64,000 bases of DNA from Diphasiastrum complanatum (Eukaryota > Streptophyta > Lycopodiopsida > Lycopodiales > Lycopodiaceae), in the NCBI GenBank assembly GCA_029204225.1, contig CM055102.1, positions 48,454,870 through 48,518,869 of the forward strand, written 5' to 3'. Shown here piece by piece: positions 1 through 64,000 of the stretch; the first letter of the stretch is position 1, and the number at the start of each line of letters is the position of its first letter. The position numbers and the translations under genes were made by a program. The notes beneath the pieces were generated by a model, which saw only the letters and a list, made by a program, of their open reading frames with translations, made no database searches and had not been told where the DNA came from.

Positions 1-1860
1 TTTGTGCTTTTGATAAAAACTACTACTAAAACGTCCAAAACACACAAAATCCTACCAAAACAGTGAGTGCGACTTGCATTCCTCCATCGCTTTTTCTACC
101 CAAAATTGATGGCTTTAATTTGATCAAATTGGTACAAACTCGAAAGGAGTAATCTAACGATCTATCCGGCAATGTCTCTTTTGATTAAGTTGGTAGGAAT
201 ATGAAAGGACCAAGTGCTATATCTAATGATTTGTTTCATGAGCTAAACCTTACTTAGTGAAAGTGATGTTTAGGCTCCTAAATAAAGAGTCTCTTAAAGT
301 GAGGGCACTCATCTTGTGACTCTTCTCACTTCCTAGATATTTATGGAAGTGATATATATTGCATCACCCATAATATACCTCTCATCTTGTGACTACTCTC
401 AATTCCTAAATATTTTATTGGACCACCCACAAGATATACTAATCTTGCATTATTAAAGATAAAGAGAAACTTTAAAAGTGGAGAACATAAATTAGTCTGA
501 TTCCCCTTGTGGAAAGAGTTGAATGTATCTCCAAATTAAATGTACATTTAAAAGCCTAAATTTATCAGGGTTTACATTCTCTAAGAGTATCCAAGTTGAG
601 TCACTACAAGGTTTGTGCAAATACCCTCCATAATCCTATGGATGGTTTGAGACGATGGCAAAGAGCAAGTGATGCTGCCATGCATACGAGGTTGAAAATT
701 ATCACTTGCATTTAACTTCTATATTCCCCATATAGATTGAGTTTCCTATTTGTGTTATGTTCTCCATCTATGATTTCTTCATTTCATTTATAGTTGGTCA
801 AATTTAAAACACTTTTGATTGGCCCACTCAACCTTCCATCAAATGGAAGTGAGGGCTAAGTGCATGTTATTTCATATAGTACTTACTCCTCAATCTCAAA
901 TAAGCAAAAAAGCTTTTTGAAGCCCTCACCCTTTGGACACAAAGAAAAGCAAGAGATTTTCTATTGGATATGACATCAAAGTTACACCCATGGCCTCAAG
1001 GCAAGTGAATACGTGTGAGGTACTCCCATATGCATTGCATCGTAACTTGCCCTATGATGACATCCTTCACGGCTAACTAGGATGTCATTGAGGGGTCATA
1101 ATTCTGACTACATTGGAAAGTTGGGAGGGGGGAAGGGAGGGGGTGCTCTCCATTTTACCCCCTCTCCATGTGAAACTACCCCAATGAACATGATTTGAGT
1201 TGTCCTTGTGTGCCAAAGGTTTACAGATGGTGACAACTAGATCTTTATTTGAAATTGAAAATGTCAGGCTCTTTTAACCTTGGATTAACAATCCAAAATG
1301 ATGGGCTCCACAATTTTATTAGATTATTTATTGGATAATGGCAAGTAAGTCTTTTCTAATGCCTAGACTTATCATGAAGGTATTTATCAATAAATATAAA
1401 TTATTACAATGTTTGAGAAGAACTTGAAGTATTGTTTTTTAAAGTGGAAAATCATTTATTACCTACACAAATTAGATTAAGACTTAGACACCAAAGATGA
1501 CTTAAGTCTACCAACTTTTTGAAAAAGTTGATGTAAACAACAAATGCAAAATTTATTAAGTATATTGTCAATTTATTTGAATTATTGAATAAAGTTGAGA
1601 AATAGTCTTTCCAATACGCGTGTTGTAGACATACTCTAATGTCCTAGCTTGAAAGATAATGTGCTCTCCAATGTTGTACGTCTTCCCTTGAAAGGTGATG
1701 GATAAGATTGTACACGTGTACATAAGATCACGCATGTGACATTTGAAGAAATTTTCTAATCGGCCCTTAAGCAAATGTGCAAGGAAAAAAGTTCTAAATA
1801 GTTTTAAGCCCACAGCTAGAATAAGTACTACTTAGCACACAAAAATTCTACTACATAGGA
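1..1860. other. Intergenic stretch without a supported gene
   Basis: I see no coding region, LTR boundary or RNA gene here. The only structure noted is a short imperfect direct repeat: a ~36-bp phrase beginning CTCATCTTGTGACT occurs near 307 and again near 371. ORFs in this stretch are short and lack recognisable domains. Confidence 0.5.
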
Positions 1861-2008
1861 TATGCATGCGGAAACACAATCACATCTTCTTGGTTCAAGT
1901 TGGTCGATGGTGTTTTTGCAAAAGTCAAGGTTCAAGGTCATTAGTTGTAAATTTACCATTTATACCAATGACAATGTGCGGCTTACATGTGCAAACAATT
2001 ATACTACA

Positions 2009-2189
<181 letters not shown>

Positions 2190-2703
2190 GTACAATAGTG
2201 ATAATAGATGAAAATGCTAAAGTTTTGCCTAATGGTTGCAACAAAAGAGTAATGAGCATGCCATTATGCATGTATAGCTTGGTCTTATATAATCAACTAA
2301 GTTACCCCAATTATGGTAATATGCCTTATACAAGCCCAAAAGTGTTTGCATGTATGCTGAAAATTAACCATTGCCATATTACCCCAGTTAGTGATTCCAT
2401 GGCAGAATTACTACCTTAATATGCCAATGACCTCCATGCTCCTAACTGCTGACCTCAATATTGAATGCTTTTCGCCTAGCATTCAATGTGACCAAGCAAA
2501 CACAATATCATGTATAAGGCCAAAGATCTGTAGTAAAGTGCGTGTGTAAAAGTGTCTCACATGAATGGTCTCAAACATCCTATTATAGTAGCGTAAATGT
2601 AAAAAGATCTTTGCCTTGTCCTTGTGCATGCTGAGCTGTAGTCAATCCACCATATTCCTGGTAAGAGTTCTTCTATCCAAATCCTCGTCATCATGCGAGC
2701 CAG

Positions 2704-3230
2704 TCAATCCATATAAAAGTTCAGTCTTTTAATCGGTAAGCCTTCTTTTGCACCACTGCCTTGTCCTTCCTTTCCTTTATATCCTGTAAACTTCTTTCTT
2801 TTTCCCATATTCTGTCCAGACACCACCGAACTTGGATTGTTTAGGTTGAAAGTACCAGGTCTGTTGTTTGAGTTTTGGAAGAATTTATCTTGGAGAATAG
2901 AAAAACTTGGTCTTTTGAGGAGGCGCTCAATCTCTCTAATGTTTTTAGCATCTCCTAAGTTGGCAAGGAATATGGCTGAAGGGTTTGCAGCCAATTCTAT
3001 AGATGCAGCAATCATATGTTTGCATATAAAGAGGAAAGTAAGTTGTGACTTGTCAACATCTCTAGCAGGCTTGTGTAGCCAAGGGAAAAAGGCATTCATC
3101 TGATTTTGAAGGGATGCACCAGAGAAAATTTTACTGAGATTCTTCATCATAAACCAAACACCATTATCGAACCAAACAATAGAAGAGTTGTTCTTGCACT
3201 TGTCACCACATCTATATTTGAAGACGGGTC
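2704..3230 (-). CDS. Unrecognised reverse-strand ORF, possibly a degraded exon
   Basis: A reverse frame stays open for about 150 codons after its first Met (stop near 2704, Met at 3150). It is also open upstream for roughly 27 more codons that include a Cys-containing stretch (RCGDKCKNNSS) and an aromatic patch (IVWFDNGVWFMM). The C-terminal third is Gly/Lys-rich and looks disordered. I recognise no family. It lies beside degenerate repeats, so it may be a remnant of a larger gene or of an old mobile element. A protein-profile search would decide between an exon and a chance ORF. Confidence 0.25.
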
Positions 3231-3307
3231 TCTTCCAGTTTCAGATCTTGGCTTGGTGCATATTCATTCTACTGAAACCAGTGTCAAAGTGTCCACGAAC
3301 CTGGCGT

Positions 3308-4098
3308 CGTTTGGTCGAAATGACCTTTTGTCCCGGAGAGAATGCAATTCGAGCACATGAAATGGACCACTTTTTCATCTTTTTGTCCGAAGGTCTAGTT
3401 TCTCCGAAAGAAGTCCATTTCAAGTGTCGTCTATTCCTGGTAGTGGGAAAATTTGAGGGGAACTCATGGAAATAGATAGGACGACAAATAGACTTGTGGG
3501 GTTCCTGGGACCTACGTTTGAAGTTCGACCTAGAAAAGGGCTTTAGAGACACTTGGCCGATAGGGACTTGGAAGTGTTCTGCATAATCCAGAATGCGCAT
3601 TTCAAGTGTTGTCTATTCTGGGCAGTGGAAAACTTTGAGGAGAATCCATGGGGACTAACAAGATGACGAACGGACTTGTGGGGTGCCCGAGACCTACGTT
3701 TGAAGTTCGGCCCGAAAAAGGGCTTTAGTGAAGTTGGTCGATCGGGACCTTGAAGTGGTTTTCATAGTCCAAAATGTGGGACAGGGGGTTGTCCACGGGC
3801 TCGTGAACCTGACACGAACCAGGTAGATCGATTCATATACAGTTCCAACATTGTTTGGTCGAAGCATCCCTTCATCCAGGAGAGAATACAATTAGGGAAC
3901 ACGAAATAGACCACTTTTGCATCTGTCCATCCGATGGCCCAGTTTCTTCAAAAGGGGTCTGTTTCAAGTGCCATTTGTTCCTGGCAATGGGCAACTTTGG
4001 GGAGATCTATGGGGATAGACAAGACGACGAACATACTTCTGGGGTGCTAGGGACCTACGTTCGAAGTTCAGCTCGAAAAAGGGCTTCAAGGAGACTTG
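3308..4098. repeat. Degenerate nested direct repeats
   Basis: The phrase GTTTGGTCGAA...GGAGAGAAT(G/A)CAATT occurs near 3308 and again near 3854, giving a ~546-bp period. Inside this, a ~140-bp module running from TTTCAAGTG to a GGGCTT...CTTGG phrase occurs three times, at about 3415-3555, 3599-3736 and 3960-4098. The modules are clearly homologous but diverged, and no frame is conserved across them. They end just before the reverse copia LTR at 4.3 kb. Confidence 0.8.
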
Positions 4099-4334
4099 GG
4101 ATCTATTCTTGCATCAAATGGTTTATCTACAAACCATATGTTCAAAGAGTTTACACATGTCCAATCTGAGTCGAATTGGATTTCCACCATACTCATCTTT
4201 TGGAAACAGAATAGTTGCATTTTTTATTATACCATGTTACTTAGATTGTTGCGAAACTTTGTCATTTTCGTTTTCGTATTCACGAACGATTTTGTGTCTT
4301 TGAATCTTCTTTTGCGCGGAAGCTTCACAGGAAC

Positions 4335-4830
4335 CTAGACACGTGACTACACATCATAGAACACATTCTATTCTAGCAATCAAGATAAACGACACAAGAC
4401 AAGGAGATACACAAAAATAGAACAACTGTATTATAAGTTTAATTTTTAGAGCGAGATCATCAGTGTCTTGCTCGTTGGTAGAATGACACTTTGCTCTTTC
4501 GTTGTGTTCTGCTCGTTGGCAGACTTTCATGCACAGCTCTTTCGTTTTTAGTATTTTTCTTTTCTGCTCTATTCTCTACGTCTCTCTCTATCTCTTATAG
4601 AAAAACTGTCTATGCTTCTTCTATATTTTTATGATCTAGAAAGGATAGTTTATGTCTCCACTGTGTGGAGTTTACAAGATAGCTAAACGCGGAATCACAA
4701 GACTAGTTAATGCTAATCAATTAATCGGTTACTCTCCATTGTCGCACTCGTTTCAGTTGGGCATGAAGTCTACGACTCCAAGCTCGTTGGACTGCCAGTG
4801 GCAGCGCGAAAAAATTTCCTTCATTTGTTT
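4335..4830 (-). repeat. 3' LTR of copia copy A1 (boundaries approximate)
   Basis: This sequence is homologous, in reverse orientation, to the forward LTR at about 29.6-30.05 kb. Shared landmarks are the AT/GA-rich GAGAGAGA tract, GCATGAAAG, GCCAACGAGCAGAACA, GAGACACTGAT-like and TCGTGTCGTTT-like phrases, in the same order. Outer ends are approximate because no 5' LTR of this family is present. Both copies end in TAGG followed by a TCCT-like phrase, so the end may not be a canonical CA. Confidence 0.6.
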
Positions 4831-4837
4831 CGTTCAT

Positions 4838-7017
4838 TTAATTTCTTTTGTATCTTTTAGTTTTGCACCCCTTTGCGATTTGCGGTCCTGGAGGTATGTT
4901 TACGATTCGCAAATCGTTCGTCCTTCGAGTCAAGGCACGTTGACTTTCGCGAATTGTTCGACCTTCGCTTCGTGTTCGTGTTGCAGCAAAGTTGTAGGAG
5001 TTCACCATTTCTGACACTCCCTCTTGAACCTTGCAGCTTTGCATGTTTAATCCAATTGCCTTTCTTTTCTTGGCAAAGAGTGGCATGTCGAGCGGCTTCG
5101 TGAGTAGATCTGCAATCATGTCTTCTGATTTTACATACTGGACCTAGAGCTCTCCTTTCGAGATTACGAATGTGATGGTACTACAGAGGTATGTGTTTTG
5201 TCTTTGAATGGAAGATAGGATTCTGGGACAGATAGATGGCACTTTGAGAGTCCATCAACATTGTGCTTGGCCCTTCTTGTGGTATCCCGATTGCCTCCAG
5301 CATCATCTGCAACCACACTACCTCATTCGCCACCTTTGAAACTGCGACATATTCAGCTTCGCAAGAGGATTGAGCCACCAAGGTTTGGTTTTTGCATATC
5401 CAACTGATTGCAGCTTCGCACGCTATGGTACATCCTCCAGTTATGGACTTGCTGTCATCTTTGCAGCTCGCCCAGCTTGCATCACTATTGTGCAGCTCGA
5501 ATCATTTTTCTTCGTTTTCAGCTCTATAAGTTAATCCTATATTCTGGGTACCCTTCAAATACTGTAGATTTTGTTTTGCCATTTGCCAATGTGCCAGGCC
5601 AATATTGGAAGAGAATTGGCTCAAGGCATAAATAGAGAAAGCTAGATCAGGTCTGGTACAAATTGTGATGTACATCAGACTACCAATTAAGTTTTGGTAG
5701 GGTATACCTGCCATCTTCTGTTCTTCCTCTTCCATTTTTGGGCAATCCTGCTTCGTGAGCTTGGCTCCAACTATCATTGGTGTGGCCTTTTCTTTGCAGT
5801 CCATCATGTGGTACTGCTTGAGCACCTTTCTGGCATATTCTGACTAACTCAAATGCATTTTTCCCTTTGTTCGATCTCTTCTGATCTCCAACCCGAGGAA
5901 TTTCGTTGCTTCTCCAAGATCTGTGATTTCATAACTCTGAGAAATCTGACTCTTCATGTCTTTGATCAGCATCAAGGAATTTCCTATCATTAGGGAATCA
6001 TCCATGAAGATAGTCAGTATCTTTTCCTACTCTTTTTATGTAGACATTACAGTCTGGCTATGTAGGATTGAAGTCTAGAGTCTTCAGAAGACCATTGAGC
6101 TTCTTATACCAAGCTTGTGATGCCTGTTTTAGACCATAGATGCATCTTTGCAACCGACAGACATATTGTCGATTGTCGGGGTCTTCAAAACCTTCAAGCT
6201 ACTTCATAAAGATTTCCTCCTCTAGATCTCCATGGAAAAAGGCTGTTTTCACATCAATTTGGTGAATTTCCAGATTGTGCTATGTGGCGTATGCAAGGAG
6301 TAGTCATACTCTTGTCATCTTGACAATCGACGAATATGTGTCAAAATAATCAACACCATATCTCTGCGTGTAGCCCTTCGCGACAAGCCTTGTCTTGTAG
6401 CGGCCAATGGTGCCATCTGATTTCATCTTTTTTTTGTATATCCACTTGTAGTCGACTATTTTCCTGTTTTTTGGCAGTGGCTCTAATGTCTATGTCTTGT
6501 TTCGCCTCATCGACTCGATTTCCTCTGACATTTCTTGCTTCTAGAATTCTCCCTCTGGACTATGGATAGCTTCTTGATATGTCGTGGGCTCTTCAGTGAA
6601 GATGCAGTACTCGAATTGTGTGTCTTCGCTCCACTGAAGATTGTCAGAGTAGAGGTCTGGAGGTCTTCTTTGTCTTGTTGACCTTTTAGGTTCATTTCAT
6701 TGCTGCTCGAACATTTCTTGTTCGTGGGTTTGATCCTCTGCTTCTTGCTGCTCTAGAGTCTGTGGCTCTGCATTTTTATTTGATGCCTGTCCTCAATCTC
6801 CCTCTTGAATGGGCAGTAGTGTGAAGATCTCATGGCCTCTTTTGTCTTTCAGTCTAGGAAATGTGGACTCATCGAACTTCACATCTCTGCACGAAACAAC
6901 CTTTTTCATGGTTGGATCGTAGAGCCTGTACACTTGTGTTCCATTCGAGTAGCTGACCATGATCGCTTGTTTTGATTTATCATCGAGCTTGTTGTTTTTT
7001 TTGCTCTTGAGGTTCAT
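4838..7017 (-). pseudogene. Copia pol remnant: integrase end, RT, RNase H
   Basis: Broken reverse frames carry recognisable copia blocks. From 7017 downward there is the integrase C-terminal region (SKQAIMVSYSNGTQVYRLYDP). Then comes an RT segment in several frames, ending with a 5502-5825 ORF (GSLMYITICTRPDLAFSIYALSQF). RNase H pieces follow at 5181-5381 (SSCEAEYVAVSKVANEVVWL, then DSQSAIYLSQNP) and 4838-5119 (DLLTKPLDMPLFAKKRKAIGL). Stops and frameshifts separate the blocks, so no functional polyprotein can be made. Confidence 0.85.
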
Positions 7018-7482
7018 AGGACTGGGAACTTGGGATCTATACTTGCTTGACTCAAATTAGGCTTGCTTTGGCAGGATCTAGAGTTTTTTAAATGGGTGAG
7101 GTCATACAATGGAAATTGGAAGAGTTATTCAAGTCTTTCTCTTCTTTAGTGTTATTTTTTTTGTGCTAACACTGAGTAATGGAGGAATTTGAAGTTTTGG
7201 ATCAAATATTATAGCATGGATTTCCTTCACTGGCATTGTTTCTTGAAATCACTAATGTTGATTTCCTTTAATACCTTGACATTGTCCAATGTTGGTAGTC
7301 CATCATGTTGCACCATTTGCTCGTGATAGTTTCTTGCTCCTTGCTCTAACTTATGAACTACCTGAATTACTCTCTCATTGTCTCACATCTTTCTATTGTA
7401 TCTCAGGGAATGAAAAATTTGCACTGACGCACTCTCTCTATACACTTCATTTGAAACAAAAAACAAGAGTGCTAGAATAGGA
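7018..7482. other. Unassigned spacer between retrotransposon fragments
   Basis: AT-rich sequence between the truncated copia (left) and a reverse gypsy integrase fragment (right). I see no domain, LTR terminus or repeat copy that I can place. Confidence 0.4.
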
Positions 7483-7869
7483 CTACATGCAAAAGCGAAA
7501 AGGTACACCTACAAATAAGTAGAAAACACCAAGAAAAGAAAAATAAATAGAATAAGGAACATCCAAGGTGGCCAATTGCATTGTGCCATTTTCATATATC
7601 TTTGTGACCTTGTAGGGTCTTAAACAAAAAAATTTCAATTTGCCTTTCATGACCTTGCTCTGATACATTAGAGCTAAGTCACCCTTATATAAATCTTTTT
7701 GTTTTAGAACATTGTCTTGCCAAGCCTTATGTCGTTTCTTTTTAGTGTGCAGGACATGCAAGGCGATTGATCTGGCTTCACATGAATCTATAAGTAAGCC
7801 TAAATTACGAGAATGTGCAGTATCATTTAATATCATCGCAAAGCCAATAAAAGTCCCCAGTAATTGCAT
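7483..7869 (-). pseudogene. Ty3/gypsy integrase C-terminal fragment
   Basis: The reverse frame encodes a segment typical of the end of gypsy integrase. A charged helix (HTKKKRHKAWQDNVLKQKDL) is followed by the GDLALMY block and the small SH3-like fold ending KGKLKFFCLRPYKVTKIYEN then GTMQLATLD. The family consensus is similar: a GDLVLMYD-like block, then KGKL...GPYKV..I..NGS..L. The integrase core is absent, so this is a fragment. It abuts a forward-oriented PPT-LTR at 7902, which indicates rearrangement or nesting. Confidence 0.75.
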
Positions 7870-7901
7870 CTCACAGGTATTGTGGGACCGCCACCAGTTT
7901 T

Positions 7902-8350
7902 GGTGGGGGATACTGTTGAAGGGTCCGCGGATCCCAAGGCAATCCTAACCCTAGTTAATAAGTGAGAGGGATTTGGCACCTTGGATGTGTAAGTCCAATC
8001 CGATGATCACATAGTTATTTGATTAGTTACAAGTCAATAAAAGGACTTTAGGCCTTTTTGCGAGACTTTTAATGTCGCAGGGCCTAAATGTCAAGTTAGT
8101 GTATAAAGTTGGGTTTCCCTCCAATTTGAATGGTTTCCACTCTTTTTTAAATTTGAATAATTAGGGAGACAGAAATGGACCAATAGGATTCAGAGGCCAG
8201 GGTCCTCCTCTCTACTATAAAAAGGCACCAACTCGAGTTTCTACACATGTTCATTTCTTCAATTCAATAAATCAGATTGGTTCTCTTGTGAAATGGATTG
8301 ATGAATGTCCTTGCTCTCTATCACTTTTTCTCCATCTCTCATGTTCTCTT
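7902..8350 (+). repeat. Forward LTR with preceding polypurine tract (3' end unresolved)
   Basis: GGTGGGGGA at 7902-7910 looks like a polypurine tract. The sequence from 7914 starts TGTTGAAGGGTCCGCGG, typical of an LTR start. A TATA box (CTATAAAAAGGC) lies near 8213, and an AATAAA-like phrase follows near 8268. The right-hand CA end could not be fixed. Orientation is opposite to the neighbouring gypsy integrase fragment, so this is probably a solo or truncated LTR. Confidence 0.5.
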
Positions 8351-9273
8351 TGGATTTTGCTAATTGTTGCATCTGATTGTTATTGGGATTGCATGTTATT
8401 ATACTTTTTATGAGGGAGAAAGGGAGAGAGAAAAAAAGTAAGCTATCTTATTGTGGATCTAGTGTTAGTGGATGTAGTGTTAATGCTTAGGATTAATGGA
8501 TGTTAGAGTTAGATGTGGATCTTCCATTCATACTGAAATCTGAACTATATTATCGCTCTTATGGGAACAAATCTATGCGTGACAAGTAACTTCATCCCTT
8601 TGATGCTAGATTGATTAGATCTTGGACTGAGGTTAGGCAAGGAAAGAAATCCACTACAGTGTGAAGGCTTGCTGGATAATACACAGCTCGTGGATGTACT
8701 TGATCTATAAAGGGATCAAGCAAATCAATGAGAAGTTGATGTGACATTGGCATGGTGACAAGATACATGTAAAAGAACATAGAATCATAATGAAAGGATT
8801 CCTCCATGTATCCACCTTTGAATTCTCTGTAAAACAGCAGCAAATAAGTTGTAAGGGAAAGTAACCAACAAGTGTTTGCATGCCTCCTCCATGCATGTAC
8901 TTGATCATAAAAAACAGCAATGATAACTATTCCATCTCCAAGATCCAAAGGATGCAAAATTATGGAACTAGTTTCATTGAATTTTGACAATTCCAACACA
9001 TTGACGTGACAATGTTTATAGATGAGATTAAACAAGTAAGGTAGAGTAAAAGGACACTTCCTTGCTGCTCCAAGAACCTTACTTGAACCTTCAAGAACCT
9101 GTAAAAAACATATCCAAAATTCTTAGCCCATGTGTCTCCCCTTTGATCCTTTTGATTAGCTTTCAATTGCTACTTGCCTCTTAGGGTTGATGAAGCAATT
9201 CAAGATCAACATCTTGATCTTCCAATAAAACATCAAGGACTTTGCATTTATAGACATCTTTAGATCTGAACCT
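8351..9273. other. Unassigned sequence left of the copia-derived element E
   Basis: A reverse ORF of 147 codons (8592-9035) has no recognisable domain. It contains a phrase (HPLDLGDGIVI) faintly like one in the ORF at 10003-10710 (DPLDLEDGLVL), so it may be a decayed part of the same element. Nothing else is supported. Confidence 0.3.
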
Positions 9274-9987
9274 CTAAAGATACTCCCTCTCAAACACATG
9301 ATTAACATCCCACAAGATCTCATCATTGCTTGATTTCAACCTTTCACTATAGTTAGTAGAAATAATGTCACCATCATAAACCAAAAGATAGATTTCTACA
9401 ATTCTATCCAACATGAAGTAGAGTAGATGAAGTTGAGTATCAAATCTAATCAAACCAGCCCATTTGACTTCAAACCGAACCTCAATGAGCTCACCAATGA
9501 GATCTTCCTTGCCTTGAAGAAATTGCCACTTGACTTGCTCCATGTAGTCTTCTTCATCCAACCTTTTGCCATCTTGATCATGCATGAACACTTCACCACA
9601 ATCATAGCAGCCTTTGAGTTGATGAAGAAATGTAAGATCCATGCCTTGGATCTTCCCAAGAGTCACTCTTACTTTTCTCTTTCCTTCACAAGACTCCCTC
9701 TTAATGATCACACCACAAAAGTTAGCAATCTCCCTCTTGATAGTTGCATCATAAGAAATGGAAGAATCTCGAACATTAGAAGCCATGAAAAGAATACATA
9801 GTACCTTCAACATAAGAATAATTGAAGTACTTTTTCTTGTCAAACCTGGACTTCTAAACAATGATATAGGTAATGATAATGAACCCTCACTATCATTCAC
9901 AAAAGCATCATTCAAAGTACATCCTTGTTTGAGCACTTCACATTCATATCTCCCTTTTGACTTGAGATCTTCCTCACCGAGTCTCAT
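9274..9987 (-). CDS. Atypical 237-aa ORF with decayed copia RT-like segment
   Basis: The C-terminal part resembles the copia reverse-transcriptase active-site region: LHLLYFMLDRIVEIYLLVYD continuing GDIIST. The canonical Tyr-Val-Asp-Asp has become Tyr-Asp-Gly-Asp, so no polymerase activity is expected. The last codons (EREYL) read through a purine-rich GAGAGGGAG tract, just as the intact copia pol at 31162 ends in its polypurine tract. The first ~190 residues match nothing I recognise. A Cys pair (GCYDCGEVFMHDQDG) is visible near residue 130. Confidence 0.4.
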   Translation of the reverse strand: MRLGEEDLKSKGRYECEVLKQGCTLNDAFVNDSEGSLSLPISLFRSPGLTRKSTSIILMLKVLCILFMASNVRDSSISYDATIKREIANFCGVIIKRESCEGKRKVRVTLGKIQGMDLTFLHQLKGCYDCGEVFMHDQDGKRLDEEDYMEQVKWQFLQGKEDLIGELIEVRFEVKWAGLIRFDTQLHLLYFMLDRIVEIYLLVYDGDIISTNYSERLKSSNDEILWDVNHVFEREYL

Positions 9988-10002
9988 GATAGAACCTTTT
10001 GA

Positions 10003-10710
10003 TCAAATTTCTTTATGAATACATGTGACACCACTTTTTGCACAAATGACTTTCTTGGACGCATCACATAAAGAAGTAAAAGAACCTTTTTCTTCAAACA
10101 TGCTCAAAGCATCATCTTTTTCCAAATGAGTAAATAAGTCATTAGCAACAATCATTTCCAAAGAAGAGTTTTCATCACCTCCATTGATGAAGTTAGCTCT
10201 CTTCCTACCTTTTCCATTTTTGCACTTGCCATGTATTTCCATTGAAGAGCCACCAAGACTTGGAAATCTATGAGTAGAAGAGTTCAAACATGATACTAAT
10301 TTAGCACCACATGACTCCATTTGACTAGTAGGTAGCACTAGTCCATCTTCAAGGTCCAATGGATCCAAAACATTGATTATAGATTCACCAAAAGTTGCCA
10401 AGTTAGCACAACAATAACTATCTCCAAGAAGCTCATTAGATCTCAATCTAGATCTAGCATAAGGAAGCTCTTTAGACTTTGCATAAGATCTACCAATCTT
10501 ATTGATGCTAGGAATTGTCTTTTGAAAGTTGAGAGAACCACCAACATCCATTTCATTCTTCTTGTTAGACATAACAAATGCATCAAGCTTGTAAAGTCTA
10601 CCTTGTCTATTGCCCATGGCAATCAAGACATCTCCCTTAGTAATGAAGCAAACATCCCTAACAAACTTTGTCTTGTACCCTTTCTTTAACATTTGACCAA
10701 CACTTAGCAA
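10003..10710 (-). CDS. Atypical 235-aa ORF starting in copia protease-linker sequence
   Basis: Residues 1-45 (LSVGQMLKKGYKTKF, DVCFITKGDVLIAMGNRQGR, LYKLDAFV) match the end of the copia protease and GAG-pre-integrase linker in the 33.7-34.3 kb element (LSVSQMLSKGLKVEF, DVLIGKGKRQGKLFKLDA). The remaining ~190 residues do not resemble integrase. They are Ser/Asn-rich with LDPLDLEDG and a basic GKCKNGKGRKRAN patch. I infer a copia derivative in which integrase/RT was replaced by, or decayed into, unrelated sequence. The first Met shown is internal to the older frame. Confidence 0.4.
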   Translation of the reverse strand: MLSVGQMLKKGYKTKFVRDVCFITKGDVLIAMGNRQGRLYKLDAFVMSNKKNEMDVGGSLNFQKTIPSINKIGRSYAKSKELPYARSRLRSNELLGDSYCCANLATFGESIINVLDPLDLEDGLVLPTSQMESCGAKLVSCLNSSTHRFPSLGGSSMEIHGKCKNGKGRKRANFINGGDENSSLEMIVANDLFTHLEKDDALSMFEEKGSFTSLCDASKKVICAKSGVTCIHKEI

Positions 10711-10754
10711 ATTCCTTGAAATGAAGGAATGTAAAGATCAAGCCTTGCATTCCT

Positions 10755-10830
10755 ATTCACTTAAGGAGAAGGTTCATCCACTTAAGAAGAGTGTTCATCC
10801 ACAAAGGAGAGTGTTCATCCACAGAAGTGG
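10755..10830. repeat. Short tandem repeat, ~24-bp unit
   Basis: The phrase (G/A)(G/A)GTTCATCCAC followed by a purine-rich stretch repeats about three times (near 10770, 10791 and 10813) between the atypical ORF and the PBS of element E. It lies in the leader region of the element. Confidence 0.6.
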
Positions 10831-11106
10831 AGATTGTCAACAATAGATTGAACAGAACATTGTTAGTATTGAATATGCACAAGCCTCACAATCAACAAAT
10901 GATTCGGTGTTATGATCTGATCCAAAATAGCTTCTTCTCAACCTCTAATCTTCAATAGCCTGAAATATGCTTTTGGTCCACAAGTTCAACTCAACAAACA
11001 AAGGTTAGTAAGATTTGATCAACAATGCAATGCATAATCATGCTAGAACTTGATCAAACATCCAAATATAACCATAAATGGAAACCTTACTAAAAATAAC
11101 AGCCAA

Positions 11107-11121
11107 CTAGGTCTGATACCA
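11107..11121 (-). promoter_or_regulatory. Primer-binding site of element E
   Basis: The reverse strand reads TGGTATCAGACCTAG directly after the LTR terminus. It is complementary to the 3' end of plant initiator tRNA-Met with one deviation from the usual TGGTATCAGAGC. It fixes the element's orientation (reverse) and the inner LTR edge. Confidence 0.8.
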
Positions 11122-11700
11122 TGTGAAAAGAGTGGATCTTGAATGAATCCAGACTCCCAAAATACTTGGCTAAGATCTTTGCACAACAAGATACAAAATC
11201 TAGAAATGGCAAAGCATCCTAATGCTAGCTTTGATACACATGAACTTGACAAAGCATTCAAGAGACAAAAGACACTAATAAAAGGTACTAATGGCAGCCA
11301 AAAACAATAGCATACCAACCCTACAACAGCAACCTACCTCTTTTGGAAACCTCTTAAGATCATACACAAAAGCTTGAAGACAATACACAAAGCAATGCTC
11401 TCAATGGAGGAAGAAACTGTGACAATGATCTATTGATCCCTCTCAACAATACAATAAGTTTCTCCAACCTGTTCTCCATGAATTTCAGTCTAATATAGGT
11501 GAGAGAGATGACTCTCTCTCCTCTCTCTAGAACTTAGGACCAATTTTAGGACACTAGTAGCCTAAAATAGCCAATTTTGGCCTATATGTCCAAATAACAT
11601 GATTTTGGTGTCATTTCAAAGGTCCTAAAGTTTGAAACTTCTTCAATATGAAATATATACTAGAATAAAAGTATCTAGGCCTCTTTCACACGTTTGAAAG
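11122..11700 (-). repeat. 5' LTR of element E (579 bp)
   Basis: The inner edge is fixed by the adjoining PBS. In reverse orientation the LTR starts TGTGAAAGAGG and ends CTTTTCACA, so the short inverted ends are TGTGAAA/TTTCACA. A CT-rich stretch near 11515 lies in the middle. No partner LTR was seen to the left. Confidence 0.7.
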
Positions 11701-11948
11701 GTTAGATCCAAAATTGCTTGGGGGCTAGACCGGTATTGGGTCTAGGTTTGGTTGGGACGATTTTGTCAACTGCAATCCTCCCTTGGTGTTCTAGAAAGCT
11801 CTATCTCAGTTGGGAGTCTTGGGGGGCATTTTATTGGTATCAGAACCGCCAACGGAAATGTTGGAGTGGCAATGTGTGAGTGGATTTGTTGTGGAATTGA
11901 GGGGACGACAACTGGTTGGTTTTTGATAAATTGGTCATTCAAGTAGGC
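11701..11948 (+). mobile_element. Ty3/gypsy 5' junction: LTR tail and PBS
   Basis: TGGTATCAGAACC at 11835-11847 is a forward initiator-tRNA-Met PBS preceded by an LTR-like tail ending near GGGGGGCA. It is likely the 5' end of the gypsy element whose integrase remains at 12.7-13.5 kb. Nearly all of the gag-RT region between them is absent or unrecognisable. Confidence 0.5.
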
Positions 11949-12051
11949 GTTTCACCCAGACAACTTTCTATCAACTACTTCTCCCTCTTTTATCAGAAAA
12001 CCCACAAGTTTCCAATAAAAGTCATATCACACCAGATTGTCTGGGTGAAAC
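11949..12051. mobile_element. MITE-like 103-bp inverted-repeat element
   Basis: GTTTCACCCAGACAA at 11949-11963 is repeated in perfect inverted orientation at 12037-12051 (TTGTCTGGGTGAAAC), enclosing about 73 bp of AT-rich sequence. The size and perfect 15-bp terminal repeats suggest a miniature transposon inside the gypsy remnant. No clear target duplication flanks it. Confidence 0.55.
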
Positions 12052-12689
12052 ATCTATACTATTGATTCTAGATTGAATTCGTAATGTCTATGGATGAAGG
12101 ACTTGGTTTTGAATCAGAATTGATAGGATATTTTGAGATATTGTTGGAATCTCTAAGGATTGTTAAGAAATCCAGTTAGAAATGTATGGAAAATTTTTTA
12201 GAAGCAATTATTGTGTGAATAAGAAGTCACTAATTATGAACCAGATAGGTTGGTATTAGGTGATCTTATTACGAGAAAGGATTGTTTAGGTGTGTTTCCT
12301 TGTTGGGTTGATCAACTTGAGTTAGTGAGAACTAAGAGTTGGTGCAAAGAAAGAAATTTTTGTTAAATGGTATATTGTTTTGGAAATAAATCTCCGATTG
12401 AGATTTTGGTTTCTCATTCAATGAAAATGCACTCTTTGAGCTCTCTTATGATAACTGGCTTACAGGGGTAACAGTTAGGCATCTAATATATACATATTGG
12501 ATATGATCTATGGAGATATGTATGTATTGATTCATAGTGGAATCATGTGTATTTTGTACAAATTCTTAATCATGTGGATCCACTATGAGTTCATTAGACT
12601 GAGTTTATTAGCATGCATAAACTACTTAGGAACCATAGACATATTGTTGAGAAGTGTCTTATGACAAATTCTCCAATGGTGTATAGATT

Positions 12690-13515
12690 TGGTACAAAGG
12701 ATTTTCTTTTGGCCAAAGTTAATGCCTTTTGTAGAATCTTATGTGTTGAATTGATAATAGTGCCAGTGGAGTAATGTGGAATGCATGAAGGCTGGTGGGC
12801 TGTTGCGTCCATTAGATAATCCTACGTAGTGGTGGGATAATATGTTGATGGATTTTGTAGTCGGTTTACCGTGTACAAATAAACAAGAATGGTGCAATTT
12901 GGGTCATGGTTGACCGGTTAACTAAATTGGTTATGTTTAAAGACTATAGTGTAAGCATCTGAGTTGTTGGATGAGTCTACAAGATATCATTATCTATTGA
13001 TGTTGTAGATAAGTTGTATCGATAGTAAGTCACAACCATTATGAGTTATTTTATGACTAAGGTGATGGATGATTTACATAGGATAATTAGGAACTTTTGG
13101 TTCTAGTGGAAAGGATTTTTGTGGAGCAGCTCTTATGTCTTTAAGAATAGTTGCATTCACGTTCTCTTATTTTCAAATATAGAATAGGAATCCAGTGAAA
13201 CGTGATTGAAAAATCATAGTTCAGGTTCCAGTCTACATTTGACTTCTAAAAGAGGATAACATGAGCGATGTAAAGATTTGATGTTTTGTGCATCAGTCTC
13301 CTGATGGCAATCTCATTGGATAAGGTATCTTCCATTGATTGAGTTTGCTTATAATACTTGTAAGCATTCAGCTTTGGATATACTTCGTTTATGCTTATGT
13401 TTGGATTTGAACCTAGATCTTTGGTAACGGTTGAAACTGAGTCGATTAAAGTTCAAAAAGTGGCAAATTTCTTGTGAGAAAGGAAATGCTACAGTTAGCA
13501 AAAAAAAATGTTTTA
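12690..13515 (+). pseudogene. Ty3/gypsy integrase remnant
   Basis: Forward frames, broken by stops and shifts, carry the gypsy integrase series. FFWPKLMPFVESYVLN is the zinc-finger segment. MKAGGLLRPLDNPT, with a stop, runs into WWDNMLMDFVVGLP. IWVMVDRLTK gives the first catalytic Asp region, and YLPLIEFAYNTCKHSALDI lies before the C-terminal part, which continues to about 13515. The family pattern is AGLLQPL..P...W..ISMDF..GLP, then DRLTK and LPL.EFAYN. The copy stops abruptly where the reverse copia begins. Confidence 0.8.
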
Positions 13516-13803
13516 AGTTCCTATCAACTACTTTACATTGATCGCATTCAAATTCTACTCTATGTTCTAGATCTGTTATTTTGCTTATAGAGAGCAGATT
13601 CATAGATAAGTTTGGTACATACAGGACTTTAGAAAGTAACTTAGATTGATCATTTGCAAAACTTAATCTTACAGTACCTTCACCTTTAATAGCTTCTGTG
13701 CTATTATTGCCAAGGTGAACATATTTGTTGGTACTGTAGGGTGTATAGGACTCGAAACAGCCAATGAGACTGGTCATATGTTGAGTGGCCCCAGAATCTA
13801 AGA
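13516..13803 (-). pseudogene. Copia protease fragment
   Basis: The frame reads FLDSGATQHMTSLIGCF, with the aspartic-protease Asp-Ser-Gly triad, then NKYVHLGNNSTEAIKGEGTV and VLYVPNLSMNLLSISKITD, and ends in HRVEFECDQCKVVDRNLK. These are standard copia protease blocks. It lacks everything downstream because of the breakpoint with gypsy sequence. Confidence 0.8.
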
Positions 13804-13804
13804 A

Positions 13805-14730
13805 CTAAGAACTGTCGCTGGATGCTCCTTGATGGCTGGTCATTGAGGCATCATGATCCGCTTCTTGAATGGGTTGTGGAGCTTCTGCAGCTGTATTTGC
13901 CACTTGATTCGACTGCCCCTTGCTATTGTTCTTGTCTTGTAATATCTGGCAATCTTGAATTTCGTGGTTGTTTTGCTTGTAGTATCTGCAGAACAGCTTC
14001 TTCTTCATCTACGGAGTTGACTGTTCCTTGTGCTATGCTAATTTTTGGTCTTGCTTTGATTGCTTCGGGCCTTTCTTCTTATTCTGCTTAGTCATGCTCT
14101 TGTTGGTGTACAAGGCTTGAGAATCAGTTGAGGAACTTGAGGCTTTGTTCCTCCGCGTGTCTTCCTACAACAACATTGTAATGACTCTAGAAAGAGTCAG
14201 TTTTGGATGTGTCGTAATGATCATCACCCAGCTGTCGTATGAGCTTGGCAAGCTTGTAAGCAGTTGCATCACTGCGTCTTGATCGTCTATGACAGATCCG
14301 ACAGTGGTTATTTGCTTCAGCAGGTTCATGAATTGGTTGATGTTATTCTGTAGGGAATCACCATTCGCCATCTTGAGAGAGTAAAATTTCTTCCAGAGAT
14401 GTAGCTTGGAAGCTATATTTCACACTTCGTATAGTGTGCTCAAGACGTCCCAGAATTCTTTGGATGTCTGGGCTTCGGATACATGGCCTATCTAAGTATC
14501 TGAAATATTGAGGATGATCAGCGCGAAAGCCTTTCCATCCTTAAGCTTCCATCCGACAATTGCTGCGTCATCAGTTTTGGGTTTCCTTTCTGCACCTGTA
14601 ACAACGTCATACAATTATTTAGCCATTAGCATTGTTTTCATCTAAATTTCTATAGATGGTAATTGGCTCCATCTTGTCCATGATAGGATTGGCTTTCCCT
14701 TGGAATCCATGTGGAAGATTAGTCTAGGTG
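13805..14730 (-). pseudogene. Copia gag remnant with defective zinc knuckle
   Basis: Pieces read QNNINQFMNLLKQITTVGSV then LLTSLPSSYDSWVMIITTHP (gag/UBN2-like) and FCRYYKQNNHEIQDC (zinc knuckle). The knuckle has Cys-His-Cys but the second Cys of the usual CX2C is Tyr. Stops interrupt the frame, including one between the gag core and the knuckle. Confidence 0.75.
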
Positions 14731-14853
14731 ATAGGAATAACTATCAGTGACTTAAGTTGAAAATTTAGTGCTAAATTACAGATCAAGAAGACAATTACTC
14801 TATCGGCTAGTAGAGTCTTGTTACTGTGGAAGCTTATCAGGCTACAGAAAATA

Positions 14854-14865
14854 GCTCTGATACCA
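14854..14865 (-). promoter_or_regulatory. Primer-binding site (initiator tRNA-Met)
   Basis: The reverse strand reads TGGTATCAGAGC immediately after the LTR terminus CCCAACA. This is an exact plant copia PBS. Confidence 0.92.
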
Positions 14866-15671
14866 TGTTGGGAAAGAGGGGTGTGAGAATGAAGATAGCT
14901 TGAAAAGAAACGAACACGAATGGAAAATGTTCGTGCGCAGCGGAATAGGCTATCTCACTCTTTCCCTAAGCATGACTACGCCTATCATACTTGAACAGAA
15001 CATTAGTTATAGAAATCACGTTCGATCTGATTACGTAGCCAAACATTAAGCATAAAGACATCAGAATGATAATTTGTCGTGAATAGCTAGATTGATTTTC
15101 AGTCGCGAATTAGTCGCAAAAGGCAAGACTAAATATTGGTCGTGAACAACTAGACTAATAATAATTCACAAAGAGCAGACTACTAGATTAGGCAATAAGA
15201 AAGTCAGACAGAATGTAGAAAAGCATTGCAAAATTGACACAATTCTGAATGTAGAACAAACAGAGCTGTATCAGATTAAGTATATTGAAATATACAGGTC
15301 AATAATGCAGGCGAGCACAAGACAATAGCGGACAAAACCGCGTGCTTCACAAAGCTAATCCAATCTGTAAAAGGAATAAACCTATTATTGACAATACAAA
15401 GAATCGATGTGCGAAAGCATCTACTTCGTCTATCTCTGATAAGCTTACGATGTTTGCTATATTTTTCACACACACACACTGGAATACGCAGATGGCATCC
15501 AATATATATATACATAATGTTACATGTGTGTAGATGAAGAAAGTACAAAGTGAATGTGTTGTCTGTGAAAGATCGTGGGTAGCTATTGTCATTATCAAAT
15601 CTGATTGTACAGTTCATGGGATGAACGTGAGAAGGTCGTTACATCAGCCTTCGTTGAAATGAACGTTGACA
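14866..15671 (-). repeat. 5' LTR of the reverse copia (~806 bp)
   Basis: The inner edge is set by the PBS. In reverse orientation the proposed LTR starts TGTCAACG and ends CCCAACA, with TGT/ACA ends. A TATA-like ATGTATATATATATTGG lies near 15505. The outer edge is inferred from the TG and from the start of a dispersed repeat shared with 62.5 kb. Confidence 0.65.
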
Positions 15672-16654
15672 GATCACCTTGTATAGAGTCTAAGATCTTT
15701 GCACATACTTAAAATTTAAAAAATCCTTGTCACTTCGGAGTTGATTCCTGTATCTCATCGTCATATTCATCTTCGCATCGACTACAGCAAGATCAAAACA
15801 AATTTAGTTAGAATTTGTTCAATCTTTAGTCCAATCGCATGTTCAACGTGTTTCACCTACGTGTTCCACATGCCGATCCGATCTTGAGCATGAACAGTTA
15901 CCAACAACAACATCCCCATCAACATATTGTTTTTTTTTTTTTGGAGGGGGGAGAGAGTGGATATGCAGGCATCCAATAGAGTAGCACATTGCCAGCAATA
16001 TCATCAACAAGATCAATAGCCAAGGTCACAAAACCAAAGACGATAACGACAAGGCTAAAAAAATAAGTGGGCAATCCAAAACAACTCAATCAATAAAAAT
16101 ACCCCAGTCATGACGAAGATCCTTCAGAAAGGAAAACACAAGCATTGGGAAATCAGTCTCCTTCTTCAACTAGCCCTCTTGTCACAACATCTACACCCAT
16201 TCTCATGCCTATCACCACGCCATCTACTGTTGTCACCACCACTACCACCCTTCCTTCCATCTGTTTATTTACCATCAGTTCACTGTTCATTTGAGAAATT
16301 TCCAATTTTTCATAGTCTTACCGAAGCAGCTGGTAGATCATTGCAAGTGTCTTGCGGAGACCAACTACCACCTACAATGGTTGATTGGATAGAAAAGATC
16401 TAAGAAGCAGACGAAGCAGCTAGAAGAAATAAAGAGAAAGATCCAAGAAGCTGAGGAGAAAAGGACGAAACTTAAGCAACAGTGAGAATTCTCCAATTTT
16501 GAGAATGTCAACCACTTGCAGTACTAAGACATTCTGATTAAAAAGTGACAAATAGTGGGAAGCAGTTTTTGATAAAGACTGGCAATAATAAACACTTGGT
16601 TTTACGCAAGAGAAAAAGGATCTACACTTTTCCAAGTGATGATCGAAGATGCGA
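15672..16654 (+). repeat. Dispersed repeat R, copy 1
   Basis: Homologous along its length to 62522-64000. Shared landmarks are GTTCCACATGCCGATCC, ACAGTTACCAACAACAACA, a T-run followed by a G-run, CCAGTCATGACGAAGATCCTT, TCATTGCAAGTGTCTTGCGG and ACTTTTCCAAGTGA. Compared with the second copy it lacks about 535 bp after AAACTTAAGCAACAG. It ends at 16654, where LTR sequence of element D begins. No coding domain is recognised; it may be the leader/gag region of an LTR element. Confidence 0.75.
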
Positions 16655-17222
16655 ATGTAGACCAATGGAGCGAATCACTCAAAATTGCTTCCAAAACCAA
16701 GATTGGTGTCTCACATTGATTATGGCCAAATGTGGCTCTATATATACAATAAGTGGGAGCTCGTGGTACAAATCATCCCTCTGATTCCACATGTGTGAAG
16801 GTGCTTTGTCATATGATGATTCATCATGCAAAACTGACACTTGGACAAAACCTTCTATTTTGAGCACTTTTGGTCCATTTTCCTTCTATATGGAGATCTA
16901 CTTGGAAATCTTCTAGAAGTCAAAATTCGCCTACTTCAGCTTATTCCACACATGTGAGCTGTCCTCTAAACATGGGATATGACACCTAACCAAAGGATGT
17001 GGCTCATGCAATCAATAGATTAATGCCATGTGTCATATGTCTAGAAAACTAGTTTTTGGCCTTTTTAGCCACTAGAACTTGAATTAAATCATACGTACAA
17101 CCTATATGATTATGGTACATTACAAGTACACTTTCACACATGGTAACAGGCTCCACACATGTGAAATCATCCTATATACATGATTTCTAGCCTCTACCAA
17201 GCTTATTTTTGCATTTTTCACA
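16655..17222 (-). repeat. 3' LTR of element D, truncated
   Basis: Aligns to 19757-20328 with few differences. Both contain AAAATTGCTTCCAAAACC, CTCTATATATACAATAAGTG, CCACACATGTGAGCTGTCC and GGCCTTTTTAGCCACTAGAA. It ends TTTTTCACA, followed by CTCCTC, the reverse-strand polypurine tract. The part matching 19505-19756 is missing. Confidence 0.88.
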
Positions 17223-17345
17223 CTCCTCAAAAATCTAGCTTGATGGAAAACATGATGATCTTGAACTTGACTCCATGGGCTGAATTGGTCTTTGCTAGTT
17301 CAAAAGGTGTGAAGATCAGCCAATGAGCTTGATGTTGATCTGAAA

Positions 17346-18353
17346 TCACCATATCCATGATAGTGCTTCTTTGATGTTGACATCTTTGATGAGCTTGAGA
17401 GCTTTGCACCATCCTAGCACCTCCAAAATTGATTCCTTCCGATTTTCATGTAGATGCTTGACCTTGAGGCTTGATCCTTCACATGAGATATGCTCCTTTT
17501 TTCCGTGAAATGTGAGCCACATGGGTTCAACCATGTTTCTTGAGTTTCTTTTTGGAATCACAACTTGAGAAGGTCTCTCCTTTTCAATCCTTGGCACACT
17601 TGAACCTTGAGATGACTCCTTAAGATCCTCTTCATGATGCTCCTTCTTGATGGAAATCCGAGACCTCCATGTCTCATAATGATCACAACAAGTATGACCA
17701 TTCAATATGCACTTTTTATGATTATCAAGATTACTTATGCTAGAAACATAAGTCCAAAAATCATCACAACTTGGCATGATTTTTCCAATATTGAAATTAA
17801 AAGGTATTTCCATCTCAATAAGGCTAACTACCTGCTTATGGATATAAGTGTCCACTTTGGATGCTTCACTTATTTTCATAAGAAGTTTACAACTTGCGTT
17901 TAAGATTGAAAACTTACAATTTTCATCTTTATGAATGAACACATCATTCATGATCTTATTGAAACCAAAAGATCCTACATTATGAAGATATTTCCATTTC
18001 CTTGACTTCATAACTAATGTAAGCTTACAAGGAAAACATATTTTGCTATCTTTTAAGGCATCACACTCAACTAGTATTGCCTTAATCCACCTTTGAGATA
18101 CAAAAATCTCTTCAAAGCAAAATGGTTCTTCATAAGTTGACATGAGAGCATAAATGAAACTATTTTCATTTTGTGATTGCTCCTTATTCTTGATTGATTT
18201 CTCTTGGATAATAACAATAAGTTTGAACTTGTCCAAAGTTCCAAGCAAAATACTTTCCAAGGACATCAAATAAATCCAAGTTACTTTCATGAAAGTGACA
18301 TCTATCTTTGCATCTTGAACCAAACAATGCACTTCTAAATGAAAATTAGACAT
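17346..18353 (-). CDS. Atypical 335-aa ORF inside element D
   Basis: One open reverse frame with Met at 18353. Around residues 65-105 it has a segment (SFIYALMSTYEEPFCFEEIF then SQRWIKAILVECDALKDSK) that resembles the start of copia RT (EPTSFEEA...W..AM..E..AL), so the ORF is probably copia-derived. The rest matches no standard copia domain. It contains Cys-rich stretches (CILNGHTCCDHYETW) and a basic Pro/Ser tail (PSQVVIPKRNSRN). It stops about 120 bp before the polypurine tract. An open frame in an otherwise decayed element is noteworthy, but function is unknown. Confidence 0.45.
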   Translation of the reverse strand: MSNFHLEVHCLVQDAKIDVTFMKVTWIYLMSLESILLGTLDKFKLIVIIQEKSIKNKEQSQNENSFIYALMSTYEEPFCFEEIFVSQRWIKAILVECDALKDSKICFPCKLTLVMKSRKWKYLHNVGSFGFNKIMNDVFIHKDENCKFSILNASCKLLMKISEASKVDTYIHKQVVSLIEMEIPFNFNIGKIMPSCDDFWTYVSSISNLDNHKKCILNGHTCCDHYETWRSRISIKKEHHEEDLKESSQGSSVPRIEKERPSQVVIPKRNSRNMVEPMWLTFHGKKEHISCEGSSLKVKHLHENRKESILEVLGWCKALKLIKDVNIKEALSWIW

Positions 18354-19491
18354 CTAGAGATTCACAAAGATCTCAACCATGCATGAATACTCAAATATGG
18401 ACTCCTCCTCATTCTAGACATCCAATGGCCCTCACACTCTCACAAAGAAAGTTGAATAGAGCTAATTTGAGTTTCATACATACTATGTCAATTTTTGCTC
18501 AACAAATTGAATTCAATCACTCCTATTGGATTCCACCAACTACTCTACCTTTTAAGACTTGGAATGAAATTCAAAATCAAAAGTTGTGATTTTTCTCACT
18601 AAGATATTGTGCTTCAAAGAGCTAATGCCACTTAGAAAGATTTGATCACTTAGGAGAAGACAAACTCTCCACCAATAACAACACAAAATGAGCTTCTAGA
18701 TCTTGCCCTCTACAAAGGAAGGAACTCTTAGAAAATTGGATCTCTCTCTACAAATTTGCCATAGACACCTTAATGACTCTTTTCAAACCATACAATCACT
18801 CAAACAAATTGATTAGGGTTGAACAATGTGACTTGGATCTCAATCTCTTTTCTAGAACTCTCAATTTAAGCCAATCTATGTCAAATTCTACAAAAGATTT
18901 GCATAGATGCTTTATATGCACTAGAAACTCTCAAAGGTTTCACTTGGAGGACAGATCCAAGGATGTTTTCTAGCAAATTGATGCTTATAAACTTGACCCT
19001 ATCACTCTTGAACAAATCTAGAGTGATGGTACAATGGATTTCAACCTCTCACCTTGCATATCACTCCTTAATCTATGATTTTTAGCAAAATCTCTCTCAA
19101 CTTCAACATGCACTCAAAAAATCAGAGATAATCAATTAATGCACCTAATTCAAGCTTCAAATTTAATTTCTTGGCTGATCTAATCCAAGAACTAATCAAG
19201 GGATTAGATTTTCTATAAAAAAATGCTTAATTTTGCACCAAAAATCACTCAAATTGAGTATGTGAGTCAAATTCTACAAATTTTTGAAATTTCTCTGTCA
19301 AAACCGGAGCTGTACGGCCTCACACGTGTGAAAAGGGTTCCTACGGCCCAAAACAAATTCTGGTCCAAAATTTTTGAGAATATCTATCAAATCCAACTCG
19401 CTACCCAAAATTTGACTAGTTTCCAAAAAATTGCTAATTTTGGCTTCGATTTGGATTAACCCTATCAATTTCAACAAAACCTCTTGTACTA
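18354..19491. other. Interior of element D without recognisable coding
   Basis: AT-rich sequence between the ORF and the PBS. Short forward and reverse ORFs lack domains. It contains GGCCTCACACGTGTGAAAAGG near 19316, a palindromic phrase that recurs in several LTRs of this window. Confidence 0.45.
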
Positions 19492-19504
19492 GGTTCTGAT
19501 ACCA
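19492..19504 (-). promoter_or_regulatory. Primer-binding site of element D
   Basis: The reverse strand reads TGGTATCAGAACC directly at the inner LTR edge. It matches initiator tRNA-Met in the form also used by the gypsy junction at 11835. Confidence 0.88.
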
Positions 19505-20328
19505 TGTGAAAAAAGTCCAAAAAGGACCAACAGTGGATCCTAATCTGATCCTCAAGAGGGATTGGTTGTCAGATTAGTTGATCTACCAATCTACTTTAGA
19601 TTAAGATCAATCTCGATCAATTCTAGACACAAAATCCTAACAAGAACAATAATTTATTGAAGGTAAGTGTACTTTATGGTTTCACACGTGTGAAACACTG
19701 TCTGAGTATGGACTCCAACCTGAAAATCAAGTACACATTGATAGAATCTCAAAACAAATGTAGACAAATGGAGAGAATCACTCAAAATTGCTTCCAAAAC
19801 CAAGATTGGTGTCTCACATTGATTATGGCCAAATGTGGCTCTATATATACAATAAGTGGGAGCTTGTGGTACTTATCATCCCTCTGATCCCCCACGTGTG
19901 AAGGTGCTTTGTCATATGATGATTCATCATGCAAAATTGACACTTCGACAAAACCTTCTATTTTGAGCACTTTTGGTCCATTTTCTTTCTATATGGAGAT
20001 CTACTTGGAAATCTTCTAGAAGTCAAAATTCGTCTACTTCAGCTTATTCCACACATGTGAGCTGTCCTCTAAACATGGAATATGACACCTAACCAAAGGA
20101 TGTGGCTCATGCAATCAATAGATTGATGCCATGTGTCATATGTCTAGGAAACTAGTTTTTGGCCTTTTTAGCCACTAGAACTTGAATTAAATTATATGTA
20201 CAACCTATATGATTATGGTACATTACAAGTATACTATTTTCACACATGGTAATAGGCTCCACACATGTGCAATCATCCTATATACAAGATTTTTGGCCTC
20301 TACCAAGCTTATTTTTGCATTCTTCACA
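19505..20328 (-). repeat. 5' LTR of element D (824 bp)
   Basis: Fixed on the inside by the PBS. Terminal bases are TGTGAA/TTCACA. It includes a CTCTATATATACAATAAG TATA-like phrase and several CACA(C/T)GTG-type palindromes. Confidence 0.85.
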
Positions 20329-20834
20329 TCTCTAACCCTATTGGAGATGTGATGTAACATCCCTCACTTTTGATTGGACCCTTCCAACACATCTCTCTCT
20401 TATGATTAGACCCTTTGACTTTTGCCACCACATAGGGTGCATCACTCATCAAACCTAAACTTGACATGTGTAAGCAACCTAACTAGCTCGAGTTACATCA
20501 CAATTGAATTTTGGCCTAATCATGACAAAACATGTGTACTTGACCATTTGACCTCTAAAGCCAAAATTGGCCCTATCACCTAGTGACACCAAGATGCTTG
20601 ACTAGCAATCTTTATGATACCCCTAAAGTCAACATTATAAACTATTTCTAACTATTTTACACATGAGAACATGCTCTACACAGGTGAAATGTACTCACAA
20701 ACATAAAATCATAAAATAACCAAGATAGATTTTTGACAATTTTTCACAAGAACTATATCCATAATGTCTTGTAGCACCAAAATAGATTCCATCCTAACTT
20801 TCCAAATAGAATAGTTGGAGGAAGTCAATCTTTC
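20329..20834. other. Intergenic, nothing recognised
   Basis: AT-rich sequence between the 5' LTR of element D and the small TIR element. I see no gene or repeat copy. Confidence 0.5.
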
Positions 20835-21211
20835 CATTAGAGGAGTTCTAAATCCAAAAAAGACCCTTTGTAAAGATTCTTTTTATATTTTTTCTCAATT
20901 TTGTCCTACACATGGACCAATCAAAACACTCAAATTTGAAAATTACGTAACGTAACTTTTTGAGTCCACATTTTGATTCCACACTAAAAATGGCATAACG
21001 TTTTAGTGGTAGGTCCAAATTTAGTGGAGTTTGGTGCATTGAAAAGAACTCAACAAGGGCTTTCCAATAATATGTTACATGGCTACTTCTAAGCTACAAT
21101 TAAAAAGTTATGGCAAGTCAAAAGTATTAGTGTTATGATATTTTAATAATATAAACTACATTTTGCACGAATTCTTATGGGGTCTTTTTGAAGCTCAAAA
21201 CTCTTCTAATG
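20835..21211. mobile_element. Miniature TIR element A (377 bp), MITE of the B/C family
   Basis: The left end reads CATTAGAGGAGTTCTAAATC and the right end, read inward, CATTAGAAGAGTTTTGAGCT. Both continue into AAAAAGACCC. These are the same termini as the 3.8-kb (47690) and 5.95-kb (52868) elements. The subterminal CCAATCAAAA and TACGTAACGTA phrases are also shared with their left ends. There is no coding capacity. No target duplication is evident (left flank CTTTC, right flank ACTTG). Confidence 0.85.
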
Positions 21212-21221
21212 ACTTGCCTCC

Positions 21222-21350
21222 AATAGGTACCCTCCTATTGATGCCATGATGAAGCAAATGAAAATGTACACAAAGTACAAACTTGTTCTTATTGCAACAT
21301 CAATATTCATCGTTGCCATGGTCATGGTTAATTCCATTGTACATAAAATC
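21222..21350 (+). other. Exon-like segment encoding a membrane helix
   Basis: An open stretch reads YPPIDAMMKQMKMYTKYKLV, continuing LIATSIFIVAMVMVNSIVHK. That is a basic segment followed by a ~20-residue hydrophobic helix, and it runs into a consensus donor (ATC|GTAAGTGG). It starts ten bases after MITE A. It could be an exon of a disrupted host gene, but no partner exon was found and the family is unknown. Confidence 0.25.
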
Positions 21351-21353
21351 GTA

Positions 21354-24159
21354 AGTGGAAGATGTTCTAATTTTTTTTTTAAATTTCATTGTTTTCTCTT
21401 TTGGTGCTACTTCCAATAATGTGCACTAGCTTCTTTGCACCTTTGGCATTAACAATGGACAATTTTGTCCATTCTACAAATATGTCTATTAAGCAAGAAA
21501 AATAAATTGCAAATTCGGTATTCCAAGATACCAACCAATCAACATACATGAGAATCCAATAACTATTTAAGAAAATGAATTAAGAGCTAGAGGATGAGGA
21601 AATAATAGTTAGAAAATAAAGAAAGAAAATATCTCAAGACCACATGAAACAAACCATGGAACAGTTAGACAAGAAAAAACCTACTTACCCACAATCTATA
21701 TGTTCATCTCAAAAAGTTAACAAAGCACAATAAGTATTAAAAAAATAAAGATGTTCCAACACATGAGTGTTGACCTCGATCTCTTTTCCAATTGTTCCTA
21801 GAAAATTTAAGTAAAAAAAATTGTTTATATTTGGAAAACCTTTAGTAGCTCTCCACTAAGATCCATTGCAAATCTTATTTATGATTTCTTGTCTTTTCAA
21901 TAAGCTTAGTAAATTTGAGGTAGCTATTTGTGTTCTCCCTCCTCGCTATCTCTTTTTCTAGATCCCCTTTACCATTACAATCACAATCAACATTTCAAGT
22001 GTTACAATACTATGTACCTTTAGATGACTTGGAACCAGTCACACCCAAAATATTAAGTATCTTGCTCTTTTAATCATAATTAGGTTATGTCCAGACCTAA
22101 GATTTGACCCTCATGCAAGCTTAGGGATGCCCTTTCCATTTGTTACAAGAGTCTAACCTTTTCACTTTGTAGAAAAACTTTCTTGATTTCACTCTCCCTT
22201 TTGACACTAATCAGCTCGTATTTCCTTCATCCACTTCCTAAAACCTACCTAAGCTTCAACTTACCATATATACCTCACACTTTTAAAAGATTTTCTTGGA
22301 GAAAGTGGGCCCTTCTTCCTCTCCCCACATTTCCATTCCTTGGTTCTTGAGTTGTGGATATGCTTACAAGGGACCCTATTTCAATCCATCATTGAGTATT
22401 TAATGACTAGGTACCTCTAGCGGATGTCCAAATCCAAGCCTTCAATGAAAAATATCCCAATCTAAAACTCCATGGGTGATACAATCTCCCATGCACAACC
22501 TTGGAGCTTCATGATCAATAGCTTAAGAACATCTTTGATAGCATCACAATCAAATCCAATGGGGATATTTGAATTTTATCAATAATTTCAAAGTCACTAA
22601 AAATTTATCTAAACATATCTTAGTATTAGACTTCTAATTTATTAGGCATATCACACAATAAGGTGTAGATTTCAAGTAGCAAATGAGCCTAGTTCTTATC
22701 AATGCAACTTTCCAATGATCTATTAGCAAAAGAGCTAAAGGACAACGAGCACTATATTCAAAAACTTTATTAGATAAAAGACTCTCCAAATCAAATATAA
22801 TGTGTGTGTATTTTCCCTATTGTTCTAAAGTCCTAGCATAGAGAAATTATTGTTTCAGGCCTTTCTTTTTAAGTCCTAACAACAAATGCATATATGACTT
22901 GAAAGAGCAATCTCTTGTTATCACTACTATTGTCAAGCCACTCTGACCTTGGTTGTATTCGTTGCAAAAGCTGAGAGGTGCAATATAATGTGAATAGAAG
23001 AAATTTATCTAGTCTTTGGGCTCCTTAGTGAAAGAATACACCTCTGCATGATATATAAAGTTTTGTACAAGTGAATTCAAATACCTTACACAAGTGGCAT
23101 AAAGAACAAAAATAATGAATTTAAATAGGCTAAACTTCAACCACAATCATTAATAAAAAAATACAAAAGGGCAAAAGACATAAGAGTGTTATGGAAAAAT
23201 AGGATTGCCAAAGCAACTCTTAACATTCAAGTATATGTCATATATGAAATAGTAACAATATCAATAATAAGACAATTGTTATCATAATAGCAAACACCAA
23301 TGGTAGCAAGAGGCAATGTGGGAGGCATGTTGGCAAATCTTAAAAAAATATTCAAAACTACATCAAAGACATAACTCCAACCACCACCATGCAATTTTGA
23401 AATTAAATAAAAAAGATAACTAAATCCTTAATTTTGTATATGCAATCAAAAAGTCAAAGATCAAATTATGCAATTTGTTTCTTCTTTCCAAGTTTTGTGA
23501 AATTAAGATAAAAGATTAATTTGATTTTCCTAAAATGCATCTCCAGGCGTCACAATATACACTTTTTCTACAAATTTTGTAAATAATGCCTTAGAGAATA
23601 TTAGGTAACTCTTGTAGAAGAAATAGTTTAGTTTAAATGCTAAATATAAAAATGTCAAGATACTGGTTTCAATGTAAATTTTGAAAGTTATATATAGCAA
23701 TACACCTCCCCGTTAATTTCTCATGAGAAAATATTATTGGCCTGAAAGTGATTTTAATTGTACAACTGGCGAGTCTAGATATATCACCATATCACGAGAT
23801 ATGGTGATGAGCGAGTCAAAATCATTTTGACAATAGAGGTAGTTTTCAAAGTGTCCAATCATTTTCCCTTGTCCATTGGGCCTACGCTTATACAATGTAG
23901 TTCTCTATGCTTGATGGCTAGTTGTTTTGTCACATCTTCAACTATTTTGTTGAGAAAGTAAGCTCCCTTGTCTAAGACATCCTATTAAGGCACTCAACTG
24001 ATAATATCATTTTTGTTAAAGATTTTGCACCTTGAGCTTTTGTAGTATGTTTTGCCAATCATTCTTCTAGACATCTAGTAAAGTGGTTGTAGCCACTATG
24101 ATGTGATTATTTTTTTGTTTGGATCTTAATGATCTTTCCAAAAGTGATTTCTAACACCT
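21354..24159. other. 2.8-kb AT-rich stretch without a supported gene
   Basis: No ORF with a domain, no LTR edge and no copy of the other repeats were seen. The only distinct structure is a perfect hairpin at 23783-23808. Confidence 0.5.
23783..23808. repeat. Perfect 11-bp hairpin
   Basis: ATCACCATATC, a 4-base ACGA loop, and GATATGGTGAT. Weaker inverted homology continues outward (GCGAGTC left, GAGCGAGTC right). Probably a small palindrome or footprint; function unknown. Confidence 0.7.
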
Positions 24160-24996
24160 ATTTTACTATTGTGTGATTTCCTAAAAAAAAAGTCCGAAGT
24201 GTTTGACTCTTTTAAAAGGTTCATGGCATTCAGAGAGAGACACACCTCGAAGAAGGTACAGACCATCAAGTCTGACAATGGAGGTGAGTACAAGAGCAAG
24301 GAGTTCTCAAACTTTTGCCAAGAACAAGGAATAGAGCATCAGTTCACTCCTGCATACACACCAGAATACAATGGTATCACAGAAAGAAGAAACAGGACGC
24401 TAGTCGAAGGAGCCAGATGCATGATGGCATAGGCTCAGTTGCCGAGTCAATTTTGGGCTGAGGCACTCGTTGCAGAAGTACACCTACAAACAGATCAATA
24501 ATGACAGCCTTGGAAAACAAGACATTTATGAGATGTGGACAGGCAAAAGGCCTGATTTGTCATATGTACGTGTGTTTGAATGTGCAGCATACAAGCACAT
24601 ACCAAAAAAAAAAAGAACCAAGCTCAACAAAAAATCAAAACAAGCAATCATGGTCGGATACTTGAATGGATCACAAGTGTACAGACTCTACAACCCAACC
24701 TCGAAGAGTTCAATAAATCCACATTTCTTGGAATGAAGGAAGAAAATGGCCATGAGATCTTCACACTATCGCCAATTTAAGAGGGAGATCAAGGCCAAAC
24801 ATTGAACCAGAACATCAAGCCACAAACTCCAGAGCAGGAAGCTGAACTAGATCAACCTGTCAAAGAAGACACAAACCAACAGCGACGAACAGGACCAAGA
24901 AGATCAACAAGACAAAGAAGACCTCCAAATCAATACACTGACAATCTTCAATGGAATGAGGATGCAGATTTTGAATTCTATAGCTTCACTGAAGAA
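24160..24996 (+). pseudogene. Copia copy A2, left part: integrase and linker
   Basis: The forward frame has the integrase core. FKRFMAFRERHTSKKVQTIK is followed by SDNGGEYKSKEFSNFCQEQG (second catalytic Asp) and TPEYNGITERRNRTLVEGAR (catalytic Glu). Next come the C-terminal region (SKQAIMVGYLNGSQVYRLYN) and the linker (TRQRRPPNQYTDNLQWNED). The 5' half before about 24160 is missing. A stop after CMMA and small indels break the frame. It continues at 28032 after the nested element. Confidence 0.85.
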
Positions 24997-25001
24997 CCAA
25001 C

Positions 25002-25276
25002 AATTAGAATTAAAGTAGAATCATTGTGTTACTTTACTGTGGATCCTATCAGTTGATAAGGATCAGTTGGCCTCGCCACGAAGCAAGTCGATGGGACACG
25101 CGTCCCGTCAACGACAACCTGGGTCATGCATGGGTTGTCTGAGTGAACAACCATATGTACAGTGTAATTTCATTTTGAGAAATACAGTTGCTAATGTGAG
25201 CTTGCTATGGAGAGTGTTTTCTATCTGTGTTACTGTGTAGCATGATCTGTGTTCATGTTCGAAGCAAATTCTAAGT
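25002..25276 (+). repeat. 5' LTR of element G (275 bp, non-TG/CA ends)
   Basis: The left edge is set by the target duplication and the right edge by the PBS. Ends are AATTAGAATT and AATTCTAAGT, a 10-bp inverted repeat with one mismatch. The last ~78 bp recur at 27949-28026. Confidence 0.85.
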
Positions 25277-25289
25277 TGGTATCAGAGCC
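25277..25289 (+). promoter_or_regulatory. Primer-binding site of element G
   Basis: TGGTATCAGAGCC immediately follows the LTR terminus CTAAGT, an exact initiator tRNA-Met site. This confirms the unusual LTR end. Confidence 0.92.
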
Positions 25290-26453
25290 AGCATCGTCGT
25301 TGAAGAGAGCTTCAGGAGAATTGTCTTCTGAGAGTTCGGGGTTTACGACGGGTTGAAGATGGAAGGAGAAGCACTGGTGTAGAGAGTTTAGCACACAGAA
25401 GCTTGGTGAGGTTGAGACTGAGTGAGGATCGTTTGACAAACGGATTGAAGCATTAGATTTTCAACAGTAGGACGACCTCAGAGCAAGAGGATAGGCCTGT
25501 CAGAATACTGTGAAATGGAAGCCAAGAATAGATTTGTGTAAAAAACCCTAGTCTGGGGTTTGGGAGCACAAAATCAAAGATTTCTCTCCATTTTGAACCG
25601 TTTTGGAAGCTGTGAGAATCCAGAGGAGGGCGCCCTGATCAATTCTATAAGGTCTGAAGTGGCCGTGGACAATCGCGCTTCATTTGTGGAGCAATAAGAA
25701 TTCTCTGAGGGCAGCCATAGCTACAAACCTTGGAAGAAAAGGAGAAGGAGAGGTCGGACAGCTCGCATGCGACCACCGTGAGGGAGACTAGAGCGTTTCC
25801 AGGGCGCTAGAGGTTTGAGGAGGAGGACAAAACGTGCAGACCAGGTTAAGTCCATTGGATAAGGAACTATCAAGATGGATGGTTGAGATCTCGCTACTCA
25901 GGAGGGATATCCATAGTTGGATCAGAATCGACCATTGGATGGAGTCTGAAGGGTTGTTGAAGAAAGCTAAGAGGATTTGAAATAAATATAGCCATTCAAC
26001 TTCAATAAAAATTTTCACATTAAAAGTTCAGTTGGGTCCCTTCACAAGTGAAGTGTAAAGTTTCTTCAAGGTGAAGAAACAGTTCAAAAACAAGAAAAAT
26101 GCCTATTTTTGGGTCCTTTGTCCATTTTGACCCAAACGAAAGGCTATAACCTCCAAACAAAGGGCACCCGGACTGTACCTACACGTACGGTACAACAAAA
26201 CAGAGTGATTGCAGCAGAGAAAGTGTTTGGAGTGCGCCAAAAGTGATTTCACCATTCCACTGGGCACATAGTTGGGAGTTGACGACTGAGTGCATTTCTA
26301 AAAACGACGCCGATTTGGCTTTCAAATTGGTGGAAAAGCGGCGAGTGGCCTGGTAAGGGAAAAAGTGCAGGTCATTATTTTCAACTTCTGACATCACTGT
26401 TGGCCTTGACATACTGCTTTTAGCCTACGGCAGAAGTTTCAAGCAGTTTTGCG
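25290..26453 (+). other. Long untranslated leader of element G
   Basis: 1.16 kb between the PBS and gag without a supported ORF. It is more GC-rich than its surroundings (for example around 25620-25800). Leaders of this sort hold packaging signals in copia elements, but none can be identified by eye. Confidence 0.5.
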
Positions 26454-27190
26454 ATGGCAAACATGGGAGAGTCCATTTTGAGTGAAAGTAGCAAATTGGA
26501 CAAGATTTCCAACTATGCAGTGTGGAAATTCAAAATGAAAAACATACTGATGGAGAAAGACGTGTGGGAAGTCATCACAAGTGATGAGAGAAGGCCGCCA
26601 AATGAAGCGGATATCAAAGTGTTTGACAAAAAGATGAGGAAAGCTTTGACCTTCATTAACTTGTCAGTGAAGGATCGCATCATTACCCACATTTGTGATG
26701 TTGTTACATCCAAAAAGGCATGGGATGTGCTAAAGGAGCAATTCGAGATGTCAAATCCATCAAGAATCACGTTTATGAAGTCAAAGCTGAATAGTGCCCG
26801 AATGGAACAAGGAGAGCACATTCAAACGTACATGACCAGATTCAAGACAGTGAGGGATGAACTGCATTCTATTGGTGAGCGTATACGTGATGTGGAACTG
26901 GTGCACAATGCATTGTGCGGCATTGCAGAACCCTATCAGATGTTTGTGAGTGGAATAACATCAAGAGAAAGATTGCCAATCTTTGACAAGCTCATAAGAA
27001 TCTTGATGCAGAAAGAGCAACGACGAGAAATGGTAAAAGCTAGACGTCAAAATACTGACGATCAGGCACTTGTGACACGCCAAAAACAAGGCAAAGGCAA
27101 GGGCAAGAAGAAGTCTAAACAACAATTTGCCAAGTCTCAGGAGGATGAGGGATCTTCCAGTAAGACTAGGAGAGACAACCTGAATGGTGT
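26454..27190 (+). CDS. Copia gag of element G (intact core, fused to deletion junction)
   Basis: ATG at 26454 opens a frame that begins MANMGESILSESSKLDKISN and has the hallmark gag pattern: NYAVWKFKMKNILMEKDVWE, then SKKAWDVLKEQFEMSNPSRI, MEQGEHIQTYMTRFKTVRDE and a Lys-rich tail (KQGKGKGKKKSKQQFAKS). This is the UBN2/gag-polypeptide domain that forms the virus-like particle. No zinc knuckle follows. At about 27190 the frame runs into RT sequence because protease and integrase are deleted. The gag frame itself has no stop over ~245 codons and so is less decayed than its neighbours. Confidence 0.85.
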
Positions 27191-27948
27191 GAAGCAAATT
27201 ATGCCTTGTTATCTAGCATTATTCAAAGCAAAAAACCTTCGACTTATGGTGAAGCGAATGATGATGACATTTGGGTCAAGGCCATGGGAGAGGAGATGGA
27301 GTCAATTGCTAAGCATATCACATGGGACTTAGTAGAACCACCAGTTGGCAAGAAACCCATTGGTTGCAAATGGGTATACAGGACTAAGTACCATGCAGAT
27401 GGAAGTATAGCAAAGCACAAGGTAGGATTGGTAATCAAAGAGTATGCACAAAGTACAGGCATTGACTATGAGGGGACCTTTGCGCCGGTATGTAAGTGGA
27501 ATACTCTACGTCTACTTGTTGCTTTAGCTCCAGATTTTGGTTGGCCTTTTATCAGATGGATGTGAAATATGCTTTTCTAATTGGTGAGTTAGAAGAAGAG
27601 GTCTTCATGGATCAACTTGAAGGCTTTGTAGCGAAGGGACAGAAAAATAAAGTATGTCGCTTGAAGAAAGCGCTTTATGGTCTTAAATAGGCACCACGTG
27701 CGTGGTATGGCAGGATTGATGCCTACTTTTGTTCAAAGGGGATGGTGAGAACACATTCTGATCCAAATCTATATGTCTTATGCTTTGATGGTATGGTTGC
27801 TTTGATTGATCTTTATGTTGATGACTTGATTATTACGGGAAATAATCAAGAGACGATAGACATGATCAAGAAAGACCTCATGGAACATTAATTCGAAATG
27901 ACAGATCTCAACCTGATGCATTATTGCCTTGAGTAGAGGTGTGGAAAA
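27191..27948 (+). pseudogene. Truncated copia RT of element G
   Basis: Blocks in order: DDIWVKAMGEEMESIAKHIT, then [50 protein letters not shown] with a stop replacing the next Gln, LIDLYVDDLIITGNN (YVDD intact) and a degraded YCLEXXVWK ending. It then jumps straight into the last 78 bp of the LTR, so the end of RT and all of RNase H are deleted. Confidence 0.85.
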
Positions 27949-28026
27949 AGCTTGCTGTGGAGAGTGTTTTCTGTCTGTGTTACTGTGAAGCATGATCTGT
28001 GTTCCTGTTTGAAGCAAATTCTAAGT
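27949..28026 (+). repeat. 3' LTR stub of element G
   Basis: AGCTTGCTGTGGAGAGTG through GCAAATTCTAAGT matches 25199-25276. The first ~200 bp of this LTR are deleted. It is followed by the target duplication CCAAC. Confidence 0.9.
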
Positions 28027-28031
28027 CCAAC

Positions 28032-30048
28032 CACATATCAAGTAGTTATCCAGAGTCTAGAGGGAGAATTCTGAAAGCAAGCAATATTAGAAGAGATCGA
28101 ATCAATGAGGCAGAATGAGGCATGGACACTAGAGCCACTGCTCGAATATAAAAAGATCGTCGATTGCAAATAGGTTTACAAGAAAAAATTAAAATCAGAT
28201 GACACTGGCGGATGCTACAAGGCCAGACTTGTCGCCAAGGGCTACACGCAAAGGTAAAACATTGACTACTTTGATACATACTCACCAATGGTCAAGTTGA
28301 CATCGATTACTTTGATACATACTCACCAATGGTCAAGATGACTGCTCCTTGCATACGCAACACAACACAATCTGGAAATACACCAGATTGATATCAAAAT
28401 AGCCTTTCTCCATGGAGATCTAGAAGAAAAAATCTTCATGAAGTAGCCTGGAGGATTCGAGGACCCCGACAATCGACAATATGTCTGTCGGTTGCATCGA
28501 TGCATTTATGGTCTGAAGCAGGCATCACGAGCTTGGTACAAGAAGCTCAACAATATTCTGAAGTCTCTGGGAGAAGCAACAAAATGTCTTGGGCTACAGA
28601 TCAGAAGAGATTGAATCATAGGATGCATCTAAGTCAATTAGAATAAGCCAAAAGGTGCTAAAGTAGTACCGAATGTTGGATTGCAAAGAAAAAGCCACAC
28701 CAATGATAGTTGGAGCCATATTGACGAAAAACGACTGCCCAGACACTGATAGGGAGAGACAAGAGATGGAAGGTATACCATACCAGAACTTGATCGGTAG
28801 TCTGAATGTACCTTACAATTTGTACCAGACCTAACTTGGCCTTTCTTGTCTACGCAATTCTCCTCCAACCTTGGCATGGCACATTGGCAATGCAAAAAGA
28901 ATTTTGCAATATTTGAAAGGCACCCAAAGTGTGGGATTGAACTACAAAGCAGAAAAAAAAGAAAAAGGATTCAAGCTGTAACACTATAGTGATGCAAGTT
29001 GGGCAAGCTGGAAAGACTACATCAAATTCGTGATAGGAGGATGTTCGATAGCGTGTGGAGCAGCAATCAACTGGACATGCAAAAAACAAACACTAGTGGC
29101 TCAACGCTCATGCAAAGCTGAATATGTCGCAGCTTTGAAGATGGCAAATGAGGTAATATGGTTACAGATGATGCTGGAGGCAATTGGAATACAACAAAGG
29201 AGAAGTACCACCACATTCAAGACTTGATCTCGAAAGAGAGCTGAATGTCCAATATATAAAATCCGAAGACGTGGTTGTAGATCTGCTCACGAAGCCGCCT
29301 GACAAACAACTCTTTACAAAACAAAGAAAGGCAATGGGACTGGACATATACAAAGGTTGCAACATTCAAGAGGTGTCAGGAATGGTGAATTCTTGCAACC
29401 TTGCCAAAGAAATCCCGAAGGACGAAGGCGTCCCAAAGGACAAAAAGGCCTCGAAGGTCACAGACACCTCGAAGGTCAAAGACACCTTGAAGATCGAAGA
29501 TGTCTAGAAGGACGGAGACAACCGAAAGGACGAAGATATCCCAAAGACCACGAAGTGCTGAGGATAAGCCTCTTGCCGCAACTGAAGCCAAACAAGTCGA
29601 GCTAACAATTGGCAGTTCGACGAGTGTGGAGTACTGTACTATCACGCTCAGCCGCCAAAGAACAACATTACCAGAGGGTAGTTAACCAATGACTAGCACT
29701 AAACCTGTCTTGTAAACTGTTGCTAAGTTATCTGGTAATTTTCCTAGATGAGATAAGTAAAGGATAGAACGATAGAGGAATAAGAGAGAGAATAGCAGAA
29801 GTAGAGAATGTGCTAGCATTCTGTTAGCATTATCAACTATGCATGAAAGTTTGCCAACGAGCAGAACATAGCGACTTTTGTGAGATGAGCGACAAGCCAC
29901 CAACGTGCGAGACACTGATCGACTCACTCAAAACAAAAGACAAAATACAAATGCTCTCAGCTCTTGCATCTCTGATTGTTCGTGTCGTTTCGTCTGATCG
30001 AAGGCTTGGATGTCTGTGATTTGTAGTCATTTGTTTTAGGATCCTACC
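28032..30048 (+). pseudogene. Copia copy A2, right part: RT, RNase H and 3' LTR
   Basis: Continues the copy broken at 24996. It carries RT pieces (LVAKGYTQR, then IYGLKQASRAWYKKLNN) and RNase H pieces (LYHYSDASWASWKDYIKFVI, then SCKAEYVAALKMANEVIWL and DLLTKPPDKQLFTKQRKAMG). Three lesions are visible: a ~46-bp tandem duplication at 28261-28345 (TTTGATACATACTCACCAAT twice), loss of the YVDD region between SLG and GEATK near 28570, and loss of the DSQSA region near 29215. The LTR homologous to 4.3-4.8 kb occupies about 29.6-30.05 kb. Confidence 0.85.
29600..30048 (+). repeat. 3' LTR of copia copy A2 (approximate)
   Basis: Matches the reverse copy at 4335-4830, including GCATGAAAG, GCCAACGAGCAGAACA and GCGAGACACTGAT. 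It ends near TTTTAGG. The start is estimated because no 5' LTR is available. Confidence 0.6.
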
Positions 30049-30533
30049 AAATTTCGCAAGCTAGCCAAAGTCGTAGCACACAAGGGAGCAGACAGAAGAA
30101 CTGCCTCCAAACACTCCCACAAAATTCTACAAAAAGAACTCTATTCCACATGAGTAAATAAAATATTTGGAAAATCTTTGAAGGAAATATTTTCACATTC
30201 ACAAATTCTCCAACCAATAGAGATCCAACCACTGGAGTCTTCATCCAAGGTATTAAAGGTAGCCTTAGTACAATCTGACCCACTCTCTCAAAAGAAGACA
30301 ACAATAGAGATATCCGAGGAACATAGACAAGATCAAGCATTGTGAGCCATTGCTTGCAAATTCCTCTACTCTCTAGTTCTTGATATTCTTGGGGTGTCCA
30401 AGATTCAAGAGATGTGTGTTTCTTGATTCTTGGACTTTCAAAATGTTGTCTAGTTACTTTAGTTTGTTGCTTTGTTTCTTGCATTTAGAATGTGTATGTT
30501 AGCTTAGTTTTCAGATTTCAAGAACCTGTCCAT
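30049..30533. other. Flanking sequence left of element H
   Basis: No gene is supported; a 146-codon reverse ORF lacks domains. Part of it (a TCTTGATATTCTTGGGGTGTCC phrase near 30380 and TTTCTTGATTCTTGGACTT near 30420) recurs near 59130-59190, so it is itself dispersed repeat sequence. It ends with TCCAT, the target duplication of element H. Confidence 0.5.
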
Positions 30534-31166
30534 TGTGAAAGATTTCAGATCCTTAAGATCCAATCTACTTGAATGATCTTTGGTTAGAAAGAGAAATACA
30601 CTACCAATCTCACCAATGTAGAAAAATCAGCATCTACACACAATTTGAGATGCAAACACTAATAGAACTTGATCAAACTTGAATGAAATGATTATGTATT
30701 GTTTCTGTTCGTACAAAACCAGCGAGCTACTGTATTTCACATGTGTGGATCCAAAAATAACAAATATAGATTTGCAAGCAATCACCAAGATAGTGCACCA
30801 ATGGATAGTAGAACCCAAGAGAACCATGTAAAGCATGAAATGAGATAGATAAGAGAGAAGATCACTCTCTCCACGAGTTACATCCTTTTATAGCAGGTCC
30901 AAACCCTATTTGGCCACTTGGCTTTCCCACCAAAATGCTAACCCTACCAATTTTGGGTCTAGATTCAATGTACCCAACTTATTCAAATTGAATCTACTCA
31001 AACTCGCATTCTATCTTTCCCACACTTTCAAAAAGTGTTTATTCAAATGAAATTTAGACTAATGAACTTTGAAAAGTCAACCTCTAAGTCTAAAACAAGT
31101 TTTGGCCTCAATATGCCAAATATGGAAATATTGCAAAATGTGATGAAACTAGTTAAATCTTTCACA
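30534..31166 (-). repeat. 3' LTR of element H (633 bp)
   Basis: In reverse orientation it starts TGTGAAAGATT and ends ATCTTTCACA. A TATA box (GCTATAAAAGGATGTAACTC) lies in the middle. On the right it abuts CTCCCTCTTC, the polypurine tract. It aligns throughout to 34950-35599. Confidence 0.93.
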
Positions 31167-34100
31167 CTCCCTCTTCAACTAGTTTTAGCATAGACTTTGA
31201 TAATACTCCAAGTGAAGTCCTATGCTTCATGAACAAGTCTTTTCCCAATGCTTTGGTGAAGATATCAGCTACACATTCCCTTGAAGACACATGTTGAAGC
31301 TCCACCTCCTTTGCAATGACTCGCTCCCTCACAAAATGATATTGTATCTCAATATGCTTGCTCCTAGCATGAAAGATAGGATTGGATGCCATTCTTTGGG
31401 CTGATTGATTGTCACAAAAGATGATTGGTCTCTCTGAAAAATCCAGCAAGTGAAGATCCTTGATCATCCTCTTGATCCATACCATCTCCTTTGTGCAATG
31501 TGTAAGAGCTTTGTACTCAGCCTCACTAGATGACAATGAGATAGTGGCTTGTTTCTTTGACATCCATGATATAGCTCCATCACCTATGAAAATACAATAA
31601 GAACTAATGGATTTCCTATCCATTACATCTCCAGCATAGTCCGAATCTGAAAATCCAAAAAGATTAGGTGATGATCCCTCATACAATATGCCAAAATCTC
31701 GAGTTCCAATGATGTACCTCAAAACTCGCTTTCCTAGCTTCCAATGCTCCTCACTAGGATCTTGCATGAATTGACTCAATCTTCCAACACAATAGCTTAG
31801 ATCAGGTCTAGTAATGGTTAGATAGATGAGTGAACCAACTAGCTTTCTATAGAGAGTAATGTCCTTGAAGGATCTTTCATTACCTCTTATAGTAAGCTTT
31901 ACATGAGACTCCATAGGTGTATCAATAGCTTTTGTATCTACCATATGAAATCTTTCTAGAATAGAATTAGCATACTTCTCTTGACAAATGAAAGTAGATT
32001 GAGAAGATCTAATGACTTCTATTCCTAAAATGTAATGTAAATTACCAAGATCATGCACCTCAAACTCCTTCTTAAGAGCATTCTTGATATCCTCCACATC
32101 TTGATTGTCTCCACCACTCAAGATGATATCATCTACATAGATTAGCAAGATGGTAACATCATTTTCAGCAAACCTATAATAAAGTGAATGATCATACTCA
32201 CTCATAACAAAGCCTTGAGAGAGTAAAAAAGTGTTAAGCTTAGCATACCAACTCCTTGGTGCTTGCTTAAGGCCATACAAACTCTTTTGTAGAAGACACA
32301 CATAGTTTGGCTTTGTTGATGAGATGTAGCTCTCGGGTTGCTCCATGTATAGTTCCTCCTCAAGATCACCATTCAAGAATGCATTTGAAATGTCCATTTT
32401 CCATAGATCCCATCCATAAAGTGTAGCAAGTGAAATGATGACTCGAATGCTTACCATCTTTGCCACGGGTGCAAAGGTCTCATCATAGTCAATTCCTTGT
32501 TGTTGAGCATATCCTTTTGCCACTAACCTTGCCTTGTACTTGTTGATAGATCCATCTTGGTTTGTCTTCACCTTGAAGATCCATTTGCATCCAATAGCTT
32601 TCTTGTCCTTAGGCAACTCCACCAATCTCCATGTTCCATTCTTCATAAGAGCTTGATACTCAAGATCCATTGCTTGGATCCACTCCTCTTCTTTCCTTGC
32701 TTGATCTACACTTGTAGGCTCATCCAAAGAGGTTAGGAAAGCAACATAATTTCCAGAAACTACTTGCTTACCCTTTTGATCATATGTGAGCCTTGAAGGT
32801 ACTTGTCTTTCTCTTGATGTTCTCCTTGGCTTTTGACTTGATGAAGGTCCATCATCACCACCATCCAAAGTAGGATCCTTATCATCAACATCAAGAATGT
32901 TAGAACTATCTACTTTACCATCAATCATGCTTGAAGACACCTTTGGAATGTTTCCCTCATAAAAAATGACATATCTACCAACAATCACTTTGTTAGTAGA
33001 AGGAATGTAAACCTTGTAGGCTTTACTCACCTCACTATATCCAACAAAAATACCTCTTCTTGAATATGGATCCTCCTTGGTCCTATCATCAAGAGTAATG
33101 TTGACATAGCATGTGCATCCAAAGGTTCTTAGAAAGTTGACACTCGGCCTCCTCTTGAATAGCATCTCAAAAGGTGTCCTTCCATCCAAAATAGCACTCG
33201 GCCACCTATTGCACAAGAAATTGGCACACAACAAAGCTCGATCCCAAAATGGTTTGTCAAGATTAGCACTTAACCTCATAGCTTTGACACTTTCACATAA
33301 AGTTCTATTCTTCCTTTCAGCCACACCATTTTGTTGTGGAGTCCTTGATGTTGTATACTCCCTCTTGATCCCATGCTCATCACAAAAGGCCTTGAACTTG
33401 TTAGATATGTACTCACCACCATTGTCACCTCTCAAGCACTTGATCTTTGTGGAGAATTGGTTCTCCCTTGCATTCTTGAACTTGACAAAGACATCATACA
33501 CTTCATCCTTGCTCTTTAGTAGATAGATCCAACAAAATCTACTAAAATCATCAATGAATGTTACATACATCTTAGCTCCACTATTGCTAATTGTAGTAAA
33601 TCCATGAATATCCGAATGTACAAGTTGAAAAGGCTTTGTAGATCTAGTATAAGGTAGTCTATGTGACTTAGACAAAGCACAAGACTCACAAACATGCTTG
33701 TAATTACTTAAGAAACTTGGAAGACCAATCCAATGACTTGAAGTTGAGGTGTCCCATCCTTTTGTGCCAAACCTCTTGAATAGAAATTTGCTCCCTTGCA
33801 ACACATCCAACTTGGTTAGCAATAACACAAGCATCAAGTTTGAACAACTTCCCTTGCCTTTTACCTTTTCCAATCAAGACGTCCTTCCTTTTGATCAAAC
33901 AAGCATCTCCATCAAACTCCACCTTGAGGCCCTTACTTAGCATTTGACTCACACTAAGCAAATTCTTGGTAATAGATGGAATAAACAAGACATCCTCCAG
34001 ATGAACATTCCTCTTTGTAGAGAGAGAAATAGGAATTGTGCCAATCCCTTTGATTGCACACTCACCATCATTGGCCGTGTAGATCACACTCTTGTCATCT

Positions 34101-34345
34101 CCATATGCCAACAAAGAAGTGAAGTACTCTTTGTGAAAGGTCATGTGTGAACTTGCTCCACTATCAATCCACCAAGGATCTAGATCTCCATCATTAGCAA
34201 GCATACATGAAGACATCACAAAAGCATCATCATTTGCATCTTGCACATCCAAACCATCCTCATCAAGAGTAAGATTACCTTGCTTGTCTCCTTGATCTCT
34301 CACAACTGATTTCTGCTTTCTTGATTCCACGAGATAGGTCCCCCT
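31162..34345 (-). CDS. Copia pol of element H: protease, integrase, RT, RNase H, one frameshift
   Basis: The best-preserved polyprotein in the window. The protease piece (34345-33710) has WWIDSGASSHMTF and the pre-integrase HKRMGHLNFKSLDW. A single frameshift near 33710-33735 leads to a 903-codon frame. That frame holds integrase (CESCALSKSHRLPY, HSDIHGF, DDFSRFCWIY, RGDNGGEY, PQQNGVAERKNRT), RT (GCKWIFKVKTNQDGSINKYK, YGLKQAPRSW, LIYVDDIILS) and RNase H (FSDSDYAG, SSSEAEYKAL, FCDNQSAQRMA, then DIFTKALGKDLF). All catalytic acidic residues appear present. The stop lies inside the polypurine tract (KLVEEGV). Probably a young copy, disabled by the frameshift and by loss of gag linkage through the inversion. 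Confidence 0.9.
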
Positions 34346-34949
34346 GCCAGAAAAAAACAAAACCCCGAAGTGGATTTTCTGGTTGAGGCATTTCCTCCTT
34401 GCGGTGTTGTGTTAGCACGTAAAAATAGTAGGTGCTGCCTTTGTAGTTTTCAGTGTGTTTGTTGCCAACCGTATTTGGATTACATTTGAACCGTAAAAAG
34501 GTCCAAATGATGTTGAAGAGATTAAAGGTGGCCAGACCTTCAATGTACTTCAGATTCTTGACATTCAAATATTGAAATAAATCAGGATTGGTTGCTTTTT
34601 GATCCGGACTTTGGTCCATGAGCAGAATCTCATGTACTTCACCAGGTGAAAGTCTGCATCCAGAAATAGAGTAGTTTTGTAGGTTTGCGTCTGTGTTAAA
34701 AAAAAAACACGACCAAAAATGCAGGTAGCAAAATAGAGATTTATAATTTCTATAGGTATCAGACAATAAACCAATAAAAGGAGTGTTGGAATTAAAAGAC
34801 ATGGGGACCAATCAAGTGTATTCATGAAAGTATGCTGACACATGCATAAATAGACAAAACATGTAAACCAATGCGTTCAACCATAAAATCAGCACGCAGT
34901 CTAGTTGAACAATGAATCCTACTTCTAACTACTGCAAAATCGAAATGGA
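34346..34949 (-). other. Inverted flank of element H with an exon-like ORF
   Basis: This lies between the protease breakpoint and the forward LTR. It must be the original 5' flanking DNA of the insertion. A reverse frame (about 34700 to 34400) reads SISGCRLSPGEVHEILLMDQ, then YLNVKNLKYIEGLATFNLFN and IIWTFLRFKCNPN. It is preceded by a T-run and ACAG that could be a splice acceptor. It reads like a cellular exon, but I do not recognise the family. It ends with ATGGA. Confidence 0.4.
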
Positions 34950-35599
34950 TGTGAAAGATTCAACTAGTTTCATCACATTTTGCAATATTTCCATATTTGG
35001 CATATTGAGGCCAAAACTTGTTTTAGACTTATAGGTTGACTTTTCAAAGTTCATTAGTCTAAATTTCATCTGAATAAACACATTTTGAAAGTGTGGTAAA
35101 GATAGAATGCGAGTTTGAGTAGATTCAATTTGAATAAGTTGGGTACATTGAATCTAGACCCAAAATTGGTAGGGTTAGCATTTTGGTGGAAAAGCCAAGT
35201 GGCCAAATAGGGTTTGGACCTGCTATAAAAGGATGTAACTCGTGGAGAGAGTCATCTTCTCTCTTCTCTATCTCATTTCATGCTTATACATGGTTCTCTT
35301 GGGTTCTACTATCCATTGGTGCACTATCTCGGTGATTGCTTGCAATTCTATGTGTAGAATGATCTATATTTGCTATTTTTGGATCCACACGTGTGAAATA
35401 CAGTAGATTGCTGGTTTTGTACGGACAGCAACAGTACATAATCATTTCATTCAAGTTTGATCAAGTTCTATTAGTGTTTGCATCTCAAATTGTGTGTAGA
35501 TACTGATTTTTCTACATTGGTGAAATTGGTAGTGTATTTCTCTTTCTAACCAAAGATCATTCAAGTAGATTGGATCTTAAGGATCTGAAATCTTTCACA
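34950..35599 (+). repeat. 5' LTR of element H, inverted relative to pol (650 bp)
   Basis: TGTGAAAGATT...ATCTTTCACA, homologous to 30534-31166 in opposite orientation. TATA box GCTATAAAAGGATG near 35223. Followed directly by the PBS. Confidence 0.93.
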
Positions 35600-35611
35600 T
35601 GGTATCAGAGC
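35600..35611 (+). promoter_or_regulatory. Primer-binding site of element H
   Basis: TGGTATCAGAGC directly after the LTR end TTTCACA, an exact initiator tRNA-Met site in forward orientation. Confidence 0.94.
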
Positions 35612-36219
35612 TTGTGTTTCAGGTTATGAAGGAGGAAATCAGATCTATCAATGATTTGGTGAAGATATCAAGTCTAGAGCATGCTAGAGAGGATTCTACA
35701 CCAAAATCGGATTTTTTGCTTTTGTAGATTGGATCTTTTGTAGATCAAAACACTAAATAGGTCAATATACTTGTTCAATTCCATTTTTTGAATTCACATG
35801 CTGGATCTGGCCGATTTTTGGATCATTGGTTCAGCCTAAGTGGTAGCTTATAGGTTGCATATCAAATTTTCATCATTTGCATGTAGATTTGGAATAGTCA
35901 ATTTTTTGTGATTTTGTCAAAACCCTAATTTTGATTGGATCTCTAGATAGTGAGGTTGCTGGACGTCATTTGAGTGTGTTTCAATCTTATGAAGTGGCAA
36001 AAGTCATTAGATTGAGGATAGATCATAATTGAGGATAGATCATAGGTTGATCAAGATTCCATGATTCTATGTGTTGATTTGCTTGGATAAGTGCTAGAAG
36101 AGAATTTGTGAGATAGTTTCAAATCTTGGTGATTTCTTTTGAAAGCATTTGTTGTTGTTCAAAGGAGTGCTTTGTGCATTGAAACAGGTTGAAAGAGAAG
36201 ATCAGGTCATTGCTACATG

Positions 36220-36994
36220 GCAACCTCAATTGGAGTCATGTTGGAAGCCAATGATAGGCTTACCTCAAGTAACTATTCATTATGGAAGTGAGGATGGAGT
36301 CACTTTTTGAGATGAATGATGTTTTGGATATTGTTGTAGGTTTGGAGGAGAGAACAACAACACAACAAGATCAATTGAGGTATGACAAGAGGGCCAAGAA
36401 GGCTCTACACATGATAAAGATGAATGTTACCAATGAACTTCTCAAGGAAGTTGGTAAGTGCACATCATCTTTGGAAGCTTGGAATTCATTGAAGAAGCTT
36501 TATCAATCCAAGTCTACTTCTAGAGTGTTGACTCTAAGAAGGCAAATCTTTTCTTGTTTACAAAAGAATGAAGAAATCCAAGTACTTTTGTTTTGAGAAT
36601 GAAAGCATTGAATGATGACTTAGCTTGCATAGATGAAAGCATTAAGGAAGGAGAACTTATTCAAGTGATTCTTAATGGCTTGTTGGATGCTCATGCTAAC
36701 ATTGTTCAAAGTATTGCTATTCAAAAGACTTTGCCAAGTTTGATGGATCTTCAAGAGATCTTGATCAATGAGTAATATAGGCTTCAAGCAAGAGGTGGAT
36801 CTACATCGACACTTCAAGAGGATGCTATGTTCACAAAGGGCAAATTCAAGGGCAAAACCAAAAGCAAGTGGTCTAAAGGGCAAGATCAAGTGGATGCTTC
36901 TTCAAGTGGCAAAAAGAAGGATAGATCAAAGCTCAAGTGCTTCTATTGTGGCATCAAAGGACACTTTGCAAGTGAGTGCTACAAGTTGAATTGA
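36220..36994 (+). pseudogene. Copia gag of element H
   Basis: Forward frames carry TSNYSLWK-like sequence before 36282, then MESLFEMNDVLDIVVGLEER, YDKRAKKALHMIKMNVTNEL and SLEAWNSLKKLYQSKSTSRV. After a small frame break come MKALNDDLACIDESIKEGEL and DLQEILINE with a stop. The intact zinc knuckle CFYCGIKGHFASEC follows. Two or three lesions disrupt the frame. The end of the knuckle is where the inversion breakpoint is expected to join the protease end near 34345. Confidence 0.8.
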
Positions 36995-37000
36995 ACTACA

Positions 37001-38256
37001 ACTCGTGTTTGCATTTTGTGGTCAGTCCTCAAGATTAGAATTTTGTTGATTTCATGATAAACAAGTAAAAGCGTAGGAGATATTTGGTGTGAATTAGAAA
37101 TTGATTTGCTATTGGACATATTTGAAGAAATTTTCTTTATTAAATTGAGGTAACCTATCAAAGAAATACTACGAAGACATTTTCTAAGATTTGGCAATAA
37201 AGTTCATTTTCTAAGATTTGACAATAAAGTTCAAGAGTTAAGTAGAAAAGTTGAGGAAGTATAAATATGAGAAAGTTGTTGTCTCAAAGTCATGATTTAG
37301 GGAGTTTTTGATTGTGGTATCAACAAATCCAATGTTGATGATGTCAAGCCTATTGGGACTATGAATAATTTGTTAGCAATAGAAGACATTCAGAATATAG
37401 GAGAATCACCTATAGCTACAAGTGGCAATCATAGCTCTCTCGACATGGACAATTAATCAATTTCATCTCTAAAATCCAAGGTGCGCAAGGAGGATGGGGG
37501 TGTTGGGATACCCAAAAAATGAAGACGTAAATGAGTACTACATAAGACTTCCATGCTCATTCAAACAAAACTGGAGATGACTAGAATAGTGGGTAGAGAT
37601 TTAGTAGATTGCACAATTGTTTGTGTCATTCAAAAACAAATGTCCTTCTGCCACACCAATAGCAAAGGAAAAACGATTTAATATTTTGTATTCATCCTAT
37701 TGATAATAGTATCAAAATTCAGCAAACAACAATTATCTAGAAACACAATGCATCACTTACTGTTTGGATAATTGATATCAGTCAATTGCAATAACATAAC
37801 ATTGTCCTCATTTCGGCTAATGTAGCAAAACAAATTACATTGCTACATTAGTTTAGGTCCCAGCAAACTAATTTGCAAAACATTCACAACCCAACTTGAT
37901 GTAAGTTTGGAATGAGTGACAAAAGTAGATTATTTATTGTCGTTGAGCCAAAAATAGAATTCCTACTAAGTTTCATCTCAACTTGATGTAAGCTTGGAAT
38001 GAGCTAGAATAACAGACTTTACTACATTGTCAACACTATAAAATAATCACATAATAGAACTAATAGCACCAAACATAAAAAGAAACTCCAAATGAGTTTC
38101 AAACTCAAGATCATCTATGATTTGTCACAAATTTCTCTCAAAAGTCCTTAAAATTCGATGGTAGTGACGATGGCAAAGAAGCTCAATGATGGTAATTGTT
38201 GATGGTAAAATTTTAAGCACCTTCTTAGGTCAATAAGTGATGTGATAGAAAAGGGT

Positions 38257-38313
<57 letters not shown>

Positions 38314-39123
38314 CGGCCCTAGACACCTCTCAATCTTGAGAGCCTCTTCTTGTTATTTGTTAATCAAGCACTTGTTTTATAAAATTAACACATGCTAAAG
38401 AAATAAAATTGAGAGCCCCAAAACTCTCTTCACAGCTGCTTACATCAAACTTCGAACAGTCAATGACTATGAGAAGTAGGTGTCTTCGTGTAGACATCAA
38501 GAGGTACATGACTACGACGTTTACAAGAAGTTGTCGTCGAGCCCCTCCCCTCTCTATATGTCACACGTGCAAGGGCGCCTTTCAATCATGAGAGTCGCTT
38601 CTTAAAATAGATCAAGAAAACACTTGGCATAAGTAAAAAGAAGATCATGTCCATCCCAGTGGAGTCTATGGAAAGAGTTGTTGACTGCCACCGGAAAGGT
38701 GCAAGCTTGAATTCCGACAACTCTGTAGTGACATCTAAGGAGCTTAGCTCCGTAAACGACATTGACAAGTTGTATATAACAACCATTAGTTGCTTAACAT
38801 GTATGCAAAAAAAAAAAATATGATCACTTATTTGAAGAAATAGTGGGGGAGCCATTCTTTGGGGCTCCCTCTTCATGGCCACCTACACTATGCCAAGTAG
38901 CCGTCTTCCCATGGCCGTCGAGTAGGGCGGCTAAAAGAGGCCACACTCATTAGGTGGACCATTGACGGAAACTCTGACGGAGGAGATTTTTCCGTCAGCC
39001 TCCGCCGTCAAAAGGCGATCCATCTGAGCCTATCTTCAATCGTCTTTCGTAGTAATTTTTGTTAAAACGGAGCGTTTTGAGCAGATTAGAGAGAGAGCCA
39101 GGTTTGATTGATCGATCGAGAAA
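37001..39123. other. Intergenic region upstream of the ENOD93-like gene
   Basis: AT-rich up to about 38.2 kb with no supported gene. From 38.26 kb there is a CT microsatellite and then two related ~60-bp blocks (CTCTCAATCTTGAGAGCC near 38327 and TTTCAATCATGAGAGTCG near 38580). The last ~250 bp before the ATG are GC-richer and probably hold promoter and 5' UTR, with a GA-rich run (AGAGAGAGAGCC) about 25 bp before the start codon. Confidence 0.5.
38261..38311. repeat. (CT)n microsatellite, about 25 units
   Basis: A pure CT run of about 50 bp, ending in CCCCGGCCC, about 0.8 kb upstream of the ENOD93-like start codon. Confidence 0.95.
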
Positions 39124-42003
39124 ATGGCAGAGGATCTTAGAGACTGGTGGACGCGCAAACAAGTGGAGCTAGAGGAGACGGGCCATCGTAAATTTGTGAA
39201 GAAGGTGTTCATCCCCTCTCCAGCTGAATTGCCTGCTGCTGCTTCTGCCCTTGATGTGAAGAGAGATCTTAACAAGGAAAGGCAAGAACGTGCCCATATG
39301 TGCACCCAAGGTCTGTTGCTTTTTCTGCTGAGGCATTGGCATTGGCATTTGCTTTGTGCAAAAAGGATGTCAAGTTTATTGGACTTGTCTAGGTGTTGTG
39401 AGATTTATGTGCATGGGTACGAGGACATTGTAATGCCTGGAATTGTGGGCGTAAATTGAATCTTAAGAAATTTGATGTGTTATCCCACTCATATCACATA
39501 GGCTATTGTATGATATCAACTTCACGCATTTTATTCTGTTCTTCTTTTTGGTGCTATAGGTCTTGCATTCACAGAATAATTCATGCCTACTCCTCATGTT
39601 GGATTGCAATATCACCTGACTTCCTTTGTCGAGCTGCAGTCCTTGCACTTGTTCTCTTCTTCATACTGCTCGTTAAACTCTAGTATCTATTCCTTCTAAA
39701 GGAAAATAGCACAAGAAACTCCGTTCTGAATTTTGTCTTTAATAGCATGGGCTACCAAAGAACATTTTGGGGTTTCACGTAGTTTCGTGACATCCAATCC
39801 AAATGATCATAGAAATTTGTGTCTATAATTCTGGAAAGAAAGGTGGATCGCAGCTAATAAAAATCATAAATATGGAAATGTCATCATTGACCTCGTCGGT
39901 AGCCCTATTTTGCTGCAGAGGGTGTCCGAGCAGGGTTGAAGGCTGGAGCAATTGCGGGTGTCGTCACTGCTATTCCGGTGGTGAGCAAAGGACCAACATT
40001 TCCCATGCTATGTTGTACATGCAGTTGTTGCGCCGTTTTTCAAATGAGGCAGAGATAATAGTGTGCTATAAATCACTCTAGCTGTTTTTATGGTTGTAAT
40101 TACAACCAACTTTTCTTTCATCTTTCTCAATCGATTTGCCTCTTCAGTATCTTAATTTATTTCAATTCACATTGATTGCTTCTAAATCATTAGAATCTGC
40201 TGGGATATCCCATCTGAGACTAAACATAACAATCTGAGCCAGGCCAATGGAAAAGGAATAGGCCAGTTAGCGTCTCTTTCCATGCTCACCCCCTCTTTCC
40301 ATGCTCACCCCCTCACCCGGGCACTAGATCATCTTACGTCATGATTTCACCTAAGAGAACGGGTCAACCGTTCTCTCCAAGACCTGATTTCTGTGAAATA
40401 TGCAAATCTGCTCGCCCATTCAGTAACCTGTGTAGTTGGAAAACGTTATCATGCCCAGGTGAGGGGGTGAGCATGGAAACATAGAGGCTGGTCAAGGGCG
40501 GAAGAAGGGTAGTGGAAGAAAGCCAGGAGGGCAAATGGATTAGGGACTGGGTGTCAAAGTACAGTAGTTTGGATCTTACTTGAGCCTATGACTCACAAGA
40601 GGGATTGATTGATTGATCATCAAATGAATGCAAACTAGACACAAAATTGAGATCTAGATTGACAATTTTACATACATCAAGCAAGAGCAATCTAAAATCA
40701 TTAATCAAAAGTGATGATCAGCCCACACACATGTGGTACAGTACTCAGTACGGCCTGTAGATAGCAAATGATGTGAAGAACACTTAGTTTTTGCTTAGAT
40801 CCAAAAGAGAACGAAGTACATAGTGTAAAAGGTCGAGTTTGCCAATGAGCTCTCAAAAATATTCTAAGGCATTACTATGGAAAGATAATGATACATAGAA
40901 AACCTCTTCCCCACCTCGAGTGAGGTGAAAATCCAGCATGTAATAAGGAAGATGATTGAGTCTTCTTGTCCTAATTTGACATTCTAGCCTCATCTTTGAG
41001 TTTTGCCATGTGGGTGGCTAAATTGATCAACCTACTCCATAAATCTAGGAATTTGGTCCTATAATGTAGGAACCACTACCAAACAAACTTGACCAACTTT
41101 TTAGACATGATCTAACCAACTCTAGTGTAGATTCCCATGTGGCACTATGGCCTCACACGTGTGGGACCCGCCAATGTACATATTTACATAGTTTAACATA
41201 GCTAGATTTGCCAATCTAGGAATTTTTTCACACTCCTTAAATCTAGCTTTGGAAACTATGATAAATTTATCAATTACTCCAAGTAATGATCTTAGCTTAA
41301 CAAATGAGTCCTTAAGCAAGGATTTAGTGAACAAATCAACTAAGCAACTCGATGAAGACACATGTTGGAGTTTGATCTCTTTGGCTTGCACCTTCTCCCT
41401 CACAAAATGATGAGCAATTTCGATATGCTTGCTCCTGGAATGTAAGATTGGTTGCAAGTGATTGGGCTGATTGGCTATCACAATAGTTTGTAGGTACCTC
41501 CTCAGCCTCCATAACATGAAGCTCCACCAATAGCCTCTTGAGCCATAAGACCTCCTTGCATGTTGATGTCAAGGCCTTTTACTTGGATTCGGTTGAAGAC
41601 AATGAAATAGCATGTTGCTTCTTTGAAAGCCATGATACCACTCCATCACACATAAATGTAGCAAATGCACTAGTAGACTTTCGATCCACTTTGTCACTTG
41701 CAAAATCCGAGTCACTATAGGCTCTTAAGCCAAGATTAGTCACTTTGTAGAGTATGCCAAAGGCTGATTAGTCATGGAGGTAGCCATAGCAGACGCATAT
41801 GGAGCAACTGCCTGTATATAGGCAGCCGTAATCGTAGATAGGGGGTAGCAGGAGTAACAGCAGCATCAACAGTAGGACGCTGTGTAGCAGCAACCACACG
41901 CTGCTGCGTAGTTGCCTACTTGGGGATCGTAGCTTGGGGGGAACGGGAGGTGACAGAGAGGGAGCGCTGGCTTCCTCGCTGGCTCCTCCCTTTGGGGGGT
42001 GGG

Positions 42004-42054
<51 letters not shown>

Positions 42055-43439
42055 ATGCGTCTAGACTCTATAGTTTAAGGTTTTTTTAATATTTCTTAGA
42101 AGATGACATAAAAAAGGAAGTATTACAATCTTGATGAATAGATCAACAGAGGTACTCCAACTCTAGATGCTACAACTCGCCTACACACAAAGCTAGAAAA
42201 AGAGATCTACTTTAAAGAGAGATATAACTCCTACTTGTACTCTTGCTGGGAGCTTGCATTAGGTCCCCAAGATACAATAGATGGTCCAATACACCAGAAT
42301 CCAATAAAAATGTACATAAAGTACAATGCCATGGTGGTATATATCAGGACAATTTATGCATTACATTTTAGCATGAACATTCAAGAACATGCCACTCCTT
42401 GCTATGATAGACAAGAAGCACTTGCGTAGTTATTGTGATTATTGTAGACTCTAATATTCTTTTAATGGATTTCCTCTTTTTTGACAATTAGAGAAACGGA
42501 TTTGGCTCTTTTAAGTTTGGAACTAACAATTAAATAACAAAGTTTGCCTTAGATGTGATTGGATTGAAAGTTCCTTGAAGGGATTTATCCTCAAACTTGT
42601 CATCTGTCCCTTGTAATTTAGTTGCTCTTCAAATAATTGTGCGCTTTTAATCTTTGCAGTTGGTTGGTGTTCGTGTTGTACCTTGGGCTCAAAAACATCT
42701 GAACTATACAGCACAAGCTCTCCTTATCAGTGCAGGTAAATAGATATCAATTAATGAGTTTAGCTTAAAGCTTGTTTTTTACTCTGGGCGTATTGCATAA
42801 TGTTAAGTTGCCTTTTAGCAATTTTATGTAGCACAACACCACATAATGCTCAGAAAGAATTCCAGTACAATACTCGATAGTACAATACTCGACTTTAGTA
42901 AATACATTCATGGCAATTTTGACCATTAATTTTCATCCAGCAACTTTTAATGTGCCTCATTTTTTGCATGTTGATTGTCTCGTGCTAAGTCAATATATTA
43001 GCTCATTTTGACATCCGAGCTCTCATTGATTGTGTACACTTTGCCTAGCAGGTTCATTCTTCAAGTTTGATATTGTTCAAGGAAGTAATAATATTTATTC
43101 AATGAAGTTTAAGTTATTGTGCTGCTTTTTGTTAAAGCTGTTTGTTGTCTGAAAGATCTTACAATGTAAGGACTGAGTGTTGCAATCAGCTCTTTGTCCT
43201 AGAGTACCTCCTACATGTCTCCTTATTGGGAGCTCTTGAATAGTTTTCCAGCATCTATCTATGGCACTATTGTTATTGGTAGGCAAATGCTTACAAACCT
43301 GCACATGTTTCTCCCATTTGCAGCTTCCATTGCTGCATACTTCATTGTTAGTGATCAGACAATTTTGGAGTGTGCACGTTCCTCTTCGTACAAAGTGATT
43401 GAAGCAGACAGACTTAAATCAAGCGAGCAACGACCATAA
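39124..43439 (+). CDS. ENOD93-like: ENOD93-like host gene, four exons
   Basis: Exons: 39124-39310, 39919-39980, 42660-42735 and 43324-43439; all introns are GT-AG and the frame is continuous for 146 residues. Exon 2 (EGVRAGLKAGAIAGVVTAIP), exon 3 (GVRVVPWAQKHLNYTAQALL) and exon 4 (SIAAYFIVSDQTILECARSS) match the early-nodulin-93 family pattern: two membrane segments around a V(R)..PWA...LN.TAQAL..S core. Exon 1 adds a ~60-residue charged N-terminus (MAEDLRDWWTRKQVELEETG), longer than usual for the family. Family proteins are small plant membrane proteins first found in young nodules but widespread in non-legumes. Intron 2 (2.7 kb) is swollen by a copia fragment. No coding lesion is visible. 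Exon 1 is the least certain part. Confidence 0.85.
40552..41761 (-). mobile_element. Copia fragment in intron 2 of the ENOD93-like gene
   Basis: Reverse orientation, opposite to the host gene. The 3' LTR at 40552-41232 ends TTTTTTCACA|CTCCTT, the second part being the purine tract. RNase H and the end of RT lie at 41233-41761 (ALTSTCKEVLWLKRLLVELH, CDSQSAQSLA, SKHIEIAHHFVREKVQAKEI). Several frameshifts are present. It is cut sharply at about 41761; everything upstream in the element is missing. LTR ends relate it to elements D, E and H. Confidence 0.8.
42007..42052. repeat. (AG)n microsatellite in intron 2
   Basis: A pure AG run of about 46 bp preceded by a G-rich GGGGGGTGGGGGAAG stretch, inside intron 2 of the ENOD93-like gene. 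Confidence 0.95.
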
Positions 43440-44599
43440 TCTTTTCAAAAATCCTTCTGTCGGTGAAAAAGGAAGCAACTTTTAACGTTTTGTGCAGATT
43501 GTTGACAGAACTTGAATGTGAGATCCCTTTAGCAGACCCAAATAAACGGCTTTCTGGCTGCTTTTTTTGCAACAGATTTCAAGAAGTACACGTTTTTAGA
43601 TAAGTAGTATCATAGAAAATGTTCTAGCTACAACACCTATGTTTTTCCCCCCTCTTATCCAAGACCATCAAAGATAAGATTAGCTCTGAGTCATAGCAGG
43701 TGTATGTACGATGTACTTCCGACTTCAACACTGTCCAAGGGGACAGCGTTTGAATCTTCATGTCACAAACCACAGCTTTTTAAGTTTGAATGTGATGCAG
43801 GCTACTTCCATGAATACAAGGTTTTGTATTAGCAAATATTCGTACCAGGACAATCTAAAACAATGTGATGCGTACGACCTGATCTACTGCATTTCTTTTC
43901 TGTGCTGCCAGTACGTTTCCTCAGAAAGAAGAGCCTTAAAGACCATGTTATTGTAAAACATGGTACTTGCATTGTTGGATAATTTAAGCCGGGTTCTACT
44001 TATGTGGTGAAATGGCTTAGATAATACATTTCCTTCTGTAAAATTGAAGTGTAAATTTGGCTTTGAAGCAAGTTGGCAGTTCAACAATTCACTAACTTCT
44101 CAATTTAAAACTGTGAATCTGGATATACTCAAATCTCACAAATAGACTTATAACATTAATTCACAAAATAATGAGGATGCTGAAAATCCTATCTTGCTTT
44201 AAAAAAATTGATGTTTCATATCAAGCATGTTTCGCAGTCATAATCTCCTTGATTTTACTAAAAGCAAATGTAGCAGTAACAGAATATTTGCTGTACAGAT
44301 GAGCCGCATGAAAGATGGGACATCAATTTATAGGAAAGGCAGGGATAACTCTCAATCGTTAGTGATATTGACACTCAGTTCTTAGTAAAGATGTAGACTG
44401 CAAACCATGCTCTTAATTGGCCTACATATTTGTCAACAGGCAATGTCGTGTTTATTGGATGCATGTTAATTGGATACAATTTCAGTTAAATGATCTTAGG
44501 ACGGTATAATTCCCAACACCTACAAGGTCAGTATATTAAGCTCTGTTACATGTCTTTATCCTCCAGTCTCAAACTGATTCACTATCCCAAACAAATGTG
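43440..44599. other. Region downstream of the ENOD93-like gene
   Basis: Likely includes the 3' UTR close to the stop codon at 43437-43439, but no clear polyadenylation signal stands out. No other gene is seen up to the reverse copia LTR near 44.6-45.0 kb. Confidence 0.45.
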
Positions 44600-45031
44600 T
44601 AGAGGTTGAATCTATAGTTGTTACTCCCTATATGTGAACCTGACAAAATCCAAGGCCTAGCTATTGAGTATCATAACAACACAGTAAGCACACTATGAAA
44701 GCCTGAAAAAACCAGCTATGGAGTAGAAGACAAAAGCAAGAGAGAGAGATCTTCAAAGCTCACACAACTTGAATGATTATTCAAAGAGTAGTAGGGCGTG
44801 GAAACCCCTCCAAACTAAGGGCCACTTTTAGCATGTAATGTATAGAGGTGGTGTCTTGCTAATTCTAGCTCTAGAACCCACATGGGTAATCAACCTACTT
44901 GTTATTACTTGCCTAATTAGCACAAGTGGGGTGTACTATTATGTACATAAATGTTTCATCCCCCATATCTTATGCACAACAAGTTACAAGTATACAAGCC
45001 TTAAGGGGCAAAATAGGCATTTATTTCAACA
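44600..45031 (-). repeat. 3' LTR of copia F (left edge unresolved)
   Basis: In reverse it starts TGTTGAAATAAATGCC right after the purine tract ATTGAGAGGGGG (45032-45043 on the complementary strand). No second LTR exists to define the far end. Confidence 0.55.
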
Positions 45032-47689
45032 CCCCCTCTCAATGGCTATTTTGTTCATACCAACACCTAGCGTGGTACGAAACTTTTCAAATTTTTCTTT
45101 ACTAAGTGCCTTAGTAAAGATATCTGTTGCTTGATCATTGGTATCACAGTACTCGAACTGAATTTTTTCACTTTGTATCTTCTCTCGTAACTTCGTACAA
45201 GCATGGTACGCATGATTTTTGGCAAGCTGGATGCAACTCTGGCTATCACAATAAAGAATAGTAGGACCATCATGTGGGATCTGCACCTCCCCAAGAAGTC
45301 TCTTAAGTCATATTGCCTCGCAGGTAGCTTTCGCCGCTGCTCTATACTCAGCCTCTGTCAATGATAAGGTAACGGTGGGTTGTTTTTTGCTGCACCAAAA
45401 AATGGATCCTGAACCAAGGTTGAAGGTGTAACTTGTGGTCGACTTTCGATCATCCCTATCACCTTCCCAATCTAAATCGGTAAAGCCTCCAAGCTAAAGC
45501 TTCCCGTCATCTGTGTATTCAATCCCATAGCAAGTTGTCCCTTTGACATACCTCAAAACCCTCTTAGCTGCTTTCCAATGGGCTTCAGTTGGAGAACTCA
45601 TGAACTGACTTGCTACACCAACCGCATAGAAAATGTCTGGTCTCGTAGTGGTGAGATAAATTTGGCTTCCCACAAGCTGCTTATAAAGAGTCTTGTCCAC
45701 ATAAGGAGTGTCATCATCTCTAGATGGCTTACTGCTAGTATCAATGGGCGTGGATATGGGTTTGCAATCCTGCATGTTGAACTTGTTCAATACTTCACAT
45801 GCATAGTTAGCTTGGGAAATAAACACACAGTTATCGCTTTTTCCAAATCTCCAAGCCAAGACAATATTGGATTAGACCCAAATCCTTCATCTCGAACTCA
45901 TTTGATAAATGAGCCTTCACCTTTTCAATAAGCTGCCCATTGTTACCCATAATGACCAAGTCATCCACATAGAGAACTATCAAAACAATGTCCTCATCTT
46001 CTCCTTCAGGAACAGGTTGCAATCCGACTAACTCTTTATGAATTGCTCCTTGGCTAAATAGTCATCGATACGACTATACCAGGCCCTGGGTGTCTGCTTC
46101 AAACCATATAAGGTCTTCTTAAGCCTGCATACCATAGTTTCCTTGCCCTTAGCCTCAAAACCTTGTAGCTATCCATGTAGACTTCTTCAGCCAACTATCC
46201 ATTGAGAAAAGCACTCTTCACGTCATTTAATGGACCTCTCAACCAAAAAATACAGCCAATGCTAAAACCAACCTGATAGACGTCATTTTAGCTACAGGTG
46301 CAAACGTCTCATCAAAGTCCAAGCTCTCCTTTTGTGCATAGCCTTTAGCAGCCAACCTTGCTTTGAATGCAAACCCATAGATGCTCCCATCAGATTTGTA
46401 TTTGGTCTTGTAGACCCATATACATCCAATAGGATGCTTTCCTTTTGGCAATTTCACCAAATCCCATGTATCATTTTTGAAAATGGAGTCGTACTCTTGC
46501 ATAGCATGTTGTCATACTTTCTCATCTGTTGCCTCAACGAATGTTTGCGGATCTTGTGAATCCAAAATAGTAGTCAAAGTGCATAGTTTGTCTCCTGGTG
46601 TCCATGTTGTTGGGCTTGCCTCCTCCTAGGCCTTTGATTGCTGCTCTCTCTCTCATCCAATATCAAACCATCTTGCACAGTTTGCCAATACCACTTGGGA
46701 AAGTTCTTCCTTGCAGTTGGTGATGAAGACGGTGAATAGGAGGACTCAACAGCTTTGCCCGTTTCCTTCCGCTTCCTAGCCTCCTTGGATTCTTCCTCTT
46801 GATCACTCATATGATCATCTTGAGGCTCCCCAATATATAGATGTGGATCATCAAGTATTGGCACAAATTCACTTGTACCATCCATCTCATGTTCCTCCAT
46901 AGGAGGCGTTTGATCTTCTTCAAAGATCACATCTCGACTTATGATCCTCTTCTTGCTAGTAAGATCGTAAAGTCGGTAAGCTTTGCTTTCCCAAGAAAAT
47001 ACACTTTGCTAATTTAGCATCCAGCTTCTTCCTGTTATCCTTGGGAATATGGGCATAGGTCGTACAACCAAACACTCGCAAAGCACCCACCTTGGGCTTA
47101 ATGCCACTAAATGCCTCTTCTGGAGTCCTGCCTTCCATAGCTTTAGTTGGACTTCTATTCAACAGAAACACCGCTGTGTGCATTGCCTCGTTCCAAAAAC
47201 AGGTGGGCAACCCCTTTGCCTTGAGCATGCACCTTGCACACTCCACAATAGTTCGGTTCTTTCTCTCGGCTGCGCCATTTTGCTGAGGGGTATGAGGAGC
47301 TGTAAGCTGCGATTCCATTGGCCTTGCAGAATTCCACAAATTTTGTCTTAATGAACTCTCCACCACCATCTAACCTGAGCATCTTTATCTCTATCCTGAA
47401 TGTTCTTGTACCAAATCTTTGAAATGCTGAAAGTACTTGAATGCTTCAGATTTTTGCTTCAAGAAATAAATCCAAATCTTGCGTGAGAAGTCATCAATAA
47501 AGGTCATAAAGTAAAATGCCCTCCCCTGCAGACCTGGTTTGGGTTGGCCCCCACAAATCTGAATGTACCAAGTCAAGTATACATGCTGCCCTAGTGGTGC
47601 TTTCCTTGGAAAACTTATGTCTTTGTTGTTTTTCCATAACGCAAGCCTCACAAACTGAAGAGCTTGGCTTAACAACTGGAAGCCCCTCC
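45026..47689 (-). pseudogene. Copia F pol: integrase, RT, RNase H
   Basis: Reverse blocks: CEACVMEKQQRHKFS-like pre-integrase end, FMTFIDDFSRKIWIYFLKQK (47391-47675) and HTPQQNGAAERKNRTIVECA (46956-47369). An acidic linker follows (46574-46930). RT has [20 protein letters not shown] and LYVDDLVIMG (YVDD intact, 45831-46022). RNase H has RPDIFYAVGVASQFMSSPTE and CDSQSCIQLAKN. Frameshifts and stops separate the blocks. Confidence 0.88.
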
Positions 47690-47959
47690 CATTAGAGGAG
47701 TTCCAAAATGAAAAAAGACCCTTTGTAAAGATACTTTTATTTTTTTTCTCTAGTTTCGACCGTCACCAGGCCCAATCAAAATGCATAGATTTTGAAATCT
47801 ACGTAACGTAGTTCAAATTAACTGAGAAATAAAAATATAATATAGAAAACTTTGAAATTTGTGTCCGGGCAGCATGGACTTATCCTATTGGTTTCTTCTT
47901 CCTGCCCGACACATGCTAATCTGCCCGATGTCAATACCTCAAGTTAAATCTACTTAACT

Positions 47960-49450
47960 ATGTTGGTTAGTACAATGAAATTTGATAACCATACTAGTTA
48001 CAGTTATTTAAAATATGGTATACACAGTAACTGTGACTATGGTGGCATTCACATTAGATTAAATGTGATACAAAAATTTAAAATTAAGTATTATATCAGA
48101 GAGATTTTTGGCGCCAAAGCTTTGAAAATAGCAATGGCAAGGAAACCCAGATTTACAGTCGAGTCTGTGATTCTTTACAATGAGAAAGATGAAGCTGATA
48201 ACTGGAAGCCAACAAAATATACGAAAATTCATGGGTGTTGCATCATCAAAGGGCAATTTCCGACAAAAGAAAAGAGCAAAAATGACATACAAATCTTATT
48301 GGAAAACAAAAATTCTAGAGTTTAAGACTACTTCGAGAGGTCAATCAATATCAGAAGTTTTAGTACAACACGTATATATGCATTCAAAAATCAAAGTACA
48401 TGATATCAATCATCATGATCATCGAAAATGTAATTGTAAGTATATCAAAACATATGCACTCTACAACAATCATAGGTGATTTTCTTTATTGATGCTCTTC
48501 AGATTATGATTTAAATGCTTCAACATTGTTTTTTTCTTTCAGATTTATATCCATCATGCATAAGTGAATGGGAGCCAGCACAATCACTTGTAGGAATATT
48601 GAACGTTATTCACTCTGATGTTGGAAAGCTGCAATACAGAGGAAGAAGTCCAAAGGAACTTGTAGATTGTGGTATCTAGTTTTATGAATCTTTATATACG
48701 CCACAAATGGATGGAGGTTTTGGCAAGTTCGAAGCATCCATTGCCTAGTTTTCAGAGTGATGAGTGGCCTACTCCTGACAGTATTGTTTTTAAATCCTTG
48801 AGACGCAAGCTACTCATTGATATTAGAAATGCTATGAAGATAAGCACAGGTTCGAAAATTGTTCACCTAAGTTGGTTTATCTCATTACATATATTTGTTG
48901 ATTTTTTCTGGAGTACTAGTGTTCGTAGAACACCAACTTTATTTGTTTGCAAGGATTTATCAGATGAGACTTTGTCAGATCTCATGAATCAAGGCTGGGA
49001 TAGTAAAACAAATAATGACATAGAATGCAAGATTAAAAAGTCTTCAATGATCTTTCGTTATCATATCGAAAAGCAAATGCTCAATCTCACATTTAGCTAT
49101 CAGAGATACAAGAAAATTGAAGGTACATGGCTACCACTGGATCAAGACTTTGAACTAAATGGTCACACAGACCGAATGGAGATAAGCATTATCTACAATG
49201 AAGAATATTTGACTATGGTTGAGGTGGAAGAGCATTGGAAGCTTGATTTTATCATAACAGAGCTCATGCTATTACAAACCAATATACCAACATATTTCAG
49301 ATTTATCATCAACAGAAAACTCATAAGTACTTTATGTTTATTGCCATTTCAAAATAGTACAAAAAAATAATTGAAAATGACATAATTTACAATTGCACAT
49401 TCACTAATATTTGTCATGTCACATATGCGAAAAAGACAGGAGCTGATAAC
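47960..49450 (+). pseudogene. P1 gene copy in element B (degraded)
   Basis: Same three-exon layout as the copy in element C: exon 1 to 48435, intron 48436-48542, exon 2 from 48543. Lesions not shared with C are an 8-base loss in exon 1 near 48225, a stop in exon 2 (GGTATCTAG near 48673), a 2-base deletion near 48740, and mutation of both splice sites of intron 2 (donor GTAAGT to ATAAGT near 49323, acceptor AG to AT near 49424). Most of exon 2 still reads well (SDEWPTPDSIVFKSLRRKLL, FRYHIEKQMLNLTFSYQRYK). Confidence 0.8.
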
Positions 49451-49689
49451 GTGCTGCAAAGATCTACTTACAACAATCACCATATGGAAGAACAATAGCT
49501 TCAAATAAAGTTTAGTACAAATCTGTATATAGACTTTTTCATTCAATCAATGCAAGCCCAAGTTGGGCATCAATACATGTATTTTGTGTTCCCAAATTCA
49601 TAAAATGGAACAACATATGATATACCAATGTATATTTCTCTATGAATTCTATACATGTGCAATCTATTTCTATTCTATGCTATTTGTAT

Positions 49690-50258
49690 TGTTCTAATCT
49701 TTAATTAGTATAATTACATCATCATTTGCACCATCATCAAGAACGGGAGGCTGAAGCCTTGCCCTGGCCAATATGCTTAGGATAATTTCTTGTCTAAATC
49801 TATACACCTGACTTGATGTGTGCTCAGGAAGTGTAAACGGCAAGATAGAACATTCATGTATTAGTAATGGCTAAAAACATCAACAAAATAGAAAACTAAT
49901 CACGATTTCAAAAATAAGAATAAACAAAATTAATTACTTTAGATATATCAACATCTTCCTGAAGGTTGAACCACTCAAAAAATAACTTTGCATTATATAA
50001 TGTGTACCACCCACAGCTGAATGAATCATTTTGTTGGGGTGACTGCAAAAAAATTTAGCACACAAGAAAGCAATTAAGAAACTGAATGAATTAGAATGAA
50101 ACAAATACATTAGAATACTCAAAATGTTGTTAAGAAAGATAGAATTTATCTCCAAACTAACGATCTGCCAGTCCATTGAATGGGGAACATCTGTTGGAAT
50201 ATATTTACTTAAATATGGCAAGTATATATCTACATCCTCATGCGTATTGCTGGCCAAT
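49690..50258 (-). pseudogene. C-terminal exons of the Ulp1-like protease gene in element B
   Basis: The reverse strand carries the last exons. One reads SNTHEDVDIYLPYLSKYIPT, the next contains the cysteine motif region (SPQQN.SF.CGWYTLYNAKL), and the last reads FTLPEHTSSQVYRFRQEIIL, continuing SILARARLQPPVLDDG. The last exon is in frame here, unlike in element C, where one base is lost. The exon with the catalytic His is truncated at the rearrangement near 50258. Confidence 0.7.
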
Positions 50259-50260
50259 TA

Positions 50261-50999
50261 CTGAAGGATGTGGAATTGGCAAAGAAGAAGGCTAGAAGTA
50301 AGAAGCGAAAGTGACAAAGTTGCAAGGATATTCAAATACTTTCAAAAGGAGGTTATCAATATAGAAGGATCCGTGCATTTAAGTAAGCATATTCTGATTT
50401 TTGTAAGTTTTTCAATGACATTTGGATTTAATTTTTTCAATAAGAATAGATTGTAAGATTGATTGCATTTGCTCTAGTTCTGATTTGATATTGATTGTTA
50501 TCTTCTGTAATGATTCATTATTTTTTTTAAATTGTTCATTTTCTTCTAACGTCTTTTGGAGATGACAATCTCTATTCTGACAATAAGAGGATACCCGAAT
50601 TAACTCACCTTTTAAAAAGTGAATTCTATTCATATAAAGTTGTTTTCCATGGTTCTGCAATCTTTCACAATATCCTAGTAATCCACTATGCCCATTGCAT
50701 ATCCATGTAACTAAATGAGTTATTGAGGAGAATGTGGGATGTGTCAAAGTGCTTGGATCTTGTGGATATTATGTTCCATCTATCGACAAATCCAAGTTTT
50801 TCTCTTCTTTTCCCCTGTAACACAAACAATTCTTAGCAGATATTTGAATTCCTTTGCCTCCTCTTCTCTGCAAAGGTGCCAAATCAATAGGGATATCCAC
50901 ATGTAGATGATACAATGTTGTCATCATAAAAAACAATAGAGTAATCAGTTGCATCAAAGTACTATGAACAGATTCTATGAAGCAAAACAAAATACTCAT
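50261..50999 (-). pseudogene. Coiled-coil ORF remnant in element B
   Basis: Reverse pieces read LYHLHVDIPIDLAPLQRRGG, a stop after SIDGT, then THPTFSSITHLVTWICNGHS and a coiled-coil segment (LQKTLEENEQFKKNNESLQK...). The part equivalent to KDVDLAKKKAESKKRK in element C is present but inverted (forward strand 50261-50450). Confidence 0.65.
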
Positions 51000-51492
51000 C
51001 TTTGATACTTTGTATGATCAATCCAATCTCCATGCTTGTAAGCTTGATTCAAATTTGGAAATGCCGCTGATTTTTTCATTCCAATAGGTAGTTGGTGCTC
51101 ATATTTCCATTCTAATGTGAAGATGGCATTCATAATTGGAGATGGCACCCATATTTTCATTCTTGTGGAAGGAATGCATATGTAAATATTTTGCTATTTT
51201 TCCTGATTCGAATTTGGGGATGGCGGTCATATTCTAGATCCAGTGAAAATATCGTCCTTTTCGTAACCAATGGAGGGAATATTTTTGAATTTAGTCAAGT
51301 TATACTACGAACTGTTTACAGTTCTTAACTGCGACTATAGACACTATGGTTAGATCATTGGGAGTTGGGGGGGCCTCGGGGGTGGTGGGGGCAAGCATAT
51401 AAACAATATTGTTTTTTTTTATCTTGATATTTTTCTATATCCTACATGGCATTTCTTAAAGGGTCTTTTTGATATTGAGAACTCCTCTAATG

Positions 51493-51945
51493 ACCATATG
51501 ATGCTAATTCAACACCTGCATGCTTTGGTAGCCAAGATGTCCATACATCTCATGCCACAAGCTATCCATATCACTTTCTTTTGTTGTATAAGCATGTTGA
51601 CTAGGGATAGAAGTGTACAACCTGTATAGATTATCTTCTTGCAATCATTTGGCCACAACCTTCATATTATCACTCAAGTCCAACACAAGACAAGAAGTAG
51701 CATCAAATTCTACTTTCATATTTCGTTGAGTGGTAGCTCCTATTGAAAAAAGATTTTTACCAAGTCCTGGTACATATAAGACATTCTTAATGACTTTGAC
51801 TTCTCCTTATGGAAGCTTTACATGTACTGTGCCATTTCCTTTGACCTTGTGTGCTGAGTTGTCACCTAGGCACACCTCTTGTCCATCACAAATCCCCACA
51901 AAGGTATCAAACCAATCCCTATGAGGGGTCATGTGCTTGAGCCCA
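51493..51945 (-). pseudogene. Copia F protease and pre-integrase block
   Basis: The reverse frame reads HMTPHRDWFDTFVGICDGQE, VCLGDNSAHKVKGNGTVHVK, VLYVPGLGKNLFSIG and SLWHEMYGHLGYQSMQVL. These are standard copia protease and pre-integrase motifs, continuing directly into 47689 across element B. Confidence 0.85.
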
Positions 51946-52483
51946 GGTTTGCTCAGAAGGGCAACGAGAAGGTTCAAACAAGTTCACGCGTATAATATTG
52001 TCAAAGTTGACGGGTGTCTCAAGTGAAGTATTCTTGTTTAGAGCAGCAAGTTTGCAGGTTTAAACTTCTTTTTCAGTCAGGTGTGCAAGTAAAATCCAGA
52101 ATTCAATAGGTATGGCAGGAAAGTTCACAGTGGGTAAGCTCCAAAGTTTAAAAGCAGTGCGAGCAAATTTGAACTCAATTGTTTGGCTAGGGACCATGGG
52201 GATTTGGTAGTTTTTTGTTTGGCAAAACTCAAAGGTAGATTGGTCACCAATGTCTACTAGCAAAGTATCAACATTCATGTTGAAGAGACAGATCCCTACA
52301 CTTTCAAACGTGTTATCATTGTTTCAAAAAGGTGTTATCATCATTGTCCTTCCAACGATGAAGGTGCAATACCATTGCTCAAAAGTGAATCCATTCAAAC
52401 AAGTATGCTACAAAAGATGTAGTCGTTGTTCCAACAAGTTTATTTGTGATTCTTGTAGCTATAGTACATAGCTATATGCATGT
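51946..52483. other. Unassigned spacer
   Basis: A short reverse ORF (52060-52278) and forward fragments have no recognisable domains. Sequence joins the truncated copia F to an LTR-like block. Confidence 0.35.
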
Positions 52484-52867
52484 TGGCTGATTCTAACGAA
52501 TCCCCAAGATACTCGAACAGAGCAACTCAAGAGCACCTCTCACCTTAGACCGAGGAGATCTCTGAGAAGACGAGACTAACGAAGACTGAGAGCCGAGTAT
52601 GAGAGCCGAGAAATGCTAGTTAGGAATGACAAGCAAGAACTGTGTAAGCCTCATGGTGAATCCTGGAAGATGGAATGACCATATAGGAACTAGTATTTCT
52701 AGGCAAATGTGATAAATGCAAGTAGACCCCTCTTAAAGAAAGTAGAGTGAGCCACCTTTTGATGGTGACCTCTAGTGGAGAGCATTATTCCACTTGTAAT
52801 TTGTGAAATGTGAAAATTCCACTAGGATGCCACCTAAGGAGCTCTCTTGCTTATTTAAGAGACTCCT
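52484..52867 (+). repeat. LTR-like block interrupted by element C (left part)
   Basis: Starts TGTTGGCTGATTCTAACG and has a promoter-like TTGCTTATTTAAGAGACTCCT at its end. After element C the sequence resumes at 58819 with CTTTTTGAAGAGGAGC. This looks like an LTR hit just downstream of its TATA region. No PBS or partner LTR was identified, so the assignment is tentative. Confidence 0.4.
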
Positions 52868-53190
52868 CATTAGAGGAGTTCTCAATATCAAAAAGACCCT
52901 TTGTAAAGATACTTTTATTTTATTTTCTTTAGTTTCGACCGTCATCAGGCCCAATCAAAATGCACAGATTTGAAATCTACGTAACAGAGTTCAAATTAAC
53001 TAAAAAATAAAAATGCAGAAAACTTTGAAATTTGTGTCCAGGCAACATGGACGTATCCATTGGTTTCTTCTTCCTGACCGACACGTGCTAATCTGCCCGA
53101 CGACAATACCTCAAGTTAAATTTACTTGACTATGCTGGTTAGAATAATGACATTTTCTAACTATACTAGTTATAGTTATAGAAATATAGT

Positions 53191-54700
53191 ATGTATAGTT
53201 ACATAAAATATGGTATATGCAGTAACTGTGACTATGTTGGCATTCACATTAGATTAAATGTGATACGAAAAATTGAAATTAAGTATCATATCAGAGAGAT
53301 TTTTGGCGCCCAAGCTTTGAAAATAGCAATGGCAAGGAGACCTAGATCTACAATCGATTCTGTGATTCTTTACAATGAGAAAGATGAAGCTGATAACTGG
53401 AAGCCAACAAAATATACGAAGAACTCATGGGTATTGTTGCATCCATCATCAAAGGGCAATTTTCGACAAAGAAAAGAGCAAAAATGACTTACAAATCTTA
53501 TTGGAAAGCAAAAATTTTGGAGTTTAAGACTACCCCGAAAGGTCAATCGATATCAGAAGTCTTGGTGCAAAATGTTTATATGCATTCAGAAATCAAAATA
53601 CATGATATCAATTCTCATGATAATCAAAAATGTAATTGTAAGTATATCAAAACATATGCACTCTACAGCAATCATAGGTGATTTCCTTTATTGATGCTCT
53701 TCAGATTATGATGTAAATGCTTAAACATTGTTTTTTTCTTTCAGATTTATATCCATCATGCATAAGTGGATGGGAGCCCACACAATCACTTGCAGGAATA
53801 TTAGACGTGATTCACTCTGGTGTTGGAAAGCTGCAATACAGAGGAAGAAGTCCAAAGGAACTTGCAGATTGTGATATCTATTTTTATGAATCTTTATATA
53901 CGCCACAAACACATGGAGGTTTTGGCAAGCTCGAAGCAATTCCATTGCCTAGTTTTCAAAGTGATGAGTGGCCTACTCCTGACAGCATTGTTTCTGAATC
54001 CTTGAGATGCAAGCTACTCATTGATATTAGAAATGCTATGAAGATAAGCACGGGCTCGAAAATTGTTCACCTAAGTTGGTTTATCTCATTGCATATATTT
54101 GTTGATTTTTTCTCGAGTGCTAGTGTTCGTAGGACACCAACTTTATTTGTTTGCAAGGATTTATCAGATGAGACTTTGTCAAATCTCATGGATCAAGACT
54201 GGGATAGTAGAAAAAATAATGACATAGAATGCAGGATTAAAAAGTCCTCAATGATCTTTCGTTATCATATTGAAAAGCAAATGCTCAATCTCACATTTAG
54301 CTACCAGAGATACAAGAAAATTGAAGGTACATGGCTATCACTGGATCAAGACTTTGAACTAAATGGTCACACAAACCGAATGGAGATAAACATTATCTAC
54401 AATGAGAAATATTTGACTATGGTTGAGGTGGAACAGCATTGGAAGCTTGATTTTATCAGAACAGAACTCATGTTATTACAAACCAATCTACCAACATATT
54501 TCAGATTTATCATCAACGGAAGACTCGTAAGTACTTTATGTTTATTGCCATTTCAAAATAGAACAAAATAATAAAAAATGTCATCATTTACAATTGCACA
54601 TTTACTAATATTTGTCATGTCACAGATGCGAAAAAGACAAGAGCTGATAACGTGCTGCAAAGATCTACCTACAACAATCACCATTGTGGGAGAACAATAG
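53191..54700 (+). CDS. P1: three-exon gene of unknown function in element C
   Basis: Exons: about 53191-53637, 53745-54526 and 54626-54700; introns of 107 and 99 bp with GTAAGT donors and CAG acceptors, and frame kept at both junctions. The product is roughly 400-430 aa. Exon 1: IREIFGAQALKIAMARRPRS, ILYNEKDEADNWKPTKYTK, MTYKSYWKAKILEFKTTPKG. Exon 2: YPSCISGWEPTQSLAGILDV, SFQSDEWPTPDSIVSESLRC, FVCKDLSDETLSNLMDQDWD, WKLDFIRTELMLLQTNLPTY. Exon 3: MRKRQELITCCKDLPTTITI before a TAG stop. One single-base deletion near 53463 breaks exon 1. No DDE, zinc-finger, HUH or recombinase motif is evident. The start could be the Met at 53191 or at 53329. Conservation in B supports a real gene. Confidence 0.65.
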
Positions 54701-54899
54701 TTTCAAATAAACTTTAGTATAAATCTGTGTATACACTCTTTCATTCAATAAATGAAAGCCCAAATTGGGCATCTATACATTTATTTTGTGCTCCCAAATT
54801 CATAAACTGGAGCAGCATTTGATATATCAATGTATATTTTTCTATGAAGTCTATACATGTACTTTTGTTCTATGCTATCTATAATTTTTTTTATCTTAA

Positions 54900-55890
54900 T
54901 TTAGTATAACTACATCATCCTTTGCACCATCATCAATAATGGGAGGCTGAAGCCTTGCCCTAGCCAGTATACTCAGGATAATTTCTTGTCTAAATCTGTA
55001 CACCTAGCTTGATGTGTACTCAGGAGTGTAAACTGCAAAATAGAACATTCATATATTAGTAATGGCCAAAAACATCACCACAATAGAAAACTAATCATGA
55101 TTCCAAAATAAGAATAAACAGAATTTATTACCTTAGAAATATCAACATCTTGTTGAAGGTTGAACCACTCTAAAAACAACTTGGCATTGTATAATGTGTA
55201 CCACCCACAGTTGAATGAATTATTTTGCTGGGGTGACTGCAAAATAATTCAGCACACAAGAAATCAATTATGAAACAAAATGAACTAGATTGAAAATATT
55301 TCATTAGAATACTGATTTCAAAATGCTATTAAGAAAGACAAAGTTTACCTCCAAACTGACGATCTGCCAGTCCACGAAATGGGGAACATCTGTAGGAATA
55401 TATTTACTTAGATATGGAAGGTATATATCTACATCCTTATGTGTATTTCTCGCCGAATTCATCTTGACACAAAAACCTTCAATAATATTATTTACAGATC
55501 TCTTAATAGAGATCAGGTTTAAACTGTAGTGGTCACTGCAAAATAAGATTAAAATTTCTTTAGCTGCAATTTTGAGAACTATTTCCATTGACAATGCCAA
55601 TGTTAATGCATAAAACAGCAAGAAACTTTTAATATATCTTACTTTGTATGATAAGGTATGAGCAGATACTTTGTTGCTGGTGTGAATCCACTTGTCAGAC
55701 ATTGTGACAATGTGTCATTGTTCTCCTTGAAGGCCTGAAGCAGAAAGTTACTTAGCACCAGCAACTCATTTGATAAATCTCTTGCAATGTCATATTGCAA
55801 GAGTGTAAGCCCGGACTCTATCACAAGATCACTAATAGGAGCCGGTCTGACTTTGAGATCCAAGCAATCTATAACTCTAAAATTAATACT
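54900..55890 (-). CDS. Ulp1-like (C48) cysteine protease gene in element C
   Basis: Reverse-strand exons: a first one from about 55890 to 55643 (FRVIDCLDLKVRPAPISDLV, then LTLLQYDIARDLSNELLVLS), 55535-55349, 55236-55132 and 55032 onward, with GT-AG introns and matching phases. Exon 2 starts NDHYSLNLISI, fitting the catalytic His block (HW.L.VI). Exon 3 reads SPQQNNSFNCGWYTLYNAKL, fitting the catalytic Q..(N)..(D)CG motif. The expected Asp position reads Val-Lys-Met instead of Asp-Ser-Met, so activity is doubtful. The last exon has a one-base loss relative to B. Ulp1 proteases cleave SUMO conjugates; plant transposons are known to carry Ulp1 domains. Confidence 0.75.
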
Positions 55891-55975
55891 AAAATCAACT
55901 TCATCTAGTCTAAAGCAAAAAGAGTACCAATATCTATAGCATCGGATATGTCTTTCTCAAATTTAATCATCCGAA

Positions 55976-55977
<2 letters not shown>

Positions 55978-56051
<74 letters not shown>
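55978..56051. repeat. (TA)n microsatellite inside element C
   Basis: A pure TA run of about 74 bp between the protease gene and the H3-like exon. It creates a meaningless Tyr-Ile tail on the reverse H3-like ORF. Confidence 0.95.
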
Positions 56052-56055
<4 letters not shown>

Positions 56056-56059
56056 GGAG

Positions 56060-56483
56060 GAGGAGGAGGTGGTGGATGTGTAGTATCTATAGCAATTGAA
56101 GGGGTATTTAAAACAGAGGTAGCTATATTTACAGCATTATCAACAACAGTGTTATCTACAATGGATTCTGGGTTAGGGTTCACAGAATCTGAAGGGTTAG
56201 GCTTCACTTTCTTAGGAGCACGCTTGGGGGCTGTTTGCTTCCTAGGATGCTTCATAAGAAGATCAGTCCTATCTACAAGAGTTGGTCTAGGAGCAGCAAG
56301 CTGAGATACATGTAACCTACAATACCTATCCCTCATCCTCTTCAGGAGCTGAAAATCCTTGGGCATTATGGTAACCCTCTTGGAATGGATGACAAGCAAA
56401 AAGTAATCCTCAAAAAAAAGACTAATGTAATCTTCATCAGCCTCCTGAAGGCACTGAAGAGCATTGGGTGTGAATCTAACCAG
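56060..56483 (-). CDS. Histone H3/CENH3-like exon in element C
   Basis: Starting at 56483, after a TTCACAG acceptor, the reverse frame reads LVRFTPNALQCLQEADEDYI, SLFFEDYFLLVIHSKRVTIM and PKDFQLLKRMRDRY. It aligns with helices 2-3 and the C-terminus of histone H3 (RF...A...LQEA..Y...LFED....IH.KRVTIMPKD.QL..R.R), including an identical 9-mer KRVTIMPKD. TPNAL...ADEDY and KDF recall CENH3. Past the H3 end the frame continues for ~80 residues with a basic stretch (KHPRKQTAPKRAPKKVKPNP). The N-terminal tail and helix 1 are not found upstream, so this is one exon of a gene or a captured fragment. The frame has no stop until 55977. Confidence 0.8.
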
Positions 56484-57266
56484 CTGTGAATGTACGATAT
56501 ATCGGACCTGTGCGATCCGAATATCAGAGATAACGATTAGTTTTGAGGAAAGACGCACAAGTGCGATATGGGGTGACACGTAGGCAGACGTATCGGACTT
56601 GTGCGCATGGAAGGCGGTAGGAGGAATTTCGATTGTGAAGGATGCGCACAAGTGCGATATGCGGAGCCTAAAAAAAAGTAAAAAAAATTCATCGAAGTTT
56701 GTGATTTTATATCGCGGTTCACACGTGCGAAAGTACGTCATGTCACATGTGTGGGAGTTGTATGGACAAATGCAAGAGTGACACGTGTCACCCTATCACA
56801 TCACATGTGTGGGATTTTTATGATCAAATGCGAGAGTGACACGTGTTGTTGATCAAACGAATGAACATGCGACACATGTCTAGGTGTCATTTCACACGTG
56901 TGTTGGTGTCACCTCACACGTGCCTGCGCCTATAGTCCAATTGAAAGTTGACACATGTCCTAAGTCCGTTGACCGCCACGCTCATTCCACGAACACAAAT
57001 AAATGCTCATCACACTCTCTCCTCCTCCTTCACAATCCTGCAAAAATTTAGTATAAATGGCACGAAAACCGATTTATTTTTTACCTTTTCCGTTCTCATA
57101 ATTCGCGGCATATCGCTCTTGTGCGCGCTCATTGCCTTCCATTTGCCTGCAACTATAGCGATATTCGGTATTTGCCTGTCGTACAGATCCCTCTTGTGCG
57201 CCATTTTGATAGTTAGTTTTGGTTCAGTTCTCCCTCGTGCACAAGTGCGATATTCACGTTACTGCC
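56484..57266. promoter_or_regulatory. Motif-dense intergenic segment of element C
   Basis: The 15-mer GCACAAGTGCGATAT occurs exactly at 56555, 56646 and 57239 and, with one or two changes, in reverse at 56503, 56590 and 57110. Between them lie many CACACGTGTG/CACATGTGTG-type palindromes (56715-56930). It separates divergent ORFs (H3-like on the left, reverse; 57267 ORF on the right, forward), so a bidirectional regulatory region or protein-binding array is plausible. Confidence 0.5.
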
Positions 57267-57401
57267 ATGGCCTCTTCCTCATCATCCTCACAAGATTCAA
57301 GCTTGAGTTTGTTTCTTTGTGAATTTGGGATTATTGAAAATCTAGACTATTTCCACAATCTATTCAGGCCATATCTACATGTTTTCACGACTGCACAATG
57401 A
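57267..57401 (+). CDS. Small ORF or first exon in element C
   Basis: ATG at 57267 in a good plant context (GCCATGGCC) opens 44 codons: MASSSSSSQDSSLSLFLCEF, then GIIENLDYFHNLFRPYLHVF. A Ser-rich start followed by a hydrophobic/aromatic stretch. It could be the first exon of a gene captured with the H3-like segment, but no further exon was found. Confidence 0.3.
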   Translation: MASSSSSSQDSSLSLFLCEFGIIENLDYFHNLFRPYLHVFTTAQ

Positions 57402-57447
57402 AATTCTAACGTATTTTATGACCATTATGTCAGATTCAGAAATATAC

Positions 57448-58294
57448 TTAGTAAGCATGTTTTTTCCATAGGTCCACTCCAGTACATGCATTATACTGAT
57501 CTTGTTCATTTAATATTGTGCCCAATGGCATTCCTTGTGAAGCATTGTCTTTAATATTCTGAGGAGCTACTAATGCAGATCTGCAAAAAAAAACAGATAG
57601 TAAAGAGAATATCACCATAGCTGAAATTAAATCCAAATGTCATTGAAAAACTTACAAAATTTAGAAAATGCTTACTTGAATGCACGGATCCTTCTATTTC
57701 GATAACCTCCTTTTGAAAGCATTTGAATATCCTTGCAACTTTGTTGCTTTCGCTTCTTACTTTCAGCCTTCTTCTTTGCCAAATCCACATCCTTCAATAA
57801 TTGTAAGTTTTCAATACGAATAGACTGTAAGACTGATTGCATTTGCTCTAGTTTCGATTTGATATTGATTGTTATCTTCTGTGATGATTCATTATTTTTT
57901 TTAAGTTGTTCATTTTCTTTTAACGTCTTTTGGAGATGACAATCTCTAATCTGACAATAAGAGGATATCTGAATTAACTCACCTTCTAAAAAGTGAACTT
58001 TATTCATATAAAGTTGTTTTCCATGGTTTTGCAATCTTTCACAATATCCTAGTAATCCACTATGCCCATTGCATATCTATGTAACTAAATGAGTTATTGA
58101 AGAGAATGTGTCAAAGTGCTTGGATCTTGTGGATATAATGTTCCATCTATCCATAAATCCAAGTTTTTTTTTCCTTCTGCCCTGTAACGAGAACAATCCT
58201 CAACATATATTTGAATTCCTTTGCCTCCTCTTCTCTGTAAAGGTGCCAAATCAATAGGGATATCCACACGTAAATGATATATTGTCATCATCAA
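57448..58294 (-). CDS. Coiled-coil protein gene in element C
   Basis: Reverse frames: an N-terminal part (IYHLRVDIPIDLAPLQRRGG, then KGIQIYVEDCSRYRAEGKKN), a break near 58108 where 7 bases present in B are missing, and a coiled coil (MQNHGKQLYMNKVHFLEGEL, LKENEQLKKNNESSQKITIN, DLAKKKAESKKRKQQSCKDI). An intron with GTAAGC donor (about 57674) and GCAG acceptor joins to the last exon SALVAPQNIKDNASQGMPLG...DLWKKHAY, with a stop at 57448. It may be the N-terminal half of the Ulp1-like gene, separated by the 1.5-kb H3-like segment, or an independent gene. Family unknown. Confidence 0.55.
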
Positions 58295-58818
58295 AAAAAT
58301 AATAGAGTAATCAGTTGCATCAAAGTACTATGACCAGATTCTATGAAGCAAAACAAAATACTCATCTTTGATTATATTATATACTATGTACAATCAATCC
58401 AATCTCCATGCTTGTATGCTTGATTCAAATTTGGAAATGCCTCTCATTTTTTCATTCCAATAGGTAGTTGGCGCTCATATTTCCATTCCATGGAAGGAAT
58501 GCATATGTAAACATTTTGCAATTTTTTCTAATTCAAATTTGGGGATGGCGGTCATATTCTAGATCCAGTGAAAATATTGCCCTTTCCGTAACCAATGGAG
58601 GGTTTTTTTTTGAATTTAGTCAAGTTATACTACGAACTGTTAACAGATCTTAATTGTGACTGTAGACACTGTGGTTAGATCATTGGGAGTTGGGGAGGCC
58701 TTGAAAGTGGTGTGGGCAAGCAAATAAACAATATTGTTTGTTTTTTATTTTGATATTTTTCTATATCCTACATGGCATTCCTTAAAGGGTCTTTTTGATA
58801 TTGAGAACTCCTCTAATG

Positions 58819-59430
58819 CTTTTTGAAGAGGAGCTTTTTGAGAATTGTATCAACTCCATGCTAAAATGAGAAGAGCCTCCACGAGTTAGATGCATCCATT
58901 GAGCTCCTTGATCATGATGGTTTTCTTGAGTGATGCCCCTATGATCATGCCCTTCCATTCATTGTGTGTGGTTGTGGATTGTAGAGTGGATTAGATTTGT
59001 TGCTTTCTTAGAGTGGATTAGTTTCTTTTCTTGTTGTGGATTAATGTAGGAACCAGCATTCAAGTAAACTAAACAGGTTGGATCTGTGGTGTAGTTCTTG
59101 CATATCTCTGTACAGTCCAATTCTTGATGTTCTTGGGATGTCCAAGAATCAAAAGGCTAGTTGGTTTCTTGATTCTTGGACTTCTAACATGCTGTAGATT
59201 AGTTTGGTTCTTGTTTTGCCAATTTATGCAAGTGTAGCTAAGTTTAGTGAAGTTTAGGATCTGATTTAGTTCGTTTTAAGAGTAGGTAGCTGTAGAATCT
59301 ACTGAATGTTCATTTGGGCTGTATGTTGATCTGAAAATGAATGTTCATGGCTTGCATCTATGTATGAATGTAAGTGTGTTCAAGAGAGAACGACCTTGAG
59401 TAGTCCTCTAATAGGCAGGACAAAAATATA
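58819..59430 (+). repeat. LTR-like block continued, plus dispersed repeat
   Basis: Continuation of the LTR-like sequence broken by element C (58819 to about 59060). It is followed by sequence related to 30360-30500 (TTCTTGATGTTCTTGGGATG, then TTTCTTGATTCTTGGACTTC). No coding sequence is recognised. Confidence 0.4.
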
Positions 59431-59769
59431 CTACAACGACAATCTGTTCTCTTCTGCCTGGATTGGTATTGTTAAATCAAGAATACATCTAACGAATGCC
59501 ATGAAGCCTGGTAACAGGCAGAATACCAAGCCGTTGAAGCTGTAAGCAAGAAGTAAAGAACGAATGGTAAATAACAAATCCTCTGGAGCATGGGATCTAT
59601 GAACATTTGGCACCGTTGCTACTTGAACACCAATGCATTCTACATCACGAAGAACCGCAACATAGGCCACACTCAGATCCCTACAAACAAACTCCAAATC
59701 TTTCAACACATCTGAATTTCTGCAACTGAACAGAGCCACAGAAATGGCTATCTCCTCGCCCACATCCAC
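59431..59769 (-). CDS. Unrecognised 112-aa reverse ORF
   Basis: Reads MDVGEEIAISVALFSCRNSD, then LEFVCRDLSVAYVAVLRDVE and LLLAYSFNGLVFCLLPGFMA. A hydrophobic C-terminal part could be membrane-associated. It lies next to the minisatellite and has no supporting neighbour; it may be chance or a degraded exon. Confidence 0.25.
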   Translation of the reverse strand: MDVGEEIAISVALFSCRNSDVLKDLEFVCRDLSVAYVAVLRDVECIGVQVATVPNVHRSHAPEDLLFTIRSLLLAYSFNGLVFCLLPGFMAFVRCILDLTIPIQAEENRLSL

Positions 59770-59864
59770 GGGCTATTAGAATCGCAAATCCATTGTTTGC
59801 CAACACACTAATAGACCTGGATTCCCTTTACTCAAGCTCACACTCCTCCCGTTTCCTCACGCTT

Positions 59865-60790
59865 CAAATATCAACCGGAGCTTAGCCTAGTCTCAACCGA
59901 AGGCCCAGCTTACATCTCAACCGAAGTGCTCGTTCAGATCTCAACCGACGCACTGCCTCCCATCTCAACCGGAGCCAATCTGTCAGATCTCAATTGATGC
60001 ACTGCCTCTCATCTCAACCGATGCCCCTCAGTGAGATCTCAACTGACACACGCTGTCAAATCTCAACCAACAGACAATATTAGATCTCAACCGATGTACT
60101 TTGTTGCCTCTCAACCGGAGCATAACGTTCACATCTCAATGGGAGACACTGTATCACATCTCAACCCACGAGATTCTATCCATTCTGGACAAACGGAGTT
60201 CCTCACCATCGCAACTGACCACACCCCATTGCACCATTCGCAACCATCGCACTCCATCAAAGGCCCAACCCTTCATCTGCATTGCCCCGCAACCATCGCC
60301 TTCAGTCGCAAACATCCGCACACAACCCACCGTCTACCTACATCCGCCTCATGCAGCAACAGACGCACTTGCACAGCCTTCAACTACTCTCAGACTGCAA
60401 CCCATCACAACTGCACCGCAACACATGCACCGCATTCCACCGCCATGACACTCTCAATCTCAATCGACGGTCATTGTCAAATCTCAACCGACGGACAGTA
60501 TCAGATCTCAACCGATGGTCACTGTCGAATCTCAACCGACGGACAGTATCAAATCTCAATCGACGGCCCTGTTTGAAATCTCGACCGATGATGCTCTGAA
60601 ATCTCAACCGACGGCCATTCTGTCAGATCTCGATAGACGACCCTCAGTTGGATTTCAACCGACAAACTCAATAAAATCTCAATCGACAACCATTCAATCA
60701 GATCTCAACCGACAACCTCAGTGAAATCTCAACCGATGGCCTTGTCTCAGACCTCAACCGATGGCCAGCTTCAAATCTCAACCGGCCCAG
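59865..60790. repeat. Degenerate minisatellite with TCTCAACCGA core
   Basis: The phrase (A/G)TCTCAACCGA(C/T)G, followed by ~15 variable bases, recurs roughly every 28-30 bp for most of ~930 bp, with a less regular gap around 60190-60440. The best array is 60440-60780 (AATCTCAACCGACGGACAGT). It creates a forward ORF (60031-60576) with a repeating Ile-Ser-Thr-Asp-Gly pattern, which is not counted as a gene. Confidence 0.85.
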
Positions 60791-62180
60791 ATCCACACTA
60801 AACCACAGAACTTTCCAACGATGATCAGAACTGACGAGCACAACCTACCTCAAATCCACAGCTTGCATCGACAATCTATCTGACGATCTATCTCTCTATT
60901 TGCAACGTTGTAACAAGAGCAACTACAGGAGTCTGCATCTGCATTGAACCATAACAACGACATTAAGTTGTAGCAAATGCTTTCAATTGTAGCCATCGCC
61001 AACAAACAGCACCGCAGCTTCATATTCACCGCAATCACACCACCTCCACCCTTGAACCGTGGAGAACGCATTCATAGATAGCCCACCTCCATTAACCCTT
61101 AAATCGCACTACACCGCAATCCATTGTCAACCCATCGCACACAACTCACCTAACTACCTCCGCATAGAACCACACCAATAGACCACGTCCATCCGTCATA
61201 ATCCGCATTCACCCATCTTCCTCACCTCTGCAACTAACCGCATATCATCGCATTAAACACACCTTCCACTTCCATCGCAATAGTCGCAAACAACTTTCCA
61301 CCTCCGTCACCCAGTGGACCATAGCGCCTGCATTCAACCACACTCATCCACACTGAACTTTACTTAGCTCGCATCTACACCGCATCCACTATTGCACCGT
61401 CACAGTCCACACTTGCCCCATTATGATTACACTCCCACCAAATCCGTCTTTGAGCCGCATACCACAGCAAATTCACCGCAAACAGACACGTTACAACCAC
61501 ATTCATCCACAATCACAACAAAATGCAATCACACAGTCCTACAACTACCCTTAGACTACGTCCATCCGTCATAAACCGCATTCACCCGTCTCCACCATAG
61601 TCACCGCACCAAATCGCAACAGATCGCAACGGACCGCAGATCACAACTGACTGCAACAGACCGCATATCACCATTGACCGCAATCACCCAGACCACCTTA
61701 TAATCCAATTCATCTGCACTACAACAAATTGCCTGTCAACTGCCAACACACAACCCTCAGACTAACTCCACCATTGTCCATAGACAATGCACACAACCGC
61801 AAACCTTATCTCAATTTACACTTGCATTGCATTACATCGCATTCTTCTGTTCTCCACCGCAAGCTACCACTTGCAATCTCCATTGAAAGGTTACCTCGTC
61901 GTCCCCCGCAAATGACCACCATCGCCCCACATTACGACAACACTTTCCCAACATCAACCCAAAACCAGACAGTCACCAATAGACCACGTCCATCCGTCAT
62001 AACCCGCATTCACCCGTCTCCACTACAATCCCCGCACCAAATCGCAACAGACCGCAATGGATCGCAGATCGCAACTGACCACAACACACCGCATATCACC
62101 ACTGACCGCAATCACCCGCAAATAACCGCAACCTACCGTAATTGTAAACCGCCTCTCGGTTCTGAATCTCTTGTTCACAG
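60791..62180. repeat. C-rich, G-poor region with long direct repeats
   Basis: The forward strand is strikingly poor in G and rich in C and A. A ~150-bp unit starting (A/T)CGTCCATCCGTCATAA(A/C)CCG and containing CACCAAATCGCAACAGA and CCGCATATCACCA(C/T)TGACCG occurs near 61557 and 61984. A shorter copy lies near 61188. ORFs here are low-complexity. No domain is recognised. Confidence 0.75.
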
Positions 62181-62521
62181 AGGTCCTTAGGACATAGTAC
62201 CTCAACCATACATGCATCTCACGCTATATCTTACAACATCTGCTATCAATGATGGTAGATTTTAGTGTCACCAACCTTGTCTTGTTTTGACAAGGGCGTG
62301 TTAAAGTAAATCACAGTACTCTACAGCACGGGAATACTGCAACTGTCAAGGTACATTCTTAATATTGATGAATGCAAGTTTTGTTCACTCTCTATACCAT
62401 TTGATTATTTCCTTGTTTCTCTTCACCTATTTTGTGTGATTTATTTTTGCATGAGAAATAGCTAAAACACAAGAGTCCTCTGTAGATCATCTCAAGAACA
62501 CATTTTTATTCATCTATCCAT
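62181..62521 (+). other. Unassigned sequence with a possible LTR start
   Basis: AAGGGCG followed by TGTTAAAGTAAATCACAG near 62302 could be a purine tract and LTR start, but no PBS or second LTR confirms it. No gene. Confidence 0.3.
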
Positions 62522-64000
62522 CTTCAGATTACCTTGTACAGCAGTTTAGAATTTTTGAGTAATATGAGAAGAACATCTCACGTTCGAGTTCATTCCTGAA
62601 TCTCATTGTCGTATTCATTTTTGAGTCAACCACAGCAAGATTGAAACAGATTTAGTTAAAATTTGTTCAATCTTTAGTTCAGTCGCATGTTCAATGTGTT
62701 TCAACTATGTGTTCCACATGCCGATCCAATCCTAAACATGAACAGTTACCAACAACAACACCCCCACCAACAGCTATTTTTTTTGGGGGGGGGAGTGGAT
62801 CTGCTTAGATCCACTGGAGCAGTTACGCTACCAGCAACAACATCAACAAGATTGACAGCCAAGGTCACAAGTCAAATATGATAAAGACAAGGCTAAGAAG
62901 ATAGATGGGTAATCCAAAGAGGCTCAATCAGAAGAAGTGCCCCAGTCATGACGAAGATCCTTTAGAAAGGGAAACACAAACATTGGAAAATTAGTCTCTT
63001 TCTTCAACATGCCTCTTGCCAAACTTCTGCGCCATTCTCATGCCTATCGTCCACACCATCTACCAATGTCGCCACCTCCGTCCTGACTTCCATCTGTTTG
63101 TTTATCATCATTTCACTGTTCTTTTGAGAAATCCCCAGTTTTTTGATAGTCTTACCGAAGCAGCTGATAGATCATTGCAAGTGTCTTGCGGAGACCAACT
63201 ACCACCTACAATGGTTGATCAGCCAAAGAAGATCTAAGAAGCAGGCGAAGCAACTAGAAGACATAAGAAGTCAAGCAAAGAAACTGAGGAGGAAAGGACA
63301 AAACTTAAGCAACAGATGAGTCAGATCGATCTTTATCAAAAGAAACTCTCTGGAGCAATGATAGTTGAATCCCCTCGTATGAAGCCCAAAGAGATCCAAA
63401 GTAATGGATCGAAAGAAAGAGCTGCAGAAAAAGAAAGATGAAGACAACGTGAACCTGCAAATAAAGTGAGCTCCTCACCTAGCAAGTGGTGGTTAAAGCT
63501 CAACATTGCAAGGGTCCAAGGCTACAACTATAGAAGCCTTCATCATGTTTCCTTACCATACCAAACCGTCCACCCAAATTTGTTCCTACCACCAATTTTT
63601 GATGAGTCCAGTCCCTTGAGACTGATAATCAAAGTTTGTGTAACCTGCAGATCAAAGTTTTTCCTTGAGACTGGAACTTCAACTAAGAGAAGAACAATGG
63701 AACACCCAGAAGCAAATGGAGAATACATACCTCCCAGAAGTTGGAATCTGCCAAGAATTCCAAGATGAAACCGTCAATGGCAGATACAAGTGATAAAAAG
63801 AGACATGTGGGAAGCACTCAAGCATACAAGTTGTGAAGCTGCTGGGAGCTCTCCAATTTTGAGAATGTCAACCACCTATAGCAATAAGACATTCTGATTA
63901 AATTGTGACAAGCAATTTTTTGATAAAGACTGGCAACAATAAACACTTGGTTTTATGCAAGCGAATGAGGATCTACGCTTTTCCAAGTGACGATCGAAGA
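62522..64000 (+). repeat. Dispersed repeat R, copy 2 (runs off the window)
   Basis: Homologous to 15672-16654 but with ~535 bp more between AAACTTAAGCAACAG (to 63315) and CTCCAATTTTGAGAATG (from 63851). The extra part has an open stretch (MSQIDLYQKKLSGAMIVESP then RMKPKEIQSNGSKERAAEKE), helical and charged, like the coiled N-terminus of a gag or structural protein, but not identified. It continues past the window end. Confidence 0.75.

Follow-up and report, generated by a model that had tools for sequence, protein, structure and literature searches.

Element A, found within a window of 64,000 nt of Diphasiastrum complanatum DNA (the whole stretch analyzed), appears to be a non-autonomous deletion derivative of a high-copy DNA transposon of about 9.4 kb from this host, in which gene 4 is the candidate transposase, resembling those of CACTA, Transib and RAG1, and another gene encodes a histone H3 fold joined to an Ulp1-type protease (H3-Ulp1) that may be directed to chromatin. 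Taken as a whole, this explanation is considered likely. The perfect 35-bp terminal inverted repeats (TIRs) reported around 52868–58818 in the first-pass annotation were confirmed by an inverted-repeat match (35/35 nt, arms 5881 nt apart), and among the family copies fetched the two TIRs were identical in 13 of 20, with one to four mismatches in the remaining seven. Two TIRs each were also found in L022 (9371 bp), L026 (9324 bp) and L015 (9016 bp). The family element carries four genes between 35-bp TIRs with CA..TG ends, in the order P1 (+), H3-Ulp1 (−), P3 (+) and gene 4 (−), and the full-length copy L022 codes for all of them, P3 being an acidic protein. Comparison with this layout revealed that a 3254-bp deletion in Element A took out the greater part of P3 and of gene 4 and that a 311-bp deletion (element positions 3507–3817) removed the first half of the H3 fold; the absence of the middle of the element, with most of gene 4, had been overlooked previously.

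Table 1. Features of Element A and of related elements in the window.
Feature	Position	Strand	Remarks
Element C	20835..21211		377-bp MITE-like member
Element B	47690..51492		3803 bp; another deleted copy, 180-bp segment inverted
Element A	52868..58818		5951 bp with ends CATTAG..CTAATG; family element of ~9.4 kb with internal deletions
Left TIR, 35 bp	52868..52902	+	inverted-repeat match
P1 exon 1	53329..53637	+	frame broken in A
P1 exon 2	53745..54526	+	open, flanked by GT..AG sites
P1 exon 3 with stop	54626..54700	+	by homology; end of the predicted ubiquitin-like domain
Ulp1 last exon	54896..55032	-	frame broken in A, open in B
Ulp1 Cys exon (SPQQNNSFNCGWYTLYN)	55132..55236	-	Pfam C48 4.7e-4
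Ulp1 His exon (DHYSLNLISI)	55349..55535	-	carries the DHYSL block
Ulp1 exon upstream of His block	55643..55905	-	continuous with H3 exon in L014 and L015
(AT)n microsatellite	55975..56051		within H3-Ulp1 in Element A
Second half of H3 fold, with Pro/Lys-rich linker	56050..56483	-	Pfam/PDB matches; first half deleted
P3 start (MASSSSSSQDSSLSLF..)	57267..57398	+	remainder deleted in A
3254-bp deletion junction	57511..57512		element 4800–8053 gone
Gene 4 N-terminal, coiled-coil remnant	57675..58327	-	what is left of gene 4 in A
Right TIR, 35 bp	58784..58818	-	inverted-repeat match

The window contains two further members of the family. The relationship of Element B to Element A, already proposed in the first pass, was borne out by 89–93% identity over four pieces, with the segment corresponding to A 55460–57623 missing in B. 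Element C, which had gone unnoticed, shares 91.5% identity with a MITE of 378 bp that lies nested in L024; the MITEs carry the same ends as the full family element, and CATTAG..CTAATG termini are common to A, B, C, L015, L022, L026 and the L024 MITE. A diverged second family, sharing 27–60% identity depending on the gene, shows the same gene order when its copies are combined: P1 and Ulp1 were found in an insert within L011, P1, P3 and gene 4 in L031, and P1, Ulp1 and H3 in L032 (Histone match 3e-7). None of the second-family copies fetched held all four genes, and a gene 4 or P3 match was absent in five of eight second-family stretches (L033, L034, L035, L038 and L039), these eight having been taken at guessed positions.

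Gene 4 shows a D, D, CxxC, H(4)H, E motif layout in which the start of the CxxC is 20 residues downstream of the second D (D2) and the two histidines lie 25 and 20 residues before the E. The spacing in RAG1, where the CxxC lies 19 residues after D708 and is followed by H937, H942 and E962, is nearly equal. The windows around three of these motif regions, KLDESEI, DLKTLKCMYN..CLYC and GMEKSH, were each the best-conserved 25-residue window of their exon between the two families, with 22/25, 23/25 and 22/25 residues identical vs. 48%, 60% and 61% over the aligned exon, respectively. In L036, the one copy of the second family in which the D2 region was seen, Ser stands in place of the first Cys of the CxxC and there are three stops; L031 has lost this region. 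Searches of gene 4 against profile and structure libraries yielded nothing that passed a cut-off, and the weaker rows up to E = 10 were chance-like (YabA at 0.014 on the coiled coil, a PDB superoxide reductase at 0.098 and a centriole protein at 0.79); an AF2 model from nine shallow sequences, with two exons read through the intron, gave a mean pLDDT of 33.9 and no usable fold, and no relatives were found in viral contigs among 111 pattern stretches. Exon b of gene 4 showed little or no signal of selection among recent copies (pN/pS 0.64 vs. 0.56 and 0.57 in the wrong frames), and stops were present in some copies of every exon tested. From the motif layout we infer that gene 4 probably encodes the transposase, as a zinc-stabilized DDE enzyme of the CACTA/Transib/RAG1 kind.

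Empty sites indicated that insertion occurs without target-site duplication (TSD; 0 bp). The seamless junction of L015 gave 1001 genome matches at up to three mismatches, three of them exact, against none for the reversed control, and ten of the 20 further sequences compared read across the empty site of the MITE nested in L024, again without TSD; the same was seen for Element C in comparison with repeats in L012 and L014. The empty site of the L024 MITE lies in poly-A and that of L015 in Copia codons. A duplication of TA within a CATTAATG target was also considered and was rejected because neither of these two empty sites contains the CATTAATG site. The gene 4 enzyme would cut the element out at the CA..TG termini and would join the two ends to phosphodiester bonds lying directly opposite one another, with a 0-bp stagger.

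In the portion of PMC12730594 available, the CMCT clade comprises EnSpm/CACTA, Mirage, Chapaev, Transib, Plavaka, ESTA, Lanisha and RAG1; its transposases and RAG1 have D, D and E residues with C(2)C and H(3-4)H motifs between the second D and the E, and most of its lineages have CA..TG ends; TSDs of 2–5 bp are reported for its lineages. The present element shares the 5'-CA..TG-3' termini and, judged by motif spacing, the D, D, E residues with C(2)C and H(4)H in gene 4; it differs in its 0-bp TSD, in its lack of a Pfam match and in having H3-Ulp1, the ubiquitin-like P1 and P3 as companions. The family is called here a new CMCT-like lineage, the CA..TG ends fitting the clade and the 0-bp duplication not. 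A lineage new to science had been suggested earlier with P1 as its basis; the proposal of a new lineage is retained, with gene 4 in place of P1 as the candidate transposase. That the family is instead a merely divergent member of an established CMCT superfamily, such as EnSpm/CACTA, Transib, ESTA or Plavaka, with accessory genes added, is rather unlikely: the same ends and C(2)C and H(4)H motifs speak for it, whereas the 2–5 bp TSDs of the lineages in the available text of PMC12730594 and the absence of a CACTA (TNP2) Pfam row speak against it. If the new-lineage reading is true, this would be a DNA transposon lineage with no target duplication, an integration outcome unreported for its apparent clade in that text, and lycophytes, perhaps also mosses, would gain an abundant family whose marks are clear enough for annotation.

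The reverse multi-exon Ulp1 gene described in the first pass, with its DHYSL and NNSFNCGW blocks, was confirmed on the minus strand. The Cys exon of Element A alone scored just under the Pfam C48 family cut-off (20.5 vs. 20.7 bits), and joining exons from several copies raised the match to 6.2e-10, over the catalytic domain with both His and Cys blocks. The same gene contains a partial H3 fold from 56483 to about 56330 (Pfam Histone 4.5e-10, PDB H3 3e-11). This fold had been missed in the first pass. It is complete and of H3 type in L014 (Pfam Histone 1.2e-27, profile positions 27–122 of 122; PDB H3.3C 2.8e-23) and is also found in L015 (Pfam Histone 4.7e-24), and in both copies it runs into the Ulp1 part in a single uninterrupted frame. 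A search for proteins with both H3 and Ulp1 gave only two H3-bearing proteins among 916 candidates (P0009 and P0010, from ENA contigs), and no report of a transposon-borne H3-Ulp1 fusion was found in the open-license literature, as judged by titles and the start of abstracts.

Plant DNA transposons frequently capture genes, and H3-Ulp1 is truncated in Element A, as would suit an accidentally captured, functionless passenger. This is nevertheless improbable, given that the H3 codons show a pN/pS of 0.29 against 0.96 and 1.08 in the wrong frames (11 copies) and that H3 also adjoins Ulp1 in the second family; the start of Ulp1 showed little or no signal of selection among recent copies (0.47 vs. 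0.50 and 0.96 in the wrong frames). More tentatively, the H3-Ulp1 fusion may be a protease directed to chromatin. Through the histone fold it would bring SUMO- or ubiquitin-like protease function into nucleosomes, either those of the element or those of its targets, and there the putative protease would lift SUMO-dependent silencing or aid integration. In the accessible part of PMC12730594, fungal transposons bearing TET/JBP and HarbingerS elements bearing SET are likewise DNA transposons with a chromatin-acting protein, proposed to counter silencing; those enzymes act on methyl marks, in contrast to the histone fold and SUMO-type protease here. A transposon encoding a fusion of histone H3 with a SUMO-type protease would, if confirmed, make the action of a selfish element on nucleosomes and SUMO-dependent silencing directly testable.

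MULEs generate 9-bp TSDs, and no TSD of this or any other length was seen. Together with the CA..TG ends and the absence of MULE among the Pfam rows up to E = 10 when pieces of all four genes were searched (most rows with E above 0.1 are removed by the HMMER filters), this makes a Mutator-like (Kaonashi-like) element that captured Ulp1 and lost its MURA gene very improbable, and the lack of a MURA-type transposase observed earlier was upheld. Ulp1/C48 proteases are carried by MULEs and by Ginger1, where, in the section of PMC2836005 available, Ulp1 forms the C-terminal part of the integrase-type transposase; in the present element, Ulp1 and histone H3 are joined in a gene of their own. Membership in PHIS, the eukaryotic TIR group known for no TSDs, is equally remote: Spy also lacks a TSD and inserts within AAATTT (PMC4482050, in the part available), but the flanks at the sites seen here differ from AAATTT, no PHIS-type Pfam row was obtained for the four genes, and the element has four genes and other motifs in its candidate transposase.

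P1, which the first-pass annotation took as a possible new or diverged transposase, was confirmed as a spliced forward gene common to A and B, with an open exon between GT..AG sites and 82% ORF identity in B (94% in P0001). The structure prediction suggested earlier for this protein indicated a ubiquitin-like, beta-grasp C-terminus. P1 contains the longest ORF of Element A, belongs to a family conserved across lycophyte and moss sequences (47 hits at E ≤ 10 among 2933 candidates) and shows a pS of 0.73 and a pN of 0.36 between the two families, as a transposase might; nevertheless, because a ubiquitin-like C-terminus is predicted and gene 4 offers the D-D-CxxC-H(4)H-E layout, P1 is probably not the transposase, and that role for it is highly doubtful. 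P1 may act as a partner or substrate of H3-Ulp1. A broader reading, given somewhat below even chances, is that of a new TSD-less superfamily of DNA transposons of lycophytes and mosses in which a transposon-specific H3 variant joined to a SUMO-type protease, along with a ubiquitin-like protein, would remodel or de-SUMOylate chromatin for transposition and a RAG1/Transib-like enzyme would join the ends bluntly. No P1 relatives were found in viral contigs (35 pattern stretches), and exon 2 showed little or no signal of selection among recent copies (pN/pS 0.60 vs. 0.64 and 0.68 in the wrong frames). Exon 1 is open throughout in L011 and is open beyond the break of Element A in L017 and L027.

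Element A and its relatives form a real and abundant lineage of transposons, undescribed in the open-licence literature searched, whose ~9.4-kb form carries four genes, P1 (+), H3-Ulp1 (-), P3 (+) and gene 4 (-), the last of which is likely to encode the transposase. The first-pass annotation of A held up in its layout: the 35-nt inverted repeats are perfect and spaced by 5881 nt, P1 and the Ulp1 gene lie where it had placed them, and element B is a relative at 89-93% identity apart from two large differences. In the D. complanatum genome (1.74 Gb, 5176 contigs), the left 533 bp of A used as a query gave 2176 first-look candidates, and the 40 scored were all 94-100% identical. Among 20 copies fetched for comparison, both terminal inverted repeats (TIRs) were present in L022, L026 and L015 (9371, 9324 and 9016 bp end to end, respectively), four others (L018, L023, L024 and L025) showed much of the L022-type layout within the 9.5 kb seen, and the remainder were deleted, interrupted or had an end outside the stretch seen. 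Compared with L022, B lacks the middle and A lacks two segments; A by itself would be immobile and depend on other copies for its movement. The same contig carries, ~447 kb from A, a copy of it with identical flanks (L009), and the pair is therefore a segmental duplication rather than a second insertion.

Coordinates of the features discussed (window positions unless marked)
Feature	Positions	Strand	Remark
Element A	52868-58818		5951 bp
L022 segments missing from A	element 3507-3817, 4800-8053		
Element B	47690-51492		180-bp segment, element 8165-8344, inverted at deletion junction
Element C	20835-21211		377 bp, MITE-like
Short repeats around CGCACAAGTGCGATAT	56500-57265		between H3-Ulp1 and P3 start points
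H3/P3 middle module	element ~3000-5400 (L022/L014/L015)		
Copia-like ORF	31162-33873	-	within 30530-35602
~650-bp flanking copies	30530-31170, 35602-34947		94% identical, inverted
Direct repeats	16654-17225, 19757-20332		95% identical
Direct repeats	15730-16486, 62578-63320		82% identical
Mobile-element-like ORF pair	L018 oriented 8127-9530		includes ..VGHTHEDIDALFGHLSEDLR..

Gene 4 has a coiled-coil N-terminus followed by three exons carrying KLDESEI, WHLAGDLKTLKCMYNVSHGATSKHPCLYC and HILRDH..SQGMEKSH. Exon b as a genome query gave 11981 first-look candidates, 150 of which were scored, all 90-100% identical. Between A's family and a second, diverged family the aligned parts of the exons shared 48%, 60% and 61% identity (72/151, 130/217 and 54/89), and the best 25-residue windows (22/25, 23/25 and 22/25) were those holding the three acidic residues. 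The second D is followed 20 residues later by the start of a CxxC motif, and in L015, L030 and L031 the two His of H(4)H precede the E by 25 and 20 residues. The placing of the acidic residues in the best-conserved windows, together with the CxxC and H(4)H spacing, makes gene 4 a likely transposase. Counting against this reading, gene 4 had no match in the libraries, its AF2 model (9 shallow sequences, two exons read through the intron) had a mean pLDDT of 33.9 without a usable fold, and L036 gene 4 has Ser in place of the first Cys of CxxC, plus three stops.

Insertion occurs without target-site duplication (TSD), since no flank repeat was common to the seven insertions that are independent and known at both ends (A, B, C, L015, L022, L026 and the L024-nested MITE; L009 omitted as a duplicate) and since empty sites were found for the L024 MITE and L015. 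Three of them had no perfect flank match, two matched over 1 bp, A over 2 bp, and the L024-nested MITE over up to 2 bp within an A-tract. The latter splits AGCCTAAAAAA|AAG, and its joined flanks were spanned by 10 of 20 other sequences compared, gap-free in four (L009, L022, L021 and the window, which duplicates L009) and interrupted by one to five gaps in the other six, the A-tract leaving one or two bases of ambiguity. The L015 site is free of such ambiguity: its joined flanks occurred 1001 times in the genome at <= 3 mismatches, 3 of them exact (reversed control, 0), and the joined sequence, KDLLDVVHTDIYGPMQ, when translated looks like that of a Copia element. Comparing C with repeats 77-78% similar to it in L012 and L014 also points to a zero TSD, though more weakly; the L014 alignment is gapped beside the joint. 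The gene 4 product would bind the TIRs, cut at the CA..TG ends and join them to opposite positions on both target strands; C and the L024-nested MITE, which are 91.5% identical, would have moved in trans. A TSD of 2-5 bp, reported in PMC12730594, is a defining feature of the CMCT clade (CACTA/Transib/RAG1-type DDE transposases), whereas A's family, tested for this feature, has 0 bp. The lineage is therefore best filed beside CMCT-like DDE transposons by likeness, membership being unclaimed.

P1, which the first-pass annotation had proposed as a possible new or highly diverged transposase or accessory protein to be examined by profile and structure methods, consists of three exons. By profile search, 47 of 2933 candidates at E <= 10 were relatives and none of the 47 had a Pfam domain; structure prediction gave a ubiquitin-like fold at the C-terminus. 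Named organisms among the relatives were D. complanatum (one) and Ceratodon purpureus (three). The AF2 model of the relative P0016 (44 sequences; mean pLDDT 73.5) was confident in the C-terminal part, with most of residues 1-118 below 50; re-examined Foldseek matches showed ubiquitin-like folds for residues 313-396, the rest of the model being barely tested by them. Between P1 of A and that of a nested second-family relative, pS was 0.73 and pN 0.36, so P1 was under selection between families.

The reverse gene is a fusion: a single open frame in L014 and L015 joins an H3-like tail, a complete H3 fold (Pfam E of 1.2e-27 and 4.7e-24, respectively) and, after it, the Ulp1 part. A has lost the first half of the H3 fold. 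In the alignment, loop 1 is one residue longer than in canonical H3. Centromeric H3 is distinguished by a longer loop 1, and the extra residue is a lead, no more, towards a likeness to it. Speculatively, H3-Ulp1 might carry a SUMO- or ubiquitin-like protease to nucleosomes, with P1 as a possible partner. P3 is an acidic protein with no library match reaching the cut-off (weak rows only, best 0.019). The short repeats lying between the starts of H3-Ulp1 and of P3 are perhaps a shared bidirectional promoter. In two proteins from ENA contigs, P0009 and P0010 (301 and 426 aa), a long N-terminal part of low-complexity and unknown sequence precedes a near-canonical histone H3 at the end; these are another kind of H3 fusion.

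The second family was seen as a diverged relative nested inside L011, whose exons for P1 and Ulp1 keep the convergent order; its P0041-like P1 as a genome query gave 8571 candidates, and the 150 scored were 91-98% identical. L031, whose left end reads CATTAGGGGATATTAG, matched P1 (49%), P3 (27%) and gene 4 (30-60% by piece), and neither H3 nor Ulp1 was matched in it at E <= 0.01. L032, bounded on the left by a microsatellite, matched P1 (44-48%), Ulp1 (34-50%) and H3 (39%; above the Pfam cut-off at 3e-7), with no P3 or gene 4 match within its 10 kb. No Pfam rows were obtained for its 40-residue Ulp1 piece or for the second-family gene 4 and P3 pieces tested. Combined, L031 and L032 give the gene order and strands of L022, the full set being in neither copy alone.

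Pairwise pN/pS among copies, excluding three duplicate pairs, stands out from the two wrong-frame controls only for H3, and less clearly for P3 and gene 4 exon a. Stop codons were present in every exon set (4 to 21 in all).

Pairwise pN/pS by exon set
Exon set	pN/pS	Wrong frames	Copies
H3	0.29	0.96, 1.08	11
P3	0.45	0.61, 0.85	10
Linker + Ulp1 start	0.47	0.50, 0.96	15
Gene 4 exon a	0.50	0.66, 0.68	11
P1 exon 2	0.60	0.64, 0.68	20
Gene 4 exon b	0.64	0.56, 0.57	12

Silent-site divergence among copies was ~6-8% in P1 and gene 4 (pS 0.06-0.08). The H3/P3 middle module had a pS of 0.15-0.21, two- to threefold above these, as if modules had been exchanged between subfamilies.

Among other repeats, the copies flanking the Copia-like ORF are inverted, LTRs being expected in direct orientation, and the two pairs of direct repeats are possibly LTRs or other repeats. 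L018 contains a further mobile-element-like ORF pair, which may be of the DUF7869 kind.
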